Shown piece by piece: positions 1 through 64,000 of a stretch of DNA of 64,000 bases. Made by a program: the position numbers and the translations under genes. Source of the stretch: Metallibacterium scheffleri (GTDB taxonomy: Bacteria; Pseudomonadota; Gammaproteobacteria; Xanthomonadales; Rhodanobacteraceae); contig NZ_LDOS01000001.1 of assembly GCF_002077135.1 (NCBI RefSeq), forward strand, positions 1,074,501-1,138,500, written 5' to 3'. The notes beneath the pieces are model-generated. The model made no database searches and was not told the origin of the DNA. It saw only the letters and a program-made list of their open reading frames with translations. Numbering within the stretch: position 1 is the stretch's first letter; each line of letters opens with the position of its first letter.

Positions 1-83
1 TGCGAACGCCAGGCCAAAGCGATAGGCGGCGTGCGCAATCCAACGGATAATGCAGCGCTGGTGCGTGTGGGGCGGAGGGCGCC

Positions 84-962
84 ATGGGCTTGGGTGAGGC
101 GCTATCCATTGGCAGTGCACTGGCGTGGGCGGTGGCGGTCATTATCTACAAACGCCTGGGTGAGACGCTGCCGCCGCTGCTGCTGAATCTGCTCAAGAAC
201 CTGTTGGTGCTGGGCATGCTGCTGCTGAGCGTGCTGGCACTGCGCACGCCGCTGCCGCATCTGGACGCGCTCGGCGTGGGTGTGACGTTGTTGTCCGGGT
301 TGCTGGGCATGGCGGCGGCCGACAGCCTGTATTTTGCCGCGCTCAACAAGCTCGGTGCCGGGCGTGCCGGGATTCTGGGCAACCTGTACAGCCCATTCGT
401 GATCGTGTTGTCGGTGCTGTTTCTGGGCGAAACCATGCGTCCGCTGCAATGGTTGGGTTTCGTGCTGGTCAGCTTGGGCGTGCTGGTGGTGGGTCATGCG
501 CAGGGGCAGGCAGCGGCCGTGGACAGGGCACGTGCGCGGCGCGGATTCATCCAGGGCATCGCCGCGATTTTCTTGATGGCAGTGGCCATCGTGCTGATCA
601 AACCATGGCTGGCCTGGCAGCCGTTGCTGTGGATGGTGTTGTTGCGCACCCTGGGTGGCTTGCTGGGATTGGGTCTGGTGTTCACGTGGCGGCGGCAGTC
701 GCCACTGCACTGCCTGCGCGGTAGGCGCCTGCGCTGGCCGCTGCTGCTGCTGGCCGCGTTCATTGGCCAGTACGTGGCCGTGCTGCTGTGGGTCGGCGGC
801 TACAAGTATGCGCCGGCCACGGTGGCCGCGATCCTCAATGAAACCAGCTCGGCGTTCATCGTGCTGCTGGCGGCACTGCTGCTGCGTGAGCCGCTGACGC
901 CACGCAAGTTGATCGGTGTGAGTTGCACGCTGGCCGGTGTTTCCTGCCTGCTGCTGGCCTGA
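84..962 (+). CDS. DMT-superfamily (EamA) transporter
   Basis: Inner-membrane transporter of the drug/metabolite (EamA) superfamily, 292 residues. The chain is almost wholly hydrophobic, with about ten predicted membrane segments arranged as two EamA repeats (roughly residues 5-140 and 155-290). These are separated by a short basic loop near residue 150 (VDRARARRG). The second repeat ends with the usual 'LNETSSAFIVLLAALLLREPLT' type motif near residue 255, where substrate-binding helices lie in relatives. The ATG at 84 follows a GGCGGAGGG ribosome site. It converges on the NfeD gene and its stop codon directly abuts that gene's stop. The substrate cannot be read from sequence: family members export amino acids, nucleotides or metabolites. 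The family is sure, the function is not. Confidence 0.85.
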   Translation: MGLGEALSIGSALAWAVAVIIYKRLGETLPPLLLNLLKNLLVLGMLLLSVLALRTPLPHLDALGVGVTLLSGLLGMAAADSLYFAALNKLGAGRAGILGNLYSPFVIVLSVLFLGETMRPLQWLGFVLVSLGVLVVGHAQGQAAAVDRARARRGFIQGIAAIFLMAVAIVLIKPWLAWQPLLWMVLLRTLGGLLGLGLVFTWRRQSPLHCLRGRRLRWPLLLLAAFIGQYVAVLLWVGGYKYAPATVAAILNETSSAFIVLLAALLLREPLTPRKLIGVSCTLAGVSCLLLA

Positions 963-1460
963 TCAGCCGCGGTTGGCAGCTTCGGCCGTTGTCGACGCTG
1001 CGTCTTGCACAGCACGCACCTTGAGCAGGATGCCTTCGGCGGCGATAACCTCGACCTCACTGCCGGCGGGGAGATCCGGTCCCGTTGCCAGCCACACGCC
1101 ATCGCCGACGCGCACACGACCGCGGCCTTCGTGGATGGCCTCGCTCAGCACCAGGCGGCGCCCAATCAGGCTGGCGCCGCGACGGTTGAGGGTTGTGTCG
1201 CTGTACTCGCTGCGCTGCAGGCGCGGGCGCAGCCAGCGCCAGTAGGCCACGCAGGACAAAAACGCCAGCACGGTGAAGGCAACTGCCTGCGCCAGTACGC
1301 CCAGTTGCGGCAGCAGCATCACCACGAAGCCAGTGGCCGCGGCACCGATGCCGATCCACAGCAGAAAATAGCCGGGAGCCAGCACCTCGGCTGCGGCCAG
1401 CACCAGCGCCAGCGACCACCACACGAAGTGACCTGGCATGTTGACGATGAACTGGGTCAT
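963..1460 (-). CDS. NfeD-family membrane protein
   Basis: NfeD-type partner of SPFH/stomatin proteins, 165 residues. The N-terminal half has two or three membrane helices (about residues 12-75, including 'GYFLLWIGIGAAATGFVVMLL'). The C-terminal half (about 90-155) is the soluble OB-fold domain with the typical 'GRVRVGDGVWLATGPDLPAGSEV' pattern. The short form lacks the ClpP-like protease domain of long NfeD proteins. Its start overlaps the stop of the upstream SPFH gene by four bases, so the two are an operon and probably translationally coupled. Known relatives assist membrane-microdomain or membrane-protein quality control; the exact role here is inferred. Confidence 0.9.
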   Translation of the reverse strand: MTQFIVNMPGHFVWWSLALVLAAAEVLAPGYFLLWIGIGAAATGFVVMLLPQLGVLAQAVAFTVLAFLSCVAYWRWLRPRLQRSEYSDTTLNRRGASLIGRRLVLSEAIHEGRGRVRVGDGVWLATGPDLPAGSEVEVIAAEGILLKVRAVQDAASTTAEAANRG

Positions 1461-2404
1461 GGTCTTGGGCCTGCTGCAACCGCCTTGCGTGCGCTGCTTT
1501 CGCTTTGCGCGGTGCGCACCAGATCGGTGATGCCGGCCAGCGCGCCGAGCACGCCGGTGGCTTCCATCGGCAGCAGCATGGTTTTCTGGTTGGGCGAATC
1601 GCCGAACACTTTCAATGCTTCGATGTATTTGATGGCGACAAAGTAATTGAGCGCATTGACATCGCCCTGCGCGATCGCCACCGAAACCAGTTCGGTGGCC
1701 TTGGCGTCGGCTGCGCCCAGACGCTCGCGCGCCTCGGCTTCGCGGAATGCGGCTTCGCGCTTGCCTTCGGCCGCCAGGATGACGCTTTGCTTCTCGCCCT
1801 CGGCCTTGAGGATCGCGGCCTGGCGGAAGCCCTCGGCTTCGAGGATGTTGGCGCGCTTCTCACGTTCGGCCTTCATCTGTCGCGCCATCGAGTCGACCAG
1901 ATCGCGCGGCGGCTGGATGTCCTTGAGCTCGATGCGCGTGATCTTCAGACCCCATGGATGCGTGGCCTCGTCGACCACGCGCAGCAGGCGCGTGTTGATC
2001 TCGTCGCGTTTGCTCAGCGATTCGTCCAGATCCAGCGAGCCCAGCACGGTGCGAATGTTGGTCATCACCAGGTTGATCACCGCCAGCTCCAGGTTGGCCA
2101 CCTCGTAGGCGGCCTTGGCGGCGTCGAGCACCTGGTAGAACACCACGCCGTCGACCTTGACGACCGCATTGTCCTTGGTGATCACATCCTGGCTGGCGAC
2201 GTCCAGCACCTGCTCCATCATGTTGACCTTGCGCCCGATGGCGTAGATGAAGGGGATCAGGAAATGCAGGCCGGGATCGAGCGTGGCGACGTACTTGCCG
2301 AAGCGCTCCACGGTCCACTCGTAACCCTGCGGCACGATGCGCACCAGCTTGACCAGCACGATCACCGCGACCACGACCAGAATCAGTGCAAAAACCAATG
2401 GCAT
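1457..2404 (-). CDS. SPFH/Band 7 stomatin-like protein (QmcA type)
   Basis: Membrane-anchored SPFH/prohibitin-family protein of 315 residues. It has one N-terminal membrane helix (about residues 2-22) and an SPFH domain (about 25-190) with the 'VPQGYEWTVERFGKY' and 'LDPGLHFLIPFI' signatures. A long Ala/Glu-rich coiled coil follows (about 190-265) with repeated 'AEG..A.ILKAEGE' units. Such proteins form large inner-membrane rings and modulate proteases such as FtsH; NfeD is the usual partner and is the next gene. I chose the ATG at 2404 because it follows GGGGAGAG and begins exactly at the hydrophobic anchor; an in-frame start 17 codons upstream would add a polar tail. QmcA (YbbK) of E. coli is the closest functional analogue. 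Confidence 0.92.
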   Translation of the reverse strand: MPLVFALILVVVAVIVLVKLVRIVPQGYEWTVERFGKYVATLDPGLHFLIPFIYAIGRKVNMMEQVLDVASQDVITKDNAVVKVDGVVFYQVLDAAKAAYEVANLELAVINLVMTNIRTVLGSLDLDESLSKRDEINTRLLRVVDEATHPWGLKITRIELKDIQPPRDLVDSMARQMKAEREKRANILEAEGFRQAAILKAEGEKQSVILAAEGKREAAFREAEARERLGAADAKATELVSVAIAQGDVNALNYFVAIKYIEALKVFGDSPNQKTMLLPMEATGVLGALAGITDLVRTAQSESSARKAVAAGPRP

Positions 2405-2524
2405 GTCACTCTCCCCCGATGTGGGGTCCAGTATAAAGCGCGTTCGCTCAGGCACGGTGGACAGAAGCCATGCCGCGCCCGGGCCTCGGCGCGCGTTGCG
2501 CCGCGGCTTGTCACGCGCGCAGAG

Positions 2525-3070
2525 TCAGCGTTCGAGTTGGCAGGCTTCCTCGCACGCCAGTTGCAGGGCCAGCACCTGTCCCGGCGTCGATAGCTGCCGC
2601 GTCCGCAATGCGCGTAAGCGCGGCGCGGTGCGTGTCCACTGCACGACCAGGGCGGTGCCGGCCAGCGCGCGCTGGCCCGGCAGTGTGTCATTGCGGCAAG
2701 GCAGCCTGGCGCACAGCGCGTCCCATTGGCAGAAATCGGTATCAGGCAGCAGATAGAGCCGCGCCTGAATCTCGCCGCGTAGTGTTTCCAGGCTCAGCCA
2801 TTCACGCGGACCGGCGGCGCGGACCTCGGCGCTGACGCTCACCAGCAGCGCGCCATCAGGCAGGCACCGCTCGCGCGCGATGCGTCCCGCGCGCGCGCAG
2901 CACAACAGTGGCCCCAGTCCGCGCAGCCACAAGGCACGCTGATGCAGGAACGCCTGCAGCGGCGCGGCATGGCCATCATGAAAAGTGCCTGCATCCTGTT
3001 CGTCAGGCGCGATGCCGTTCACTGCGCGCAGGTTCATGGTTGGTTCGCTCGAGACGTGGTTCGGTGCCAT
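2525..3070 (-). CDS. hypothetical protein downstream of hemP
   Basis: I do not recognise this 181-residue protein. It has no signal peptide or membrane segment, but is rich in Leu, Arg and Cys, with cysteines in 'LLCCARAGR', 'DFCQWDALCARLPCRND' and 'CEEACQ'. It lies 40 bases after hemP on the same strand with no terminator visible between them, so it is probably co-transcribed and iron-regulated. The genomic link suggests a role in haem or iron handling, but that is inference from position alone. Start choice is uncertain: ATG at 3070 or the internal ATG at 3037; neither has a strong ribosome site. Confidence 0.6.
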   Translation of the reverse strand: MAPNHVSSEPTMNLRAVNGIAPDEQDAGTFHDGHAAPLQAFLHQRALWLRGLGPLLCCARAGRIARERCLPDGALLVSVSAEVRAAGPREWLSLETLRGEIQARLYLLPDTDFCQWDALCARLPCRNDTLPGQRALAGTALVVQWTRTAPRLRALRTRQLSTPGQVLALQLACEEACQLER

Positions 3071-3110
3071 GGCGTCATCCGCACGCCATCTGCCGCGGGT
3101 CGCCGTGGCT

Positions 3111-3308
3111 TTATTTGGTCAGGATCAGCTTGTCGTTGCGTGTCAGGCGCAAGTGGTAAGTCTGACCCAGGTGCTCGATGGCAAGTTCGCGCGCGCCGGC
3201 CAGCAGCTGATGGCTGTCGACTTGCCGCGCTCGCTGCGGTGCAGTTGGTGCGGGTGTGCGGACAACGCTGGCAAGGTGAGAGGTCAGAGGCGGGGTGTGC
3301 AGCAGCAT
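3111..3308 (-). CDS. hemP: hemin uptake protein HemP
   Basis: Small cytoplasmic protein of 65 residues of the HemP/HmuP family. The diagnostic C-terminal block is present: 'LLAGARELAIEHLGQTYHLRLTRNDKLILTK' occupies about the last 31 residues. The N-terminal half is variable and Pro/Ala-rich, as in the family. In other proteobacteria HemP/HmuP is a Fur-regulated protein needed for expression of haem-uptake genes. The ATG at 3308 has GGAG nine bases upstream. A Fur-box-like sequence lies about 20-40 bases upstream of the start. No haem receptor gene is adjacent, which is unusual; the companion gene downstream is of unknown function. Confidence 0.88.
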   Translation of the reverse strand: MLLHTPPLTSHLASVVRTPAPTAPQRARQVDSHQLLAGARELAIEHLGQTYHLRLTRNDKLILTK

Positions 3309-3329
3309 GGGGATTCTCCGATCGGCACA

Positions 3330-3348
3330 GCAAATAATAATCATTCCT
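3330..3348 (-). promoter_or_regulatory. Fur-box-like operator upstream of hemP
   Basis: An AT-rich island in otherwise GC-rich DNA contains ATAATCATT. Over 19 bases it matches the classical consensus GATAATGATAATCATTATC at 13 positions. It sits about 20 bases upstream of the hemP start, where Fur repression would be expected. The match is by eye. Confidence 0.6.
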
Positions 3349-3504
3349 ATCTGCAATGCAAGTGCTGCTCGCCGCCAGCCACGAATCAAGGCATGCGAAA
3401 GCTTGCGGCTGCCCGATCATGATGGACACCGCTGTCGATCGATCGCAGCCCGCGGGCATCGGGCGCCCGTGACCATGAAGCCGCATTGTTGCTGCGTGGT
3501 TTCT

Positions 3505-4482
3505 TCAGCTTGCGGCGAGGTTGTTCTCGATGTGCTGCCACGCGGCTGCATCGAGGCGCTGCGCGACGGCCAGCGCGGCGAGATTCTCCTCGAGCTGGCT
3601 GATGCGACTGGCACCGAGGATCACCGTGCTGACATGCGGATTCTTCAGGCACCAGGCGATGGCCAGTTGCGCCGGGCTGCATTCGAATTCCATGGCCAGC
3701 GCCGGCAGCGCGGCGGCGCGGCGCGCGTGCGCACCGCCTTCGGCATCGAGCACGGCCTCGCGTAGCCAAGCATTATCGCTCTGGCCCAGGCGTGAGTCCG
3801 CCGGAACCTTGGCGGCGTATTTTCCGGTGAGCAGTCCGGAAGCCAGCGGCGACCACGTGGTGATGCCGAGACCCAGCGAGTTGTAGATCGGCGCGTATTC
3901 CTGCTCGACGCGCTCGCGGTGCAGCATGTTGTATTGCGGCTGCTCCATCTGCGGGCCGATGAGGTGGTGCGCGTGCGCGAATTCGGCGGCTGCGTTGATG
4001 AGTACAGCCGGCCATTCGCTGGTGCCCCAATACAGCACCTTGCCCTGGCGTACCAGCGTGTCCATGGTCAGCACGATTTCGGCGACCGGGGTGTCCTCGT
4101 CCGGGCGATGGCAATAGTAGAGATCGAGATAATCCACGCGCAGCCTGCGCAACGCCTGATGGCAGGCATCGGTGAGGTGTTTGCGCGACAGGCCGCGCTG
4201 GGTCGGGGCCGGATCGGGCAAGCGCCCGAAGTAAGCCTTGCTGGACAGGCAGTAGCTGTCGCGTGGCAGGGCCAGTTCGTGCAGCGCGGCGCCCATCACC
4301 TCCTCCGCCACACCGTGGGCATAGACCTCGGCGTTGTCGAAAAAATTGACGCCCTGCGCGTGCGCATAGGCCAGCATGTCGCGTGCGGCGCGCTGGTCGA
4401 CCTGACGCCCGAACGTGACCCAGGCGCCGAAGGACAGCGCGGAGAGTTTGAGACCGGAAGAACCCAGACGACGGTATTCCAT
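3505..4482 (-). CDS. aldo/keto reductase (KCNAB/YghZ-like)
   Basis: NADPH-dependent oxidoreductase of the aldo/keto reductase superfamily, 325 residues, most like the potassium-channel beta-subunit/YghZ branch. The sequence opens with 'MEYRRLGSSGLKLSALSFG'. Catalytic residues expected in the family are visible: D49 and Y54 ('FFDNAEVYAHG'), K82 ('SKAYFG') and H125 ('YYCHRPDED'). The cofactor-binding end has 'VILGASRISQLEENL'. Bacterial relatives reduce methylglyoxal and other aldehydes. The ATG at 4482 is used because homology starts there; in-frame sequence upstream lacks family features. It is a single gene divergent from the S10 peptidase. The physiological substrate is not known. Confidence 0.9.
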   Translation of the reverse strand: MEYRRLGSSGLKLSALSFGAWVTFGRQVDQRAARDMLAYAHAQGVNFFDNAEVYAHGVAEEVMGAALHELALPRDSYCLSSKAYFGRLPDPAPTQRGLSRKHLTDACHQALRRLRVDYLDLYYCHRPDEDTPVAEIVLTMDTLVRQGKVLYWGTSEWPAVLINAAAEFAHAHHLIGPQMEQPQYNMLHRERVEQEYAPIYNSLGLGITTWSPLASGLLTGKYAAKVPADSRLGQSDNAWLREAVLDAEGGAHARRAAALPALAMEFECSPAQLAIAWCLKNPHVSTVILGASRISQLEENLAALAVAQRLDAAAWQHIENNLAAS

Positions 4483-4799
4483 GGCAATTCCAGATGAGGG
4501 AGAACCCTCAGGCTTGGGGCGGGCAGACGCCCATGCAAGAGCGCGCGGCCCGGTCCGCGGGCGGAGCGCGGATGCGCAGGCTACAAAGGCGTAATAGAAA
4601 ACACTGTTTTGCATCGGTCCGACGGTTCCTGCGCGCGGACGCTGCGCATACCGACGTCGAATGCGTGCAGCGATGCGCATTGCTGAATCGTAAGGCGCCG
4701 TTGCCGGGTGCTCAGGCGCGCGGAACTTGCGCGCGCCGCGCGACTCTTGTTCTGCGTCGCATCGTCCTATCCCTACCCAGTCTGCCCCAGGAGTCCTCC
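4483..4799. other. divergent intergenic region
   Basis: A 317-base region between two divergent genes. No convincing gene is seen. A perfect short palindrome, AAAACA-C-TGTTTT (4598-4610), lies in an AT-rich patch that could be promoter or operator DNA for either gene. No clear -35/-10 pair was found. Confidence 0.4.
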
Positions 4800-6389
4800 A
4801 TGTCTGCTCGCCATCTTGCACTGGCCGTGGCCATCGCCGCCGCGCTGCTGCCGATTTCTGCATTTGCCGCCAAACCGGAAGCCAAACCGGGCGCGCATGC
4901 AACCAACATCGATCATTACTGGGCCATGCCGCATACCTCGGCGACGACGGGCGAGGTCACCATCAACGGCAAGCACATCGACTACACCGCCGATACCGGC
5001 ACCATCATCCTGCACGACAAGCAGGGCAAGCCCACCGGCGAGATGTTTTATGTGGCGTATATCAAGCGCGGCGTGGATGCCGCCAAGCGTCCGATTTCCT
5101 TCCTGTACAACGGTGGTCCGGGCTCGTCCTCGGTGTGGCTGCACATGGGCGCATTCGGCCCGGTGCGCGTGGTTACCGACAGTCACATCCACACGCCGCC
5201 GGCGCCGTACCGGTTGGTCAACAACGATTACAGTCTGCTCAATGCCAGCGATCTGGTGTTCGTCGATGCGATGGGCACCGGGTACAGCCGCATCCTCGGC
5301 AAGGCCGAGGGTGGCGTGGGTACGCCGAAGATGTTCTACGGCGTCGATCCGGACGGCCAGGCCTTCGCCCAGTTCATCAGCAATTTCCTGTCGCAATACG
5401 GGCGCTGGAACTCGCCGAAATACCTGATCGGCGAGAGCTACGGCACTACGCGCAATGCAGTGCTGGCCAACATCCTCGAGCAGCAGGACAACATTGACCT
5501 CAACGGCGTGGTGATGATGTCGAGCATCCTCAACTTCGATACCAGCATCGATCAGCCCAACCTCAATCCCGGCATCAACCTGCCTTATGCGCTGGCACTG
5601 CCCTCGTATGCCGCGATCGCCTGGTATCACAAGGCACTGGCCAATCCTCCAGCCACGCTGCATCCCTGGCTGGACCAGGTGCAGACCTGGGCGATGGGGC
5701 CATACCTGCAGGCGCTGAACGAGGGCGCCGCGCTACCGGTGGCGCAGGAAGACGCCATCGCCAGGCAGATGGCGACCTACACCGGCTTGCCGGAGCGCTA
5801 TGTGCTGCGCGCGGATCTGCGCGTGACCGGGCCCGAATTCGAACAGACCCTGCTGTTGCCGCGCGGCGAGACCACCGGGCGGTTGGATGCGCGCTTCTCC
5901 GGCCCGACCATGGATCCGCTGGCGGAGTCGGCCATGTACGACCCGCAGAGCGCGGCGATCAGTTCGGCCTACACGGCGGCGTTCAACGACTACGTGCGCA
6001 AGACGCTCAAGTTCGGCGGCAAGCACACCTACAAGATCGTCTCCAACACCGTGGGCAACGACTGGAACCTGCTGCATACGCCGCCAGGACAGACCACGCC
6101 GGCCTATATCGCGACCAACGTGATGCCCGATCTGGCCGCAGCGATGAGCTACAACCCGGATCTGAAGGTGATGGTCAATGCCGGCTATTACGATCTGGCG
6201 ACGCCGTACTACGCGGCGTGGTACCAGTTCGAGCAGTTGCCGATGCAACGCAAGCTGATGCACAACATCCAGTTCCACTACTACCACGTCGGGCACATGC
6301 TCTACGTGCGGCCGCAGGACCTGGTGAAGGTGCACGCCAATATCGTCAAGTTCATCCGCAGTACCGATCACGAGCCCGCGACACGCTGA
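4800..6389 (+). CDS. secreted S10 serine carboxypeptidase-like protein
   Basis: Periplasmic or secreted serine carboxypeptidase of family S10, 529 residues. A signal peptide covers residues 1-23 ('ALLPISAFAA'). The substrate-binding 'NGGPGSSS' motif is followed by the nucleophile motif 'GESYGT' (S213). The other triad residues are D465 ('AGYYDLATP') and H499 ('YHVGHMLYV'), so the enzyme looks intact. Relatives release C-terminal amino acids from peptides, often at acid pH. The ATG at 4800 follows CAGGAG and starts the signal peptide; in-frame sequence upstream is not family-like. It appears to be a single-gene unit, convergent with darP. Confidence 0.92.
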   Translation: MSARHLALAVAIAAALLPISAFAAKPEAKPGAHATNIDHYWAMPHTSATTGEVTINGKHIDYTADTGTIILHDKQGKPTGEMFYVAYIKRGVDAAKRPISFLYNGGPGSSSVWLHMGAFGPVRVVTDSHIHTPPAPYRLVNNDYSLLNASDLVFVDAMGTGYSRILGKAEGGVGTPKMFYGVDPDGQAFAQFISNFLSQYGRWNSPKYLIGESYGTTRNAVLANILEQQDNIDLNGVVMMSSILNFDTSIDQPNLNPGINLPYALALPSYAAIAWYHKALANPPATLHPWLDQVQTWAMGPYLQALNEGAALPVAQEDAIARQMATYTGLPERYVLRADLRVTGPEFEQTLLLPRGETTGRLDARFSGPTMDPLAESAMYDPQSAAISSAYTAAFNDYVRKTLKFGGKHTYKIVSNTVGNDWNLLHTPPGQTTPAYIATNVMPDLAAAMSYNPDLKVMVNAGYYDLATPYYAAWYQFEQLPMQRKLMHNIQFHYYHVGHMLYVRPQDLVKVHANIVKFIRSTDHEPATR

Positions 6390-6396
6390 GGCTGCT

Positions 6397-6960
6397 TCAG
6401 TCCGTCGCGTCTTCCGGAGTCGAATCCGTGGTCGCTTTGGCGACTGCGGATTCCAGCGCACGCAATTGGCGCAGTAGCTCGCGATACGCGTGTGGCGGGC
6501 GATTGCCGGCGCGCTCGACACGGGCCTGACGGATCAGCGCGCGCAGATTCTGCCGGTCGGCCAGCGGATGACGCTGCAGCAGTTCACCCAGCGCTGCATC
6601 GCCCTCGGCCAGAAGCTGCTCGCGCAGCGCCTCGAGCCGATGCGCAACGGCCACCTCGCGGCGATGCGCCACGATGTCGCCGCCCAGCGCCGCGCGCGCC
6701 GCTGCGAAAGCATCCTCATCATGGCGCCGCATCAGCTTGGCCAAAAACTGCAATTGCCGCTTGCGCGCCACCGGCGCGGTGATGCGGCGCACGTGGGCGA
6801 TTTCCGTACGCACGTCGTCGGGCAGATCGATGCCTGCCAGGCGCGAAGGCGGCAGGGTCAGCAGCGCTTCGCCGAGATCGAACAGCGCCAGCGCATCGCG
6901 GCGCCGCTGGCTGCGACTGGGTGCCTCGAAGCCTTCGGTTTCGTCGTGGTCGGATGGCAT
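6397..6960 (-). CDS. darP: ribosome biogenesis factor DarP (YjgA, DUF615)
   Basis: DUF615 protein of 187 residues that associates with late 50S ribosomal precursors in E. coli. Family features are visible: an acidic N terminus, 'SRSQRRRDALALFDLGEALLTL' at about 15-36, 'ITAPVARKRQLQFLAKLMRR' in the middle, and a C-terminal 'LRALIRQARVERAGNRPPHAYRELLRQLRAL'. It is divergent from pmbA, the same pairing as in E. coli, which supports both identifications. The ATG at 6960 is chosen; a GTG four codons upstream is possible. Confidence 0.92.
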   Translation of the reverse strand: MPSDHDETEGFEAPSRSQRRRDALALFDLGEALLTLPPSRLAGIDLPDDVRTEIAHVRRITAPVARKRQLQFLAKLMRRHDEDAFAAARAALGGDIVAHRREVAVAHRLEALREQLLAEGDAALGELLQRHPLADRQNLRALIRQARVERAGNRPPHAYRELLRQLRALESAVAKATTDSTPEDATD

Positions 6961-7025
6961 GTCGTGGCACACTGCGCGGCTGATGGGACGCGCAGCGTAG
7001 CGCGCCCGCGATGCGAGACCTATCC

Positions 7026-8396
7026 ATGCCCAGTGCCGTGATCGCCGCCGGCGATGCCGATTTGAACCCCGCCGCTGAACTCGACCGGCTTGGCGCCATC
7101 GCCGCGGAGGTGATCGCGCGCGCGCGCGGTGCCGGCGCCAGTGCGGCCGAAGTCAGCGCCAGCGTGCAGACCGGACTCAACGTCAATGTGCGCATGGGCG
7201 AGGTGGAAACCATCGAGCATACGCGCGATCGCGGCTTCAGCCTCACCGTGTATTTCGGTCAGCGCAAGGGCAGCGCCAGCACGGCTGATCTGAAGCCCGC
7301 GTCGATCGCGGCGACGCTGGAGCACGCCTGCGCCATCGCGCGGCATACCGAGTCCGATGCGGCCGCCGGACTTGCCGATGCCGCGCTGATGGCCACGCAG
7401 TTTCCCGACCTCGACCTGTGGCATCCGTGGCCGTTGAGCGTGGAGGACGCCGTGCTGCTGGCGCAACGTTGCGAGTCCGCCGGGCTCGAAATCGCCGGTA
7501 TCGCCAACAGCGAAGGCGCCAGCGTCGGCAGCGGCAGCGCGCTCGAGGTCTATGCCAACTCGCATGGCTTCTTCGGCCGCGAGCACGCCACGCAGCACTC
7601 GCTGTCGTGTGCGTTGATCGCCGGCAACGGCGCGGATGGCATGCAACGCGATTACTGGTGGGACAGCGCGCGCGCGCAGGAGGATCTGATGGATGCCGCC
7701 GCGCTGGGCCGCCGCGCCGCCGAGCGCACGCTGGCGCGACTGGGTGCGCGCACGCTGGGTACGCGCACCTGCAAGGTACTGTTCACGCCGGATACGGCGC
7801 GCTCGCTGCTCGGACATCTGGTCGGCGCGGTCAGCGGTGGTGCGCTGTACCGGCGTGCCAGTTTCCTGCTCGATCAGATCGGGCAGAGTCTGTTCCCGGC
7901 GCACATCAACATCATCGAGCGGCCACGTCTGCCGCGCGGCCCGGCTTCGGCCACGTTCGATGCCGAAGGCGTGGCCACGCGTGAGCAGCCTTTGATCGAA
8001 AACGGCGTACTCGGGCGCTATGTCCTGGGCAGCTATTCGGCGCGCAAACTGGGCCTGTCCAGCACCGCCAACGCCGGCGGCGTGCGCAACCTGATTCTCG
8101 AGCCGGGTGCGCTGGACTTCGCGCAGATGCTTGATGCCATGGGCAGCGGGCTGGTGGTGACCGAACTGATGGGGCAGGGCGTCAACACCGTGACCGGTGA
8201 TTACTCGCGCGGCGCCGCCGGTTACTGGGTCGAGCACGGCGTGATCGCGTACCCGGTCGAGGAAGTCACCATCGCCTCCAACCTGCGCGCCATGTTCGCC
8301 GGCATCGAAGCCGTGGGCCGCGATCTGGATGCGCGCGGCGGCCTGATGACGCCCTCGCTGCTGATCGGCGCGATGACCGTCGCCGGCGCCGACTAG
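7026..8396 (+). CDS. pmbA: TldE/PmbA metalloprotease subunit
   Basis: PmbA (TldE), 456 residues, the non-catalytic partner of the TldD/TldE protease. The complex degrades unfolded peptides and matures some modified peptides such as microcin B17; in E. coli it also affects CcdA stability. Family landmarks include the N-terminal 'VNVRMGEVETIEHTRDRGFSLTVYFGQRKG', the central 'AASDTARSLLGHL'-type region, and the C-terminal 'GQGVNTVTGDYSRGAAGYWVEHGVIAYPVEEVTIASNL'. The HExxxH zinc motif of TldD is absent, as expected. TldD is not in the window. The start is ATG 7026 or ATG 7011, both with weak ribosome sites. Confidence 0.93.
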   Translation: MPSAVIAAGDADLNPAAELDRLGAIAAEVIARARGAGASAAEVSASVQTGLNVNVRMGEVETIEHTRDRGFSLTVYFGQRKGSASTADLKPASIAATLEHACAIARHTESDAAAGLADAALMATQFPDLDLWHPWPLSVEDAVLLAQRCESAGLEIAGIANSEGASVGSGSALEVYANSHGFFGREHATQHSLSCALIAGNGADGMQRDYWWDSARAQEDLMDAAALGRRAAERTLARLGARTLGTRTCKVLFTPDTARSLLGHLVGAVSGGALYRRASFLLDQIGQSLFPAHINIIERPRLPRGPASATFDAEGVATREQPLIENGVLGRYVLGSYSARKLGLSSTANAGGVRNLILEPGALDFAQMLDAMGSGLVVTELMGQGVNTVTGDYSRGAAGYWVEHGVIAYPVEEVTIASNLRAMFAGIEAVGRDLDARGGLMTPSLLIGAMTVAGAD

Positions 8397-8476
8397 CCCG
8401 GTCCGCGTCAACGCGCAACCTGGCCGCGCGTTGTGCATGGACAGATGCGGCCGTGTTCTGGCTGCGGAGTGCGGTG

Positions 8477-9943
8477 ATGGGTGCTGCCGATGCAAGACGC
8501 GCTGCGAGCGCGCTGAATCGTCTCGGTCTGGGTGCGCACAACGGCGAGATCGTGGCGTTGGGCGATGCCGAGGCCTGGGCGTTGCGTCAATCCAGCCAGC
8601 GCGCCGAGGATTTGGGCGTGTTCACCGGCCTGCCGGATAGCCTCGACTACCTGCGCAAGGAGGCGCAGTTGCAGCAGCAGCGGCGTGCGCTCAAGCGTGC
8701 GGACGCAGGCACGCCACGGCCGCCTGCCATTGGCAAGGACGGCAAGCCGGTCAATCCGCTGGCGCGCTTGTATGTGCAGATGTTTGGCGCCGATCTGCGC
8801 CGCGAGGCCAGCGCGCGCTGGCAGCTGGCTGCGCGCAGCGAAACACCCTTCGCCGAGCGCCTGGTGCGCTTCTGGTCCAACCACTTCGCGGTATCGGTGG
8901 ACAAGTTCCCGGTGCGCTTGTACGCCGCGCCGATGGAGCGCGAGGCGATCCGCCCGCACCTCAACGGGCGCTTTTACGACATGCTGATCGCGGTCGAGCA
9001 GCATCCGGCCATGCTGCGCTATCTGGATCAGGCGCAGTCGGTGGGCCCGGATTCGCCATTGGCCGAGCGTGTCGACCGGCGCCTGGCGCGCCGTGCCGAC
9101 GGACAGCCCGCGCGCAAGCTGGGACTCAACGAAAACCTCGCGCGCGAGATCATGGAGCTGCACACGCTCGGCGTCGGCGCGCATTACACCCAGGCCGACG
9201 TCACCCAGTTCGCGCGCGCGCTGACTGGCTGGAGTCTGCCGACACCGCGCGAGCTGGAGCAGGGCGAGGTCACCGCCGCGTTCAAGTTCCGCCCGTTCGC
9301 GCACGAGCCCGGCAACGTCAGCGTGCTGGGCAAGGTCTACGATCAGCGCGGCGAGGATCAGGCCAAGGCCATCCTCGCTGACTTTGCCATGCATCCGGCC
9401 ACCGCGTGGCATCTGGCGAGCAAACTGGCCACGCACTGCGTCAGCGATACGCCGCCGCCGGAACTGGTCGATGCCATGGCGCAGGCCTATCGCGCCAGTG
9501 GCGGCTTGCTGCCGGCGCTATATGCCGCACTACTGCAGCATGCGGTGACGTGGGCGCCGGAGGCGCGCAAGATCCGCACGCCGCAGGATCTGCTGGTTGC
9601 CGGCTTGCGCGCCGGCGCCATCGATCCGGGCGACAAGCCGCAACCGTGGGAAGGTTTGCTGATGCGCCTGGGACAGCCCACCTTCATGCCGCGCTCGCCG
9701 GCCGGTTACACCGATGTCGCCGCCGACTGGGTGGCGCCGGATGCGCTGTGGAAGCGCGTGCAGGTGGCCGAGGCACTGGCCGAGCGTGTCGTGCGCGTGG
9801 GCCTTGAGCCGCGGGCGCTGGCGGCGGGCGTGATCGGCCCCGCGCTGCGCCCCGACACGCTCACCGCGCTGGCGCGCGCCGAGGCGCCCGAGCAGGCGCT
9901 GGCGCTGCTGTTCGCCAGCCCCGAATTCCAGTGGAGGGTGTGA
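8477..9943 (+). CDS. DUF1800 domain-containing protein
   Basis: DUF1800 family protein of 488 residues. Typical blocks are seen: 'ARRAASALNRLGLG' at the N terminus, 'LVRFWSNHFAVSVDKFPVR' around residue 140, 'GLNENLAREIMELHTLGVGAHYTQADVTQFARALTGWS' around 220-255, and a C-terminal 'ALALLFASPEFQWRV'. The biochemical role of the family is unknown. It is almost always followed by a DUF1501 protein, as here with one base between stop and start, so the two probably act together. The ATG at 8477 has CGGAG eight bases upstream; a GTG at 8453 is a weaker alternative. No clear signal peptide is seen. Confidence 0.9.
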   Translation: MGAADARRAASALNRLGLGAHNGEIVALGDAEAWALRQSSQRAEDLGVFTGLPDSLDYLRKEAQLQQQRRALKRADAGTPRPPAIGKDGKPVNPLARLYVQMFGADLRREASARWQLAARSETPFAERLVRFWSNHFAVSVDKFPVRLYAAPMEREAIRPHLNGRFYDMLIAVEQHPAMLRYLDQAQSVGPDSPLAERVDRRLARRADGQPARKLGLNENLAREIMELHTLGVGAHYTQADVTQFARALTGWSLPTPRELEQGEVTAAFKFRPFAHEPGNVSVLGKVYDQRGEDQAKAILADFAMHPATAWHLASKLATHCVSDTPPPELVDAMAQAYRASGGLLPALYAALLQHAVTWAPEARKIRTPQDLLVAGLRAGAIDPGDKPQPWEGLLMRLGQPTFMPRSPAGYTDVAADWVAPDALWKRVQVAEALAERVVRVGLEPRALAAGVIGPALRPDTLTALARAEAPEQALALLFASPEFQWRV

Positions 9944-9944
9944 G

Positions 9945-11177
9945 ATGAGCACGCGCCGCGAATTCCTGCGCTTGATGGGACTGTCCGCCACGGCCGCCGC
10001 CACGTTGACGCTGTGGCCGGGCATCACCCTTGCCGCCACGGGCGCCGACACGCGCCTGCTGGTGCTGATGCTGCGTGGGGGTCTGGATGGCATCCATGCG
10101 CTGCCGCCGTATGGCGATCCGGGCTATGCCGAGCTGCGCGGGCCGCTGGCGCTGACACCCAGCGGCCCCACCGCGGAAGACCCGGCTGCGCTGCGCCTGG
10201 ACGGCACCTTCGCGCTGCATCCGGCGCTGCGCTTCGCGCAGCAGCTCTACCAGCGTGGCCAGTTGCTGCCGATCGTCGCGGCCGCACCGCCGTACTGGGG
10301 GCGCTCGCATTTCGAGGCACAGGATTGCGTGGAAAACGGCACCGCCACGCCGGATGGCGCGCAGACCGGCTGGCTCAATCGCGCCGTCGCCGCACTGCCG
10401 GGCATCGATGGCCTGGCGGTGAGCACGGTGATGCCGCTGATGATGCGCGGCGGTGGCCGCATCACGACGTGGTCGCCGCCGCTGCCGATGCGCGTCAATC
10501 CGATTCTGTTGCAGCGCCTGGAACCGCTGTACGCCGAGGACCCGCGGCTGGCAGTGGCCTTCGCCGACGCACTGGCCAATCAGGGTGCCAGCGGTGGCGC
10601 GGCGCTGGCTCCGGCTGACGCGATGGCGGCCGGCAAGGCCAAGGCCATGGGCAGCGGCGGCCGCCTGCCGCAATTGATGCAGGCCGCAGGCACGTTCATG
10701 GCCAGGGCCGACGGTCCGCGCATCGGCTTCGTCGAGGACTATGGCTGGGATACCCACGCCAATCAGGCCGCGATCCTGTCGCGCAAACTCAAGGAGCTCG
10801 ACAACGCCTTCGCCAGTTTCGCGCAGGCGGCGCAGCCGGTGTGGTCGCGCATGGTCATGGTGGTGGTCACCGAATTCGGCCGCACCGCGCGCATCAACGG
10901 CACCAACGGCACCGACCACGGCACCGGCGGGGTGATGTTCGTGGCCGGCGGCGCGGTGGCCGGCGGGCGCGTCGGCGGGCAGTGGCCGGGCATGCGCCCG
11001 CAGCAGCTGTATCAGAATCGCGACATCCACGCGACCACCGATTTCCGCGCCGTGTTCAAGGGTTTGCTGGCCGCACACCTGGGCATCGGCGAGCGCGTGC
11101 TGGCCACACGCGTGTTTCCAGGCAGTGCCGCGCTGGCTCCGCAGGGTGGTTTGTTGCGTGCAGCCCTGGCGGCGTGA
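9945..11177 (+). CDS. DUF1501 protein with Tat signal
   Basis: DUF1501 family protein, 410 residues, predicted to be exported folded through the Tat pathway. The N terminus has the twin-arginine motif 'STRREFLRLMG' followed by a hydrophobic stretch and 'TLAATGA' as a likely cleavage region. The family resembles alkaline-phosphatase/sulfatase-fold proteins: 'LMLRGGLDGIHALPPYGD' near the N terminus, 'DYGWDTHANQ' around 265 and 'VVVTEFGRTARINGTNGTDHGTGG' around 305-328 hold the conserved His/Asp residues. It forms an operon with the preceding DUF1800 gene. No substrate is known. Confidence 0.92.
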   Translation: MSTRREFLRLMGLSATAAATLTLWPGITLAATGADTRLLVLMLRGGLDGIHALPPYGDPGYAELRGPLALTPSGPTAEDPAALRLDGTFALHPALRFAQQLYQRGQLLPIVAAAPPYWGRSHFEAQDCVENGTATPDGAQTGWLNRAVAALPGIDGLAVSTVMPLMMRGGGRITTWSPPLPMRVNPILLQRLEPLYAEDPRLAVAFADALANQGASGGAALAPADAMAAGKAKAMGSGGRLPQLMQAAGTFMARADGPRIGFVEDYGWDTHANQAAILSRKLKELDNAFASFAQAAQPVWSRMVMVVVTEFGRTARINGTNGTDHGTGGVMFVAGGAVAGGRVGGQWPGMRPQQLYQNRDIHATTDFRAVFKGLLAAHLGIGERVLATRVFPGSAALAPQGGLLRAALAA

Positions 11178-11255
11178 GGCGCCTGCGGCGAGGTTGCGAT
11201 TGACACTGCGCGCGGCGCGCGTGAGGCTTGCCGGCATGACCACGGGGAGCCTGCC

Positions 11256-11666
11256 ATGAGCGAAGAAACCCAGTACACCACGCCACCACCACCGCCACCA
11301 CCGACCGCCAGCGCGCCGGCGCAATCCAGCGAGATGGATCAGCGCAACTGGGCCATGTTCACGCACCTGTCGGCGCTGCTCGGCCTGGTCAGCGGCTTAG
11401 GATTCATTCTCGGCCCGTTGGTGCTGTGGCTGATCAAGAAGGAGCAGATGCCGCTGGTCAACGAGGCCGGCAAGGAAGCGGTGAACTTCCAGCTCACCAT
11501 GCTCATCGCATTCCTCGTTTCCTGGGTGCTGATGCTGATGCTGATCGGCTTCTTGCTGATACCGCTGGTCGTGGTGTTCGATGTCGTGATGTCGATCATC
11601 GCCGCGGTGCAGACCAGCAACGGCACGCGTTACCGCTATCCGCTGACGATCCGCTTCATCAATTGA
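11256..11666 (+). CDS. DUF4870 membrane protein
   Basis: Small membrane protein of 136 residues with the DUF4870 (Tic20-like) fold. A Pro-rich cytoplasmic N terminus (eight prolines around residues 10-17) precedes the family motif 'NWAMFTHLSALLGLV' and 'LIKKEQMPLVNEAGKEAVNFQLTMLI'. Three or four hydrophobic segments follow, ending in 'TSNGTRYRYPLTIRFI'. The ATG at 11256 has GGGGAG upstream. Function is unknown in bacteria. It converges on ispA. Confidence 0.9.
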   Translation: MSEETQYTTPPPPPPPTASAPAQSSEMDQRNWAMFTHLSALLGLVSGLGFILGPLVLWLIKKEQMPLVNEAGKEAVNFQLTMLIAFLVSWVLMLMLIGFLLIPLVVVFDVVMSIIAAVQTSNGTRYRYPLTIRFIN

Positions 11667-11689
11667 GGCATGCGCCGCGGTCGCGTGCC

Positions 11690-12592
11690 TCAGCGCGCGC
11701 GTGCCGCGGCGTGCTGCGCCAGTTCGCGCAACAAGTCGGCCCGGGCAGCGAACGGCGCCAGGGCTTGCAGCGCCTGCGCGGTGACTTCATGCAGGCGCTG
11801 GCGCGCGCCGTCCACGCCCAGCAGCGTCGGAAACGTGGGTTTGCCCTGGCGCGAATCCTTGCCCGCGGTCTTGCCCAGCGTCGCCGTGGCGCCTTCGACA
11901 TCGAGCAGGTCGTCGCGGATCTGGAAAGCCAGGCCGAACGCCGCCGCGTAGTCATCCAGCGCGTGTAGCGTGGCGGCATCGGCCGCGGCGGCCAGCGCGC
12001 CCATGCGCACGCAGGCGCGGATCAGCGCGCCGGTCTTCAGCGCATGCAGATGCTCCAGCGCGGGCACATCCAGATCGCCGCCGGTCGCGGCCAGGTCCAG
12101 CGCCTGGCCGCCGGCCATGCCTTCGGCACCACACGCTGTGGCCAGGGTGCACAACATGGCCAGGCGCGTGTCGGCATCGACATCGAGCGCGGCGTCATGC
12201 GCGAGGTGATCGAAGGCCAGTGCCTGCAGCGCATCGCCGGCGAGGATCGCCGTGGCCTCGCCGAAAGCGACGTGGCAGGTGGGGCGGCCGCGGCGCAGGT
12301 CGTCATCGTCCATTGCCGGCAAATCGTCGTGGATCAGCGAATAGGCGTGGATCAGCTCGGCCGCCGCGGCCGGCGCATCGAGGCGCGCCAGCGGCGCTTG
12401 CAGCAGCACGCCGGTGGCATAGGTGAGCAGCGGCCGCAGGCGCTTGCCGCTGCCCAGAGCGGCGTAACGCATGGCCTGCTGCAGGCGACCGGGACCGGGA
12501 TGGGCGGGTGGCAGGGCGCGTTCGAGTGCGGCTTCGCTGCGGCGGATCAACGCAACGAACGCAGGGCCCAGCTCAAGGTGCGTCGGATTCAA
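11690..12592 (-). CDS. ispA: farnesyl (geranyl) diphosphate synthase
   Basis: Polyprenyl synthetase that condenses IPP with DMAPP/GPP to give farnesyl diphosphate, feeding quinone, undecaprenyl-phosphate and other isoprenoid synthesis in the cytoplasm. With a start at TTG 12592 it is 300 residues, the usual IspA length. Both aspartate-rich motifs are intact: '[10 protein letters not shown]' (89-98) and 'DDLLD' (227-231). '[10 protein letters not shown]' (48-57) is the IPP-binding region. No ATG or GTG is well placed. The TTG lies inside the end of xseB, giving a 20-base overlap and probable translational coupling. The start is therefore the least certain part. The xseB-ispA order is common in gammaproteobacteria. 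Confidence 0.92.
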
Positions 12593-12836
12593 AGGGTTCG
12601 GCGAGATCGGGGGCTTCGGGATCGAGCAGTTTGCGTACGCGCAGTTCGGCCTGGTCCAGCGCGCCCTGGCAGTTGCGGTACAGGGCAACGCCGCGTTCGA
12701 ACGCGGCCAGCGAATCATCCAGACTCAGATCGCCTTGTTCCATGCGTGCGACCAGGGCCTCGAGTTCATCCAGGGATTGTTCGAAGGCGGCCGCTGGGCC
12801 GGGGACGGTTGTTGCGTTGCGCGTGGACTTGGCCAT
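12573..12836 (-). CDS. xseB: exodeoxyribonuclease VII small subunit
   Basis: Small subunit of exonuclease VII, 87 residues, which helps XseA degrade single-stranded DNA. The family core is clear: '[43 protein letters not shown]' (about 18-60), then the helix '[12 protein letters not shown]'. The C terminus is acidic. The start of ispA lies within its final codons. XseA is not in the window. An Ala/Thr-rich N-terminal leader is usual for the family. Confidence 0.95.
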
Positions 12837-12847
12837 GGCCGCGAACG

Positions 12848-14215
12848 CTAGCGCAGCGCAGGCGGCGATTCAATCGCCGGCATCGATTGAGCGGGTGGCA
12901 GCGGCGCGCTGCGCCGCCACCGCGGGCGCACGCCGTGCGCGTTGAAGTAAGCCTGTCCGGCTGCGCTCAGCGCGATATCGCCCAGCGCCAGCATCTCGCC
13001 CGCGGCGGTCTCGACCAGCGGGCAGCGCGCACGCTGCCATGGCGGCACGTTGGCGCGCTGGAACAGGCTGCCTAGATCGCGCGCATGTGCGGCGCCGGCC
13101 GGGCGCACGCGCTCGCCCACGCGGCACGCACGCACGCGCAACAGCGGATTGAATCGCGCGGCGGCATCCAGGTACAGCGAAGCGCCGCCCGCCAGCGCCA
13201 GCGGCGCGCCATCCCAGGCCAGAGTCCACTCGTCTGGCGGTGGCGGCGACCAAGGTTCCGCATACAGTCGGCCGCGCCAGGCGCGCAGCACGCTGCCGGC
13301 GTAACGCAGCTGCGGGTTGCGATCGCGCGCGGCCTCGCGCAGCATGGTTTGCAGCGCGCTGCGCTGCGCACTGCCGGGCGCATCCAGGCCGAGCGGGTGC
13401 AGCCAACGTGCCAACACGGGGGCGTGCAGCACTTCCGGCAAGGCCAGCCAGGCGGCGATGTCGAGTGTTTGCGTCGGTGCATCCAGCAGCGTGCGCAAGG
13501 CTTCCGCGCTGCGCTGTGCAAGATCATCGGCCAGCGCGCGCTGCACGCGCGCGACGTGCAGCAGCGCGGTGGAGGCCGCGGGCCAGTGGCGTCCGAGTTG
13601 CGGCATGACGTGCTGGCGCAAAAAACTGCGCGCATGGGCGGGATCGCGATTGGCGGGATCGTCGATGACGTGCAATCCGTGCGCTTCGATATGCGCATGC
13701 AGCGTGGTGCGCGGCACCTCCAGCAGTGGCCGCCACAGCCAGCCGCCGGCGAAGGTGCGCAGGTCGCGCATCCCGCCCAGACCTTCGGGACCGGCGCCGC
13801 GCAGCAGCTTGAGCAGCACGGTTTCGGCCTGATCTTCACGGTGCTGTGCCAGCACCAGCAGGCCACCCGCCGGCAATCGATCGGCCAGCGCGGCATAGCG
13901 CGCGCTGCGTGCTGCGGCCTCCATGCCCCTGCCAGTGCGCGTATCCACGCGCGCGCGCAACAGGGTGACGGGCACCTGCCAGCACGCGCATTGCGCCAGG
14001 CAGTGCGCGGCCCAGCGCGCGCTGTCCTGGTGCAGGCCGTGATCAACATGCAGCGCCTGCAGGTCGCGCGCGCGCGCCGCCGGCAGCAGGCTCAGCGCAT
14101 GCAGCAGCGCGCTGGAATCGGGTCCGCCGCTGTACGCCACCCGCAATGCGCCAGGCGGCGCGGCCGCAAGCGCGGCGCCGAGACGGGTGCGCAGATCACG
14201 GGTCATGCGGTGCAT
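12848..14215 (-). CDS. tilS: tRNA(Ile)-lysidine synthase
   Basis: TilS converts the wobble C of the AUA-reading tRNA-Ile to lysidine using ATP and lysine; it is normally essential. The PP-loop 'SGGPDS' (29-34) is intact. '[18 protein letters not shown]', '[18 protein letters not shown]' and '[28 protein letters not shown]' follow in family order. The C-terminal TilS domains extend to the end, finishing with a Pro-rich tail. The start is uncertain among ATG codons at 14215, 14206 and 14245; 14215 gives 455 residues, close to the family norm. It is divergent from folC, about 95 bases away. Confidence 0.93.
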
Positions 14216-14310
14216 CAGGCCAAAGCCGCGCGGCAAACGCAACATGCGCGCCATGCTTGCACACGCCGCGCGCGCTGCGCATGCTGCGCGCCGCCTTGCG
14301 GAACTCACCG

Positions 14311-15621
14311 ATGACCCTGCCCGACACGCTTGCCGATTGGCTGGAATACCAGCAACGCCAGCACGCCCAGCCGATCGCACTGGGCCTGCAGCGCGTGCGC
14401 ATGGTTTGGCAGGCGCTGGGTGCGCCATCGCCGGCGCGCTGTGTCATCAGCGTGGGTGGCACCAATGGCAAGGGATCGACCGTGGCGTTTCTCGAAGCCA
14501 TGTTGCGCACGCGCGGGTTGCGCGTGGGGGCCTATACCTCGCCGCACCTGCTGCGTTACAACGAGCGCGTGCGCATCGACGCACGCGAGGCCGATGATGC
14601 CGCCCTGTGCGCGGCCTTCGCGCGCATCGAGCAGGCGCGCGGCGCCATTCCGCTGACCTATTTCGAGTACGGGACCCTGGCCGCGCTGCTGCTGTTCGCA
14701 GATGCACGGCTCGAGGTCGCGTTGCTGGAAGTGGGCCTCGGGGGGCGCCTGGATGCGGTCAACATCATCGACGCCGATGCCGCCATCGTCACCACGATCG
14801 GCATCGACCACACCGAGTATCTGGGCACGGATCGCGACAGCATCGGCCGCGAGAAAGCCGGCATCGCGCGCAGCGGGCGGCCGTTGATCCTGGGCAGCAG
14901 CGACGTGCCTGACGGACTGTCCGGGAGCGCCGCGGATGCGGGCGCCACGCTGCTGCGGCTGGGGTTGGATTTCGCCATCGTGGCGCAGGTCGACGGCTGG
15001 CGCTGGAGCACCCCGGCAGGCGCTGGGCATGCCTTGCCCGCGGCCGGAGAGATCGCCGCCGTCGACCTGCTCGAACTGTCGCTGGCCGGCCCGCGCCAGC
15101 CCGAGAACGTCGCTGCCGCGCTGGCGGCGCTGTGGGCGCTGCGCCAGCGACTCGGATGGGCGCCGCAAGACTACGCCAGGGGTATTGCGTCGGTGCGTTT
15201 GCCAGGCCGCCTGCAAGATCTGGGCGGCACCCCCGACTTGATCGTGGACGTTGCGCACAATCCGCAGGCCGCCGCCGGGCTGGCGGCGTGGCTGGATGCG
15301 CAACCGTGGGTGCTCACCCACGCCGTGTTCAGCGCGCTGGCCGACAAGGACATTGCCGGCATCGGCGCCGCGCTCGGCGCACGCATCGCGCACTGGCACG
15401 TCTGCGGCATCCTGGATGCCGGCGCGCGCGGTCTTGACGCGGCCAGCGTCGCCGCGCGCTTGCGGATGGCACTGCCGCAGGCGGCGATCAGCCTGCATGC
15501 CGATGTGCACGCCGCGCTGGCCGCGGCGCGTGCGGCGCTGCCCATGCGCGGGCGCGTACTTGCCTTCGGCTCGTTCCATATTGCCGGCGCGGTGTTGGAG
15601 CGATCGCCGCCGCAGGCCTGA
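14311..15621 (+). CDS. folC: bifunctional folylpolyglutamate/dihydrofolate synthase
   Basis: FolC, 436 residues, adds glutamate to dihydropteroate and to folates with ATP in the cytoplasm. The P-loop 'GTNGKGST' (50-57) and Mur-ligase-like features are present: 'YTSPHLLRYNERVRI', 'TYFEYGTLAALLLF', 'EVGLGGRLDAVNIIDADAAIVTTIGIDHTEYLG', and C-terminal 'VDVAHNPQAAAGLAAWL'. ATG 14311 is chosen because homology starts there. It begins a run of four genes (folC, SPOR protein, cvpA, purF) in an order conserved in several gammaproteobacteria. A TATAAT box between folC and the next gene hints at a second promoter. Confidence 0.95.
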   Translation: MTLPDTLADWLEYQQRQHAQPIALGLQRVRMVWQALGAPSPARCVISVGGTNGKGSTVAFLEAMLRTRGLRVGAYTSPHLLRYNERVRIDAREADDAALCAAFARIEQARGAIPLTYFEYGTLAALLLFADARLEVALLEVGLGGRLDAVNIIDADAAIVTTIGIDHTEYLGTDRDSIGREKAGIARSGRPLILGSSDVPDGLSGSAADAGATLLRLGLDFAIVAQVDGWRWSTPAGAGHALPAAGEIAAVDLLELSLAGPRQPENVAAALAALWALRQRLGWAPQDYARGIASVRLPGRLQDLGGTPDLIVDVAHNPQAAAGLAAWLDAQPWVLTHAVFSALADKDIAGIGAALGARIAHWHVCGILDAGARGLDAASVAARLRMALPQAAISLHADVHAALAAARAALPMRGRVLAFGSFHIAGAVLERSPPQA

Positions 15622-15661
15622 ATCCGCTGGCGCTGGCAGCGAAGGGACACGGCGCAGGCGC

Positions 15662-15667
15662 TATAAT
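15662..15667 (+). promoter_or_regulatory. TATAAT -10-like element before the SPOR/cvpA/purF genes
   Basis: A perfect TATAAT stands in a GC-rich 76-base gap, 31 bases before the GTG start of the SPOR gene. No good -35 hexamer lies 16-18 bases upstream, so this is a weak promoter call. Confidence 0.35.
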
Positions 15668-15697
15668 CTGCCGCCTTTCCCGCCCGCGAGCACCGTC

Positions 15698-16735
15698 GTG
15701 GATACACGCCTGAAACAGCGTTTGATCGGTGCCGCCGTGTTGCTGGCACTGGTTGTCATCGCGGTGCCGATGTTCTTCTCCGGGCACGAGCAGGGTGGCA
15801 GCGCCACGACCTCGGTCAGCCTCGGCATTCCGGCGCAGCCCGAGCCGCCCTTGCAAAGCAAGACGCTGGAGCTGGGCGCGCCGGCGCCGACGGCAGCGGC
15901 TGCCAGCACGGGCCAGGCGCCCATGACGCAGGCCGCCGCGGCTTCGGCGCTGCCCGGCCAACGTCTGGCGACGGTCACCCTGCCCGGTGCGCCGCCGGAT
16001 GCCGCCAGCAGCGAGGCGCTGCCGCGCCCGGCGCCCGGCATGGCGCAGGCGTTCGCACCGCCGCCGCGCATGCCTCGCGGGGGCGCGTCCGCGGTCGCGG
16101 GCGAGAACGCCACCGCACCACTTGCCGCGCCGGCCATGCAGCCGCCGCGGGCCGCCACCGTGGTGAAGCCGAAGCAACTCTCGGTGCCGTTGCCGGTGGG
16201 TACCGCGGCACGCTCGAGTTACATCATCGACCTCGGGGTGTACATCAATTCGGTCAATGCACGCGAGTTGGTGCGGCGCCTGGCCAAGCTCGGCATCCAC
16301 GCCACCATCCACCCGATCCTGCGCCAGGCGCAGGCGATGACGCGGGTGACCGCCGGGCCCTATCCCAATCGTGCGCTGGCCGAGGCGGCGCGCTTGCGTA
16401 TCCGCGCGCACGAGCCCAACGCGCCGGCGGTACTGGTTTCCAGTCCGGGCAATCTTGGCACCGATCAGGCGGCCAGTGCCTTGCCGGCCGGGCAGCCCGG
16501 CGGCTGGGTGGTGCAACTGGGCGCCTTCGACAGCGCTGCCGTGGCGCAGGCCCTGAAGAGCCGTGCGCTTGCCGCCGGATTCGCGGCCTATACCGACACC
16601 GTGCGCACCGCGCAGGGAGCCACGTTGTGGCGCGTGCGCGTCGGGCCGGAGGCCAGCCGCGATGCCGCCGTGGCCTTGCGCGCGCAGTTGAAGGCCAAAC
16701 TGGCGCAGGATGGCATCGTGGCCGTTGCGCATTGA
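15698..16735 (+). CDS. SPOR-domain cell-division-type protein (DedD-like)
   Basis: Bitopic inner-membrane protein of 345 residues with one N-terminal helix (about 8-28, 'LIGAAVLLALVVIAVPMFF'). A long Ala/Pro-rich periplasmic linker (30-165) leads to the C terminus. Two SPOR-like repeats are visible: about 172-250 ('SYIIDLGVYINSVNARELVRRL') and about 267-345 ('GGWVVQLGAFDSAAVAQALKSRALAAGF'). SPOR domains bind denuded septal peptidoglycan; DedD has a similar layout and sits next to cvpA-purF in E. coli, though it has only one SPOR domain. The start is GTG at 15698. Two SPOR repeats is an uncommon variant. Confidence 0.88.
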   Translation: MDTRLKQRLIGAAVLLALVVIAVPMFFSGHEQGGSATTSVSLGIPAQPEPPLQSKTLELGAPAPTAAAASTGQAPMTQAAAASALPGQRLATVTLPGAPPDAASSEALPRPAPGMAQAFAPPPRMPRGGASAVAGENATAPLAAPAMQPPRAATVVKPKQLSVPLPVGTAARSSYIIDLGVYINSVNARELVRRLAKLGIHATIHPILRQAQAMTRVTAGPYPNRALAEAARLRIRAHEPNAPAVLVSSPGNLGTDQAASALPAGQPGGWVVQLGAFDSAAVAQALKSRALAAGFAAYTDTVRTAQGATLWRVRVGPEASRDAAVALRAQLKAKLAQDGIVAVAH

Positions 16736-16750
16736 GCCGGCGGGATTGCC

Positions 16751-17320
16751 GTGAGCACTGCCGATTACATCATCATCGCGATCATCGTGATCTCGGTGCT
16801 GCTGGGACTGTGGCGCGGTTTGATCGCCGAGGTGCTGGCGCTGGCGGTCTGGATCGTGGCGCTGTGGGCCGCATGGCAATTCGGCGCGGCGGTCTCGGCC
16901 TACATGCCCGCGGCGCTGCGCGCGCCGGCGGCGCGATTGTTCGCGGCGTGGGCGTTGATTTTCGTGCTGGTGCTGATCGCGGGTGCCGTACTCGGCTGGC
17001 TGTTGCGCATGCTGGTGCAAGGTACCGGCCTGTCCGGCACCGATCGCATGCTGGGCATGCTGTTCGGCGCGGCGCGCGGCGTGCTGATCGTGACCCTGGG
17101 TGTACTGCTGCTGGGCATGACGCCGTTTCCGCGCGATCCTTGGTGGCGTCATTCGGTCCTGCTGCCCGGTTTTCAGCGCGCGGCCGAAGCATTGCAGGCA
17201 CACCTGCCGCCCGAGGTGGCGCGCTACGTGCGTTTTGATCCATCACCGCTGGCAGCCGTCAAGTTGCCGTTTGCATTGCCCCGCCGCGTCACTCCGCCCC
17301 CAGCATCCCCCGAGTCCTGA
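16751..17320 (+). CDS. cvpA: CvpA family membrane protein
   Basis: CvpA-type inner-membrane protein, 189 residues, with four hydrophobic segments in the first 125 residues and a basic, Pro-rich C-terminal tail. Signature segments include '[37 protein letters not shown]' and '[24 protein letters not shown]'. CvpA is needed for colicin V production in E. coli and for envelope and bile-salt tolerance in enteric bacteria. The GTG start is 15 bases after the SPOR gene and the stop is five bases before purF, so it is within an operon. Confidence 0.93.
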
Positions 17321-17324
17321 AACC

Positions 17325-18800
17325 ATGTGCGGAATCATTGGCATCGTTGGTCGCAGCGATGTTGCACCACAGCTCTATGACGGCCTGACCGTGCTGCAGC
17401 ACCGCGGCCAGGACGCCGCCGGCATCGCCACGCTGGACGGCGCGCGCTTGCGCCTGCACAAGCACAACGGCCTGGTGCGCGATGTGTTCCGCGAAGAGCA
17501 CATGCGCATGCTGCGGGGTCGCGCCGGTATCGGCCATTGCCGCTACCCGACCGCTGGCAGCGCCGAGGTTGGCGAGGCGCAGCCGTTCTACGTGAACTCA
17601 CCCTACGGCATCGCCTTTGCGCACAACGGCAACCTGGTCAACACCGATGCGTTGCGCCGCGAGCTGTTCGAGGATGACCGTCGGCATATCAACACCGATT
17701 CCGATTCCGAGGTATTGCTGAATGTCCTCGCGCACGAACTGGCTGCCGCGGCGCCGCTCAAGTTCAGCGCCGAGGCTTTGTTCGACGCCGTGGCCCAGGT
17801 GCATCGGCGCGCGCGCGGCGGCTATGCCTGCGTGGCGCTGATCATGGGGCAGGGGCTGCTGGGGTTCCGCGATCCCAACGGCATCCGCCCGCTGGTGCTG
17901 GGCGTGCGCGAAGGGAGCGCCGGCAACGACTATGCGCTGGCCTCCGAATCGGTGGCGTTCGACATACTCGGTTTCAAGCGCTTGCGCGACGTGGCACCGG
18001 GTGAGGCGGTGTTCGTCGGTCTCGACGGCAGTCTGCACAGCCGCGTCTGCACCCGCGGTGCGGTGCATGCGCCGTGCATCTTCGAGTATGTGTATCTGGC
18101 GCGGCCGGATTCGATGATCGAGGACGTGTCGGTGTACAAGGCGCGGCTGCGCATGGGCGAGCGCCTCGGCGCCAAGATCCGCCGCCTGCGCCCGGACCAC
18201 GATATCGACGCGGTGATCCCGATTCCCGACACGGCGCGCACCGCGGCCAGTTCGCTGGCGGCAGTGCTGGGCGTGCCGTTCCGCGAGGGCTTCGTCAAGA
18301 ACCGCTACATCGGCCGCACCTTCATCATGCCGGGGCAGGGCGAGCGCGCGAAGTCGGTGCGCCGCAAGCTCAATCCGATCGAGCTTGAGTTCCGCAAGAA
18401 GAGCGTGCTGCTGGTGGACGACTCGATCGTGCGTGGCACCACCTCGAAGCAGATCATCCAGATGGCACGCGAAGTCGGTGCGCGCAAAGTCTACTTCGCC
18501 TCGGCCGCACCGCCGGTGCGCTACCCGAATGTCTATGGCATCGACATGCCGGCGGTGCACGAGCTGGTCGCGCACGGGCGCAGCGAGGCCGAAGTCGAGG
18601 CCTTGCTGGGCGCCGACTGGCTGGTCTATCTGGATCTGGCCGATCTGGAAGCGGCGGTCGCCGAGGGTAACGAAGCGCTGACGCACTTCGATGCTTCGTG
18701 CTTCAACGGCGAATACGTCACCGGACTGGACGCGGGCTATCTCGAAGCCCTTGAAATCACGCGTTCGGATGATGCCAAGACGCGCCGGCTCGCGGGCTGA
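17325..18800 (+). CDS. purF: amidophosphoribosyltransferase
   Basis: PurF catalyses the first committed step of purine synthesis, PRPP plus glutamine to phosphoribosylamine. It is 491 residues. The nucleophile Cys2 is exposed after Met removal ('[11 protein letters not shown]'). The N-terminal glutaminase domain has '[13 protein letters not shown]' and '[11 protein letters not shown]'. The PRPP-binding loop '[11 protein letters not shown]' is at 364-374. There is no propeptide, as in the E. coli-type enzyme. Closely following cvpA, it is the last gene of the run. No T-tract terminator was found after it. Confidence 0.97.
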
Positions 18801-19376
18801 TCGACAGTCCGGACTGGCGGCGCGCTGAAACGCCGCTGCAGCGACCGCTGGCAAGCGGATCCACCTCACGCGGGGTCATCGATCATGTCCGCCAGGTGAC
18901 GAATGGGCCTGCGTGAAGACCCTGCTGCGCGCGGTTGCGCGGGCGCAGCGTCCGGCATCAGGGTCTGGCGGCGGCGCGGACGGCGGCCGGTGCGGCGCCA
19001 GGCCAAAACGTGATCTGATCGTAGCCACTGATTCGCGCGTGTTCCAACGGGCGCGGCGGGTGCGATATCGCCGGACTCATCCGTTTGCGCGCAGCGGCTG
19101 GCCGTGATGACCCGAGCACTCTGGCATCCAGATGCCGCCATTGCCGGCGCGGATGCCGGCCAGTGTCGATTGGCGCAGTCGGCAGCCGCCGGGTGCGGCA
19201 TGGATTGCTTGTTTACAATCCGGCATGTTTTACAAAACTGTCATGCGAAGCTGTTAGCCTTTTGTTACGCGTCCGAAAGCTTCGCGTAAGGGGTTCGCAG
19301 CCACGTCATTGCGTCCGCATGCGCGGATCAGCGCGACTGTGCCCCATCCCTCTCTTCCGTGATCAAGGGCACATCC
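18801..19376 (+). promoter_or_regulatory. 576-base intergenic leader of the Oar-like receptor
   Basis: No convincing gene lies here. The last 170 bases are noticeably AT-richer than the flanks and should hold the receptor promoter. They include the near-palindrome GTTTT-AC-AAAAC (19227-19238) and a perfect 7-bp inverted repeat, TTACGCG/CGCGTAA (19265-19271 and 19283-19289), with an 11-base spacer. I could not fix a -35/-10 pair. Confidence 0.45.
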
Positions 19377-22300
19377 ATGAATCATCGCATCCGGGTCAAG
19401 GCACTGCCGTTCGCCATCGCGTCGCTGCTGGCATTTTCCAGCGCGCTCGCGCAAAACACCTCCTCATCGGTTACCGGGCAGGTGGTCGACGCGCAGGGCA
19501 AGCCGGTGGCGGGCGCCACCGTCACCATCGTCAACGTGCCATCGGGCACCACGCGCGTGCTCACCACCGATGCCAAGGGCAACTACAACGCACAGGGATT
19601 GCGCGTGGGTGGCCCGTTCGACATCACGGTGAAGAAGCAGGGCATGGAGACCTCGGAGAAGGGCGGCATCTACCTCAAGCTGGCGGAAACCAGCACGCTG
19701 GATTTCACCCTCGGCGTGCAGGCCAAGGAACTCGGCGCGGTCACCGTGACGGCTACCGCGATGAACAGCATCTTCCAGCCCGAGAATCGCGGCCTGGGCA
19801 CCACGGTGACGCAGCATCAGATCGACACCTTGCCGGGCACCGGGCGCGGTCTGCAGGATTACGTGCGCCTCGATCCGATGGTCAACGTCACGCCCGGCAG
19901 CAACGCTATTTCCGCGCTGGGCCAGAACAGCCGCTACAACAACATCAGCATCGACGCGGTGCCGACCAATGACCCGTTCGGCCTCGAGGCCGGCGGCACG
20001 CCGTCGCTGGGCTCGCCGATTTCGATCGACACCATCAGCGAGGTCAACGTCGCCACCAACAACTACGACGTCACCAACGCACGCAACACCGGCGCGCAGA
20101 TCAACGCGGTGACCAAGAGCGGCACCAACCAGTTCCATGGTGACCTGTACTACGTGTACCTGCCCAGCAAATGGGTCGGTGATGACCAGTCCGGCAACGG
20201 TTTCTCGGGCTTCAACAAGCAGACCACGGCCGGCTTCACCCTCGGTGGCCCCATCGTCAAGGACAAGCTGTTCTTCTTCGTGGCTTACGAGGACAGCAAG
20301 ACCACGGCGCCGGCGCCGGACGTCGGCATCATCGGCTCGGGCAAGGGCAGCATCGTGCCGATCACCCAGGCGCAGCTCGACCAAATCACGCAAATCGCGC
20401 AGGGCTATGGTTTGGTCACCGGCAGCAGTGCGCTCGGCGCGCCCAATACCGACGAGAAGCGCTACCTCGCCAAGTTCGACTGGAACATCAACAACAACCA
20501 TCGCATGAGTTTTCGCTACGACCGCGACAAGAGCACGCTGGCCGTGGTCGGCGGCAGCGGCGGTTCGCGCGGCACCATCAACCTGGCCAGTGCCAACTAT
20601 TCGCAGTTGCGCGATTTCAGGAACTACGTCATCAACAGCTATGACGACTGGTCGGACACGTTTTCATCCGAGGCCACCGTGTCCTATGGCAGCTACGCGC
20701 GCACGCCGCAGTTGAATGGACCGCTGTCGCCGCAGGTGCAGGTCTACGTGAACGGCACCAGTGGCCCCAGCGTGTACATGGGGACCAACTATTCGTATCA
20801 GGCCAACAGCCTCGACACCAAGACCTGGACCGGATTCTGGGCGGGCACGCTGTTTCTCAATGACCACACCGTGAAGTTCGGCGTTGATTATCTGCGCAAC
20901 GACTACAACAACCTGTTCCTGCAGTATTTCGCCGGTGCTTACCAGTTCAACAGCATCGCCAATTTCCAGGCCGGCAACTATTCCTACTATCAATTGCGCC
21001 AGCCGACCGGCGGCAACCTTGCCAATGCCTCGGCGATCTGGTCCTACGAAAACTGGGGCCTCTTCGCGCAGGACGTGTGGCAGATCAACGATGCGCTGAA
21101 CCTGCAATACGGTCTGCGTTGGGATATCCCCGAGGTCGGCACCAAGCCGGCCTACAACGCCGGATTCGCGCAGGCCTTTGGCATGCCCAACAACAACACC
21201 ATCAACGGCCATTCGGTGCTCGAGCCGCGGCTGTCGTTCAACTACACCTTCGACACCGCACTGCCCACGCAGTTGCGTGGCGGTATCGGCTTGTTCATGG
21301 GCGCCACGCCGGCGGTGTGGCAGTCGAATCCGTTCACCAACAATGGCATCAACGTCGTCACCTACACCGCCTACAACCAGGCGACCGGTGGCCCGCTGTC
21401 ATCCAATCCATATAACCAGCCCAAGCCAGCCACCAACCAACCCAAGCAGACCATCGATCTGCTGGCCAATAACTTCCAGCAGCCCACTGTGATGAAGACC
21501 TCGCTGGCGCTGGACCACGAGTTACCGTGGTGGGGTATGGTGGCCAGTGCAGAGATCTCCTACGTCAAGGATCAAAACGCGATCTGGTACCAGAACCTCA
21601 ACCTTGGCAAGCCGACGGCGATCGGCCCGGATGGCCGGCCCATTTTTTTCAAGCTCAACAGCAATGGCACTCTTTGCACCAGCTCGAGCTGCGCGATGGC
21701 CAACGCCAACCCGGCCTATAGCAGCGTCATGTATCTGGGCAATTCGGACCTGGGTAGTGCCACCTACACCACGTTGCGCTTGCAGCATCCGGGCGGTAAC
21801 GACGGGTTTGGCTGGTCACTGGCGTGGACCCACGGCCGCGCCAGCAGCGTCAATGCCGGCTCGTCGTCGGTGGCCTACTCCAACTGGCGTTACAACCCGG
21901 CCGTCAATCCCAATGCCGATGTGGCCTACCCGGCCAACTACAACGTGCGGGATCGACTCAGCGGCTATCTGTCGTGGTCGCACAAGTTCTTCCGCGACTA
22001 CCGCACCAGCTTCGGCGCCTACCTCAACATTTCCAGCGGCACGCCGTACAGCTGGGTCTATGGCGGCGATGGCAATGGCGACAGCGTGTATTACAACGAT
22101 CTGGTCTACGTGCCGAGTGGCCCCGGCGATGTCGAGTTCACCAGCAACACCTCGGCGCAGTTGCAACAGCAGTTCTTCAACTACATCAAGTCACAGCCAG
22201 GTCTGCAGCAATACGCCGGTCGCGACGTACCACGCAATTCCAGCTATTTGCCTTGGACACACCAACTCGATCTGCGCGTCAGTCAGGAGATCCCGGGCCT

Positions 22301-22595
22301 GTTCAAGGGCAACAAGGGCGAGGTGGTGCTGGACATCTACAACTTCCTCAACATGCTCGACAAGAAGTGGGGCCAGTTGCCGGCGCTCGGCTATGACCCG
22401 CAAACGCGCACCCTGGCCAATCTTGCCGGCATCGATCCGGCCACCGGCAAGTACATCTATGACCTGAGCAGCTATACCGACGCCAACGGCAACTACACGC
22501 CGCAGACCTTCGGCTTGCTCGACAGCGTGGGCTCCAACAAATCCGATGTGTTGTCGCGCTGGTCGGTGCAGCTGACGGTGCGCTACAAATTCTGA
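19377..22595 (+). CDS. Oar-like TonB-dependent receptor with N-terminal carboxypeptidase-regulatory-like domain
   Basis: Outer-membrane TonB-dependent receptor, 1072 residues. It has a signal peptide (1-25, 'LLAFSSALAQ'), then a carboxypeptidase regulatory-like beta-sandwich (about 30-112: 'GQVVDAQGKPVAGATVTIVN'). The plug follows from about 120 ('TVTQHQIDTLPGTGRGLQDYVRLDPMVN'), and then a 22-strand-type barrel ending in the aromatic C terminus 'LTVRYKF'. This Oar-like architecture is frequent in Xanthomonadales and Myxococcota and imports large or unknown ligands; in Myxococcus Oar is needed for adhesion and development. It is a single-gene unit with a strong terminator after it. The ligand cannot be inferred. 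Confidence 0.92.
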   Translation: MNHRIRVKALPFAIASLLAFSSALAQNTSSSVTGQVVDAQGKPVAGATVTIVNVPSGTTRVLTTDAKGNYNAQGLRVGGPFDITVKKQGMETSEKGGIYLKLAETSTLDFTLGVQAKELGAVTVTATAMNSIFQPENRGLGTTVTQHQIDTLPGTGRGLQDYVRLDPMVNVTPGSNAISALGQNSRYNNISIDAVPTNDPFGLEAGGTPSLGSPISIDTISEVNVATNNYDVTNARNTGAQINAVTKSGTNQFHGDLYYVYLPSKWVGDDQSGNGFSGFNKQTTAGFTLGGPIVKDKLFFFVAYEDSKTTAPAPDVGIIGSGKGSIVPITQAQLDQITQIAQGYGLVTGSSALGAPNTDEKRYLAKFDWNINNNHRMSFRYDRDKSTLAVVGGSGGSRGTINLASANYSQLRDFRNYVINSYDDWSDTFSSEATVSYGSYARTPQLNGPLSPQVQVYVNGTSGPSVYMGTNYSYQANSLDTKTWTGFWAGTLFLNDHTVKFGVDYLRNDYNNLFLQYFAGAYQFNSIANFQAGNYSYYQLRQPTGGNLANASAIWSYENWGLFAQDVWQINDALNLQYGLRWDIPEVGTKPAYNAGFAQAFGMPNNNTINGHSVLEPRLSFNYTFDTALPTQLRGGIGLFMGATPAVWQSNPFTNNGINVVTYTAYNQATGGPLSSNPYNQPKPATNQPKQTIDLLANNFQQPTVMKTSLALDHELPWWGMVASAEISYVKDQNAIWYQNLNLGKPTAIGPDGRPIFFKLNSNGTLCTSSSCAMANANPAYSSVMYLGNSDLGSATYTTLRLQHPGGNDGFGWSLAWTHGRASSVNAGSSSVAYSNWRYNPAVNPNADVAYPANYNVRDRLSGYLSWSHKFFRDYRTSFGAYLNISSGTPYSWVYGGDGNGDSVYYNDLVYVPSGPGDVEFTSNTSAQLQQQFFNYIKSQPGLQQYAGRDVPRNSSYLPWTHQLDLRVSQEIPGLFKGNKGEVVLDIYNFLNMLDKKWGQLPALGYDPQTRTLANLAGIDPATGKYIYDLSSYTDANGNYTPQTFGLLDSVGSNKSDVLSRWSVQLTVRYKF

Positions 22596-22617
22596 CCGGT
22601 GTTTTGTTGCCAGCACG

Positions 22618-22649
22618 GCCGGCGTCCGCAAGGATGCCGGCTTTTTGTT
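22618..22649 (+). terminator. rho-independent terminator after the Oar-like receptor
   Basis: Stem GCCGGCGTCC with GGATGCCGGC (10 bp, one G-T pair) closed by a GCAA tetraloop and followed by TTTTTGTTT, 23 bases after the receptor stop codon. Confidence 0.92.
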
Positions 22650-22753
22650 TCCATTGGGCGTTTTCCCGCCAGCGGCTTGCAATCGCCAGCGCCAGGGCTG
22701 ATGCTGCCCGGTCGAAATTTGCGCGCACGCGGCGCGCCAGCGGAGTCGATGCC

Positions 22754-24181
22754 ATGAATAGCAACAGGGAAGCGCGCGACGAGGACTACCTGCCGCCGCA
22801 ACCGCCGGTCAAAGGCGTGGTCAGCGCGCGCATTTCACCGTCGGGCGGCCTGGATGTGCTGTCGCGCAACGAGGTGGCCTTGCTGCGCGATGTCAGCGCA
22901 TCAGGGCTGCATGGCTTGCTGCGCCGCTGCGCGCTGGCGGTGCTGACCTCGGGCAGCGAAAGCGATGATCCGCGTTCGACACTCGAGCGCTACCCCGATT
23001 TCGACATCCAGGTGCTGCAGCAGGATCGCGGCATCAAGCTGGAATTGCGCCACGCCCCGGCGCAGGCTTTCGTCGATGGGCAGATCATCCGCGGCATCAA
23101 CGAGCTGTTGGTGGCGGTCGTGCGCGACATCGTCTATGCCTCGACCAGCCTCGCGGCCGGCGCCTTCGATCTCGATGACTCGGTGGGCATCACCCACGCC
23201 GTATTCGAGATCCTGCGCAACGCGCGCATCCTGCGCCCGCATGCCGATCCCAACCTCGTCGTGTGTTGGGGCGGGCATTCCATTGCGCGCGCTGAATACG
23301 ACTACACCAAGCAGGTGGGCTACCAGCTCGGCCTGCGCGGGCTGGACATCTGCACCGGCTGCGGGCCGGGCGCCATGAAAGGGCCGATGAAGGGTGCGAC
23401 CATCGCGCATGCCAAGCAGCGCCGGCACCACAACCGCTATATCGGCATCACCGAGCCCGGCATCATCGCCGCCGAGTCGCCCAATCCGATCGTCAACCAT
23501 CTGGTGATCATGCCGGACATCGAGAAGCGCCTGGAAGCGTTCGTGCGCATCGGTCACGGCATCATCGTGTTCCCCGGTGGCGTCGGCACGGCCGAGGAAA
23601 TTTTCTATTTGCTGGGTTTGTTGCTGCATCCGGACAACACCGGACAGAACCTGCCGCTGATCCTCACCGGGCCGCGCGAATCGGCGGCCTATTTCGAACA
23701 GATCGATCGCTTTCTGTGCCTGGCTCTGGGTGCCGGCATCGCACGCCATTATCGGATCATCATCGACGACGCGCAGGCAGTGGCCAAGGCCATGTCGAAA
23801 GGCGTCGACCGCGTGCGTGAGCAGCGCCTGGACAACAAGGATGCGTTTTTCTTCAACTGGTCGCTCAACGTGCCGTTCGCCTACCAGCAGCCGTTCCAGC
23901 CCACGCATGCGGCGATGGCGGCGCTGCGCTTGCATCGCGACCGACCCGCGCACGAACTGGCCGCTGATTTGCGCCGGGCTTTCTCCGGCATCGTTGCCGG
24001 CAACGTCAAGGAAGAAGGCATGCGCGCGATCGAGTCCGACGGCCCTTATGCGATCAGCGGCGAACCCGAGATCATGCGCGCGCTCGACGCCATGCTGCAG
24101 GCCTTTGTCGCGCAGCACCGCATGAAGCTGCCCGGCGGCAAGGGTTACCAGCCCTGTTACCGGATCACGACGGACGGCTGA
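22754..24181 (+). CDS. ppnN: PpnN-type nucleotide 5'-monophosphate nucleosidase (LOG family)
   Basis: Cytoplasmic nucleosidase of the LOG/YgdH family, 475 residues. In E. coli PpnN cleaves purine and pyrimidine monophosphates to base plus ribose 5-phosphate and is controlled by (p)ppGpp. The N-terminal YgdH-type domain (to about 170) includes 'LERYPDFDIQVLQQDRGIKLEL'. The Rossmann-like LOG core carries 'VCWGGHSI', 'CTGCGPGAMKGPMKGATIAHAKQR' and the signature 'PGGVGTAEE' (274-282). The C-terminal helices resemble PpnN. The ATG at 22754 has CGGAG seven bases upstream. It is 57 bases from tRNA-Asn and apparently monocistronic. Confidence 0.92.
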   Translation: MNSNREARDEDYLPPQPPVKGVVSARISPSGGLDVLSRNEVALLRDVSASGLHGLLRRCALAVLTSGSESDDPRSTLERYPDFDIQVLQQDRGIKLELRHAPAQAFVDGQIIRGINELLVAVVRDIVYASTSLAAGAFDLDDSVGITHAVFEILRNARILRPHADPNLVVCWGGHSIARAEYDYTKQVGYQLGLRGLDICTGCGPGAMKGPMKGATIAHAKQRRHHNRYIGITEPGIIAAESPNPIVNHLVIMPDIEKRLEAFVRIGHGIIVFPGGVGTAEEIFYLLGLLLHPDNTGQNLPLILTGPRESAAYFEQIDRFLCLALGAGIARHYRIIIDDAQAVAKAMSKGVDRVREQRLDNKDAFFFNWSLNVPFAYQQPFQPTHAAMAALRLHRDRPAHELAADLRRAFSGIVAGNVKEEGMRAIESDGPYAISGEPEIMRALDAMLQAFVAQHRMKLPGGKGYQPCYRITTDG

Positions 24182-24237
24182 CGCTGGTCACCGCGGCTTG
24201 ACGCGCTGCACGCCGGACACAACAATACGCAGCTCAC

Positions 24238-24314
24238 GCCCGAATAGCTCAGCCGGTTAGAGCACCTGACTGTTAATCAGGGGGTCGTAGGTTCGAGTCC
24301 TACTTCGGGCGCCA
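24238..24314 (+). tRNA. tRNA-Asn (anticodon GTT)
   Basis: A complete cloverleaf can be folded by eye. The acceptor GCCCGAA pairs with TTCGGGC, the D arm is GCTC/GAGC, and the anticodon stem CCTGA/TCAGG has loop CTGTTAA giving anticodon GTT. The variable loop is short, the T arm is GTAGG/CCTAC with TTCGAGT, the discriminator is G, and CCA is encoded. Its 3' part is the attachment site of the adjacent integrative element. Confidence 0.98.
24291..24308 (+). repeat. attL core (in tRNA-Asn)
   Basis: GTTCGAGTCCTACTTCGG, covering the T loop and part of the acceptor arm of the tRNA. It is identical to the distal copy at 31287-31304. Confidence 0.9.
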
Positions 24315-24442
24315 CAAGCACTTCCGGGCACGTCCGCAGACGTCCAGAAACCCGGCAGAAACCCAGCAAAATGCTCACTTTCCCGTCCGGGAAGGTCCGA
24401 GGCTGTGCGCTTGCAGCCGGCCTCTGGCTTGAGTAGGATTCT

Positions 24443-24477
24443 GAGTAACCCGCAAAAAGCGGCTTTTCGAGTTACTC
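24443..24477. promoter_or_regulatory. left-end GAGTAAC repeats (candidate integrase arm sites)
   Basis: GAGTAAC (24443-24449) and GAGTTACTC (24469-24477) lie in the last 40 bases before the integrase start, separated by a CCGC-A5-GCGG mini-hairpin. TTTTCGAGTTACTC (24464-24477) is the exact reverse complement of a 14-base sequence near the right end. This suggests integrase arm-type binding sites that may also autoregulate the gene. Confidence 0.5.
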
Positions 24478-24479
24478 AA

Positions 24480-25670
24480 ATGCTGACCGATACCAAGCTC
24501 AAGGCCATGCGCCCGCGTGGCAAGCTCTACAGGGTCACAGATGACAAAGGCCTATGCGTTGAGGTGCCGCCGAACGGCTCGCGCTTGTGGCGCTTCCGGT
24601 ATCTGCACAGCGGCAAGGCACGCATGCTGAGTTTGGGCGCATGGCCGGCTGTGTCACTGGCCCAAGCCCGCGAGCGCCGCGATCAGGCGCGCGCACTGGT
24701 GGCGCTAGGCATCGACCCCAGCGCCGAGCGCAAGGCCGCCAAGGCCATCGACGCCGATACGTTCGAGGCCGTCGCCCGCGACTGGCTGGCCCGGCGCGAC
24801 GTGTCCGAAGCCACCGCCGCCAAAGATGCGTGGCTCGTCGAAAAGGTGGCGATTCCTGCGCTGGGGCATCGGCCTGTTGCCGCGATCACGTCGCCCGAGG
24901 TGCTGACCATGCTGCGCAGGTACGAGGATGCCGACAAGCTGGAAACGGCCAAGCGCATCAAGGTGAAACTGTCCGCCGTGTTCCGTTTCGCCATCGCCAC
25001 CGGTCGCGCTGAGACTGACCCGACGATTGCCTTGCGCGGTGCGATCAAGTCGCCCAAGGTCCGGCACCACGCTGCAATCACTGATCCGCGCAAGCTGGGC
25101 GATCTGCTGCGCGCGCTGTGGAGCTATCAAGGCGGCTTCGTGGTGGCCTCCGCGCTCAAGCTCGCGCCGCTGGTGTTCACCCGCCCCGGCGAACTGCGGC
25201 ATGCGGAATGGTCAGAGATCGATCTGGACAAGGCCACGTGGTGCATTCCCGCCCACAAGATGAAAATGCGCGCGTCGCATATCGTGCCGCTGTCATCGCA
25301 GGCCGTCGCCATCTTGCGCGACCTGCACGCGCTGACCGGACGCGGGCAGTACCTGTTCCCGTCACCACGCACCCCCGGCCGCTGCATGTCCGAGAATGCA
25401 ATCACGGTGGCCCTGCGCGCGCTGGGCTTTGCGGGCGACACCATGACCGGCCACGGCTTCAGGAGCACCGCCAGCACGCTGCTGCACGAACAGGGTTACC
25501 CGTCCGACGTGATCGAACGCCAGCTGGCCCATAAGGAGAGCAACGCAGTCAAGGATGCCTACAACCGCGCCCAGCACCTGCCCGAACGCAAGGCCATGAT
25601 GCAGGCGTGGGCTGACTATCTGGACGGCCTGCGCATCGGTGCTGACGTGGTGCCGATCCGGCGCGCTTGA
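24480..25670 (+). CDS. int: P4-type tyrosine integrase (DUF4102/Arm-binding N-terminus)
   Basis: Site-specific tyrosine recombinase of 396 residues that would integrate and excise the element at tRNA-Asn. The N-terminal arm-binding domain has 'LTDTKLKAMRPRGKLYRVTDDKGLCVEVPPNGSRLWRFRY'. A SAM-like core-binding domain spans about 95-185. The catalytic domain follows, with R235 ('TRPGELRHAEW'), H325-x-x-R328 ('HGFRST'), H351 ('LAHKE') and Y361 ('AYNRA'), so the active site is intact. The ATG at 24480 is used because homology starts there. It reads away from the tRNA, 165 bases downstream. Confidence 0.95.
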   Translation: MLTDTKLKAMRPRGKLYRVTDDKGLCVEVPPNGSRLWRFRYLHSGKARMLSLGAWPAVSLAQARERRDQARALVALGIDPSAERKAAKAIDADTFEAVARDWLARRDVSEATAAKDAWLVEKVAIPALGHRPVAAITSPEVLTMLRRYEDADKLETAKRIKVKLSAVFRFAIATGRAETDPTIALRGAIKSPKVRHHAAITDPRKLGDLLRALWSYQGGFVVASALKLAPLVFTRPGELRHAEWSEIDLDKATWCIPAHKMKMRASHIVPLSSQAVAILRDLHALTGRGQYLFPSPRTPGRCMSENAITVALRALGFAGDTMTGHGFRSTASTLLHEQGYPSDVIERQLAHKESNAVKDAYNRAQHLPERKAMMQAWADYLDGLRIGADVVPIRRA

Positions 25671-25746
25671 CTCATATCTGTGCACCATATCCGCAGCGGT
25701 CTATACTGAACCGTAGGCGTCCACTGCGGATGCCGGGAGCCTACCC

Positions 25747-25992
25747 ATGAACGCCACCGCCAAACTGTTCACGCTCGCCAACTCGCAGGCCGTGCGTATT
25801 CCCGCGCGTTTCCGCATCGATGCCGAGGAAGTGGAGATCAGTCGCACCGAGGATGGCGCACTGATCCTGCGCCCGAAGCCGCGCACTGCTGCCGACGTGT
25901 TCGCGCTGGCCCGTGCCAAAGCTGGGGACGCATTCAAGGATTGGGAGCGGCCCGGACAAGGCGTCGCACGTCCCGTGCCTGCGCTGGATTGA
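25747..25992 (+). CDS. vapB: VapB-type antitoxin (AbrB/MazE fold)
   Basis: Antitoxin of 81 residues. The N-terminal swapped-hairpin DNA-binding domain reads 'AKLFTLANSQAVRIPARFRIDAEEVEISRTEDGALILRPK' (4-43). The C-terminal tail (45-81) is the presumed toxin-binding segment. VapB proteins neutralise VapC and, with it, repress their own promoter. The toxin starts four bases after this stop. A TATACT (25702-25707) lies 40 bases upstream as a possible -10 element. Confidence 0.88.
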   Translation: MNATAKLFTLANSQAVRIPARFRIDAEEVEISRTEDGALILRPKPRTAADVFALARAKAGDAFKDWERPGQGVARPVPALD

Positions 25993-25996
25993 TGCC

Positions 25997-26410
25997 GTGG
26001 CGGATGCCTACCTTCTGGATACCTGCACGATCATCGCTGCGATGAAGGGCGAGCCGCATGCGCTGCTGAATCGTCTGGCGGCACTCGCGCCGAACCGTCT
26101 GCACATGTCAGGGATCGTGCTGTCTGAATTGCTGTACGGCGCTGAGAAGTCGCAACGTGCCGCGCAAGTGCGCAGCGCCCTGGATATCGTGACGCAGGGA
26201 TTTTCTGCACTGCCGTTCGAGGCTGCGGACGCGGAAGCCTACGGGCGCATCCGCGCCGTGCTGGAACGCAAGGGCGCCAGTATCGGCCCGCTGGACCTGC
26301 TGATTGCCGCGCAGGCCGTCGCGCACAACCTGGTGCTGGTGACGGACAACCTGCGCGAGTTCCGACGCGTGCCGGGGCTGCGCTGCGAAAACTGGACGCG
26401 CAGCCAATGA
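25997..26410 (+). CDS. vapC: VapC-type PIN-domain ribonuclease toxin
   Basis: Toxin of 137 residues with a PIN domain, expected to cut specific RNAs (often initiator tRNA or rRNA). The acidic metal-binding residues are present: D8 ('YLLDTC'), E44 ('LSELLYG'), D100 ('GPLDLLIAAQA') and D118 ('LVTDN'). The start is GTG 25997, four bases after vapB; no in-frame ATG is well placed. The VapBC pair probably stabilises the element. A few bases overlap with no other gene. Confidence 0.9.
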   Translation: MADAYLLDTCTIIAAMKGEPHALLNRLAALAPNRLHMSGIVLSELLYGAEKSQRAAQVRSALDIVTQGFSALPFEAADAEAYGRIRAVLERKGASIGPLDLLIAAQAVAHNLVLVTDNLREFRRVPGLRCENWTRSQ

Positions 26411-26500
26411 CCCGACTTCGCCACGGCTAGGGTAGCTCCCGAACGCCGGTCACCTTCACCGGCTGCCGTGGCGATCCTTGAAGGGCTGGAGAAGGCCAGC

Positions 26501-27217
26501 ATGCCGAAGCAGAAAGCATCCGGGTCCATGACTGTCCAGCAGGCCCAGCACCTGCTGGCGCATGCACTGCCACCCGACGCACGCAAGGACTGCTGGCGAC
26601 GCACGTTCACTGATGCCCAAAAGCGCGAACTGCACCGGCTGCAAGTCACCCCTGCGCAGGTTGAGCGATTGGAACGCATCCTGCCGGCGATTGCCTACTA
26701 CACCGCGCAAGGGCCGCGCCTGGCGGACGCACGCGCGCCGCTGGTCAAGCTCGCGACCGATGCACACAAGGCCGCTGCTGCGCTGCGCGTGCTGCTGGAT
26801 GCCAGCGACGAGGCCATGCAGGAAAGCCGGCTGCGACTGCTGGAAGCCATCGAAGCGCGGCACCCCGAGCGCTGCCAAGCGGACCCTGCGCGCGTGTCGT
26901 TTTTCCATCGTTACGACCGCCGCGAGCCGGAAGCACTGCGCCTGCTGGCGACGCTGCAAGACGTGGAGCAAGCCGCCAGCCACGCGGTCGAGCACATGCC
27001 ACGCCAGCAGACGCGCCGAGTCTCGCCCCCCTACCCGGTGCAACTGATCGATGCCGCGCTGTCGGCAGACGGCCCAGCGGTCCCCGTGAGTGCATGCGCA
27101 GGTTCGCCATTCCTCGAAGTCGCCGTGCTGGCCTACGACGCCGCCGGCGCTGGTGACCCGCTGCGGGCGGTACGTCAATACCTGACCGAAAGCAACAACA
27201 CCAGCCCAGAAAAATAG
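26501..27217 (+). CDS. hypothetical element-borne protein
   Basis: Unrecognised 238-residue protein, apparently soluble and mostly helical. A Lys-rich N terminus ('MPKQKASGSMTVQQAQHLL') is followed by 'DAQKRELHRLQVTPAQVERLERILPAIAYYTAQGPRL'. A middle region has 'RYDRREPEALRLLATLQDVEQAASHA', and the C terminus is '...RAVRQYLTESNNTSPEK'. No catalytic motif is evident. The ATG at 26501 has GGAGAAG seven bases upstream; a GTG at 26468 lacks one. It lies between vapBC and alpA on the same strand and could be an element regulator or partitioning factor; that is a guess. Confidence 0.65.
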   Translation: MPKQKASGSMTVQQAQHLLAHALPPDARKDCWRRTFTDAQKRELHRLQVTPAQVERLERILPAIAYYTAQGPRLADARAPLVKLATDAHKAAAALRVLLDASDEAMQESRLRLLEAIEARHPERCQADPARVSFFHRYDRREPEALRLLATLQDVEQAASHAVEHMPRQQTRRVSPPYPVQLIDAALSADGPAVPVSACAGSPFLEVAVLAYDAAGAGDPLRAVRQYLTESNNTSPEK

Positions 27218-27303
27218 CAGGCTGCTGTTGTGGCGCAGCGCCGGTCGGGCGCATAGCTTGCGAATCCGAAGCCGGCGACATCCGCGCGGCACCGGTGACT
27301 ATC

Positions 27304-27507
27304 ATGGACAACACGCAACGACTTTTGAGACTGCCCGCAGTCATCGCCGCGACCGGCCTGCAACGTTCGACCATTTACGACGGCATCCGCGGCGGCACGT
27401 TCCCGAAGCCGGTCAAACTTGCGCGCTTGAGCGCCTGGCCTGAAGTCGAAGTTACCGCCTGGATCGCCGACCGAATCCGCGCACGCGGCAACGGCGGTGA
27501 GCGATGA
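27304..27507 (+). CDS. alpA: AlpA-family helix-turn-helix regulator
   Basis: Small DNA-binding protein of 67 residues with the AlpA/MerR-like winged HTH: 'LLRLPAVIAATGLQRSTIYDGIRGGTFPKPVKL' followed by 'AWPEVEVTAWIADRI'. AlpA of P4-like elements acts as excisionase and transcriptional activator of excision. It starts the run of overlapping genes; its TGA overlaps the ATG of the DUF3631 gene by four bases. ATG 27304 is preferred; a GTG three codons upstream is possible. Confidence 0.88.
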   Translation: MDNTQRLLRLPAVIAATGLQRSTIYDGIRGGTFPKPVKLARLSAWPEVEVTAWIADRIRARGNGGER

Positions 27508-29003
27508 CCGCCGACCGCGCCGCGTTGTGCGTGTTCCGCGACAACCGGCCCGGTCAAGTTGACCCCGAGACCACCTACGCCCAGCCCGACACGACCGCCG
27601 AGCGCATCGCGGAGCTGGCCCAGCTTGGCCCCGTAGATTACGAACGCCAGCGCACCGACGCTGCACTTGAACTTGGGTTGCGAGCGTCGGTGCTTGACGA
27701 TCAGGTGGGAGCCCAGCGCAAGAAGCCCGATCAAGTGGAAAGCGCCGCAGCCATGTTCGACGAACCCGCCGCCTGGCCGCATCCGGTGGACGGCGCGCGG
27801 CTGCTGACGGAGATCGCCGGGACCTTCAGCCGCTTCGTGGTCGCCGATCTGCCGACGATCCACGCAGCGGCACTCTGGACGGTCCACACGCACTTGCTGG
27901 ACGTGCTGACAGTCAGCCCGATCGCGCATATTTCCGCACCCGAAAAACGTTGCGGCAAGACTGTCATGCTTTCGTGTGTGGGCAAGCTCGCGCACCGCCC
28001 ACTGCAAGCAAGCAGCATCAGCCCAGCCGCAGTTTTCAGGGCTGTAGAAAAGTGGCGGCCAACGTTGCTGATCGACGAAGCCGATTCATTCCTGCGCGAC
28101 AACGAACCACTCCGCGGAATCCTGAATTCAGGTCACACGCGAGATTCTGCCTTTGTCATCAGGTGCGAGGGCGACGATTTCGAGCCGCAGCGCTTCAGCA
28201 CATGGGCGGGAAAAGCCATTTCGGGCATTGGCAGGATTGCTGACACACTCGAAGATCGAGCCATCCCGCTGCGCATGCGCCGCAAGTTGCAGGGCGAGCG
28301 CGTGGAGTCTCTGCGCCGTGCCCCGCCGGAAACCTTCGGCATCGTTCGCGCGCAGATCATCCGGTGGACCGCCGACAATGCCGAGCGCATCGGGCGCACG
28401 CTGCCTGCTTCAGTGCCGGGCTTGAACGATCGTGCGCAAGACAATTTCGAGCCGCTGCTGGCGATTGCCGAGGTGGCCGGCGGTGACTGGCCCAAGCTTG
28501 CGCGTGATGCGGCCATGGCGCTTTGTGGACAGCCTACGGACGCCCCTGCCGATGAACTGCTTGCCGCCATCCGCGAGGCGTTCGACGCGCGCGGTGTTGA
28601 CCGAATCGCATCCGCCGATGTTGTGGAGGCACTCGCGGCCGACGCCGAAGGGCCTTGGGCAACCTGGAATCGCGGCAAGCCGATCACGCCCCGGCAGGTA
28701 GCCCGCAAGCTGGGCGAATTCGGCATTTCGCCCGTCAATATCAGGCTGCCGAGCGGCGCGACCCCAAAGGGCTACCACCGACACGCGTTCGAAGATGCGT
28801 GGTCCAGATACCTTGCGTCGCCAGATACCCCCCTTCTATCCGCCACACCGCCACAACGTAGACAGGACGCGGGTTCCAGCGGTTTCGACATCCGCCACAC
28901 AGTGCCGCCTGTGGCGGATGAAAAAGCCCCCAAACCTAAGCACGACGCGGCTTGTGGCGGTGTGGCGGATAGAAACCCCCTACCGGCGAGGGTGCGCCTA
29001 TGA
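27504..29003 (+). CDS. DUF3631 replication-type ATPase
   Basis: Protein of 499 residues with the DUF3631 ATPase-like domain found at the C terminus of plasmid and satellite primase/helicases. A Walker-A-like 'APEKRCGKT' (145-153) and Walker B 'LLIDEAD' (188-194) are visible, then 'ILNSGHTRDSAFVIRC' and 'STWAGKAISGIGRIADTLEDRAIPLRMRRK'. There is no primase (Toprim/Prim-Pol) domain before it; the first 90 residues are unfamiliar. The C-terminal 65 residues are low in conserved features, and their DNA carries a striking inverted-repeat cluster (28834-28974). It probably initiates or unwinds for element replication. It overlaps neighbours on both sides by four bases. Confidence 0.85.
   Translation: MTADRAALCVFRDNRPGQVDPETTYAQPDTTAERIAELAQLGPVDYERQRTDAALELGLRASVLDDQVGAQRKKPDQVESAAAMFDEPAAWPHPVDGARLLTEIAGTFSRFVVADLPTIHAAALWTVHTHLLDVLTVSPIAHISAPEKRCGKTVMLSCVGKLAHRPLQASSISPAAVFRAVEKWRPTLLIDEADSFLRDNEPLRGILNSGHTRDSAFVIRCEGDDFEPQRFSTWAGKAISGIGRIADTLEDRAIPLRMRRKLQGERVESLRRAPPETFGIVRAQIIRWTADNAERIGRTLPASVPGLNDRAQDNFEPLLAIAEVAGGDWPKLARDAAMALCGQPTDAPADELLAAIREAFDARGVDRIASADVVEALAADAEGPWATWNRGKPITPRQVARKLGEFGISPVNIRLPSGATPKGYHRHAFEDAWSRYLASPDTPLLSATPPQRRQDAGSSGFDIRHTVPPVADEKAPKPKHDAACGGVADRNPLPARVRL
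28834..28974. repeat. nested inverted repeats / iteron-like cluster (candidate replication origin)
   Basis: A perfect 23-bp inverted repeat (28834-28856 and 28952-28974) encloses a second perfect 10-bp one (ATCCGCCACA 28890-28899 and TGTGGCGGAT 28910-28919). The unit CCGCCACA occurs three times forward (28840, 28848 and 28892) and three times reversed (28910-28917, 28953-28960 and 28961-28968) in about 140 bp. It lies in the poorly conserved 3' end of the DUF3631 gene. The layout fits iterons bound by a replication protein. Confidence 0.6.
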
Positions 29004-29392
29004 ATGCCTTGCGCCAACTGCAACACGCCGGCGTCAGCGTCCGCCGTGACGGGGATGTGATCGAGATTTCGACGCAATCCGGCGAACCGCTGCCCGTTGC
29101 CCTGATCGAGCTTGCCCGTAAGCACAAGGCCGAACTGCTGGCCCTGCTGCCCGACGCCCACGCCGCCACACGCGAGCGCCTGCACGCCATCGCCAAGGTG
29201 CACGGCATCGGCCCGGAGATTGTGCGGGCCGTCGCCACCGATCGAGCGCTGGGCTTCTGCATGCCGATGTCCGATGCGGCGCTGACGCGCTGGCTGAACA
29301 TCACCGGCACCCGTGAGGCGTACCGCATAGGCACCCTCAAGCACGGCTGGCTGATCCCGAGCGCGGCGCACATGCCCGAGGCTGTCGCATGA
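29000..29392 (+). CDS. small protein with TubC-docking-like N terminus
   Basis: Protein of 130 residues. The first 50 ('LRQLQHAGVSVRRDGDVIEIS' to 'ELARKHKAELLALLPD') resemble the small TubC N-terminal docking fold, which also occurs in short proteins of mobile elements. The remainder ('RERLHAIAKVHGIGPEIVRAVATD') is helical and unrecognised. Its ATG overlaps the stop of the DUF3631 gene in an ATGA, and its own stop overlaps the next start the same way. A role in element replication or regulation is inferred only from position. Confidence 0.7.
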   Translation: MNALRQLQHAGVSVRRDGDVIEISTQSGEPLPVALIELARKHKAELLALLPDAHAATRERLHAIAKVHGIGPEIVRAVATDRALGFCMPMSDAALTRWLNITGTREAYRIGTLKHGWLIPSAAHMPEAVA

Positions 29393-29778
29393 GCGCCGTA
29401 ACGGATACCCGCATCCGTCGCATTACGTGCTGCGCCATCTGCGACGGGTTGTTCGACACCCGGCGCAGCGACGCAGTGACTTGCTCGCCAGCGTGCCGGA
29501 CACGTGGACATCGAACGGGCGAACTCAAGCGCCTGGCAGCGCTGTTCGCGGGCATGGGCGGCAACGACATAACCGTTTCGATGGTCATGCAGGCACGGGC
29601 CAGACGCCTGTTACTCCCGGCCCGCAACGAACAGATACTCGCCGGTACTCTGCAACCCGACTCGCCCGAGCTGCTCGCGGAAATGGATGCGGCTTTCTGC
29701 GCCATCGAACGCGGCTGCATGCAGCTCGCCATTGACCGAGCGCAAGGCGCCCACGCAGCAGCCGAGTCCCAGCCATGA
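29389..29778 (+). CDS. small CxxC...CxxxC zinc-ribbon-like protein
   Basis: Protein of 129 residues with a likely zinc site: C15-x-x-C18 ('CAIC') and C32-x-x-x-C36 ('CSPAC'), then 'RGHRTGELKRLAAL'. This layout resembles DUF2256-like or treble-clef fingers carried by plasmids and prophages. The C-terminal half is helical. It is joined to its neighbours by ATGA overlaps at both ends. Function unknown; nucleic-acid binding is plausible. Confidence 0.72.
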   Translation: MSAVTDTRIRRITCCAICDGLFDTRRSDAVTCSPACRTRGHRTGELKRLAALFAGMGGNDITVSMVMQARARRLLLPARNEQILAGTLQPDSPELLAEMDAAFCAIERGCMQLAIDRAQGAHAAAESQP

Positions 29779-29864
29779 CCACCGCAACTGTTTATCGTGC
29801 GCGCACCATAAACCCGTCCCGGCTGTCTGCGGCACGCTACGGACAAGCGGACACGCGCCCATGA
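29775..29864 (+). CDS. 29-codon micro-ORF linked by ATGA overlaps
   Basis: Reads MTTATVYRARTINPSRLSAA and nine more residues. It begins in the ATGA that ends the preceding gene and ends in the ATGA that begins the next. Expression would depend on translational coupling. No family is recognised. Its reality rests on the exact overlaps, not on homology. Confidence 0.4.
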   Translation: MTTATVYRARTINPSRLSAARYGQADTRP

Positions 29865-29938
29865 ATAGCGTTGTCAGCACCCGCCTGTTCTTGATCGCCT
29901 TGACCGTCGCGCGCTGGCTGCAAGTGCTGGGCCTATGA
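29861..29938 (+). CDS. 25-codon hydrophobic micro-ORF linked by ATGA overlaps
   Basis: Encodes a 25-residue peptide beginning 'MNSVVSTRLFLIALTVARWL', with a hydrophobic core that could cross or lie on a membrane. Both ends are ATGA overlaps with neighbours. No family is recognised; it could equally be a coupling spacer. Confidence 0.4.
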   Translation: MNSVVSTRLFLIALTVARWLQVLGL

Positions 29939-30168
29939 CAGCGACCATCCGCCAGCGCAAAGCCGGCAGCACCAAGCGCGGCGTGGCGGACGATTACGAC
30001 GGCACCAATCCGAACCTGTGCAACGCCCGCACCAAGTCCGGCAGGCCGTGCCGCGCACTCAAGCTTCGCGGCGGTCGGTGCAAGTGGCATGGCGGCCTAT
30101 CGACTGGCCCGCGCACGGCTGAAGGCAAGGCGCGATGCACGACGAACTTGCCATGGGCGAAATGCTAG
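29935..30168 (+). CDS. HGGxSTGPRT-motif small protein
   Basis: Protein of 77 residues with the motif seen in many prophage and element genes: 'RTKSGRPCRALKLRGGRCKWHGG' then 'STGPRTAEGKAR'. C29, C39, C49 and H52 are spaced as a possible zinc site. The N terminus is basic, suggesting nucleic-acid binding. Its ATG overlaps the stop of the 25-codon ORF, ending the chain of coupled genes. Function unknown. Confidence 0.8.
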   Translation: MTATIRQRKAGSTKRGVADDYDGTNPNLCNARTKSGRPCRALKLRGGRCKWHGGLSTGPRTAEGKARCTTNLPWAKC

Positions 30169-30314
30169 CCGATGTGTACCTTCCGGCCATGCGCGCGTAT
30201 GCGTGCGAATGAGTCAGCCGGCGATTTCCCGCACAGTACACGCGGCGCGGTTGAGTCTGCAGCTCCTCACGAACGTGCAGTGCTAGATTGGTGGCGTCAA
30301 CAGGGGAGACCGCC

Positions 30315-30676
30315 ATGCGAATTCTGATCATTGTTGCAGCAGTCCTTTTGCTCGCCGGCTGTATGAACGTCGGGACCGACATCAAGCCGTCGCAGCTTTC
30401 GGCACTCAAGCCCGGTGTCACTACGCTGGCGCAGGTCGAAGCTCAGTTGGGCAAGCCGAACACCGTCACGCACAACGCGGTGGCACAACGACCATTCAAT
30501 ACAGCTACATCCATGCGACGCCCAGCGCGTCCAGCTTCATCCCGTTCGTGGGTCCATTCGTAGGGCACGCCAACTCGACCGTGCGCGGCACCACGCTCAA
30601 GTTCACCGCAAATGGGGTGCTTGCGAGCGTCAGCACAACGAAAACGAATGAGTGCGGCGGCGTCACTGCCTGCTGA
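30315..30676 (+). pseudogene. frameshifted BamE/SmpA-like lipoprotein gene
   Basis: The first part, from ATG 30315, encodes a lipoprotein signal with lipobox 'LLAGC' and the BamE-like start 'LSALKPGVTTLAQVEAQLGKPNTVT'. Just after codon 54 the frame is lost. The continuation is in another frame from 30479 to the stop at 30674-30676 ('TTTIQYSYIHATPSASSFIP' and onwards), which matches the expected second half of such proteins. One base appears to be missing near 30471-30480. As written the product would be a 3'-garbled 82-residue protein. It is either a true pseudogene or a base-call error. Confidence 0.75.
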
Positions 30677-30767
30677 TCCACATTTCAGGATGACCGATAG
30701 CCCCGGCGCCGTGCGGGGCAAGTGTGGCGCCGGCTGCCTTTGTCAGTTACCTAGAGGAGAAAGTGAA

Positions 30768-31076
30768 ATGGGCATCTTGAAAGAGGCGTTTGCGTCCGAC
30801 CCGCTGCCTGAGGCTGCAGCGCCGAAACAGCATGAAGGAATCTCGACCACTCTCCAGCACAGCCTGCGGACCCTGGGCATCTTAAGCGTGGTCGGCGGCG
30901 TGATTGGCGGCCTGTTCAACGCCATCGAGTTTGCAAACCAAACCGCAGCCGGCTTTCTGGTGTTGGGTGAGGCAATCGGCGAGGGGATTGTGTTTTGCGC
31001 GTTGTTCTACGCGCTCGCGGCCATCGTGGATGCGTTGCGCATCATCGCCGCCAATGTCACCCCACCCGCGCCTTGA
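30768..31076 (+). CDS. small two-helix membrane protein
   Basis: Protein of 102 residues with two hydrophobic segments ('LGILSVVGGVIGGLFNAIEFA' about 34-54 and 'GIVFCALFYALAAIVDAL' about 72-90) flanked by short polar ends. ATG 30768 has GAGGAGA eight bases upstream, a strong ribosome site. I recognise no family. It is the last gene before the right end of the element. Confidence 0.65.
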   Translation: MGILKEAFASDPLPEAAAPKQHEGISTTLQHSLRTLGILSVVGGVIGGLFNAIEFANQTAAGFLVLGEAIGEGIVFCALFYALAAIVDALRIIAANVTPPAP

Positions 31077-31215
31077 GGTCTTCAGTTGCGCGGTCTCCAC
31101 CTGCGCGGCAGGCCCGGAGATTTACCGACCAGTACACGCGGGCGCGAGTGACTTCGTGCAGGACTACACGCAGGCGTGAGTGAGTCTGCCGGCAGGGGTC
31201 ACTTTGCTCTGGCGT

Positions 31216-31241
31216 GAGTAACTTTTGGAGTAACTCGAAAA
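31216..31241. promoter_or_regulatory. right-end GAGTAAC repeats (candidate integrase arm sites)
   Basis: GAGTAAC occurs at 31216-31222 and again at 31228-31234, the second within GAGTAACTCGAAAA (31228-31241). That sequence is an inverted copy of 24464-24477. The pair lies about 50 bases inside attR. Confidence 0.5.
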
Positions 31242-31286
31242 ACTTCATGTTGGAAAGCGCTTGCATGACAGTGACTTGGACGGTTT

Positions 31287-31304
31287 GTTCGAGTCCTACT
31301 TCGG
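31287..31304 (+). repeat. attR core (tRNA-Asn 3'-end remnant)
   Basis: Exact 18-base direct repeat of the tRNA-Asn 3' region. It is followed by CCA after what looks like a three-base deletion (TTCGG[GCG]CCA in the intact tRNA, TTCGGCCA here). It is therefore a decayed tRNA 3' end, as expected for the distal side of a tRNA insertion. Confidence 0.88.
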
Positions 31305-31570
31305 CCAGTGCGGCGCGGCGCAACGCGCAGTCGAGTGTGCCAATCGTGAGGTGTCGCCCATGGCATCGGCGGATCACCCCACCGCCCTGCATACTGCCCG
31401 CAATGGACGAAGTGCCAACATTGCCCGGCAATTCAGATCATTGTATGGGATGTGTGATACAGCCCACGCATTCATGGGGTGGTGCGTAGCCCTGCTATTA
31501 GAAAAATGTAAAAAGCGGTAAACTCGGCGACACATGCATTGAGCGCTGTTGCATCGTCCTGAACCCCGCC

Positions 31571-32599
31571 ATGAAGCTGTCCCGCCTGCTCTCGTTGTTG
31601 CTGCCTGCCGTGGCACTGGCTGTCGGATTTTCCGCGCCAGCGCTGGCGTTTGGGCGGCCGCTGAGCAATGCGCGCTCGCAGGAAGCTCTGGCCAGTTCAC
31701 TGTTGCATCGTGTGCCGGCGCAGATCACCGAAATCGCGCCCGGCGTGGTGTTGCCGTTGTGGCGCGGCAACGACGGCAAGCTGCTGGCCATCGTGGCGTC
31801 CAGTCCGGCGGGTGACGCAGGTGGTTGGCGTGCGCCCTTGCTTGGCGGCGCACTCAATCTGCGCGCGGTCGATGCCTCACCGCTGCTCACCGAAACGCTG
31901 CGTTATCAGTTCGACAACGGCTTGCGCGCCGATGCACGCATCGCGCAACGCAGTTGGCGCGCGCCTGGGTGCGCCGTGGCGCAGGCGGGCATGCGCGACG
32001 GGCTGTGCGCGGACGGGCAAACCAATCTGGGCAGCGTGACCACGGCGGAATTCGGCGCCGGCTATGCGCGCGGCCCCGTGGGCATGGCGTTCTCGCTGGG
32101 TTTGTCGCGTCCGAGCACTCTCGGCGGGCCGCTGGTTGCGCCCACGCTGGCTCCGCTGTACGGCGGCGCTGGCGTGATGGCTGGCCTGCCCCTGGATTTA
32201 CTCGGCAGCACCACGCGGTTCAGCGCCAACAGCGACCTCGCCATGGGTGGCTTGCGTTTTGAACTCGGCGCCAGCTACGGCCGCATCAACACCGACGCCA
32301 CCCTGCTGCCCGGCCTCGATGGCCTGAACGAAAAGTCCCTGCACTTCGGCATCGGCCGCGGCTCCATCACCGGGGTGGTGACCGGTCGCGTGCTCACCCC
32401 CGGCAGCGCGTTGGGCAACGGTCTTGATCTGCAGTCCTGGACCACGGTGGACCTCGGCATCACCTGGCGTCTGCCATGGCACGGCGCTTTCAGCGTCGGT
32501 GCACAAAACCTGTGGTCGCAGGGTGCACCACCGCCGGGCGCCAACGTGCCCGGTGCTGCCGCGCGGATTCCCTACGTGCAATACCAACAGGATCTCTGA
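31571..32599 (+). CDS. exported, probably outer-membrane protein of unknown function
   Basis: Protein of 342 residues with a clear signal peptide (1-26, ending 'GFSAPALA'). The mature part is rich in Gly, Ala and Leu with alternating hydrophobic stretches. It has repeated amphipathic strand-like segments in the second half ('TTAEFGAGYARGPVGMAFSLGLS', 'SWTTVDLGITWRLPWHGAFSVGAQNLW'), which suggests a small beta-barrel. The C terminus does not end in the usual aromatic residue. I recognise no named family. It is a single gene between the integrative element and a TonB-dependent receptor. Confidence 0.6.
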   Translation: MKLSRLLSLLLPAVALAVGFSAPALAFGRPLSNARSQEALASSLLHRVPAQITEIAPGVVLPLWRGNDGKLLAIVASSPAGDAGGWRAPLLGGALNLRAVDASPLLTETLRYQFDNGLRADARIAQRSWRAPGCAVAQAGMRDGLCADGQTNLGSVTTAEFGAGYARGPVGMAFSLGLSRPSTLGGPLVAPTLAPLYGGAGVMAGLPLDLLGSTTRFSANSDLAMGGLRFELGASYGRINTDATLLPGLDGLNEKSLHFGIGRGSITGVVTGRVLTPGSALGNGLDLQSWTTVDLGITWRLPWHGAFSVGAQNLWSQGAPPPGANVPGAAARIPYVQYQQDL

Positions 32600-32970
32600 G
32601 GCACGCCGTTCCAGGCTCGGGCCGCTGATGCCGGCGGCGAGTTGGCATGCGCGTGGCCTGCGTGCCTCACGCGCTTGCGATCAGATGACGGCTCCGTGGC
32701 TTGATCGCGAGCGGGGTCGTGCTCCGCCCGCAAGATTATCTCCAGCCTGTCTGAACTTCGCGCATGGCGCTGCATGCTTGCGTCGTCGGGCTGCGGGGCA
32801 GCGCTGGCTGCCACGATGCTTACGGTGGCGAAGTGAAGTGGGTATTCCAACGGGGTTAGAAAGTTGTTAGAGTCGGTCGCACCAGGGTAAGGGTAGGGCC
32901 TCCCTAGGCCGTTCAAGGACGAAACCACAATGTCCCGACACACGTCACACCACCGACGTTGGAGAGTTTA
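32600..32970 (+). promoter_or_regulatory. 371-base leader of the second TonB-dependent receptor
   Basis: No gene is seen. Near the 3' end a direct repeat GTTAGA occurs at 32855-32860 and 32866-32871, one helical turn apart, in the likely promoter area. It is followed by a small hairpin GGCCT-ccct-AGGCC. The start ATG is preceded by TTGGAGAG. No confident -35/-10 pair was found. Confidence 0.35.
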
Positions 32971-35952
32971 ATGAACCTCGATACGAACAAGCTTTCATCA
33001 GCCGTACGCCTGGCGCTCACGCTGGGCGCGGTTGCCACTGCAGGTGTCGCCGGCAGCGCCATGGCGCAGGACACCACCACCACTCCACCCAGCAGCACCA
33101 AGGCAAAAGAACTGCAGACCATCGTGGTTACCGGTTCGCGCATCCGCCGCGTGGACATCGAAACCTCGAACCCGGTCATCTCGATCAGCCGTCAGGCGAT
33201 CCAGAGCACCGGCAGCCCGACCCTCGGCAGCGTGATCCAGGCGATCCCGGCTAACACCGGCAGTTTTGCCAATCCGCAGACCAACAACGGCGGCGGCACC
33301 GGTGCATCCACCGTCAATCTGCGCGGCCTTGGTTCCAACCGCACACTGGTCCTGCTCAACGGCAACCGCATCATCAACAATGATCTGAACTCGATCCCGA
33401 CCTCCATGGTCGAGAGCGTCGAGGTGCTGAGTGATGGCGCTTCGGCCATTTATGGCGCCGACGCGATCGGCGGCGTGGTCAACATCATCACCCGCAGGAA
33501 CTACCAGGGCGCAGAGTTCAGCACCGACTACGGCATCTCCGATCACAGCGATGGCGCGCGTCAGGGTTACAGCTTCACCTTCGGCCAGTCTGGCGACAAG
33601 GGAAGCATCATGGGCGGCATCCAGTACAACAAGCAGGATGCGATCCTGGCCGGCAACCGCAGTTTCTCCAAGAACTCGGTCTCGCTCACCGGCAGCACCA
33701 ACACCCCGCCGTATCAGTATGTCGGTGGTTCGACCTTCAACCCGGCCGAGAACATTCAGTTGCCCACCGCCATGCAGAGCACCTTTGGCTGCTCGCGCGT
33801 GTCATTGAATCCGGGTGGCAACAGCCAGGTCGTCAGCACCGCCAATTACCACTGCTTTGGCAACAGCGACAAATTCAACTACGCGCCGCTCAACCTGATC
33901 ATGACCCCGCAGGAGCGCACCTATGCGTGGTTGAGCGGCGACTACCATCTGTCGGACAACGTCGACGCGTACTTGCAGTTCTATCACACCAAGGCATCCT
34001 CGGCGTTCCAGCTGGCTCCGGCGCTGCTGGGTTCGCTATACGGCGCTTCGATCTCGGCGCAGAGCTATTACAACCCCTTCGGCGTGGCTTACAACGGTGT
34101 CAATGGTCTGGACTTCCGCGCGCGTCTCACCGGCGCGGGCAACCGCTTCGCGCAGTACGGCACGACGACTGACCAGTTGTTCACCGGTTTGAAGGGCAGC
34201 CTGCAGCTACTCGGGCACGACTGGGACTGGAACCTGGGCCTGGGCTACGGCCACACCTCGCAGGTGACGATCACCGGCGGCCTGCCCAACGTGCAGACAC
34301 TGAATCAGGAGATGGGTCCGTCAGGCCTTGATGCAGCCGGCAATGTGGTCTGCGGTGTACCTGTAGCTGGGGTCGTTCCGACCGCCAACATCATCTCGGG
34401 CTGTATCCCGCTGAATGGATTCGCCGTGAATGATGGTGCCAATGCTGCGCTGCTCAGGGCGGCTGCGGCCGAGGCCGTGAGCAACGCCTACAGCCTGCAG
34501 CGTTACGAGCATTTCGACGCCAACGGCGCCTTGTTCGATCTGCCGGGCGGCACGGTACGTCTGGCCGTCGGTGCGGATTATCGGCAGGAGTATTCCAACA
34601 GCATCGTCGACCCGGTCCTGCTGTTGAATCCGGCCACCGGCAACTGCACCCTGGGCAGCCAGTGCAGTGCCAATCTGCAGGGCGGTTACAACGTCAAGGA
34701 AGCCTACGGCGAGTTGTTCGTCCCGATCCTCAAGGACCTGCCCTTCGCCAAGTCGCTGAACGTGACCCTGGGTGATCGTTATTCCAAGTACAGCACCTTC
34801 GGCAATACCAACAACACCAAACTGGCGTTCGAGTGGCGTCCGATCAACGACCTGCTGCTGCGCGGCACGGTGACCACGGTGTTCCGTGCGCCCACGGTGG
34901 GCGATGTGTACGGCTCGCCCGTCAGCAGCGCGCCCAAGCTCAGCAGCGATCCCTGCAACGGCTATACCGGCAGCCCGGTCGATCCGGCCTGCGTCAACGT
35001 GCCGACCAATGGCACCTTCGTGAACAACGACGTGGCCACCGGCCAGCAGATCAAGGCGGTCAATTCCGGCTCGGCCTACGCGGGCTTCCCGCTGGGCGCG
35101 GAGAAGGGCAAGTCCTTCGACTGGGGCTTGGTGTATGACCCGAGCTGGCTGCCTGGCTTCTCCACCTCGCTGGATTTCTGGCGCGTTTACCTGAACAACA
35201 CCATCACCAGCGTTGGCGCGCAGACGATCCTGGATCTGTGCTCCGCGGGTCAGACCCAGTATTGCCCGCTGATCACGCGTTTCGGACCCGGCCCCAACCA
35301 GGGTCAGATCGCGCAGATCCTGCAGCCCACGGTCAATCTGGGGCGGACGGACACCAGTGGTGTGGACTTCGGTTTCCGTTACAACCTGCCGCAGTTCGAC
35401 GTGATGGGTGTGGATCCTGGCCACTTCACGGTCGGCCTCAACAGCACCTACCTGTCCAAGTTCGATGTACAGACCGCGCCGGGCCTGCCGGGCAACAGCG
35501 TGTACCACATGGCGGGTCACTTCCTGCCGTTTGGTTCCGCGGCACAGGGTGCGTGCCCGACCTCGGTCGGCGGCATCTGCCTGTTCTCGCGCTGGCGTGC
35601 GCAGGCCAACATCGGCTGGACGATGGGCCCGTGGGAAGCGTCGTGGCGCATGCGCTACATCGGCAAGTTCCGCCTGGGTTCCACCGATCCGTCGCAGGGC
35701 ATGAGCGCGATTCCGAGCTTCGCGGCCAACAATCCGCAGGAGCTTGATTTCGGCTCGACCACCTACAACGACGTCTCGCTTGCCTACGAGATCCAGCCGA
35801 TCAACACCAAGATCCAGGTGGGCATCAACAACGTGTTCAACAAGCAGCCGCCGTTCCTGTATGCGAACAACACGCTGAATGCGAACACGGATCCGGCCGA
35901 TTTCGACCTGATCGGGCGCTACTACTGGGGTCGCGTGACCGTCAAGTTCTGA
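32971..35952 (+). CDS. TonB-dependent receptor
   Basis: Outer-membrane receptor of 993 residues. A signal peptide covers 1-32 ('AGVAGSAMAQ'). The TonB-box region is 'LQTIVVTGSRIRR' (about 49-61). The plug contains 'STVNLRGLGSNRTLVLLNGNRI' and 'VESVEVLSDGASAIYGADAIGGVVNIITRR', diagnostic for the family. The barrel ends in aromatic 'RVTVKF'. No Oar-type N-terminal domain is present. It lies directly upstream of the sulfotransferase/hydroxylase cluster but is separated from it by a terminator. Ligand unknown; receptors of this type in Xanthomonadales take up glycans, peptides or siderophores. Confidence 0.95.
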   Translation: MNLDTNKLSSAVRLALTLGAVATAGVAGSAMAQDTTTTPPSSTKAKELQTIVVTGSRIRRVDIETSNPVISISRQAIQSTGSPTLGSVIQAIPANTGSFANPQTNNGGGTGASTVNLRGLGSNRTLVLLNGNRIINNDLNSIPTSMVESVEVLSDGASAIYGADAIGGVVNIITRRNYQGAEFSTDYGISDHSDGARQGYSFTFGQSGDKGSIMGGIQYNKQDAILAGNRSFSKNSVSLTGSTNTPPYQYVGGSTFNPAENIQLPTAMQSTFGCSRVSLNPGGNSQVVSTANYHCFGNSDKFNYAPLNLIMTPQERTYAWLSGDYHLSDNVDAYLQFYHTKASSAFQLAPALLGSLYGASISAQSYYNPFGVAYNGVNGLDFRARLTGAGNRFAQYGTTTDQLFTGLKGSLQLLGHDWDWNLGLGYGHTSQVTITGGLPNVQTLNQEMGPSGLDAAGNVVCGVPVAGVVPTANIISGCIPLNGFAVNDGANAALLRAAAAEAVSNAYSLQRYEHFDANGALFDLPGGTVRLAVGADYRQEYSNSIVDPVLLLNPATGNCTLGSQCSANLQGGYNVKEAYGELFVPILKDLPFAKSLNVTLGDRYSKYSTFGNTNNTKLAFEWRPINDLLLRGTVTTVFRAPTVGDVYGSPVSSAPKLSSDPCNGYTGSPVDPACVNVPTNGTFVNNDVATGQQIKAVNSGSAYAGFPLGAEKGKSFDWGLVYDPSWLPGFSTSLDFWRVYLNNTITSVGAQTILDLCSAGQTQYCPLITRFGPGPNQGQIAQILQPTVNLGRTDTSGVDFGFRYNLPQFDVMGVDPGHFTVGLNSTYLSKFDVQTAPGLPGNSVYHMAGHFLPFGSAAQGACPTSVGGICLFSRWRAQANIGWTMGPWEASWRMRYIGKFRLGSTDPSQGMSAIPSFAANNPQELDFGSTTYNDVSLAYEIQPINTKIQVGINNVFNKQPPFLYANNTLNANTDPADFDLIGRYYWGRVTVKF

Positions 35953-35974
35953 CGCTACGCTTGCCTTTAGAATC

Positions 35975-36008
35975 GAGCCGCGCGGCGCGTCCGCGCGGCT
36001 CTTTTTTT
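35975..36008 (+). terminator. rho-independent terminator between receptor and sulfotransferase cluster
   Basis: Perfect 11-bp stem GAGCCGCGCGG/CCGCGCGGCTC with a five-base loop, followed by seven T. It lies 23 bases after the receptor stop and 12 bases before the next start, so the downstream gene depends on read-through or on a promoter inside the receptor gene. Confidence 0.93.
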
Positions 36009-36020
36009 GCGGGGATACCC

Positions 36021-37823
36021 ATGCAGGATATCGTTCACGCGTTGCGGTCCGGCGACCCGGCGCATGCCGAAGCACTGAGTCGCGAACGCCTGCGCGCTCA
36101 ACCAGGCGACGAGAATCTGCTGGTGCTGCTCGCGCTAAGCCTGCACCACCAGAGTCGCAATGAAGAAGCCGTGGCCGTGCACCAGCAACTGACGCAATTG
36201 TTTCCGGATGCCGGCTTGCATTGGGCCAATCTTGCCGTGGCGTTGCGTCAGAGCGGGCATGTGCCCGAGGCCATCAGCGCCTGCGAGCAAGGTTTGCGGG
36301 CCGCGCCCGACGACCCCGAGTTGCTGGCCAGCCTGGGCAGCATGCGCTTGCGCCTGCGCGAGTATGAAACCGCGCGCGATCTGCTGCTGCATGCGCACGC
36401 GCTCAAGCCGCAAGCGGCCGACATCGCCATACAGGCTGCGCAGGCCGCGCTCGCCTGCCGCGATTATTTTGCTGAAGATCTGATTCAGGGCTGGCGCGGA
36501 TGGTTGCCGCTGGCCGATGGTCCCCAGTTCGATCTCGCCTTCGCTCTGATGACCATCGGCGACGCAGCAGCCGCGCAGGAATTGCTGGAGGATCTGGTGG
36601 CGCGCGCGCCCGGACATCTTCACGCGATCGCGCTGCTGGCCAGCGTCTATGAGCGTAGCAACCGGCTGCAGGACGCGCGCGTGCTGATCGAGCGCATCAA
36701 GCTGCAGGTGCCTGATCCAGCGGGATCGGTGGCGCACGACATCGCACACAGCGAGGCCAGACTGGCCGAGCGTGCCGGTGATTTCACCGGTGCGCGCGCG
36801 TTGCTCGATGCGCGTGGCCCGCGCAGCCCCGAGGATTTCGATCACTACTTCGCGCTGGCGCAGGTTTGCGACAAGCTGGATGAGCGCACGGCGGCGCTGC
36901 AGGCGCTGCAAACCGCGCATGCGCTGCAGATCGAGGACATGCGCCGCGCCGCGCCACAGCGTTTCCTGCCCGATGCACCGATGTTTCCGGCTGCCAACTA
37001 CACGCTCAGCAACGAGGACTACACAGCCTGGCCGCAGTTGCGTGCACCGGATACCGCGCAGTCACCAATCTTCATCGTCGGCTTCCCGCGCTCCGGCACG
37101 ACCCTGCTTGAGCAAATGCTCGACGCACATCCGGCCCTGCAGTCGATGGACGAGCGTCCGTTCTTCAATGTGCTGGGTGATCGGCTGTCCGCTGCAGGGT
37201 TGCGCGTGCCGCGTGAGCTGGCGCGCATGCAGCAAAGCGACTGCGATTTGCTGCGCGAGGGTTACTGGGAACTGGTGCGCTCGAAGATTGCGCGCAAGCC
37301 GGACACGCAATTGGTCGACAAGAATCCGCTGAACATGCTGTGGCTGCCGCTGATCCACCGGCTGTTTCCCAACGCACGTTACATTCTCGCGTTGCGCGAT
37401 CCGCGCGATGTGCTGCTGAGCAATTACTTCCAGAACTTTCGTTCGGTAGTGCTGGGCGCGGTGTGCGCCGATGTCGAATCATTGGCGCGCGGCTATGTCA
37501 CTGCCATGACGTATTGGCTGCACCACGTCGAGCTGTTCAAACCGCAGGTATTCGTGTCGCGTTACGAGACGCTGGTCGCCGAACCGGAATTGCAGGCCAG
37601 GCGCCTGGCGGCGTTCCTCGGGCTGATGGATGCGCAGCCCCTGCTCAATTCGCAGGCGCGCGCCCAGGAGAAGGGCTACATCGCCACGCCCAGTTACACC
37701 GAGGTCATCCAGCCGATCACGCCGCGCCGGGTCAATCGCTGGCAGCGCTATCGCGAGGCGCTGCAGCCGGCCCTGCCGATCCTCGAGCCGATGTTGCGGC
37801 ACTGGGGTTACGCTATCGACTAG
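36021..37823 (+). CDS. TPR-repeat sulfotransferase (1)
   Basis: Protein of 600 residues. The N-terminal half (about 1-320) is tetratricopeptide repeats ('HWANLAVALRQSGHVPEAISACEQGL', 'LLASLGSMRLRLREYETARDLLLHA'). The C-terminal half is a Sulfotransfer_3-type domain with the PAPS 5'-phosphosulfate loop 'GFPRSGTT' (354-361) and the 3'-phosphate motif 'RDPRDVLLS' (459-467), both intact. Such proteins resemble tyrosylprotein sulfotransferases and are expected to sulfate a protein or glycan with PAPS. No signal peptide is seen, so it probably acts in the cytoplasm. ATG 36021 follows GCGGGGATA. It converges on paralog 2. Confidence 0.9.
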   Translation: MQDIVHALRSGDPAHAEALSRERLRAQPGDENLLVLLALSLHHQSRNEEAVAVHQQLTQLFPDAGLHWANLAVALRQSGHVPEAISACEQGLRAAPDDPELLASLGSMRLRLREYETARDLLLHAHALKPQAADIAIQAAQAALACRDYFAEDLIQGWRGWLPLADGPQFDLAFALMTIGDAAAAQELLEDLVARAPGHLHAIALLASVYERSNRLQDARVLIERIKLQVPDPAGSVAHDIAHSEARLAERAGDFTGARALLDARGPRSPEDFDHYFALAQVCDKLDERTAALQALQTAHALQIEDMRRAAPQRFLPDAPMFPAANYTLSNEDYTAWPQLRAPDTAQSPIFIVGFPRSGTTLLEQMLDAHPALQSMDERPFFNVLGDRLSAAGLRVPRELARMQQSDCDLLREGYWELVRSKIARKPDTQLVDKNPLNMLWLPLIHRLFPNARYILALRDPRDVLLSNYFQNFRSVVLGAVCADVESLARGYVTAMTYWLHHVELFKPQVFVSRYETLVAEPELQARRLAAFLGLMDAQPLLNSQARAQEKGYIATPSYTEVIQPITPRRVNRWQRYREALQPALPILEPMLRHWGYAID

Positions 37824-37850
37824 CGCGAGATGCGTTCGTCGCGCATGCCA

Positions 37851-39494
37851 TCACGCATCAGGAAACATGGCGAGTTCCGGAATCGCTTGCGCATACGCGC
37901 GCCAGCGACCAATCGAGCGCGAATAAACGGGTTGTCGCGCCTGCCACAAACTTGCCGTGGCGATACTGCCGGGCGCGGTTGCATCGGGCGAGGATTGCAG
38001 CGGATCGATGCCGATCCATGCGCCGAGTGCAGCAATGCACGAGTCGGGTCTGGCGATGAATGTTTCGTAATCCACGCGGTGGATCGCACGCGGATAGCGT
38101 TGCTGCCAGTGCGCCATCAATTGTTCGCAGCCATGCATGAAGGCGCGGATCTCGTCGAAATCGAAAGCGTAGCCATGCTGCGCGTCGGCGAAGTCCTGCA
38201 TCCACAGCGACAGCGCCGTAGCGCGCGCTGCGCGGTGGCAATGCACGATTTTCGCGTGCGGCCACAGGCTCAGGATCAGGTCGAGAAACAGCAGGTTCAA
38301 GGGCTGTTTGTCGAGATAGAAGCGTGCCGGCGCGTCATCCTGCAGCAAGTGCGATTGATAGATGTCGGCAAGCTCGTGCAAACGCGACGCGGCGGCGCTG
38401 GCAGGGTCGGGCAGTTGCCGCGCCAAGTGTTGCAGCCATGGCAACTCGCCGCGATTGCGCACGCCCGCATGACTCGAAAGACGCGCGGCAACCAGGCTGC
38501 TGCCGGAACGTGGAATGCCGACGATGAAGACCGGGGTCCAGTCAGCCGGTCGTGGCATCGGCGCCGGTGCCTGTGCGCACAGACGCGATTGCACCAGTCG
38601 CTCCCAATCATCGCGCGACCAGGATCGCAGTTGCCTGCGCAGTGCATTGCCTTCGGAGAACCGTGTGGCCGCCTGCCCGATCTCATCAATATCATCGAAG
38701 CCCTTGCCCAGCGCGAACAACAGGGATGCGCGTGCACGTAGCGAAAGATCGCTGCGCGTGAGCGCCTGTTCGAACAACGCGAAATCTGGATGCGATGCCT
38801 CGGCATAACGCTGCGCGATGGCCAGCCCGTTGGCGACAAACCATTCGTGGGCCCGCTCGTCATGCGCCACGACCTGCATGAAATGGGCGCGCGCATGGGT
38901 AAAGTGCCCGAGCTGGTTGGCCAGGCTTCCGGCCTGCATGTGCAGGCGCGCATCCGTGCAACCGCCAGCGATGGCGTTCTCGCATAAGCGTAGGGCTTCA
39001 GTTTTGCGATCGCAGCCATCAAGGATTTCCACTGCTTGGATCAAGACATCGACTGGCTGTGTAGTCGCGGCAAACAGCTGCGATGTCACGCTGGCCGCGG
39101 CCCCGGCGCGGCCGGCCTGCGCCAGGGCGCGCGCCAGGGTCAAGGTCGTCGCGGCATCGCCCGGGAAATCGCGCTCGATGGTTTCGAGCGCTGCCGTGGC
39201 CAATGCGAGCTGGCCACTTTCGAATAGGACCATGGCAAGTGTGCGGCGTAGATCCAGTGTGTCCGGATACTGCGCGAGCGCGGCCCGCGCGACGTGCCCG
39301 GCGAGTGCCGATTGCCGACGCAGGCGCAGCTGTTGAATGCACTGCAGCCACTCGGTTACGGTTGCATCGGCGAGCGCTGCGGTCAGTTGTGCACAGGCCA
39401 CTTCGCAGGGGAGTGCGTCGATTAGCTCCAGCGCCGAGATCCAGGCTGGGCGTGCTGGCGCGCCTGCAGGCACGCGTGATTCATCCGGTGACAT
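37851..39494 (-). CDS. TPR-repeat sulfotransferase (2), divergent 3'-phosphate motif
   Basis: Protein of 547 residues, the only member of the cluster on the minus strand. TPR-like helices cover about 20-290 ('ALAGHVARAALAQYPDTLDLRRTLAMVLFESGQ'). The sulfotransferase domain begins with the intact loop 'GIPRSGSS' (326-333). The usual 'RD..D..LS' segment is replaced by 'HCHRAARATALSLWMQDF': the Ser is kept but the acidic residues are lost. The C-terminal 'ATASLWQARQPVYSRSIGRWRAY' closely matches paralog 3, so these two are nearest relatives. It may be an active variant or a degenerate regulator. ATG 39494 lacks a strong ribosome site. Confidence 0.85.
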   Translation of the reverse strand: MSPDESRVPAGAPARPAWISALELIDALPCEVACAQLTAALADATVTEWLQCIQQLRLRRQSALAGHVARAALAQYPDTLDLRRTLAMVLFESGQLALATAALETIERDFPGDAATTLTLARALAQAGRAGAAASVTSQLFAATTQPVDVLIQAVEILDGCDRKTEALRLCENAIAGGCTDARLHMQAGSLANQLGHFTHARAHFMQVVAHDERAHEWFVANGLAIAQRYAEASHPDFALFEQALTRSDLSLRARASLLFALGKGFDDIDEIGQAATRFSEGNALRRQLRSWSRDDWERLVQSRLCAQAPAPMPRPADWTPVFIVGIPRSGSSLVAARLSSHAGVRNRGELPWLQHLARQLPDPASAAASRLHELADIYQSHLLQDDAPARFYLDKQPLNLLFLDLILSLWPHAKIVHCHRAARATALSLWMQDFADAQHGYAFDFDEIRAFMHGCEQLMAHWQQRYPRAIHRVDYETFIARPDSCIAALGAWIGIDPLQSSPDATAPGSIATASLWQARQPVYSRSIGRWRAYAQAIPELAMFPDA

Positions 39495-39570
39495 GATGCC
39501 GTGGTACGCGCTGTGATGGATGCGATACCGCGGTGATCCGCGGAATTTGAAACCAGGGCAAGGCGGGGCA

Positions 39571-41193
39571 ATGGTCGATGTTGAAAAAATGCTGGCGCGA
39601 TTCGCGGACGCGATTGCGCGCGCGGACCCCGCCAATCCTTTGCTGGATCTGGTCGGCAGCCTGTCGCCGCTGCCCGTGCAAGTCTGGGCCGCTGTCGCCG
39701 ACGGGCTGGTACGGCAATCGTGGCCCAAGGCGGCACTTGCCGTTCTGGCCGAGGCCGAGGTGCGTTTCGGCAGGCAGGCACTGATCGAGTTTCATCGCGC
39801 CTTAGCCTATCGCGCCATCGGCGACATGGACAATGCGGCTGCCTGCGCGCGGGCGGCCGCGCGCGCGGCACCGCAGTGGCTGCAGCCGGTCTGGTTCGTC
39901 GCGGATGGATTGCGCGAGCGCGGACGCACGCATGCAGCGGCATCGATGCTGTGTGATTTCGCCATGCAGCCTGAAATCCTGAAAGATGTCGACACGGTCT
40001 GCACCTGCATGAAGTTCATGATCGAATGCGCCGAGTCAGGCTTGGCCCATGCGTTGGGTCGCGCGGCAATGGTGGCGCATCCACATCACCTTCCCCTCAT
40101 GGAGTTGCTGGCTAAAACGGCGCTGGAGACAGGGCAATTCGATGAGGCGCGAAATTTCTATCGCGACCTCGCGCTTGGTCCGCATGCTGCGCGGGCTCGG
40201 CTTGCGGCACTTGGCCTGGCGTTGAGCAAGCGCTTCGACAATGCGGCCGACACGGATATCGCGCTCATCGATGGCATGCTACAGAGGTCGGCTCCCGCCA
40301 GCACGAAGGCCAGCGTCCATTTCGCGCGCGCCAAGATCAGTGACGATTTGCGTGATTACCGCGCTGCCGCGGAGCATTTGCGCATCGCCAACGCCGCCGC
40401 GCGCGCCGTGCAGCCATGGGATCGCGCGCAGTGGTTGCGTGACAAGGCGCGTGCCTTGCAGGGGCAGTTGCCGCGCAATCGGGCACCTGATCGGGCATGC
40501 GTGCCGGTTTTCGTCATCGGCATGCCACGTAGTGGCACCACGCTGTTGTCCGAGTTGATGGCGCGCCACGCCGGCATCGTGTCGCGCGGAGAACTCAACT
40601 TCGCCGAGCATATCGATCGCGCCGTCACCGGCACGCCGCGACAGGCATGGGAGGATGCCTTGACTTCCAGTGCCGCCATGTACCGGACGCACATCATCCG
40701 GGATGATGCAGCGGCACGGGTTTATATCGACAAAAACCCCATGAACTTTCTGCACCTCGACTGGATCACGGCCGCGCTTCCCGAGGCAAGGATCATTTAC
40801 TGCGCACGGCACAAAGCCGATGTCGCGCTGTCGCTGTGGTTCCAGTTTTTCGAGAGTCCGGCGACACGCTTCAGCCACGACTTCGCCTGGATCAGGGAAG
40901 TCGATGCCGGCTGCGAGGAAATCGTGTCTTACTGGTCCGCACGCGCGAGCATTCTGCGTGTGGCTTACGAGGATCTGGTGCACGATCGGCACGCCGCGAT
41001 GGTGCGCGTGCTGGCGCACATCGGCTATGACGCCGCTGCGTCCGCGTCCGTGTCTGCTGTCGCGCCGGTGGCGCCGACCGGGCAGATTGCCACCTCGAGT
41101 CTGTGGCAAGCGCGCCAGCCGGTGTATGCCAGCTCGATCGGGCGCTACCGGCACTACCTGGAATTCATCCCTGAGCTGAAATCGTTCCTGTAA
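39571..41193 (+). CDS. TPR-repeat sulfotransferase (3)
   Basis: Protein of 540 residues with N-terminal TPR-like helices ('ALIEFHRALAYRAIGDMDNAAACARAAARAA', to about 300) and a C-terminal sulfotransferase domain. The PAPS loop is 'GMPRSGTT' (317-324). The later motif is 'CARHKADVALSLWFQFF', in which the Asp and Ser of the 3'-phosphate site are retained. The C terminus 'TSSLWQARQPVYASSIGRYRHYLEFIPEL' is shared with paralog 2. It is divergent from paralog 2, with 76 bases between starts, and begins a plus-strand run of four genes. ATG 39571 has GGCGGGG upstream. Confidence 0.88.
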   Translation: MVDVEKMLARFADAIARADPANPLLDLVGSLSPLPVQVWAAVADGLVRQSWPKAALAVLAEAEVRFGRQALIEFHRALAYRAIGDMDNAAACARAAARAAPQWLQPVWFVADGLRERGRTHAAASMLCDFAMQPEILKDVDTVCTCMKFMIECAESGLAHALGRAAMVAHPHHLPLMELLAKTALETGQFDEARNFYRDLALGPHAARARLAALGLALSKRFDNAADTDIALIDGMLQRSAPASTKASVHFARAKISDDLRDYRAAAEHLRIANAAARAVQPWDRAQWLRDKARALQGQLPRNRAPDRACVPVFVIGMPRSGTTLLSELMARHAGIVSRGELNFAEHIDRAVTGTPRQAWEDALTSSAAMYRTHIIRDDAAARVYIDKNPMNFLHLDWITAALPEARIIYCARHKADVALSLWFQFFESPATRFSHDFAWIREVDAGCEEIVSYWSARASILRVAYEDLVHDRHAAMVRVLAHIGYDAAASASVSAVAPVAPTGQIATSSLWQARQPVYASSIGRYRHYLEFIPELKSFL

Positions 41194-41287
41194 AGCATCC
41201 GCCCGCAGCGGTTGCCGGTGCGGTTTGAGGGTGTTGAATGCATCAGTTACAGTCGCCCATCACCTGATTTGCCAAGCATCGATCCGG

Positions 41288-42616
41288 ATGAATCCAATTT
41301 CTGCTGATGGTGCGGGAGCGGTAGCCCGCCTCGTGCAGGCCGCGCAGGCCGCGCTCGCGCGTGGGGTGATGATCGAGGCCGAACGCGCGTATGCCGCGGT
41401 GCTGGATATCGAGCCGGCGCATGCGGAGGCGCTGGCCTTCGTGGCCGCTCGCGCGCTGGCCAGCGGGCGCGCGGGTGATGCGCTGAGCCTGTACGCGCGC
41501 CTGGTCGCGGCGCAGCCAGGTGATGTGACCGCGCTGACCGGTCTCGGTCAGGCGCAGTTGACCTCCGGCCAGTTTGCCGAGGCGAGCGCATCGTTGAGTG
41601 CGGCTCTGGCGCTGGCGCCCGATGCCTTTGTCGCGCGTTTTCATCTGGCGCAGACACTCGAACGCAGTGGCGATGCGCATGGCGCGCTGGTGCACTATTT
41701 CCGCGCGATCAGCGAGGCCCAAGGCAGTGGGCGCTGGCTCAACGATGCCACCACGCACCCCTCGCTGCGCGCGCCGTTGCAGCGCGCGATGGCCTACGTC
41801 GACAAGGGCCGGCTGGCCCTGTATGACCAGGTACTCGAACCTTTGCGACAGCGTTTCGGGACGTCGGAACTGGCGCGCGTCGAGCAGTGCCTGCGCATTT
41901 ATCTGCACCTGCAGCCACCGCCGTATCAGGATGCACGCCAGCGGCCGACCTTCTTGTATTTCCCGGGCCTGCCGACAGCACCGTATCTGCCGAAAGCCGC
42001 CATGCGCTGGCTCGACCGGCTTGAAGCCAGCACCTCCGTCATTCGCGAAGAGATGTTGCGTGTGCTGGATGAGCAACGCGGATTCGAGCCGTTTCTGCGT
42101 TTTCACAAGACCGAAGAAGCCAGGAATTACTTGACCGGCAAGGACGGCACGGGGCACTGGAACGCGTATTTCTTTTACCGCCACGGCGAGCGCTATGCGG
42201 ACAACAGCGAACAGTGTCCGCGAACCTTTGCCGCGCTCGAAGCCGCGCCACTGCTGCGCATCCGCGAGCATGCGCCGGAGATCTGCTTCTCCTTGCTGAC
42301 GCCGGGTTCGCACATCCTGCCGCATCGCGGCGTCACCAACACGCGCACGGTGGTGCATTTGCCTTTGCTGGTGCCTGCCGATTGCGCGCTCAATGTCGGC
42401 GGTGAATTGCACGCATGGCGCGAGGGCGAGGCCGTGGCGTTCGACGATACCTACGAGCATGAAGCGTGGAATCGCAGCGAGCACAACCGCGTCATCGTGC
42501 TGATGGATGCCTGGAATCCGCATCTGACCGACGCCGAGCGCCTGGCGATCGGCGACTTGGTCATCGCCATCGGTGAATTCGGCAAGGCGGCCGGGCAGGA
42601 ATTGAATCTGGCCTGA
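41288..42616 (+). CDS. TPR plus aspartyl/asparaginyl beta-hydroxylase fusion
   Basis: Protein of 442 residues. TPR repeats (about 10-150: 'ALARGVMIEAERAYAAVLDIEPAHAEALAFVAARALASG') precede a 2-oxoglutarate/Fe(II) oxygenase domain of the AspH/LpxO family. Key residues align with the human AspH active site: the 'PHRGVTNTR' block with H346 and R353, the 'FDDTYEHEAWN' block with H391, and the 2-oxoglutarate-binding R401 ('HNRVIVLMDAW'). In AspH this domain hydroxylates Asp/Asn in proteins, and in LpxO the lipid A acyl chain. The TPR fusion favours a protein substrate; that is inference. It lies 94 bases after sulfotransferase 3. Confidence 0.88.
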   Translation: MNPISADGAGAVARLVQAAQAALARGVMIEAERAYAAVLDIEPAHAEALAFVAARALASGRAGDALSLYARLVAAQPGDVTALTGLGQAQLTSGQFAEASASLSAALALAPDAFVARFHLAQTLERSGDAHGALVHYFRAISEAQGSGRWLNDATTHPSLRAPLQRAMAYVDKGRLALYDQVLEPLRQRFGTSELARVEQCLRIYLHLQPPPYQDARQRPTFLYFPGLPTAPYLPKAAMRWLDRLEASTSVIREEMLRVLDEQRGFEPFLRFHKTEEARNYLTGKDGTGHWNAYFFYRHGERYADNSEQCPRTFAALEAAPLLRIREHAPEICFSLLTPGSHILPHRGVTNTRTVVHLPLLVPADCALNVGGELHAWREGEAVAFDDTYEHEAWNRSEHNRVIVLMDAWNPHLTDAERLAIGDLVIAIGEFGKAAGQELNLA

Positions 42617-42693
42617 TCACGGCGGCCCGTGCATTTCCAGGGGCCATTACCATCTGCTGCGCGTGGCATTCGCGGGCGCGCGCCGGGAGCATC

Positions 42694-43530
42694 ATGGGCA
42701 ACATCGTCTGGTTGTCGTCCTATCCGAAGTCAGGGAACACCTGGCTACGCGCTTTCATCGCGAACCTGGTCGCCGACGCGCGCGCGCCGCTGGCATTCGA
42801 CACGTGGCCACGATATGCCGTGGACGAGGCCAATCCGGAGCGCTTCAGCCGTGTCGCGGGCGCGCCTTCCACCGATCTCGATGTCGATGCCCTGTGCCGG
42901 TCGCGCGTTGCCGTGCAGGCAGACATCGCCGCTGCAGCGCGTGGCACGGTATTCGTCAAAACGCACAATCTCGCCGGCAGTTTCGACGGACACGCGTTGC
43001 AGAACTGGACGGTGACTGCGGGGGCGATTTACGTGATACGCAATCCGCTGGACGTGTGTATCAGCTTCGCGGCACATTTCGGGCTGACGCTCGACACCGC
43101 CATCGCGCGCATGGCGGATGCCAATCTCGCCACCGGCAATGACGCGCTGTTCGTCAGCGAGATCATCGGCTCGTGGTCGCAGCATGTCGCCAGTTGGGCC
43201 GCGCTGGAGGCACGTGGCGTGCTGCTGGTGCGCTACGAGGACATGCTGGACAAACCACTCAAGACCTTCACCCGCGTCGCGCGCATGCTCAAGCTGGGCG
43301 ACGACCGCGCGCGCATCATGCGCGCCATCGAGTTCAGTGACTTCAAGCGTCTGCAGCGCATGGAGCGCAGCGATGGCTTTCGCGAGGCGGTATCCGGCGC
43401 GGTGCCGTTTTTTCGCAAGGGCCTCGCCAAACAATGGCGCGAGCGCCTCGGTCGCGAGCAGGTCGCGCGGATCATCGCCGACCATCGCGAAGTCATGCGC
43501 CGATTCAATTACCTGCCTGCGGGGTACTGA
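42694..43530 (+). CDS. short sulfotransferase (Sulfotransfer_1 type)
   Basis: Protein of 278 residues, a stand-alone sulfotransferase without TPR. The PAPS loop 'YPKSGNTW' (10-17) is the classic cytosolic SULT form, unlike the 'PRSGTT' loop of the TPR paralogs. The 3'-phosphate motif is 'YVIRNPLDVCISFA', and 'LLVRYEDMLDKP' and 'FFRKGLAKQWRERL' are typical of the C-terminal half (the last is the RKG-type 3'-phosphate loop). So two distinct sulfotransferase subfamilies are combined in one locus. It is followed by paralog 4 with one base between stop and start. Confidence 0.92.
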   Translation: MGNIVWLSSYPKSGNTWLRAFIANLVADARAPLAFDTWPRYAVDEANPERFSRVAGAPSTDLDVDALCRSRVAVQADIAAAARGTVFVKTHNLAGSFDGHALQNWTVTAGAIYVIRNPLDVCISFAAHFGLTLDTAIARMADANLATGNDALFVSEIIGSWSQHVASWAALEARGVLLVRYEDMLDKPLKTFTRVARMLKLGDDRARIMRAIEFSDFKRLQRMERSDGFREAVSGAVPFFRKGLAKQWRERLGREQVARIIADHREVMRRFNYLPAGY

Positions 43531-43531
43531 C

Positions 43532-45358
43532 ATGGATCGCATCTCGCTGCAGGACCGCGCCCGGCAGGTGCTGACGGCCCTGCGCGAGCAGCGCATCGAC
43601 GCTGCACTGCATGCCGCGCGCGTGCTGCTCGCCGACTACCCCGATGACGAAAGCGCCTTGTCGCTGTGCGCGAGCTGCGAACAGCAGGCTGGAAATCACG
43701 ATCTGGCGGCCGTGCTTTTTGCGCGCCTGACGCAGGCGCATCCGCGCACCTGGCAATACTGGAACAACCTCGGCAATGCGCAGCGCGCGCTGGGTCAGGT
43801 CGAGCACGCGCGCCTGGCCTTCGAACGCGCGCTGGAATTGAATCCGGCCGCGCCGCGGGTGCGCACCAACCTCGGATTATTGCTGCTCAATGCCGGCAAT
43901 CCAGCGCAGGCCGCGACGCATTTGCGCGCCGCCAGCGCGGCGCCCGATGCGGAACCGGGCATGCGCATCTGGGCCGCCGTGGCCGCCCATGCGGCGGGTG
44001 ACGCCGTCACGGCGGAAGAATTGGTGCGGGGCTGGGAGCATTGGCCACGCGATTCCGACGAGGCCTGGCTGGAACTGGGCTGGTTGCTGCTCGAGTTGGG
44101 CCACTTTGACGATGCCGAGCACGTTTTCGCGAGTGCGTTCGCCGGAGTTGCGGCCAGAATCCGTGCCAAGGCACGCCATGCATTGCTGCTCGAGCGCATC
44201 AATCAGCCGGATGCAGCCGAACGGCTGCTTGCAGACCTGCCTGATCCCGACCAGATCGCGGCAGCGGAAGCACGACAGGAACTGCTGCATGCACGCGGCA
44301 TCCTGGCGGCGCGGCGCAAGGACTGGCCGGCTGCGCGGCAGGCGTTGCAACAAGCGCTGGCCATCGCCGGCAGCACGCGCGGTCGCGCGGCGATGTATTT
44401 CGCCCTGGCGCGTGCGTGTGATCGCCTGGGTGATGTCGATGCCACGCTTGCCGTGTTGCGCGAGGCGCATGCCTTGCTCGCGGCAACCAGCGCGCAGCGC
44501 ACGATCCATGAACGCTGGCTGCCTGTGCTGACCACGGGATTGCCAGCGGCGGAGACCGCGTATTCGCAGCGGGCCCCCGCACCATCCGCTGCACAATCTC
44601 CGGTGTTCGTGCTGGGCTTCCCGCGCTCCGGCACCACGCTGCTGGAGCAGATGCTCGCGGCACACCCGGATTTCGCCAGCATCGATGAGCGCCCGCTGGT
44701 GTTGTCCGCCATACGCCGCATGCAGGCGCTAGGCATTGCCTATCCGCAGGGCTTGGGCGCGCTGCGCGCGGAACAGATCGAGGATTTGCGCGCCGGCTAC
44801 TGGCGCGCGGCCGATGCCCTGGCCACGCGCGCGCCTGGACAGCGTCTGGTGGACAAGAATCCGCTGAACATGCTGGCCTTGCCGATGATCCTGCGGCTGT
44901 TTCCGCTTGCGCGCGTGGTCATCTGTCGACGCCATCCATGCGATGTGGTCCTGAGTTGCTATATGCAGCCGTTTGCGGATCCAGAGGTTGCGGAAATGAG
45001 CGCGTCGCCTGCCAGTCTTGCCCGCGCCTATGCCGCGTTCGATGCGCAATTTCGCGAGCAGGCCGCGCTGCTGGGCGCCACGCCATTCGAGTTGCGCTAC
45101 GAGGACCTGGTGACCCATCCGCAAGCCGCGTTGCAAGGTCTTGGCAACTGCCTTGGTGTCCTGGATACGACTGCGATGGCCCACTTCGCGTCCAGCGCGC
45201 AGCAGCGCGGCTACATCAGTACGCCGAGTTATGCGCAGGTGGTCGAGTCCTTGCGCGCCGACAGCATCGGACGTTGGCGGCGTTACGCGCGGGTCTTCGC
45301 GCCGTTGCTGCCGACGCTGGCGGAATCGATCCGCCAGGCGGGTTACACGACAGACTGA
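43532..45358 (+). CDS. TPR-repeat sulfotransferase (4)
   Basis: Protein of 608 residues, most like paralog 1. The TPR array is about 10-330 ('YWNNLGNAQRALGQVEHARLAFERALELNP' is a near-canonical unit). The sulfotransferase domain has the loop 'GFPRSGTT' (362-369) and 'ICRRHPCDVVLSCYMQPF', in which the Asp and Ser are retained. The C-terminal 'YISTPSYAQVVESLRADSIGRWRRYARVF' matches the 'TPSYTEVIQPI...VNRWQRYREAL' end of paralog 1. ATG 43532 is one base after the stop of the short sulfotransferase gene. Its own stop is four bases from that of convergent pckG. Confidence 0.9.
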   Translation: MDRISLQDRARQVLTALREQRIDAALHAARVLLADYPDDESALSLCASCEQQAGNHDLAAVLFARLTQAHPRTWQYWNNLGNAQRALGQVEHARLAFERALELNPAAPRVRTNLGLLLLNAGNPAQAATHLRAASAAPDAEPGMRIWAAVAAHAAGDAVTAEELVRGWEHWPRDSDEAWLELGWLLLELGHFDDAEHVFASAFAGVAARIRAKARHALLLERINQPDAAERLLADLPDPDQIAAAEARQELLHARGILAARRKDWPAARQALQQALAIAGSTRGRAAMYFALARACDRLGDVDATLAVLREAHALLAATSAQRTIHERWLPVLTTGLPAAETAYSQRAPAPSAAQSPVFVLGFPRSGTTLLEQMLAAHPDFASIDERPLVLSAIRRMQALGIAYPQGLGALRAEQIEDLRAGYWRAADALATRAPGQRLVDKNPLNMLALPMILRLFPLARVVICRRHPCDVVLSCYMQPFADPEVAEMSASPASLARAYAAFDAQFREQAALLGATPFELRYEDLVTHPQAALQGLGNCLGVLDTTAMAHFASSAQQRGYISTPSYAQVVESLRADSIGRWRRYARVFAPLLPTLAESIRQAGYTTD

Positions 45359-45362
45359 TTCA

Positions 45363-47144
45363 TCAGCCCTGCGCCGCGCGTCGCGTTGGTTTATTGGCCT
45401 CCAGCGCCTCCAGCACGCGCCGCCGTTCGCTTTCCAGGCGGGCCGGCAGGCGCGCGCCGAATTCGCTGAAATAATCCCCCAGCGCCGCCATTTCGCGTTG
45501 CCAGCCCGCCGGGTCGACATGCAGCAGCGCCTCTAGCGCCGCAGCGGGCAGGCGCAACCCGGCCGTGTCCAGGTAGTGCGCGTGCGGCATCCGGCCGATC
45601 GGTGTCTCCACGGCCGCGGCGCCGCCCTCGCAGCGCGCCAGCATCCACGCCAGCACGCGCAGGTTGTCGCCAAAGCCCGGCCATAGAAAGTTGCCGTCGC
45701 TGCCTTTGCGAAACCAGTTGACGTGGAAGATTCTCGGCAACTGCAGGCCGGGCCGGTCGAAACTCAGCCAGTGCGCGAAGTAGTCGGCGAAGTTGTAGCC
45801 GCAGAAGGGTTTCATCGCCATCGGATCGCGGCGCAGCACGCCGACGGCGCCGCTGGCGGCGGCGGTGGTTTCCGAGCCCATGGCCGCGCCCAGCATGACG
45901 CCGTGCGCCCAGTCGCGGGCCTCGAATACCAGGGGCAGCAGCGATTCGCGGCGGCCGCCGAAGACGATGGCGCTGATCGGCACGCCCTGCGCATCCTCGG
46001 CGTGCGGCGAGAAACTCGGGCACTGCCGCGCGCTGACGGTGAAGCGCGAATTGGGATGCGCCGCCGGACCGCGTGCGGGGTCGAACGGGCGCCCCTGCCA
46101 GTCCAGCGCGGGCACGCGCGCGTCCAGGCCTTCCCACCATGGCTGGCCATCGGCGGTGACGGCGACGTTGGTGAAGATCGTGTGGTGATCGAGCATGGCC
46201 AGCGCGTTGGGATTGGTCTTGGCGCTGGTGCCGGGGGCCACGCCGAAGAACCCGGCCTCGGGGTTGATCGCCCATAGGCGGCCGTCCTTGCCGGGCGCCA
46301 TCCAGCAGATGTCGTCGCCCACCGTCCACACTTTCCAGCCGGCGCGGCGCATGTCCGCGGGCGGCACCAGCATGGCCAGGTTGGTTTTGCCGCAGGCCGA
46401 GGGAAACGCCGCGGCGATGTAGTGCGTCTGCCCCTGCGGACTCTGGATGCCGACGATCAGCATGTGTTCGGCCAGCCAGCCTTCCTGCCGCGCCTGCCAC
46501 GAAGCGATGCGCAGCGCGTGGCACTTCTTGCCCAGCAGTGCGTTGCCGCCGTAGCCCGAGCCGTAGGATTTGATGGCGAGCTCTTCGGGGAAGTGCATGA
46601 TGAAGCGGCGCTCGGGGTCGAGCTCGCCGGTGGAGTGCAGACCCTTGACGAAGCGGCCCTCGCGCTCGATGCGCGCCAGCGCCGGCGCGCCCATGCGCGT
46701 CATCAGGTGCATGTTGGCCACCACGTAGGCGCTGTCGGTGATCTCCACGCCACAGCGCGCCAGCGGCGAGTCGATCGGGCCCATGCAGTACGGCACCACG
46801 TACAGCGTGCGCCCGCGCATGCAGCCGGCGAACAACGCATCCATCTTCGCGTGCGCTTCCGCGGGCGCCAACCACGGATTGTTGGGGCCGGCATCGGCGC
46901 GCTCGCGCGTGCAGATGTAGGTGAGGTGCTCGACGCGCGCCACATCGCCCGGATGCGAGCGGTGCAGGGTGCAGCGCGGATGCGTGTGCGGATTCAGCGC
47001 GTGCAGTTCGCCGCGTTCGAGCATCTGCGCGCCGAGCGCGGCGTATTCGGCCTGCGTGCCGTCGCACCAGTGGATGCGTGCGGGTTGGGTCAGAAGCGCG
47101 ACTTCATCGAGCCACTGATTCAAGGCGGCGAGCGTGCTGGGCAT
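45363..47144 (-). CDS. pckG: phosphoenolpyruvate carboxykinase (GTP)
   Basis: GTP-dependent PEP carboxykinase, 593 residues, converting oxaloacetate to PEP for gluconeogenesis. The kinase loop 'FPSACGKTN' (247-255) includes the reactive C251 of the GTP-type enzyme. Other family blocks are 'VVPYCMGPIDSPLARCGVEITDSAYVV', 'YGGNALLGKKCHALRIAS', 'VGDDICWMAPGKDGRLWAINPEAGFFGVAPGTS' and 'FGGRRESLLPLVFE'. The length is normal for the family. The ATG at 47144 follows GGAAACC. It is a single gene, with 180 bases to the next gene. Confidence 0.96.
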   Translation of the reverse strand: MPSTLAALNQWLDEVALLTQPARIHWCDGTQAEYAALGAQMLERGELHALNPHTHPRCTLHRSHPGDVARVEHLTYICTRERADAGPNNPWLAPAEAHAKMDALFAGCMRGRTLYVVPYCMGPIDSPLARCGVEITDSAYVVANMHLMTRMGAPALARIEREGRFVKGLHSTGELDPERRFIMHFPEELAIKSYGSGYGGNALLGKKCHALRIASWQARQEGWLAEHMLIVGIQSPQGQTHYIAAAFPSACGKTNLAMLVPPADMRRAGWKVWTVGDDICWMAPGKDGRLWAINPEAGFFGVAPGTSAKTNPNALAMLDHHTIFTNVAVTADGQPWWEGLDARVPALDWQGRPFDPARGPAAHPNSRFTVSARQCPSFSPHAEDAQGVPISAIVFGGRRESLLPLVFEARDWAHGVMLGAAMGSETTAAASGAVGVLRRDPMAMKPFCGYNFADYFAHWLSFDRPGLQLPRIFHVNWFRKGSDGNFLWPGFGDNLRVLAWMLARCEGGAAAVETPIGRMPHAHYLDTAGLRLPAAALEALLHVDPAGWQREMAALGDYFSEFGARLPARLESERRRVLEALEANKPTRRAAQG

Positions 47145-47324
47145 GCGGCGGTTTCCGAGGCGGTTGCACCCGACCATAACGGCCGTGCGCGAGCATGATC
47201 ACGCCGCAGTGCAGCGCGCGAATCGATGGAAACGTTTACGGCCGCAGGCCGCGTCGCGCGGGTCGTGCGGGCGCCGCAGACGGCATTGCCAGCGCGCCTG
47301 CAGCGGCGCTGCGCCGGCCGCGGC

Positions 47325-47909
47325 TCATGGTGCGATCAAGGTGTCGATCACGTGTTCGACGTAGGCCTCGTAGTCGTCCTGGCTCAGACGCGGCACGCCC
47401 AGGTGCACGTTCATTTGCAGGAAGCCGACGTAGGCGGCGTAAGTCAGGCGCGCGCGATGGCTCGCGGCGCTGCGCTCCATGCCGGCCTGACGGTAGGCCA
47501 GGGCCAGAAAATCCATGCGTCGCTGCGACACGCGCGCCATCAATGACTGTATGCGTGGATGATCCAGCGCACGCAGCAGCGCGGCATACACGCGATGCGG
47601 CTGCACCTCGTGCGCGATGCGGCGGAACAGCTCGCGCAGGCGTGCGCGCGGGTCGCTGACCGACTCGACCTCGGCGCTCAGCTCGCGCTCCACGTCCGAT
47701 TCCCAGCGTTCGAGCGCGGAGTTCAGCAGCGCCTCGCGACTCGGGAAATGCCAGTAGAAGCTGCCCTTGGTCACGCCCAGCTCGCGCGCCAGACCCTCGA
47801 CATTGAGCGCGTTGACACCCTGCTCAGCGATCAACGCCAGTGCCGCGCGTTCCCAGTCGGCGGCGCTGAGACGCGAGCGTTCGATTTTGACCATACCTGG
47901 ATTGGGCAT
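47325..47909 (-). CDS. TetR-family transcriptional regulator
   Basis: Repressor-type protein of 194 residues. The N-terminal HTH reads 'AALALIAEQGVNALNVEGLARELGVTKGSFYWHFPSREALLNSAL' (about 20-64). The C-terminal ligand domain is helical. It is divergent from an alpha/beta hydrolase and the acyl-CoA dehydrogenase FadE, 85 bases away. A role as fatty-acid-responsive repressor of those genes is therefore likely but inferred. The start could be ATG 47909 or ATG 47894; the latter begins 'MVKIERSRL'. No clear operator palindrome was found in the short gap. Confidence 0.9.
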   Translation of the reverse strand: MPNPGMVKIERSRLSAADWERAALALIAEQGVNALNVEGLARELGVTKGSFYWHFPSREALLNSALERWESDVERELSAEVESVSDPRARLRELFRRIAHEVQPHRVYAALLRALDHPRIQSLMARVSQRRMDFLALAYRQAGMERSAASHRARLTYAAYVGFLQMNVHLGVPRLSQDDYEAYVEHVIDTLIAP

Positions 47910-47994
47910 GCACGTATGGTAGGACGGCGCGCGCCCAATTACCCCGTACGCAAGCGTATTGACGTGCGCGCCACAGCCTGCGCACACTGTCGCG

Positions 47995-48885
47995 ATGGAT
48001 TCGCTCAACGCACACGCAGCGCTGCAGACGCAGCACTTCATCGCCCCCGACGGCCTCAGCCTCGCGGTGGAACGCTGCGGCGCGGCGGATGCGCCGGTCC
48101 TGCTGTTCGCGCACGGTTTCGGCCAGACCCGGCAGGCGTGGCGCGGCGCGACCCGCAAGCTGGCGGCCGCGGGCTGGCAATGCGTCAGCTTCGACGCGCG
48201 CGGCCACGGCGACAGCGGGCGCGTGGCCGATGGCCGCTACCACCTCGCGCAGTTCATCGAGGATTTGCGCGCGCTGGCAGCCGCGCAGCCGACGCCACCG
48301 GTGCTGATCGGCGCATCGATGGGCGGTCTGCTGGGCATTGTGGTGGCCGGTGATGCGCAGCGTCCGGTGCCGTTCTCGGCGCTGGCACTCATCGACATCA
48401 CCCCGCGCTGGGAACCGACCGGCGTGGCGCGCATCCTCGAATTCATGCGCGCGCATCCGCAGGGTTTTGCCGATTACGAGGCCGCCGCGCAGGCGGTCGC
48501 CGCCTATCTGCCGCAGCGCGGCGCGCGCAAAAGCGAGGCGCGCCTGCATGCCTTGTTGCGCCGTGGCGACGATGGCCGCCTGCGCTGGCACTGGGATCCG
48601 GCGCTGCTGGACGTGGTCGAGCACGAGGGCCGCGCGCAACAGCAGGCGCTGCTGGATGCCACGCGCCGCATCCGCCTGCCGACGCTGCTGGTCTCCGGCG
48701 GCTTGAGCGATGTCGTCTCGGCGACTACCGTGGACGAGTTCATGCAGCTCCTGCCCGGCGCTGTTCACGTGAACGTGCCGGGTGCCACGCACATGCTGGC
48801 GGGCGACGCCAATGATGCCTTCGTCGCCGCCATCGCCGATTTCGTGCGCGCGTTGCCGCGCACACCTGCCGGGGTAGAGTCATGA
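47995..48885 (+). CDS. alpha/beta hydrolase
   Basis: Alpha/beta-fold hydrolase of 296 residues. The oxyanion region is 'LLFAHGFGQTRQAWRG'. 'FDARGHGDSG' follows, then the nucleophile elbow 'GASMGG' (S108). The acid is in 'LLVSGGLSDVVS' and the His in 'PGATHMLAGD'. The triad looks intact. Its stop overlaps the fadE start by four bases, so it is coupled to fatty-acid oxidation. It may be an esterase, lipase or thioesterase that supplies or removes acyl groups. The substrate is unknown. Confidence 0.9.
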   Translation: MDSLNAHAALQTQHFIAPDGLSLAVERCGAADAPVLLFAHGFGQTRQAWRGATRKLAAAGWQCVSFDARGHGDSGRVADGRYHLAQFIEDLRALAAAQPTPPVLIGASMGGLLGIVVAGDAQRPVPFSALALIDITPRWEPTGVARILEFMRAHPQGFADYEAAAQAVAAYLPQRGARKSEARLHALLRRGDDGRLRWHWDPALLDVVEHEGRAQQQALLDATRRIRLPTLLVSGGLSDVVSATTVDEFMQLLPGAVHVNVPGATHMLAGDANDAFVAAIADFVRALPRTPAGVES

Positions 48886-51359
48886 CCATCGTGTTGATCG
48901 TGCTGGCGCTGTTGGCGCTGTCGTTGCTGCTGGCGTTCCTGCGCGGCAGCGCCTGGTTGTGGTCGGTGTCGAGCATCGTGCTGGCGGCGGTCATGGGCTT
49001 GATCGAGGGCAGTGCGCGCGAGGCGCTCATCGCCGCCATCGTGCTGGCCGTGCTGAGCTTGCCGTTCGCCATCGTGCCGCTGCGCCGCGTGCTGTTCAGC
49101 CGATCCTTGCTGAAAGCCTTCGCGCATGCGCTGCCGCGTCTGTCGGAGACCGAGCGCACCGCGCTGGATGCCGGCAGCGTGGGCTTCGAGGCCGAGCTGT
49201 TCTCGGGCAAGCCCGACTGGCACAAGCTGCTGGCCGAGCCCAAGCCGGTGCTCAGCGCCGCGGAACAGGCCTTCATGGACGGCCCGGTGGAGCAGTTGTG
49301 CGCGATGCTCGACGATTGGCACATCACCCACGAGCTGGCCGATCTGCCGCCCGAGGTGTGGGCGTTCCTCAAGCGCGAAAAATTCTTCGGCATGATCATC
49401 CCCAGGCGCTACGGCGGCCTGGAGTTCTCGGCGCTGGCGCATTCGGCGGTGCTGCAGAAGGTCTCCAGCATCTGCCCCACGGCCTCATCGACCATCGCCG
49501 TGCCCAACTCGCTGGGCCCGGCCGAGCTGTTGCTGCACTACGGCAGCGAGCAGCAGAAGGACTATTACCTGCCGCGCCTCGCCGATGGCCGCGAGGTGCC
49601 GTGCTTCGCGCTCACCGGGCCGTATGCGGGCTCGGATGCCACGTCGATTCCTGACTACGGCATCGTCTGCAGGGGCTTGTGGAAGGGCGAGGAAGTGCCC
49701 GGCGTGCGGCTCACCTTCGACAAGCGCTACATCACCCTGGCACCAGTCGCCACGATCATCGGCCTGGCGTTTCGCCTGTATGACCCCGAACACCTGATCG
49801 GCGACAGCGAGGATCGCGGCATCACCCTCGCGCTGATCCCGCGCGAGACGCCGGGGCTGGATATCGGGCGCCGGCACATGCCGTTGAACATCCCGTTCCA
49901 GAACGGCCCGGTGCGCGGCAAGGACGTGTTCGTACCGCTGACGCAACTGATCGGCGGGCCGGATATGGCCGGCCACGGCTGGCGCATGCTGGTCGAGAAC
50001 CTGTCGGTCGGGCGCGCGATTTCGCTGCCATCCAATGCCGCCGGTTTCGCGCGCCTGGCGGTCGCCGCTAGCGGCGCCTACGCGCGCCTGCGCAAGCAGT
50101 TCGGGCTGTCCATCGCGCGTTTCGAGGGTGTCGAGGAAGCGCTGGCGCGCATCGGCGGCATGAGCTATCTGGTCACCGCGCTGTCGCGTTCCACCGCGGC
50201 GGCGGTCGATCGTGGCGAGAAGCCGGCGGTCACCTCGGCCATCGCCAAGTACCACGCCACCGAGATCGGCCGCGAGGTGGTGCGCGACGCCATGGATGTG
50301 CACGGCGGCAAGGGCATCATCCTCGGCCCGGGCAATTATCTGGGGCGCAACTGGCAGGGCGCGCCGATCAGCATCACCGTCGAGGGCGCCAACATCATGA
50401 CGCGCTCGCTGATGATCTTCGGCCAAGGGGCCATTCGCTGCCATCCCTGGGTGCTCAAGGAAATGGCCGCCGTGGCCGAGCCCGACCGGCGCAAGGCGCT
50501 GCGCGATTTCGACGCGGCGCTGTTCGGCCACGTCGGCTTCGGCCTGTCCAACGCGGTGCGCAGTTTCGTTCTGGCGATGAGTCTGGGGCGGCTCAGCAAT
50601 GCGCCGGGTGACGCGCACATCCAGCGCTATTACCGCAAGCTCAACCGCTACTCGGCCGCGCTGGCGCTGTGCGCGGACGTGGCCATGGGCACGCTGGGCG
50701 GGCGCCTGAAATTCAAGGAGAAACTCTCCGCGCGCCTCGGCGATGTGCTCAGTTATCTGTACATCGGCAGCGCCCTGCTCAAGCGCTACGAGGACAACGG
50801 TCGCCCCGAGGCCGAGCGTCCGCTGCTGGCATTCGCGTTCCACGAAAGCATCTGGCGCCTGCAGAACGCGCTGGACGGCGTGATCCGCAACTTCCCCATC
50901 CGCCCGGTGGCGTGGCTGCTGCGTGTGCTGGTGTTTCCGCTGGGCCGGCGCGAGGTGCCGCCGTCCGACCGGCTGGGGCGGCGCGTGGCCGCCGCCATCA
51001 CCGCGCCCGGCGCGGCGCGCGCGATGATGCTGGAGTGGTGTTATCTCACGCCGAGCGCCAACCACCCGGTCGGGCGCCTGCATGCGCTGCTGGCGGACGT
51101 GGTCGCCGCCGAGCCGGTCGAACGCAAGCTGCAAAAGGCGCTGAAGGCCGGCCTGGTCAAGGCGCACGAGTACGCCGCGCAGGTGGACGCGGCGGTGCGC
51201 GCCGGTGCCATCACGGCCAGCGAAGGCGCCCTGCTCAAGCACGTGCGCGAGGCCGGCGCCGAATTCATCAACGTCGATGACTTCGATCCGGCCGATTTGC
51301 GCGCGGGCGCTGCTGCACGCGCCACGCCTGCCAGCGCGGACGCGACGCGCGTGGCCTGA
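48882..51359 (+). CDS. fadE: acyl-CoA dehydrogenase FadE
   Basis: FAD-dependent acyl-CoA dehydrogenase for the first step of beta-oxidation, 825 residues, close to the 814 of E. coli FadE. Two N-terminal hydrophobic helices (about 2-20 and 28-70) anchor it to the inner membrane. The central dehydrogenase core has 'FFGMIIPRRYGGLEFSALAHS', 'CFALTGPYAGSDATSIPDYG' and 'MDVHGGKGIILGPGNYLGRNWQGAPISITVEGANIMTRSLMIFGQGAIRCHPW'. The long C-terminal DUF1974 extension ends in an Ala-rich tail. The start codon overlaps the hydrolase stop (ATGA). Confidence 0.95.
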   Translation: MTIVLIVLALLALSLLLAFLRGSAWLWSVSSIVLAAVMGLIEGSAREALIAAIVLAVLSLPFAIVPLRRVLFSRSLLKAFAHALPRLSETERTALDAGSVGFEAELFSGKPDWHKLLAEPKPVLSAAEQAFMDGPVEQLCAMLDDWHITHELADLPPEVWAFLKREKFFGMIIPRRYGGLEFSALAHSAVLQKVSSICPTASSTIAVPNSLGPAELLLHYGSEQQKDYYLPRLADGREVPCFALTGPYAGSDATSIPDYGIVCRGLWKGEEVPGVRLTFDKRYITLAPVATIIGLAFRLYDPEHLIGDSEDRGITLALIPRETPGLDIGRRHMPLNIPFQNGPVRGKDVFVPLTQLIGGPDMAGHGWRMLVENLSVGRAISLPSNAAGFARLAVAASGAYARLRKQFGLSIARFEGVEEALARIGGMSYLVTALSRSTAAAVDRGEKPAVTSAIAKYHATEIGREVVRDAMDVHGGKGIILGPGNYLGRNWQGAPISITVEGANIMTRSLMIFGQGAIRCHPWVLKEMAAVAEPDRRKALRDFDAALFGHVGFGLSNAVRSFVLAMSLGRLSNAPGDAHIQRYYRKLNRYSAALALCADVAMGTLGGRLKFKEKLSARLGDVLSYLYIGSALLKRYEDNGRPEAERPLLAFAFHESIWRLQNALDGVIRNFPIRPVAWLLRVLVFPLGRREVPPSDRLGRRVAAAITAPGAARAMMLEWCYLTPSANHPVGRLHALLADVVAAEPVERKLQKALKAGLVKAHEYAAQVDAAVRAGAITASEGALLKHVREAGAEFINVDDFDPADLRAGAAARATPASADATRVA

Positions 51360-51470
51360 AGGGATCCGGGACGGGCACGTTGTGGTTTCATATCAACGTG
51401 TATTCGCCAAGATCAGATTCTTCGAGCGAACGGCCGGTCGTTTGGGCTCGTCTCCCCGCGCAAGTCGGCT

Positions 51471-51541
51471 CGTCATCCCCGCGCAGGCGGGGATCCATCG
51501 CTTGCTGAAGTCACTGGATCCCCGCCTGCGCGGGGATGACG
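51471..51541. repeat. REP/REPIN-type long palindrome
   Basis: A perfect 27-bp inverted repeat (51471-51497 and 51515-51541) around a 17-base spacer. The arms begin CGTCATCCCCGCG, the familiar form of Xanthomonadales intergenic REP elements. A degenerate relative (CATTCCCACTGGATTCCCGC) follows at about 51590-51610. Confidence 0.9.
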
Positions 51542-51577
51542 ATGAGGCGGCGGGGATGACGATGAGGCGGCGGGGAA
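51531..51577 (+). repeat. 20-base tandem repeat
   Basis: CGGGGATGACGATGAGGCGG occurs twice in tandem (51531-51550 and 51551-51570) plus a partial third copy, overlapping the right arm of the palindrome. Confidence 0.9.
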
Positions 51578-51742
51578 CGAAAGACAAGGCCATTCCCACT
51601 GGATTCCCGCCCCGCCTTCATGGGGGCAGGCCTTGCGCGGGGATGCAGCCTGATCATTCTCGATGGTTGATTGCCATTTCGTATCAGTCCGCATCGGCGC
51701 AGACCGCGCGCAGCACCCGGGCAGACTCGATGCGTGGCGTGC

Positions 51743-53344
51743 TCAGCCCGCCAGCGCAGTCGCATGCTCGCGCGTGGCCGCGAACGTCACGCCGGGCGCG
51801 CGTTCCTGGGCGAGCTGCAAGTTCACGCGCGAGGGGGCCAGATAGACCAGTTCGCCGGCTGCATCCACGGCCAGGTTCATGGCGTATTTCTCGCGGAATT
51901 CCTCGAGTGTTTTCGCATCGCTGCAGCGTACCCAGCGTGCCGTGACGACGCCCACCGCCTCGAAGCCGGCATCCACGCCGTATTCGTCCCGGAGGCGATA
52001 CGCGACGACCTCGAACTGCAGTGCGCCGACCGCGCCGAGGATCAGATCATTCGACAGCAGCGGGCGGAAGAACTGCGTGGCGCCTTCCTCGGACAGTTGC
52101 GCCAGCCCTTTGTGCAATTGCTTGAGCTTGAGCGGATCGCGCAGCCGCGCACGCCGGAACAGCTCCGGCGCGAAGTTGGGAATGCCGGTATAGGTGAGTT
52201 TCTCGCCGGCGCTGAAGGTGTCGCCGATGGCGATGGTGCCGTGGTTGTGCAGTCCGATCACATCGCCCGGCCAGGCGCTTTCGGCGATCTCGCGGTCCGC
52301 GGCCATGAAGGTCAGCGCGTTGGCCAGCTTCACCTCTTTTCCGGTGCGCACCTGCAGCGCCTTCATGCCCGCCGCGTAGTGGCCCGAGCACACGCGCAGA
52401 AACGCCACGCGGTCGCGGTGCTGCGGGTCCATGTTGGCCTGGATCTTGAACACGAAGCCGCTGAAATTTTCCTCGACGGGATCGACCGGACGGGTGATGG
52501 TGGCGCGTGGTCGCGGCGCAGGCGCGTGTTCGACGAAGAAATCCAGCAGCAACTGCACGCCGAAGTTGTTCACCGCCGAGCCGAAGAACACCGGCGCCTG
52601 CTGCCCGGCCAGGTAGGCCGCGCGGTCGAACGGATGCGAGGCGCCCTGCACCAGTTCCAGCTCGTCGCGCAGTTCGCGCAGCGCCTGCGCGCCGATGCGC
52701 GCCAGCAGCTCGGGGGCGTCGAGGCCCTTGAAGATCGTGGAATCCTGGCGCGTGAAGTTGCGCCCCGGCTCGTACAGGTGCACCTCGTCGTCGAGCAGGT
52801 GATAGACGCCCTTGAGGCTGGAGCCCATGCCGATGGGCCAGGTGATCGGCGCGCACTGGATCTGCAGCACCGACTCGATCTCGTCGAGCAGGTCGATCGG
52901 CGCGCGGCCCTCGCGGTCGAGCTTGTTGACGAAGCTCATGATCGGTGTGTCGCGCAGCCGGCACACGTCCATCAGCTTGATGGTGCGCTCCTCCACGCCC
53001 TTGGCGCAGTCGATCACCATCAGTGCCGAGTCCACCGCGGTGAGCACGCGGTAGGTGTCCTCGGAGAAATCCGCGTGGCCGGGCGTGTCCAGCAGATTGA
53101 CGATGCGCCCGGCGTAGGGAAACTGCATCACCGAGCTGGTCACCGAGATGCCGCGTTCTTTCTCCAGCGCCATCCAGTCGGAGGTGGCATGTCGCGCGGC
53201 CTTGCGCCCCTTGACCGAGCCGGCCATCTGGATGGCGCCGCCGAACAGCAGCAGTTTTTCGGTCAGCGTGGTCTTGCCCGCATCCGGGTGCGAGATGATG
53301 GCGAAGGTGCGTCGGCGGCGGGTTTCGTCGAGGTGCGCGGACAT
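51743..53344 (-). CDS. prfC: peptide chain release factor 3
   Basis: RF3, a translational GTPase that recycles RF1/RF2 from the ribosome, 533 residues. The G1 loop is 'HPDAGKTT' (19-26). Switch motifs include '[18 protein letters not shown]' and '[17 protein letters not shown]', and the G4 motif is 'SFVNKLDR'. RF3-specific C-terminal blocks follow ('[22 protein letters not shown]'). The ATG at 53344 is chosen on homology. It converges on fadE across the repeat region. Confidence 0.97.
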
Positions 53345-53505
53345 GGTGACCCACGGATGGCAGCAAGCCGGCCATTGTAGCGGTGCCGGTGCGTGACGCC
53401 GCGCTTGCGCCGCACGCGCCGGCCCCCGCGCTACCATCGCCCATGGCCGCAGGCCGTGCCGGCGTGTTCGTGCCGGGATCCGAACTCAACGCGACGGGGT
53501 TGCAC

Positions 53506-54684
53506 ATGGGCAGTGATTTTCCGCAGGATTTCGACACGCTCGCGGTGCGCGCCGGACAGGTGCGCGGCAGCGAGGGCGAGCACGCCGAGGCGATCTATGC
53601 GACCTCCAGCTTCGCCTACGGCAGCGCGGCCGAGGCCGCGGCACGGTTTTCCGGCGCCACGCCGGGCAACGTCTATTCGCGTTTCACCAATCCCACCGTG
53701 CGCACGTTCCAGGATCGCCTGGCCGCGCTGGAAGGCGGCGCGGCCTGCGTGGCCACCGCGTCCGGCATGGCCGCCATCCTGGCCACCTGCATGGGTCTGC
53801 TGCAGCAGGGCGACCACGTGGTGTGCTCGCGCAGCGTGTTCGGCTCGACGATCAATCTGTTCGAGCGTTACCTCAAGCGCTTCGGCGTGCAGGTGGATTT
53901 CGTCGCGCAGACCGAGCTGTCGGCCTGGTCCGCCGCGATCCGTCCGAACACGCGGCTGCTGTTCGCGGAAACGCCCTCGAATCCCCTGCTCGAGCTGGTC
54001 GATATCGCCGCGCTGGCCGAGCTGGCGCATGCGCACGGCGCGTTGCTGGCGATCGACAATTGCCTGTGCACGCCGGCGCTGCAGCGACCGCTGGCGCTGG
54101 GCGCCGATCTGGTGATCCATTCCGCCACCAAGTACCTCGATGGCCAGGGCCGCTGCCTCGGCGGAGCCGTGGTCGGCGATGCCGAGCGCGTGGGCAAGGA
54201 CATCTTCGGATTCCTGCGCAGCGCCGGGCCCAGCATGAGTCCGTTCAATGCCTGGGTATTTCTCAAGGGCCTGGAAACGCTGCGTCTGCGCATGCGCGCA
54301 CACTGCGAGAATGCGCAGCGCCTGGCGCTCTGGCTGCAGGGGCAAGCGCAGGTCGAACGGGTGTATTACCCAGGACTCGCCACGCACCTACAGCACGCGC
54401 TGGCGCAGCGGCAACAGGAAGGTTTTGGCGGCATCGTGGCGTTCGAGGTGCGCGGCGGTCAGCAGGCCGCGTGGCGCGTGGTGGATGCCACGCGCATGAT
54501 CTCGATCACCGGCAATCTCGGCGACAGCAAGAGCACGATCACGCACCCGGCGACGACCACGCACGGCCGCATGAGCACCGCGCAGCGCGCCGAGGCTGGC
54601 ATCAGCGACGGCCTGCTGCGCGTCTCGGTAGGCCTGGAATCCGTCACCGACATCATCGACGACCTCGCGCGCGGCCTCGGCTGA
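53506..54684 (+). CDS. metZ: O-succinylhomoserine sulfhydrylase
   Basis: PLP enzyme of the cystathionine gamma-synthase family, 392 residues. MetZ makes homocysteine directly from O-succinylhomoserine and sulfide. Family landmarks are 'YSRFTNPTVRTFQDRLAALEGG', 'ATASGMAAILA', 'FAETPSNPLLELVDI', 'AIDNCLCTPALQRPLALGADLVIHSATKYLDGQGRCLGG' with the PLP lysine at K209, and 'SLGDSKST'-type 'NLGDSKSTITHPATTTH'. The N-terminal 'FDTLAVRAGQVRGSEGEHAEAIYATSSF' favours MetZ over MetB. ATG 53506 follows GACGGGG. metX and hom lie just downstream, supporting the pathway call. Confidence 0.9.
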   Translation: MGSDFPQDFDTLAVRAGQVRGSEGEHAEAIYATSSFAYGSAAEAAARFSGATPGNVYSRFTNPTVRTFQDRLAALEGGAACVATASGMAAILATCMGLLQQGDHVVCSRSVFGSTINLFERYLKRFGVQVDFVAQTELSAWSAAIRPNTRLLFAETPSNPLLELVDIAALAELAHAHGALLAIDNCLCTPALQRPLALGADLVIHSATKYLDGQGRCLGGAVVGDAERVGKDIFGFLRSAGPSMSPFNAWVFLKGLETLRLRMRAHCENAQRLALWLQGQAQVERVYYPGLATHLQHALAQRQQEGFGGIVAFEVRGGQQAAWRVVDATRMISITGNLGDSKSTITHPATTTHGRMSTAQRAEAGISDGLLRVSVGLESVTDIIDDLARGLG

Positions 54685-54732
54685 TCGCGCTTCGACGAGG
54701 CCGGAGTCTGCGCTTCTCAACAGCGAAGCTGG

Positions 54733-55476
54733 TCATCCAGGAGGCGGGACAGCGAAAGGCGCTGGATGGCGGTGAGGCGGCGGCAGGGCACGCAGGGTCA
54801 CCACGAGCACGTCGCGCCAGGCCGGCAGCGCGGGGTCAATGGGCTGCACCGCGGTCACGCCGTGCAGCACGCGCGTGTCGTCCACCAGCGCCGCGTCCAG
54901 CGGCGCGGACAAGGTGAACTCGCCCAGCTGCCTGCCATCCGGCGCGTGGATCGTGGTGCTGCCGTGGCGCACGTTGCGGCGTTCGATCAGCAGCACCAGC
55001 ACCCAGTCCACGCCATCGCGATGACTGCCCTCCGGGGTGGGCTCGCCGGCGGCATCCGCGCGTGCCTCGATGCGGAACTGGTGCACCTCCACGTGCCATC
55101 GGCGCACTGCGGGCGACAACGGCGCGAACAGAGCGTGCGCGCTGCGCAGGATGCACAGCAGGCTGGCGCTGGCGGTGATCGCGGGCAGGATCGGCGCGAA
55201 CCAGCGTTCGATGCCGCCCTGCAACGCGTTGTAGTGGACGCTTTGGTAGTGCGGCTGCGCTACTTCGAGGCGGATCGCGGCGGCATCGAGCGTGAACACC
55301 GCGTAGCGTCGTCGCCGCTGGCGTCCCAGCGCGGCAAGGTAGGTGTCCGGTTCGAGCTGGTTCCAGCTCGCGGCGAAGGCGGGCCAGTCGCGCAGGCTGC
55401 CATGGGATTCGAGCCACGCGCGCATGCGGGTGGCGGGAATGCGCGCGAAACCGGCGCGGGACAGATCGGTGGGCAT
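54733..55476 (-). CDS. 2OG-Fe(II) dioxygenase family protein in the methionine locus
   Basis: Protein of 247 residues resembling the 2OG-Fe dioxygenase family (pfam10014-like) that includes bacterial free-amino-acid hydroxylases. The iron triad is H152-R-D154 ('GSHRDGVDWVLVLLIERRN') and H205 ('DTRVLHGVTAV'); R221 is a likely 2-oxoglutarate anchor. No signal peptide is present. It lies between metZ and metX, divergent from metX and sharing the intergenic region with its AGACGTCT palindrome. A substrate among methionine-pathway amino acids is an attractive guess: a characterised relative oxidises isoleucine and methionine. It is not proven. Confidence 0.82.
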   Translation of the reverse strand: MPTDLSRAGFARIPATRMRAWLESHGSLRDWPAFAASWNQLEPDTYLAALGRQRRRRYAVFTLDAAAIRLEVAQPHYQSVHYNALQGGIERWFAPILPAITASASLLCILRSAHALFAPLSPAVRRWHVEVHQFRIEARADAAGEPTPEGSHRDGVDWVLVLLIERRNVRHGSTTIHAPDGRQLGEFTLSAPLDAALVDDTRVLHGVTAVQPIDPALPAWRDVLVVTLRALPPPHRHPAPFAVPPPG

Positions 55477-55576
55477 GGGGTGGCGCGATGGGTGATGCGC
55501 AAACGCGGCAGGCGCGGCGCGGGCGCGCAGCATAGCGCCGCACCGCGCGGTGGTCACGGCGTGCACGCCGCACGAT

Positions 55577-55612
55577 GTCAATGGACGTACAGACGTCTAA
55601 ACGTCTATTGAC
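55577..55612. promoter_or_regulatory. 36-bp palindromic operator centred on AGACGTCT (met-box-like)
   Basis: The arms GTCAATGGACGT (55577-55588) and ACGTCTATTGAC (55601-55612) are inverted copies with one mismatch, around a centre holding AGACGTCT (55591-55598). Read as tandem 8-mers from 55583 they are GGACGTAC, AGACGTCT and AAACGTCT. AGACGTCT is the consensus met box bound by MetJ in enteric bacteria. The right arm overlaps the -35 element of the metX promoter. Confidence 0.8.
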
Positions 55613-55636
55613 ATGTTACTGATGCGCGCCTAGAGT
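55608..55636 (+). promoter_or_regulatory. metX promoter
   Basis: TTGACA (55608-55613), a 17-base spacer and TAGAGT (55631-55636). Transcription would begin about 55643, immediately before the riboswitch P1 stem. Confidence 0.8.
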
Positions 55637-55644
55637 GCGCGCAC

Positions 55645-55753
55645 CTCATCCAGATCGGCGTAGGGACAGGCCCAGTGACGCCGAGGCAGCCAGCGCGATG
55701 CGCAAGGTGCCAATTCCTGCGGAGCGCGCATGGTGCGCGATCCGGAAGATGGG
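55645..55753 (+). ncRNA. SAM-I (S-box) riboswitch
   Basis: The conserved aptamer is readable. P1 pairs CTCATC (55645-55650) with GATGGG (55748-55753). P2 is CGGCG/CGCCG around TAGGGACAGGCCCAGTGA, P3 is GGCAGCC/GGTGCC, the core is AAGGTGCCAATTCCTGC, and P4 is a GGAGCGCGC/GCGCGATCC stem. It binds S-adenosylmethionine and represses metX-hom. Downstream, CCGG (55783-55786) can pair with CCGG (55806-55809) around an AGTCC-GCG-GGACT hairpin, masking the GGAG ribosome site of metX. No T-tract is present, so translational control seems likelier. Confidence 0.94.
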
Positions 55754-55817
55754 CGGGCGCGGATGGTCTGCGCTGCGCGCTTCCGGAGTCCGCGGGACTG
55801 GATCACCGGAGCCACCG

Positions 55818-56849
55818 ATGAGCCTGCTCGATCTGCAACCCGCCCGGCACGCGCTGGCGCAATCCACGACTTCGGCATCCGCGCCGCACGACAGCGACCT
55901 GCATGAAGGCGAAGCGCGGCTGTGGTTGCGGCCCGCGCACGGCCACGAGGCGCGCGCGCTGCGCGTGGCATGGCGCCTGCACGGGCCGGCCGCAGCGCCG
56001 GTCATCGCGGTGCTGGGCGGCATCTCGGCGGACCGGCAGGTGGCCGACGCCGCCGGGCAGCCCGGCTGGTGGCAGACGCAGACCGCGCGCGACGGCGCGC
56101 TGGATGTCGCGCGCTGGCGCGTGCTCAGTTTCGACTGGCTGGATGCGGAAAGCCTGGCGGCTGACGCCGTCGACAGCCGTGACCAGGCGCAGGCCCTGGC
56201 CGGCGTGCTCGATGCGCTGGGCATCGCGCGCCTGCATGCGCTGGTGGGAGCGTCCTACGGCGCGATGGTCGGGCTGGCTTTCGCCGCGCAGTTTCCGGCG
56301 CGGCTGCGGCGCTTGATCGCCATCGCCGGTGCGCACCGCGCGCACCCGCAGGCCGCGGCGCTGCGCGCGGTGCAGCGCGGCATCGTGCGCCTCGCGCTGG
56401 ACAGCGGCGACGCCGCGCGCGGCCTGGCGTTGGCGCGGCAACTGGCGATGATCGGCTACCGCAGCCCGCGTGAACTGGCGCGGCGCTTCGATGCGCCGGC
56501 CGTGCTCGCCGCGGGCCGCGTGCGCGTGGCCGCGGAGGACTGGCTGGAAGGTGCCGGCGCGCGTTTCGTGCAGCGCTTCGACGCGCGGCGGTTCCTGGCG
56601 TTGTCCGAATCCATCGATCTGCACGCGCTCGATCCTGCCGCGGTGCGCGTGCCGACCACGCTGATCGGCTTCAGCACCGACCAACTGGTGCCGGTGGCCG
56701 ACTTGTGCGCGCTGCAGCGCGGCCTCGGCGCGCCGTGCGAGCTGCACGTGCTGGACTCCGATTACGGCCACGACGCGTTCCTCAAGGAAACCGCGGCGCT
56801 GGGCGCGCTGCTGCGCGCCGCGCTGGTGCAGGCAGCCGGCCATGCGTGA
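55818..56849 (+). CDS. metX: homoserine O-acyltransferase, MetX family (probably O-succinyltransferase)
   Basis: Alpha/beta-hydrolase-fold acyltransferase of 343 residues that activates homoserine for sulfur incorporation. The nucleophile elbow is 'GASYGAMVG' (S146), with 'LIGFSTDQLVPVADL' carrying the Asp and 'DSDYGHDAFLKE' the His. In Xanthomonadales, MetX homologs commonly use succinyl-CoA, and the neighbouring metZ uses O-succinylhomoserine, so succinyl transfer is inferred. ATG 55818 has GGAG six bases upstream. It is preceded by a SAM-I riboswitch and a met-box-like operator and is followed by hom. Confidence 0.9.
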   Translation: MSLLDLQPARHALAQSTTSASAPHDSDLHEGEARLWLRPAHGHEARALRVAWRLHGPAAAPVIAVLGGISADRQVADAAGQPGWWQTQTARDGALDVARWRVLSFDWLDAESLAADAVDSRDQAQALAGVLDALGIARLHALVGASYGAMVGLAFAAQFPARLRRLIAIAGAHRAHPQAAALRAVQRGIVRLALDSGDAARGLALARQLAMIGYRSPRELARRFDAPAVLAAGRVRVAAEDWLEGAGARFVQRFDARRFLALSESIDLHALDPAAVRVPTTLIGFSTDQLVPVADLCALQRGLGAPCELHVLDSDYGHDAFLKETAALGALLRAALVQAAGHA

Positions 56850-56891
56850 GCGTGCATGGGTCGGGCACGCCGCCGCGCGCAAGGTGCCGGC

Positions 56892-57971
56892 GTGAATGCG
56901 CTGCTGGCCGGGCAGGCGTCGCTGCCGCGCGCGTTGCGGCGGCGCCACGCCGTGGTGCTGCTCGGCACCGGCATGGTCGGCGGCGCATTCCTCAGGTTGC
57001 TGGACACGCCGGCGGGCGCGGCGCTGGGCCTGGTCGGCGCGGCCAACTCGCGCCATCAGCAGACCGATCCCGCGGGCCTGGCCGAGCGCAGCCTGCGTGA
57101 GCGGCTGGCTGTCGCCGGCGCCGCGCGCGACGACGCGGCCCTGCTGGCCGCGCTGGATGCCGACGCGGCAGTGCACAAGGTGATCATCGATGCCAGCGCC
57201 AGCGCGGTGCTGGCCGCGCGCCACCCGGCGTGGCTGGCGCGCGGCTACCACGTGGTCACCGCCAACAAGGCGCTGGCCGGCGGCGATCTGCAAGGTTGGC
57301 ACGCGCTACAGGCGGCGTGCGCGGGCCACGCGCGCTATGGCGATGCGGCCACGGTCGGCGCCGGTCTGCCGGTGCTGTCCACGCTGCGCCGGCTGCACGC
57401 TTGCGGCGATGCGCTGCTGTCCCTCGAAGGCGTGTTGTCCGGATCGCTGTCGTGGCTGTTCAACCGCTACGACGGCACGCGGCCGTTCTCGGCGCTGCTG
57501 CGCGAGGCGCGCGCGCGCGGCTACACCGAGCCCGATGCGCGTGCCGACCTGTCCGGCGAGGATGTCGCGCGCAAGCTGTTGATCCTGGCGCGCACGGCTG
57601 GCTTCGCGCTGACCCGCGCCGCCGTGCAGGTGGAGAACCTGGTGCCCGAGGTGCTGCGCGCGCTCGACACCGGGCAGTTCGCGGCCAACCTCGAAGCGCT
57701 GGACGCGCCGCTGGCCGCGCGCCATGCCGCGGCCACGGCACGCGGCGCGGTGCTGCGCCATCTCGCACGCATCGATCGCCACGGCCGCGCGCAGGTGGGG
57801 CTGGTCGAGGTGGCCGCCACGCATCCGGCGGCGCATCTGCGCGGCACCGACAACCTGTTCGCGCTCAAGACCACGCGCTACCGCGCGCAGCCGCTGGTGA
57901 TCCAGGGCCCCGGCGCCGGCCCGGAAATCACCGCGCAGGCGCTGCTGGGTGATGTGCTGGCGCTGGTCTGA
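56892..57971 (+). CDS. hom: homoserine dehydrogenase
   Basis: Monofunctional homoserine dehydrogenase of 359 residues, making homoserine from aspartate semialdehyde. The nucleotide-binding loop is 'GTGMVGG' (25-31). Catalytic-domain features follow: 'VVTANKALAGGDL', 'YGDAATVGAGLPVLSTLRRL', 'LEGVLSGSLSWLFNRYDGTRPFSALLREARARGYTEPDARADLSGEDVARKLLILAR', and the C-terminal 'IQGPGAGPEITAQALLGDVLAL'. There is no aspartokinase or ACT domain. GTG 56892 has AAGG upstream; an ATG at 56856 is an alternative. It follows metX by 42 bases and should share its riboswitch control. Confidence 0.92.
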   Translation: MNALLAGQASLPRALRRRHAVVLLGTGMVGGAFLRLLDTPAGAALGLVGAANSRHQQTDPAGLAERSLRERLAVAGAARDDAALLAALDADAAVHKVIIDASASAVLAARHPAWLARGYHVVTANKALAGGDLQGWHALQAACAGHARYGDAATVGAGLPVLSTLRRLHACGDALLSLEGVLSGSLSWLFNRYDGTRPFSALLREARARGYTEPDARADLSGEDVARKLLILARTAGFALTRAAVQVENLVPEVLRALDTGQFAANLEALDAPLAARHAAATARGAVLRHLARIDRHGRAQVGLVEVAATHPAAHLRGTDNLFALKTTRYRAQPLVIQGPGAGPEITAQALLGDVLALV

Positions 57972-58047
57972 TGCGGAGGGTGATCGAATATCAGGAATGA
58001 GGGGCCGTGGGCGCGGGCGGGGCGTGGCGCATGGCCTTGTCTTCTTG

Positions 58048-58071
58048 AAAAGCGGGCGCCGTGGCGCCCGC
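58048..58071 (-). terminator. rho-independent terminator after the PsiF-type gene
   Basis: On the minus strand, stem GCGGGCGCC/GGCGCCCGC with a two-base centre is followed by TTTTC, 29 bases after the stop codon. Confidence 0.75.
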
Positions 58072-58100
58072 AGGGTATGCGAACCCGCCGCGTGGCGCGA

Positions 58101-58529
58101 TCAATGCGCTTTCAGGCACGTGCTCATGAACATGGTGCGTTCGGCACCCATCAGTTTCTTGGCCTTGGCCTCGGCGCTGCAGGTTTTCATTTTTTCGTTC
58201 TGCATGGCCTTGCCGCCCATCATGCCGGGCTTGGCCATTTCATGCTTGGCCATCATTTCGTGCTCGGCCATTTCATGCTTGGCCGTCATGCTGGGCTTGG
58301 CCATTTCGTGCTTGGCCGTGGCCATCGGCATGGCGGCGTGGCCCTTCATGCAATGGCTCATGAAGGTCTTGTGCTCGGCGCCGTGCATGCCCTTGGACTG
58401 GTGGCTGCACTCGGCCATGCGCTCCTGCTGCGGCGTCATGGTCTTGCCGCTGGCGGTGGTGGCGGCGCTGGCGCCGCCGGCGAACAACAGGCAGGCGAGC
58501 GCCAGGCTCGCGATCAGACGAATCTGCAT
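58101..58529 (-). CDS. PsiF-repeat periplasmic protein with His/Met-rich linker
   Basis: Exported protein of 142 residues with a signal peptide (1-22, 'LLFAGGASA'). Two PsiF-type repeats are visible: about 32-62 ('TPQQERMAECSHQSKGMHGAEHKTFMSHCMKG') and about 108-140 ('NEKMKTCSAEAKAKKLMGAERTMFMSTCLKA'), each with a Cys pair. Between them is an unusual linker of KHEMA-like units ('AKHEMAKPSMTAKHEMAEHE' and onwards) very rich in His, Met and Lys, which could bind copper or other metals. PsiF is phosphate-starvation-inducible in E. coli; its function is unknown. A very strong ribosome site (GGAGGGG) precedes the ATG at 58529. Confidence 0.88.
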   Translation of the reverse strand: MQIRLIASLALACLLFAGGASAATTASGKTMTPQQERMAECSHQSKGMHGAEHKTFMSHCMKGHAAMPMATAKHEMAKPSMTAKHEMAEHEMMAKHEMAKPGMMGGKAMQNEKMKTCSAEAKAKKLMGAERTMFMSTCLKAH

Positions 58530-58624
58530 GGAAAACCCCTCCAGACGATGAGCCGATCCCACGACCGGCTCATCGAGTTTACGCGCGCCCCATGGCACCA
58601 GCCGGCGCGGCGCGGGGTGGGCGT

Positions 58625-60133
58625 TCAGGCTGCGGCGCGGGCACCGGCCGGCTGTTGCAGGCGCGGGCCTTCCAGCAGGGCCCGCCGCAGATGCGCGACG
58701 ATCAGTTCGATTTCGCCGCTGTTCACGTTGAAATGCGGGGTGTAGCGCAGCGAATTGGCGCCGCCGTGGATCACGCCGATGCCGTGCAGGCGCAGCCATT
58801 CCTCGGTGGAGCCGGCGCCAAAGCACTTGAACTGCGGCGCCAGTTCGCAGGAAAACAGCAAGCCGGTGCCCTGTACCTTGGTGATCAGGCCGGGCAGTTC
58901 GTCCTTGAGCGCGTTGAACTTGGCCAGAAACTCCTGGCCGCGCGCGCGGATGTTCGCGCGCATCTGTGGCGTGAGCATGCCCAGCGTGGTGCAGGCCACG
59001 TCCAGCGCGCGCGGGTTGCTGGTCATGGTGTTGCCGTAGATGCCCTTGCGGTACAGCGCCGCGGTGCGCGCGTTCAGCGCCAGCACCGACAGCGGGTAAT
59101 GACCGGCGTTGAGCGCCTTGGAATAGGTTTCCATGTCCGGCGCGTCGAGCCCCTCGAAGCCGGGGTAATCGACGATCGACAGCACGCCGTGCGCGCGCAG
59201 CCCGGCCTGGATCGAGTCCACCAGCAGCAGCGTGCCGTGTTCACGGGTGAGCTCGCGCGCGGCCTGGTAGAACGCCGGCGTCAGCGCGCGGCCCGGATCG
59301 CCTTCGCCCATCACCGGCTCGATGAACATGGCCTCGATGTGCCAGCCCTCGCGCGCGGCGTCGGCGAAGGTCCGCTGCAACTGCTCCACGTCGTAGGCCG
59401 CGACGGTGAGCAGGTGCGCGGCGTCGTGCTGGTAGCTGGCCAGGTGCTGCGTGTAGGTCTTGCGCGAGGAATCGGAATACTGCGCCGGCAGCTCGGTGCG
59501 GCCGTGGAAGGCGCCCTTGACCGCGAGGCGTTTCACCGTGCGTCCCGCGTGCGGCGCGTCGGGGTCGGTCATCAGCTTGGTGTTCACGTCGGCGAAACGG
59601 CCGGCCAGGCTCACCGCCTCCGAGCCCGAGTTCAGGCACAGGAAATGCGAATACGGACAGCCGCCGCGGGTATGGCCGATCTCGGCGCGCAGCGCCGCGT
59701 CGAAGCGCAGTTGCGACACGCTTGGCGTCATCACGTTGGCCATCACCTGATGTCGCGCCATGGCGTCGATCACCGGCTGCGGCGCGTGGCCAAAGCCGAG
59801 CATGCCGTAGCCGCCGTTGTCGTGCAGCACCGCGCCCTTGAGGGTGACCAGCCACGGTCCGCGCGCGGTCAGCGCGATGTACGGGTTGACCGCGTCGTCC
59901 GGGTAGAAATTGACGAAGCCGGCCTGCGCGCGCTGGATCTGCGCGTGCTCGTCCAGCGCCACGAACTCGGGCATCTCGGCCTTGAGCCTGGCGAACGCGG
60001 CCACGGCCTCGTCCACCGCGGCGATCAGGTTGGCGTCGTCGGCGAAGCCGCGCAGGCTGGCCTCGTCTAGGCCCTGGCACAGCGCGCGCCCGCCGGCGGC
60101 ACGCAATTCGGCGAGTTTTTGCAGCAGCTGCAT
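58625..60133 (-). CDS. class III PLP-dependent aminotransferase
   Basis: PLP enzyme of 502 residues with the class III (omega) aminotransferase fold. Visible features are 'LHDNGGYGMLGFGHAP', 'LNSGSEAVSLAGRFADVNTK', 'VKGAFHGRTELPAQYS', 'AMFIEPVMGEGDPGRALTP', 'LLVDSIQAGLRAHG' and the PLP lysine K339 ('METYSKALNAGHYP'). The active site seems intact. An N-terminal extension of about 75 residues precedes the fold. The usual substrates are omega-amino acids, ornithine or lysine, but none can be chosen here. ATG 60133 has GGGAGGA upstream. It is transcribed toward the PsiF-type gene, about 95 bases away. Confidence 0.88.
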   Translation of the reverse strand: MQLLQKLAELRAAGGRALCQGLDEASLRGFADDANLIAAVDEAVAAFARLKAEMPEFVALDEHAQIQRAQAGFVNFYPDDAVNPYIALTARGPWLVTLKGAVLHDNGGYGMLGFGHAPQPVIDAMARHQVMANVMTPSVSQLRFDAALRAEIGHTRGGCPYSHFLCLNSGSEAVSLAGRFADVNTKLMTDPDAPHAGRTVKRLAVKGAFHGRTELPAQYSDSSRKTYTQHLASYQHDAAHLLTVAAYDVEQLQRTFADAAREGWHIEAMFIEPVMGEGDPGRALTPAFYQAARELTREHGTLLLVDSIQAGLRAHGVLSIVDYPGFEGLDAPDMETYSKALNAGHYPLSVLALNARTAALYRKGIYGNTMTSNPRALDVACTTLGMLTPQMRANIRARGQEFLAKFNALKDELPGLITKVQGTGLLFSCELAPQFKCFGAGSTEEWLRLHGIGVIHGGANSLRYTPHFNVNSGEIELIVAHLRRALLEGPRLQQPAGARAAA

Positions 60134-60582
60134 GATGGTTCCTCCCGCGCCGACGCCGCCCGAACGGACGCGCGTGTTGCGCTAAGTGTCTATCAGTAAA
60201 AGGATTTGTACAGGATACCACCCGCGTCGCGGGGGCGGTACCCCCGGCGCCGCTTCGTCATAACCCTTGCGCACGGACCTGCTCGCGCGCAGGCGCGCGC
60301 GGCATGGCCTTCGCTTCCGTCATCGCCGCCACCGCTTCGTCTGAGCTTGCCCGCAAGCCATCCCCGCCACCGCTGCGTCCCTTATTCCCACCCCCGCCTT
60401 CGCGGGGGCAGGCACTGCGTGGGAATGACGCGCAGCGGGGCGTAGGAATGACGGGTCCGCGCCGGTCCCGCGCCAGCCCCATGACGGTCGCATGGCGTGC
60501 GCCGCGCCTGCAGGACCGCGGGGCGCGTGGCATACTTCAGCGCTTTTGAACGCCGGCACGCCGGCCCTGACCGAGACCGACG
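60134..60582. other. 449-base intergenic region between divergent genes
   Basis: No gene is seen. The first 100 bases contain an AT-richer patch (about 60183-60225) likely to hold the aminotransferase promoter. A REP-like palindrome lies at 60384-60426. The last 60 bases should contain the yajC-secDF promoter (a CATACT lies near 60530). Confidence 0.5.
60384..60426. repeat. REP-like palindrome
   Basis: Outer arms ATTCCCAC (60384-60391) and GTGGGAAT (60419-60426); inner stem CCCCCGC (60391-60397) and GCGGGGG (60402-60408). It resembles the degenerate repeats beside prfC. Confidence 0.75.
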
Positions 60583-60921
60583 ATGGATTTCCTGATTCCC
60601 TCCGCCCACGCCGCAGGCGCGGCTCCCGCAGCAGCCCCAGGTGGTGGTGGCCTGCAGTTCATCATCATGATGGTGGTGCTGTTCGGCCTGATGTATTTCA
60701 TGATGATCCGCCCGCAGATGAAGCGGCAGAAAGAACTCAAGAAGATGATTTCCGAGCTGGCCAAGGGCGACGAAGTCATCACCACCGGCGGCATGGTCGG
60801 GCGCATCGACGCCATGGACGAGAGCTTCATCAGCCTCGAGGTGGCGACCAACGTCACCGTGCGCATCCAGCGCCAGGCCATCTCCGCGGTGCTGCCCAAG
60901 GGCACGCTGAAGTCCTCTTGA
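60583..60921 (+). CDS. yajC: Sec translocon accessory protein YajC
   Basis: YajC, 112 residues, part of the SecDF-YajC complex that aids protein export. One membrane helix (about 25-45, 'FIIMMVVLFGLMYFMMI') is followed by the signature 'RPQMKRQKELKKMISELAKGDEVITTGGMVGRI' and a small cytoplasmic domain. A Gly/Ala/Pro-rich stretch precedes the helix. It is the first gene of yajC-secD-secF. Confidence 0.97.
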   Translation: MDFLIPSAHAAGAAPAAAPGGGGLQFIIMMVVLFGLMYFMMIRPQMKRQKELKKMISELAKGDEVITTGGMVGRIDAMDESFISLEVATNVTVRIQRQAISAVLPKGTLKSS

Positions 60922-60967
60922 ACTCGCGTTGCGCCACGCGCTGGCGCGGCCCAGGTGGAACCCGATC

Positions 60968-62824
60968 ATGAACGACTTTCCCCGCTGGAAATACTGGCTG
61001 GTGCTGGTGGTGCTGCTGTTCGGCATCCTGTATGCGCTGCCCAACGCATTCCGTCCGCAGGCCGCGGTGCAGATCCAGGGCAGCAACAGCAACCCGATCA
61101 CGCCCGCGCTGCAGCAGCAGATCGCGCAGGACCTGCAGAAATCCGGCGTGCCCAGCCCCACCCCCGACCTGAAGGGCGAGCGCCTGTTGCTGCGTTTTCC
61201 CAACACCAACGTGCAGCTCAAGGCCTACACCGTGCTGCGCGATGCGCTGGGCGACAAGTACGTGGTGGCGGTGAACCTGGCCAGCTCGGTGCCCGCCTGG
61301 CTGCGCGCCATCGGCGCCAACGCCATGCCGCTGGGCCTGGATCTGCAAGGCGGCGTGCACTTTTTGATGCAGGTGGATGCCAACAGCGTGCTCGACCAGC
61401 AGATGCATCGCTATCTGGAAGACGTGCGCGACAGCCTGCGCGCCAAGAAGATCGACTATCGCAGCGTCGAGCGCCGCGGCAGCACGATCACCGTGGTGCT
61501 GAAGACCGCCGCCGCGCGTGACGCCGCGCGCACGCTGATCAATACCAACGACACCGCGCTGACCGTGGCCAATGGCGCTTCCGGCGCGGGCGACTATGTG
61601 CTGACCGCGGTGCTCAGCCCGGCCGAGATGGACAAGATCGAAGGCTCGATCATCCACCAGAACCTGGCCACCATGCGCAACCGCGTCAACGCGCTGGGCG
61701 TGTCCGAACCGGTGATCCAGCAGCAGGGCGCCACGCGCATCGTGGTCGAACTGCCCGGCGTGCAGGACACCGCCGAGGCCAAGAAGATCCTCGGCGCCAC
61801 CGCCACCATCGAATACCACGCCGTCGATCAGAACGTGGACGTGGCGCAGGCGGTGAAAACCGGCATCGTGCCGCCCGAGGACCGCCTGTACTACATGCGC
61901 GACGGCCAGCCGATCGTGCTGAAGAAACAGGTGATCGCCTCCGGTGACCAGATGCTCAACGCCAGCGCCGGCTTCGACTCGCAGTCCGGCCAGCCCACGG
62001 TCAACGTCGAGCTGGATTCGGCCGCCGCCACGCGCATGTTCGACTTCACCACCAAGAACGTCGGCAAGCCGATGGCGGTGGTGTACATCGAGCGCATCCC
62101 CGAGGTGAAAACCGTCGACGGCAAGGAAGTGCACACCTCCAAGACCAAGGAAATGGTCATCAGCAGCGCCACCGTGCAGGGCGTATTCGGCAAGAACTTC
62201 CAGACCACCGGCCTGACCCAGACCGAGGCCACCAGCCTGGCGCTGCTGCTCAAGTCCGGCTCGCTGGCCGCGCCCATGAACATCGTCGAGGAGCGCGTGA
62301 TCGGTCCCAGCCTGGGCCAGCTCAATATCGAGAAGGGCCTGCTCTCGGTGCTGCTCGGCCTGGGCCTGGTGCTGGTCGCGGCGGCGATCTACTACAAGCT
62401 GTTCGGCCTGGTCGCCGACATCGCCCTGGTGTTCAACCTGATCCTGCTGGTCGCGGTGCTCAGCCTGTTCCAGGCCACGCTGACCATGCCCGGCATCGCC
62501 GGCATCGTGCTCACCCTGGGCATGGCGATCGACGCCAACGTGCTGATCTGCGAGCGCATCCGCGAGGAACTGCGCAACGGCTCGACGCCGCTGGCCTCGA
62601 TCCGCGCCGGCTACGAGAAAGCCTGGGCGACCATCCTCGACGCCAACGTCACCCACCTGCTGGCGGCCACCGGACTGATGATCTTCGCCTCCGGCTCGAT
62701 CCGCGGCTTCGCCATCACGCTCGGCGTGGGCATCCTCACCTCGATGTTCACCTCGGTGACCGTCACCCACGCCGTCACCGCGCTGATCCACGGCGGCCGC
62801 AAGCTCAAGACGCTGTCGGTATAA
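60968..62824 (+). CDS. secD: protein translocase subunit SecD
   Basis: SecD, 618 residues, uses the proton gradient to pull preproteins across the inner membrane. The first helix ('WKYWLVLVVLLFGILYALPNAF') precedes the periplasmic P1 domain with 'LGLDLQGGVHFLMQVD'. Five C-terminal helices contain 'SLGQLNIEKGLLSVLLGLGLVLV' and 'GIVLTLGMAIDANVLICERIREEL', which holds the functional Asp. ATG 60968 is chosen on homology. The gap to secF is ten bases. Confidence 0.97.
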   Translation: MNDFPRWKYWLVLVVLLFGILYALPNAFRPQAAVQIQGSNSNPITPALQQQIAQDLQKSGVPSPTPDLKGERLLLRFPNTNVQLKAYTVLRDALGDKYVVAVNLASSVPAWLRAIGANAMPLGLDLQGGVHFLMQVDANSVLDQQMHRYLEDVRDSLRAKKIDYRSVERRGSTITVVLKTAAARDAARTLINTNDTALTVANGASGAGDYVLTAVLSPAEMDKIEGSIIHQNLATMRNRVNALGVSEPVIQQQGATRIVVELPGVQDTAEAKKILGATATIEYHAVDQNVDVAQAVKTGIVPPEDRLYYMRDGQPIVLKKQVIASGDQMLNASAGFDSQSGQPTVNVELDSAAATRMFDFTTKNVGKPMAVVYIERIPEVKTVDGKEVHTSKTKEMVISSATVQGVFGKNFQTTGLTQTEATSLALLLKSGSLAAPMNIVEERVIGPSLGQLNIEKGLLSVLLGLGLVLVAAAIYYKLFGLVADIALVFNLILLVAVLSLFQATLTMPGIAGIVLTLGMAIDANVLICERIREELRNGSTPLASIRAGYEKAWATILDANVTHLLAATGLMIFASGSIRGFAITLGVGILTSMFTSVTVTHAVTALIHGGRKLKTLSV

Positions 62825-62834
62825 GGACCCAGCC

Positions 62835-63797
62835 ATGGAAATCTTCAACCCGCACAGCAACATCCATTTTCTCAACCTGCGCAAATACAGCATCGGCATC
62901 GCGCTGGTGCTGTTCCTGGGTTCGGTCGCGCTGATCGCCACGCGCGGGCTCAACTACGGGCTGGATTTCACCGGCGGCGTGCTGGTCGAGGTCAGCTACG
63001 CCAAGCCCATCGACGCCGGCGCGGTGCGCGACACCCTGGCCAAGGCCGGCTACGAGCACGCGCTGGTGCAAAGCCTGGGCGGCACGCGCGAGTTGTCCAT
63101 CCGCCTGCAGCCGCACAACGCGGCCGACAAGAACCTCAGCCAGCAGCAGGGCACCGCCGACCAGTTGGCCGCCACGGTGATGAAGGTCCTGCAGGCCGCG
63201 CGTCCCGACGCCACGCTCAAGCGCACCGATTTCGTCGGCCCGCAGGTCGGCTCCGAGCTGCGCAACGACGGCATCGTGGCGGTGATCTTCGTCATCTTCG
63301 GCATCATGATCTACCTGTGGGCGCGCTTCGAGAAACGCTTCGCCGTGGCCGCGCTGATCACCGAGGTGCACGACACCGTGGTCACGCTGGGTTTCTACGC
63401 GCTCACCCAGCGCGATTTCGACCTCACCGTGCTGGCCTCGGTGCTGGCCGTGGTGGGTTATTCGATCAACGACAAGGTCGTCGTGTTCGACCGCGTGCGC
63501 GAGCTGTTCCGCACCGCGCGCCGCGCCGAGCCCGAGGAAGTGCTCAACCGCGCCATCAACAACACCCTGTCGCGCACCATCATCACCTCGTTGTTCACCG
63601 GCATCGCCATGGCCGCGCTGTTCTTCTTCGGCGGCCCCGCCGTGCATGGCTTCGCCATCACCATGCTGTTCGGCATCCTCATCGGCACGCTGTCGTCGAT
63701 CTTCATCTCCAGCCCGCTGCTGCTGTGGATGGGCGTGTCCAAGAAAGACCTGATGCCGGTGACCAAGGACAATCCGGAACTCGCGCGCCGGCCCTGA
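62835..63797 (+). CDS. secF: protein translocase subunit SecF
   Basis: SecF, 320 residues, partner of SecD. Its first helix and 'LNYGLDFTGGVLVEVSY' are followed by a periplasmic domain and five helices with 'VGYSINDKVVVFDRVRELFR' (the functional Asp region), 'INNTLSRTIITSLFT' and 'FGILIGTLSSIFISSPLLLWM'. The length is normal. It is the last gene of the yajC-secDF operon. Confidence 0.97.
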   Translation: MEIFNPHSNIHFLNLRKYSIGIALVLFLGSVALIATRGLNYGLDFTGGVLVEVSYAKPIDAGAVRDTLAKAGYEHALVQSLGGTRELSIRLQPHNAADKNLSQQQGTADQLAATVMKVLQAARPDATLKRTDFVGPQVGSELRNDGIVAVIFVIFGIMIYLWARFEKRFAVAALITEVHDTVVTLGFYALTQRDFDLTVLASVLAVVGYSINDKVVVFDRVRELFRTARRAEPEEVLNRAINNTLSRTIITSLFTGIAMAALFFFGGPAVHGFAITMLFGILIGTLSSIFISSPLLLWMGVSKKDLMPVTKDNPELARRP

Positions 63798-63812
63798 GCG
63801 GACCGCCTCCAG

Positions 63813-63841
63813 GCAAGCCGCGCCTTGCGCGCGCGGCTTGC
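63813..63841. terminator. hairpin after secF (no T-tract)
   Basis: A perfect 11-bp stem, GCAAGCCGCGC/GCGCGGCTTGC, with a seven-base loop lies 15 bases after the secF stop. It is not followed by T residues, so it may be an RNA-stabilising hairpin or a weak terminator. Confidence 0.5.
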
Positions 63842-63864
63842 ACGACCTTCCGGGCGGTGCCAGG

Positions 63865-63880
63865 CTGTTACTTGTAACAG
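63865..63880. promoter_or_regulatory. palindromic operator candidate before mazE-like gene
   Basis: CTGTTAC-TT-GTAACAG, a perfect 7-bp inverted repeat ending 13 bases before the antitoxin start, placed for autoregulation by the antitoxin or toxin-antitoxin complex. Confidence 0.55.
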
Positions 63881-63893
63881 CACGATGCCCGCC

Positions 63894-64000
63894 ATGACCA
63901 CACCCATCGCCGTTCGCGTGTCCCGCCACCGCCAAGCCTTGCGCAAGGCAGGACTGCGCCCGGTGCAGCTCTGGGTTCCCGATACGCGCGCGCCCGGCTT
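63894..64000 (+). CDS. MazE-family (DUF3018) antitoxin, 5' part only
   Basis: The first 35 codons are present: 'RVSRHRQALRKAGLRPVQLW' then 'VPDTRAPG', the hallmark of DUF3018/MazE-type antitoxins. A MazF-like toxin gene would be expected beyond the window. The gene is cut by the window end. A palindrome lies just upstream. Confidence 0.8.
   Translation, partial: MTTPIAVRVSRHRQALRKAGLRPVQLWVPDTRAPG

Follow-up and report, generated by a model that had tools for sequence, protein, structure and literature searches.

Gene content of the locus

The window (64,000 nucleotides of Metallibacterium scheffleri contig NZ_LDOS01000001.1) contains a TonB-dependent receptor (TBDR) gene followed by 9.3 kb of sulfotransferase (ST) and oxygenase genes, with the following features in window coordinates:

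31571..32599, + strand: XOO1806-family protein, 342 aa (NCBIfam XOO1806_fam, 72 bits, cut-off 280)
32971..35952, + strand: TBDR (Pfam Plug and beta-barrel, both over gathering score)
35975..36008, + strand: intrinsic-terminator-like hairpin followed by 7 T, between TBDR and ST1 (from the sequence)
36021..37823, + strand: ST1, TPR and TPST-like sulfotransferase, of the lineage paired with the TBDR (Pfam Sulfotransfer_3)
37851..39494, - strand: ST2, TPR and Sulfotransfer_3, PRSGSS loop (Pfam)
39571..41193, + strand: ST3, TPR and Sulfotransfer_3, PRSGTT loop (Pfam)
41288..42616, + strand: TPR and PF05118 (Asp_Arg_Hydrox) 2OG-Fe(II) oxygenase, AspH-like (Pfam)
42694..43530, + strand: short sulfotransferase (Sulfotransfer_1), PKSGNT loop (Pfam)
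43532..45358, + strand: ST4, TPR and TPST-like sulfotransferase, PRSGTT loop (Pfam)
45363..47177, - strand: PEP carboxykinase (GTP), a flanking housekeeping gene (NCBIfam)

The ORF list and Pfam reproduced the six open reading frames of the preliminary description with the receptor upstream, and its five PAPS loops are present as listed (PRSGTT also in ST1). Its four TPR-sulfotransferases behind the receptor were confirmed as to content; what it left unmentioned is that ST2 is encoded on the minus strand and that a hairpin separates TBDR from ST1. Sulfotransfer_3 scored above cut-off in all of ST1-ST4, together with TPR matches, which were above cut-off in ST1, ST2 and ST4, with only TPR_8 (27.1 bits) in ST3. 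The start of ST2 is uncertain (ATG at 39494 or GTG at 39401), and the ATG of ST1 lies 12 bp 3' of the hairpin. Read by eye, the TBDR has a signal peptide and the enzymes have none; an STN domain was absent from the Pfam result for the TBDR. The XOO1806-family gene is probably an upstream neighbour and not a member of the system. An APS kinase is present.

The genome holds 11 Sulfotransfer_3 matches, and because five of them fall within these 9.3 kb and the neighbourhood recurs elsewhere, we regard the cluster as more than chance. Two of the 11 have equal scores, lie near the ends of two contigs and are probably one gene. With only 37% identity between ST1 and ST4, the earlier characterization of the cluster as a product of repeated duplication was overstated.

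Sulfotransferase and oxygenase domains

The catalytic domain of ST1 matched tyrosylprotein sulfotransferase (TPST) by phmmer (3e-18, tick), by profile (5e-26) and by Foldseek (TMt 0.61-0.72), with the fold, the 5'-PSB motif PRSGTT, the 3'-PB and a match over the whole domain. E378, invariant in 25 of 25 sequences, aligns with the catalytic Glu of TPST, which we take to be E99 of TPST2. By fold and motifs ST1 is tyrosylprotein sulfotransferase-like, and it may sulfate tyrosines of a polypeptide. ST4 matched TPST more weakly than ST1, ST2 did so only at an E-value of 5e-4, and ST3 had no PDB sequence match at E<=0.001, TPST included. The TPR helices of ST1 start at residue 2 and form its N-terminus.

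In the oxygenase the TPR domain precedes the catalytic domain, as in AspH, which is also nearest in fold; the identity of the catalytic domain is 33% to human AspH and 30% to an LpxO-like protein. The preliminary assignment as AspH-type is borne out by the TPRs, by PF05118 and by the metal-binding histidines: H346, H391 and R401, corresponding to AspH H679, H725 and R735, are invariant in 27 of 27 sequences, and the equivalent of R686 is invariant as well. It breaks down at R688, which in AspH contacts 2OG and substrate (PMC12816917). This position, located via an R688Q structure entry, is occupied by V355, invariant in 27/27, so that the oxygenase falls outside AspH in the strict sense.

Recurrence in related genomes

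In 147 genomes of the family, a TBDR lies less than 500 bp upstream of at least 68 of 147 ST1-type genes, a lower bound obtained from 141 of about 150 listed TBDR matches, the nine weakest being left out. Among 80 named loci, the TBDR is directly upstream of ST1 in 67 and downstream in two more; the oxygenase is present in 30, and in relatives it is often not beside the TBDR. Counted over the 147 genomes, irrespective of phylogeny, ST1 and the TPR-oxygenase are both found in 78, ST1 only in 14, the oxygenase only in 6 and neither in 49, and the co-occurrence extends to genomes in which the genes are not adjacent. The conserved co-occurrence that had been put forward as a check is thus seen for both the neighbourhood and the enzyme pair. 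Surroundings and gene orders of the locus differ among relatives.

Fusions between PF05118 and sulfotransferase domains occur in the loci of eight relatives (Pfam-confirmed in the two that were scanned); Nevskia, Steroidobacter, Rubrivivax and Ideonella combine TBDR-ST1-oxygenase with an oxygenase-sulfotransferase fusion. Relatives also have an accessory oxygenase weakly similar to prolyl 4-hydroxylase (2.6e-5), which was not seen in the window. Genes in relatives' loci were called with a pooled codon model and have approximate starts, and some are split or truncated (e.g. L039, L110, L111, L156, L190).

The divergence of TBDR and ST1 is strongly correlated (Mantel r 0.946, n=90), also when the XOO1806 gene at each locus is controlled for (partial Mantel r 0.867, n=17), with nearest neighbours concordant in only 51 of 90. 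For the same loci, TBDR and ST1 correlate with the XOO1806 gene at r 0.369 and 0.208, respectively, far below their correlation with each other, which counts against passive synteny. Two paralogous TBDR-ST1 pairs stay separate within genomes. That the closest solved relatives include modifiers of peptides and proteins (TPST, Teg12/StaL, AspH) was counted as further support for a functional unit. The preliminary proposal of one machine is therefore supported in the sense of a recurring functional unit, beyond passive synteny, by neighbourhood, co-occurrence, co-diversification and fusions; neither the receptor signature nor the small genes supplied evidence for its substrate.

A terminator-like hairpin was found in 64 of 90 distinct TBDR-ST1 junctions, compared with 111 of 711 same-strand control junctions (gaps of 40-250 bp, not thinned, tested junctions included). 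Among the 40 junctions listed, 13 lack it, including those of lineage-II loci L047, L054, L059, L062, L069, L074 and L076. Such a hairpin would be expected to give much receptor and little enzyme.

Search for the substrate

The receptor had been named as a possible substrate or partner. Its pairing with ST1 agrees with a role as partner; as a substrate it gained no backing from sequence signatures. Comparing 86 linked receptors (after thinning from 106) and that of the window with 16 unlinked ones, no linked-specific conserved Tyr was found, the only linked-specific column being N219; conserved tyrosines are common to both groups, and their contents of Tyr, Asp, Asn, Pro and acidic-Tyr do not differ (all p>0.09). 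This comparison weakens the receptor-as-substrate reading without refuting it, as an unlinked paralogue may occur in a genome that also carries ST1. Sulfation in the cytosol is not known to us for any barrel protein exported by Sec.

Among called genes of at least 45 aa, no small one was seen to recur next to ST1. The XOO1806 neighbour was rejected as a substrate: matches, all of them below the curated cut-off (reached in 0/147 genomes), were obtained for 144 of 147 genomes, whether or not these carry ST1, and we treat it as a core neighbour. Its C-terminus, PYVQYxQDL, is strikingly conserved, with few exceptions among 22 sequences.

Proposed function and alternatives

We tentatively favour a module that hydroxylates and sulfates, in the cytosol, a peptide or protein tied to the TBDR, possibly the receptor precursor. 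The TPR arrays of the sulfotransferases and oxygenases would bind a peptide in extended form or an unfolded protein, to which the TPR-linked 2OG-Fe(II) oxygenases would add hydroxyl groups and the PAPS-dependent, TPST-type TPR-sulfotransferases O-sulfate; the order of these steps, like cytosolic action, a peptide or protein as substrate and the receptor as target, is what we infer. The target would be a polypeptide bound up with the receptor, in the simplest case the receptor precursor before export. In favour of this reading, besides the evidence for a functional unit, count the APS kinase, the hairpin and the OGT-type TPR-GT41 added in one locus; against it stand the receptor comparison, the close receptor paralogues without ST1, the Val at R688, the similar identities of the oxygenase to AspH and an LpxO-like protein, its frequent separation from the TBDR in relatives, the limited nearest-neighbour concordance and the weak or absent TPST matches of ST2 and ST3. 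A more specific version, which we consider speculative and rather unlikely, is that enzymes resembling TPST and AspH, joined in relatives by one resembling prolyl hydroxylase, form an undescribed pathway, decorate the TBDR before export and thereby tune ligand recognition, that the fusions may sulfate the hydroxyl they introduce, and that terminator read-through sets the enzyme dose.

It is possible, if on the unlikely side, that receptor and enzymes share a diffusible ligand: a peptide, ribosomal or other, would be matured by the enzymes and leave the cell, and the receptor would then bind it again as it might a siderophore or signal. Co-diversification fits this as well as it fits a substrate relation, because receptor and ST1 would both recognise the same molecule, and with RaxST/RaxX there is a known case of a secreted peptide being sulfated (PMC6637879). 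In PMC searches by titles and abstract beginnings, all that bore on the gene set was a table for Pontixanthobacter and Allopontixanthobacter, which gives lasso-peptide B2, sulfotransferase, aspartyl beta-hydroxylase, sulfotransferase and PqqD neighbouring ortholog numbers (PMC10040529). Adjacency being our reading of that numbering and not a statement of its authors, the table hints that in other bacteria these reactions converge on a peptide, which counts for this reading and for the favoured one alike. PF13471 (lasso B2) was matched in 95 of 147 family genomes at E<=0.001, mostly weakly (60 over cut-off), and four genomes (G126, G005, G093, G136) have a strong match (E<=4e-17) that shares a contig with an ST1-type gene, some 22-38 kb away. 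Four of the 80 named loci (L147, L192, L201, L202; two copies in L192) have a small secreted protein with a Cys motif within or next to the cluster; it was rejected as the precursor here and kept as a lead. Against a shared ligand, the M. scheffleri genome matched neither PF13471 (E<=0.001) nor the Cys-motif protein (E<=0.01), six other Cys-motif regions have no labelled ST nearby, and the ten genes scanned around the cluster (30.7-47.2 kb) include no exporter or synthetase. Nor do these ten genes contain a counterpart of raxX or a transporter of the RaxA/RaxB type, although a very short precursor gene may have escaped the gene calls.

We consider it improbable that nutrients or toxins of a phenolic or peptidic kind enter through the receptor and are then hydroxylated and sulfated by the enzymes, either to detoxify or to use them. 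Polypeptides are the acceptors suggested by TPST-type domains and TPR arrays, and no recurring transporter or catabolic gene was seen in the ST clusters, in which a minority of the neighbours was Pfam-scanned. The receptor type can serve nutrient uptake, as seen in paralogues without ST1: 7 of 20 fetched loci of this kind have a GH127-type gene family (c27) close by (GH127 Pfam-confirmed in L090), which suggests sugar uptake for these receptors. The resemblance of the short ST to aryl SULTs also fits import.

Modification of lipids, LPS or polysaccharides, with the PF05118 enzyme as an LpxO/OlsC-type acyl-chain hydroxylase and the STs acting on glycans or lipids, appears, if anything, slightly more improbable. 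The missing R688 would agree with it, and the best NCBIfam matches of the oxygenase are OlsC (94.5 bits) and LpxO (76.4 bits), in a library that may hold no AspH model; these scores are far below the cut-offs of 450 and 500 bits and place the oxygenase outside both families, the LpxO cut-off being strict (an LpxO-like protein of a relative reaches only 433). The genome carries another PF05118 protein (a 337-aa frame), the TPR fusion resembles that of AspH, and among the genes scanned none acts on glycans or lipids except an additional OGT-type TPR-GT41 in L167.

Passive synteny of vertically inherited neighbours without shared function, to which the many close relatives among the compared genomes and the resulting non-independence of the counts might point, is very improbable in view of the varied surroundings of the locus, the paralogous pairs, the weaker correlation with XOO1806 and the co-occurrence without adjacency.

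To our knowledge, bacterial protein sulfation is known mainly from RaxX. If a modification module tied to the receptor and recurring in several lineages is correct, the idea that bacterial peptides or outer-membrane proteins are sulfated and hydroxylated could be tested in common soil bacteria, and enzymology would gain soluble relatives of TPST and AspH.

Comparison with known systems

TPST is a membrane-anchored Golgi enzyme without TPRs. TPST1 and TPST2 align with ST1 in the catalytic fold, the PRSGTT loop, the LDAHP segment, the position of the Glu base and the 3'-PB region, and differ from it in that ST1 is bacterial, carries a TPR array and has no visible membrane anchor. The nearest solved relatives of the short ST, StaL, Teg12 and Teg14, differ in belonging to glycopeptide-antibiotic pathways. 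Human AspH likewise joins TPRs and oxygenase in one chain with conserved metal-binding His, but has R688 in place of the invariant Val; its substrates are Asp and Asn residues in EGF-like domains. OGT-type TPR enzymes, which rank high among the structural matches to the TPRs of ST1, share the architecture of a TPR superhelix with a modifying domain, which in ST1 is a sulfotransferase instead of a glycosyltransferase.

The lasso loci listed in PMC10040529 share the sulfotransferase and aspartyl beta-hydroxylase at neighbouring ortholog numbers, whereas they also list lasso B2, PqqD and Asn-synthase, the first of which has no PF13471 counterpart here. In the RaxX-RaxST-RaxAB system, as described in PMC6637879, RaxST is likewise a bacterial, PAPS-dependent sulfotransferase, modelled on TPST2; in contrast, the enzymes of the present locus form a TPR-fused multi-enzyme set that includes an oxygenase and is linked to a receptor.

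Gene content of the cluster

The cluster begins with a TonB-dependent receptor (TBDR) and is flanked by an XOO1806-family protein on one side and PEP carboxykinase on the other. The enzyme assignments below score above the Pfam gathering score.

Genes of the cluster in the window (coordinates, strand, product)
32971-35952, +, TBDR
36021-37823, +, TPR-sulfotransferase ST1 (Sulfotransfer_3)
37851 to about 39494, -, TPR-sulfotransferase ST2 (Sulfotransfer_3)
39571-41193, +, TPR-sulfotransferase ST3 (Sulfotransfer_3)
41288-42616, +, oxygenase, TPR + PF05118 (Asp_Arg_Hydrox)
42694-43530, +, short sulfotransferase (Sulfotransfer_1)
43532-45358, +, TPR-sulfotransferase ST4 (Sulfotransfer_3)

The PAPS loops assigned to the five sulfotransferases in the preliminary description match the sequence; a DKxP motif is present in all four TPR-sulfotransferases and a KTH motif in the short one. 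The genome (G000; 3.76 Mb, 5 contigs) contains 11 Sulfotransfer_3 matches, 5 of them inside the cluster, two PF05118 proteins and one APS kinase, so that PAPS can be made. Two of the 11, the TPR-sulfotransferase matches at G000:C1:1164936-1165874 and G000:C2:9355-10293, score equally and both lie near contig ends; they probably represent one gene, the two contig ends overlapping there. Elsewhere in the window, 24238-29392 has the look of a small element integrated at a tRNA gene: after tRNA-Asn come a tyrosine integrase, a MazE/PIN toxin-antitoxin pair, AlpA and a DUF3631 protein.

Recurrence of the neighbourhood

The neighbourhood was found to be conserved in related genomes. ST1-type matches (E<=1e-60) number 147, spread over 92 of the 147 family genomes. 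In at least 68 of them (65 genomes), a same-strand TBDR precedes the match by less than 500 bp, with a median gap of 104 bp; this lower bound is based on 141 of the TBDR hits listed, without the nine weakest; at most 79 are without such a TBDR, several being the second sulfotransferase of a tandem. The TPR-oxygenase matches in 84/147 genomes at the same threshold; counted without regard to phylogeny, 78 genomes have both, 14 ST1 alone, 6 the oxygenase alone and 49 neither. The genes recur as TBDR-ST1-ST2-ST-oxygenase, as TBDR-ST1-oxygenase with adjoining peptidase genes, and as an oxygenase adjoining a TPR protein with a degenerate C-terminal sulfotransferase. Most genomes of the last type carry a TBDR-ST1 pair elsewhere; one (G016) is without ST1 at E<=1e-60. 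The degenerate protein lies beside the oxygenase in several genera; at L061:6650-8746, a locus of a relative, it has a GAPGSGV loop.

A scan with the ST1 alignment across genome contigs found at least 581 confirmed stretches, of which 80 were kept as named loci, from Dyella, Rhodanobacter, Dokdonella, Tahibacter, Frateuria, Pseudoxanthomonas and two Xanthomonas sp., and further from Nevskia, Steroidobacter, Rubrivivax, Ideonella and MAGs. In 67 of these loci, the gene immediately upstream of ST1 is a TBDR; in 2 the TBDR is immediately downstream, and 11 have it in neither position, several of these being contig ends or mis-called genes. More than one sulfotransferase is present in 41, the full-length oxygenase in 30, and a small PF13640 2OG oxygenase (OG2), not seen in the window, in 18; 38 have neither oxygenase within the locus. 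In the wider class, 9 of 369 sampled genomes, including that of M. scheffleri, match at E<=1e-90. Eight loci were taken from seven of the nine: L237 combines a TBDR, three sulfotransferases, an oxygenase-sulfotransferase fusion and more oxygenases within 19 kb, L238 has a sulfotransferase, OG2 and a TBDR side by side, and the other six carry TPR-sulfotransferases without this receptor.

Pairing of receptor and ST1

Over 90 distinct pairs, the TBDR and ST1 distance matrices correlate with r=0.946, a value reached by 0 of 2000 permutations; nearest neighbours agree in only 51/90. Two controls were used to separate pairing from common descent, a third gene at the locus and genomes with two pairs. 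With XOO1806 as third gene (17 loci), r was 0.865 for TBDR and ST1, 0.369 for TBDR and XOO1806 and 0.208 for ST1 and XOO1806 (partial r 0.867); with the oxygenase (n=41), r was 0.97 for TBDR and ST1, and 0.629 and 0.59 with the oxygenase (partial r 0.955). In two-pair genomes, the paralogous pairs (lineages I and II) stay separate, co-diverging lineages: lineage II of genome G126 shares 88-91% (TBDR) and 71-82% (ST1) identity with lineage II of G029 and G039, and only 43% and 39% with its own lineage I.

Between TBDR and ST1, at 35975-36008, is a GC-rich hairpin with a T-run behind it, 12 bp before the ST1 ATG; ST1 expression therefore probably needs read-through or a promoter within the TBDR gene. 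Such elements occur in 64 of 90 distinct TBDR-ST1 junctions; among all same-strand junctions of the same loci (gaps of 40-250 bp, unthinned, tested junctions included), the figure is 111 of 711. Of the 40 junctions listed out of the 90, 13 are without the hairpin, including most lineage-II loci.

Predicted structures and enzyme classes

The predicted model of ST1 (mean pLDDT 91.2) matched SPINDLY/OGT-type and designed TPRs best in Foldseek, with tick and human tyrosylprotein sulfotransferases (TPSTs) from rank 17 (TMt 0.61-0.72, identity 22-26%). By sequence, ST1 matched tick TPST at 3e-18 and human TPST1/2 at 2e-14 to 9e-14, and its profile matched tick and human TPSTs at 5e-26 to 9e-23. E378, aligned with the TPST base Glu, is invariant in 25/25 sequences; in TPST2, the catalytic base is E99. 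ST4 matched TPST at 2e-10 and ST2 weakly (5e-4), while a sequence search with ST3 gave no TPST match at 0.001. The short sulfotransferase is nearest to Teg12, Teg14 and StaL, followed by aryl SULTs.

The oxygenase model (pLDDT 92.9) has human AspH as its top fold match (catalytic domain TMt 0.83, rmsd 2.6), and H346, R353, H391 and R401, invariant in 27/27, align with AspH H679, R686, H725 and R735. The AspH-type label given earlier thus stands for fold and architecture, but not in the strict sense: in place of AspH R688, a residue in contact with 2OG and substrate (PMC12816917), stands an invariant Val (Val355), and we therefore do not class the protein as AspH. The Arg at this position is retained in a relative's LpxO-like protein; the oxygenase scores far under the LpxO and OlsC cut-offs. 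OG2 of a relative has a weak likeness to prolyl 4-hydroxylases (2.6e-5).

Custom profiles located a PF05118-like and a sulfotransferase domain in one protein in eight loci of relatives (L174, L182, L192, L198, L201, L202, L052, L237), with both domains Pfam-confirmed in the two scanned (L192, L202) and a PRSGST loop in 6/8; the oxygenase part in L202 weakly matched L-proline cis-4-hydroxylase (4e-4). Joint occurrence in one protein is a classical hint at a shared pathway for both chemistries. At L167:3440-6820 (Pseudoxanthomonas sp. PXM03), a TPR-GT41 (OGT-type) and a TPR-PF13759 oxygenase lie directly upstream of a TBDR-ST1-OG2-oxygenase cluster. Near the fusion genes of L174, L182, L192 and L198, two further genes adjoin each other. 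One encodes a short protein of ~215 aa with PF05118, confirmed by Pfam in L192 and L174; the other encodes a 222-258 aa protein with an HLHKS(G/A)G motif, for which the two scanned (L192, L174) gave no Pfam match.

Candidate substrates

Tentatively, and at somewhat less than even odds, we read the cluster as a receptor-tied module that hydroxylates and sulfates a peptide or protein in the cytosol. The nearest relatives of ST1, ST4 and the short sulfotransferase have polypeptide or peptide phenols as acceptors, and the Pfam-scanned genes, which cover a minority of the neighbours in relatives, include no lipid gene, exporter or synthetase. Between the window's receptor with 86 others adjoining ST1 (linked) and 16 unlinked receptors, the conserved tyrosines are common to both, none being linked-specific; N219 is the only linked-specific column, and composition is alike. 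A GH127-type gene family occurs near 7 of 20 fetched unlinked-receptor loci (Pfam-confirmed in L090), so sugar uptake is a possible function for relatives of this receptor. XOO1806-family matches occur in 144/147 genomes, 0 over the family cut-off; the C-terminus PYVQYxQDL is nearly invariant in the window's protein (31571-32599) and 21 relatives.

The main rival, somewhat less likely than this reading, is that receptor and enzymes share a diffusible peptide ligand. L147, L192, L201 and L202 each have a small secreted protein with a conserved two-Cys motif within the cluster or next to it; the M. scheffleri genome has no match to it at E<=0.01, and none of six other fetched regions with this protein has a labelled sulfotransferase nearby. 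Proteins with the motif C...PxGS...C.T, seen in these four loci and also in L215-L220, occur in 0-2 copies per genome (15 genomes searched), and five scanned gave no Pfam family over cut-off.

Comparison with known systems

For the proposed hydroxylation-sulfation module, the table of halotolerance-associated ortholog clusters in PMC10040529 offers a possible parallel: its entries for Pontixanthobacter/Allopontixanthobacter place lasso B2, sulfotransferase, aspartyl beta-hydroxylase, sulfotransferase, PqqD and Asn-synthase under neighbouring numbers. This suggests, by our inference and not the authors' statement, both chemistries in a lasso-peptide locus, possibly one for a sulfated, hydroxylated lasso peptide. 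The M. scheffleri genome has no lasso B2 (PF13471) match. In four relatives (G126:C1, G005:C11, G093:C16, G136:C19), one contig carries both an ST1-type gene and, at a distance of ~22-38 kb, a strong PF13471-like match.

Apart from this partial exception, the gene set was not found described in the titles and abstract openings covered. The component enzyme families are already known; as far as this literature goes, what is undescribed is their combination with a receptor, its co-diversification and the fusions. Among described bacterial sulfation systems, raxX-raxSTAB comes nearest, and raxST homologues occur in diverse contexts without raxX (PMC6637879).
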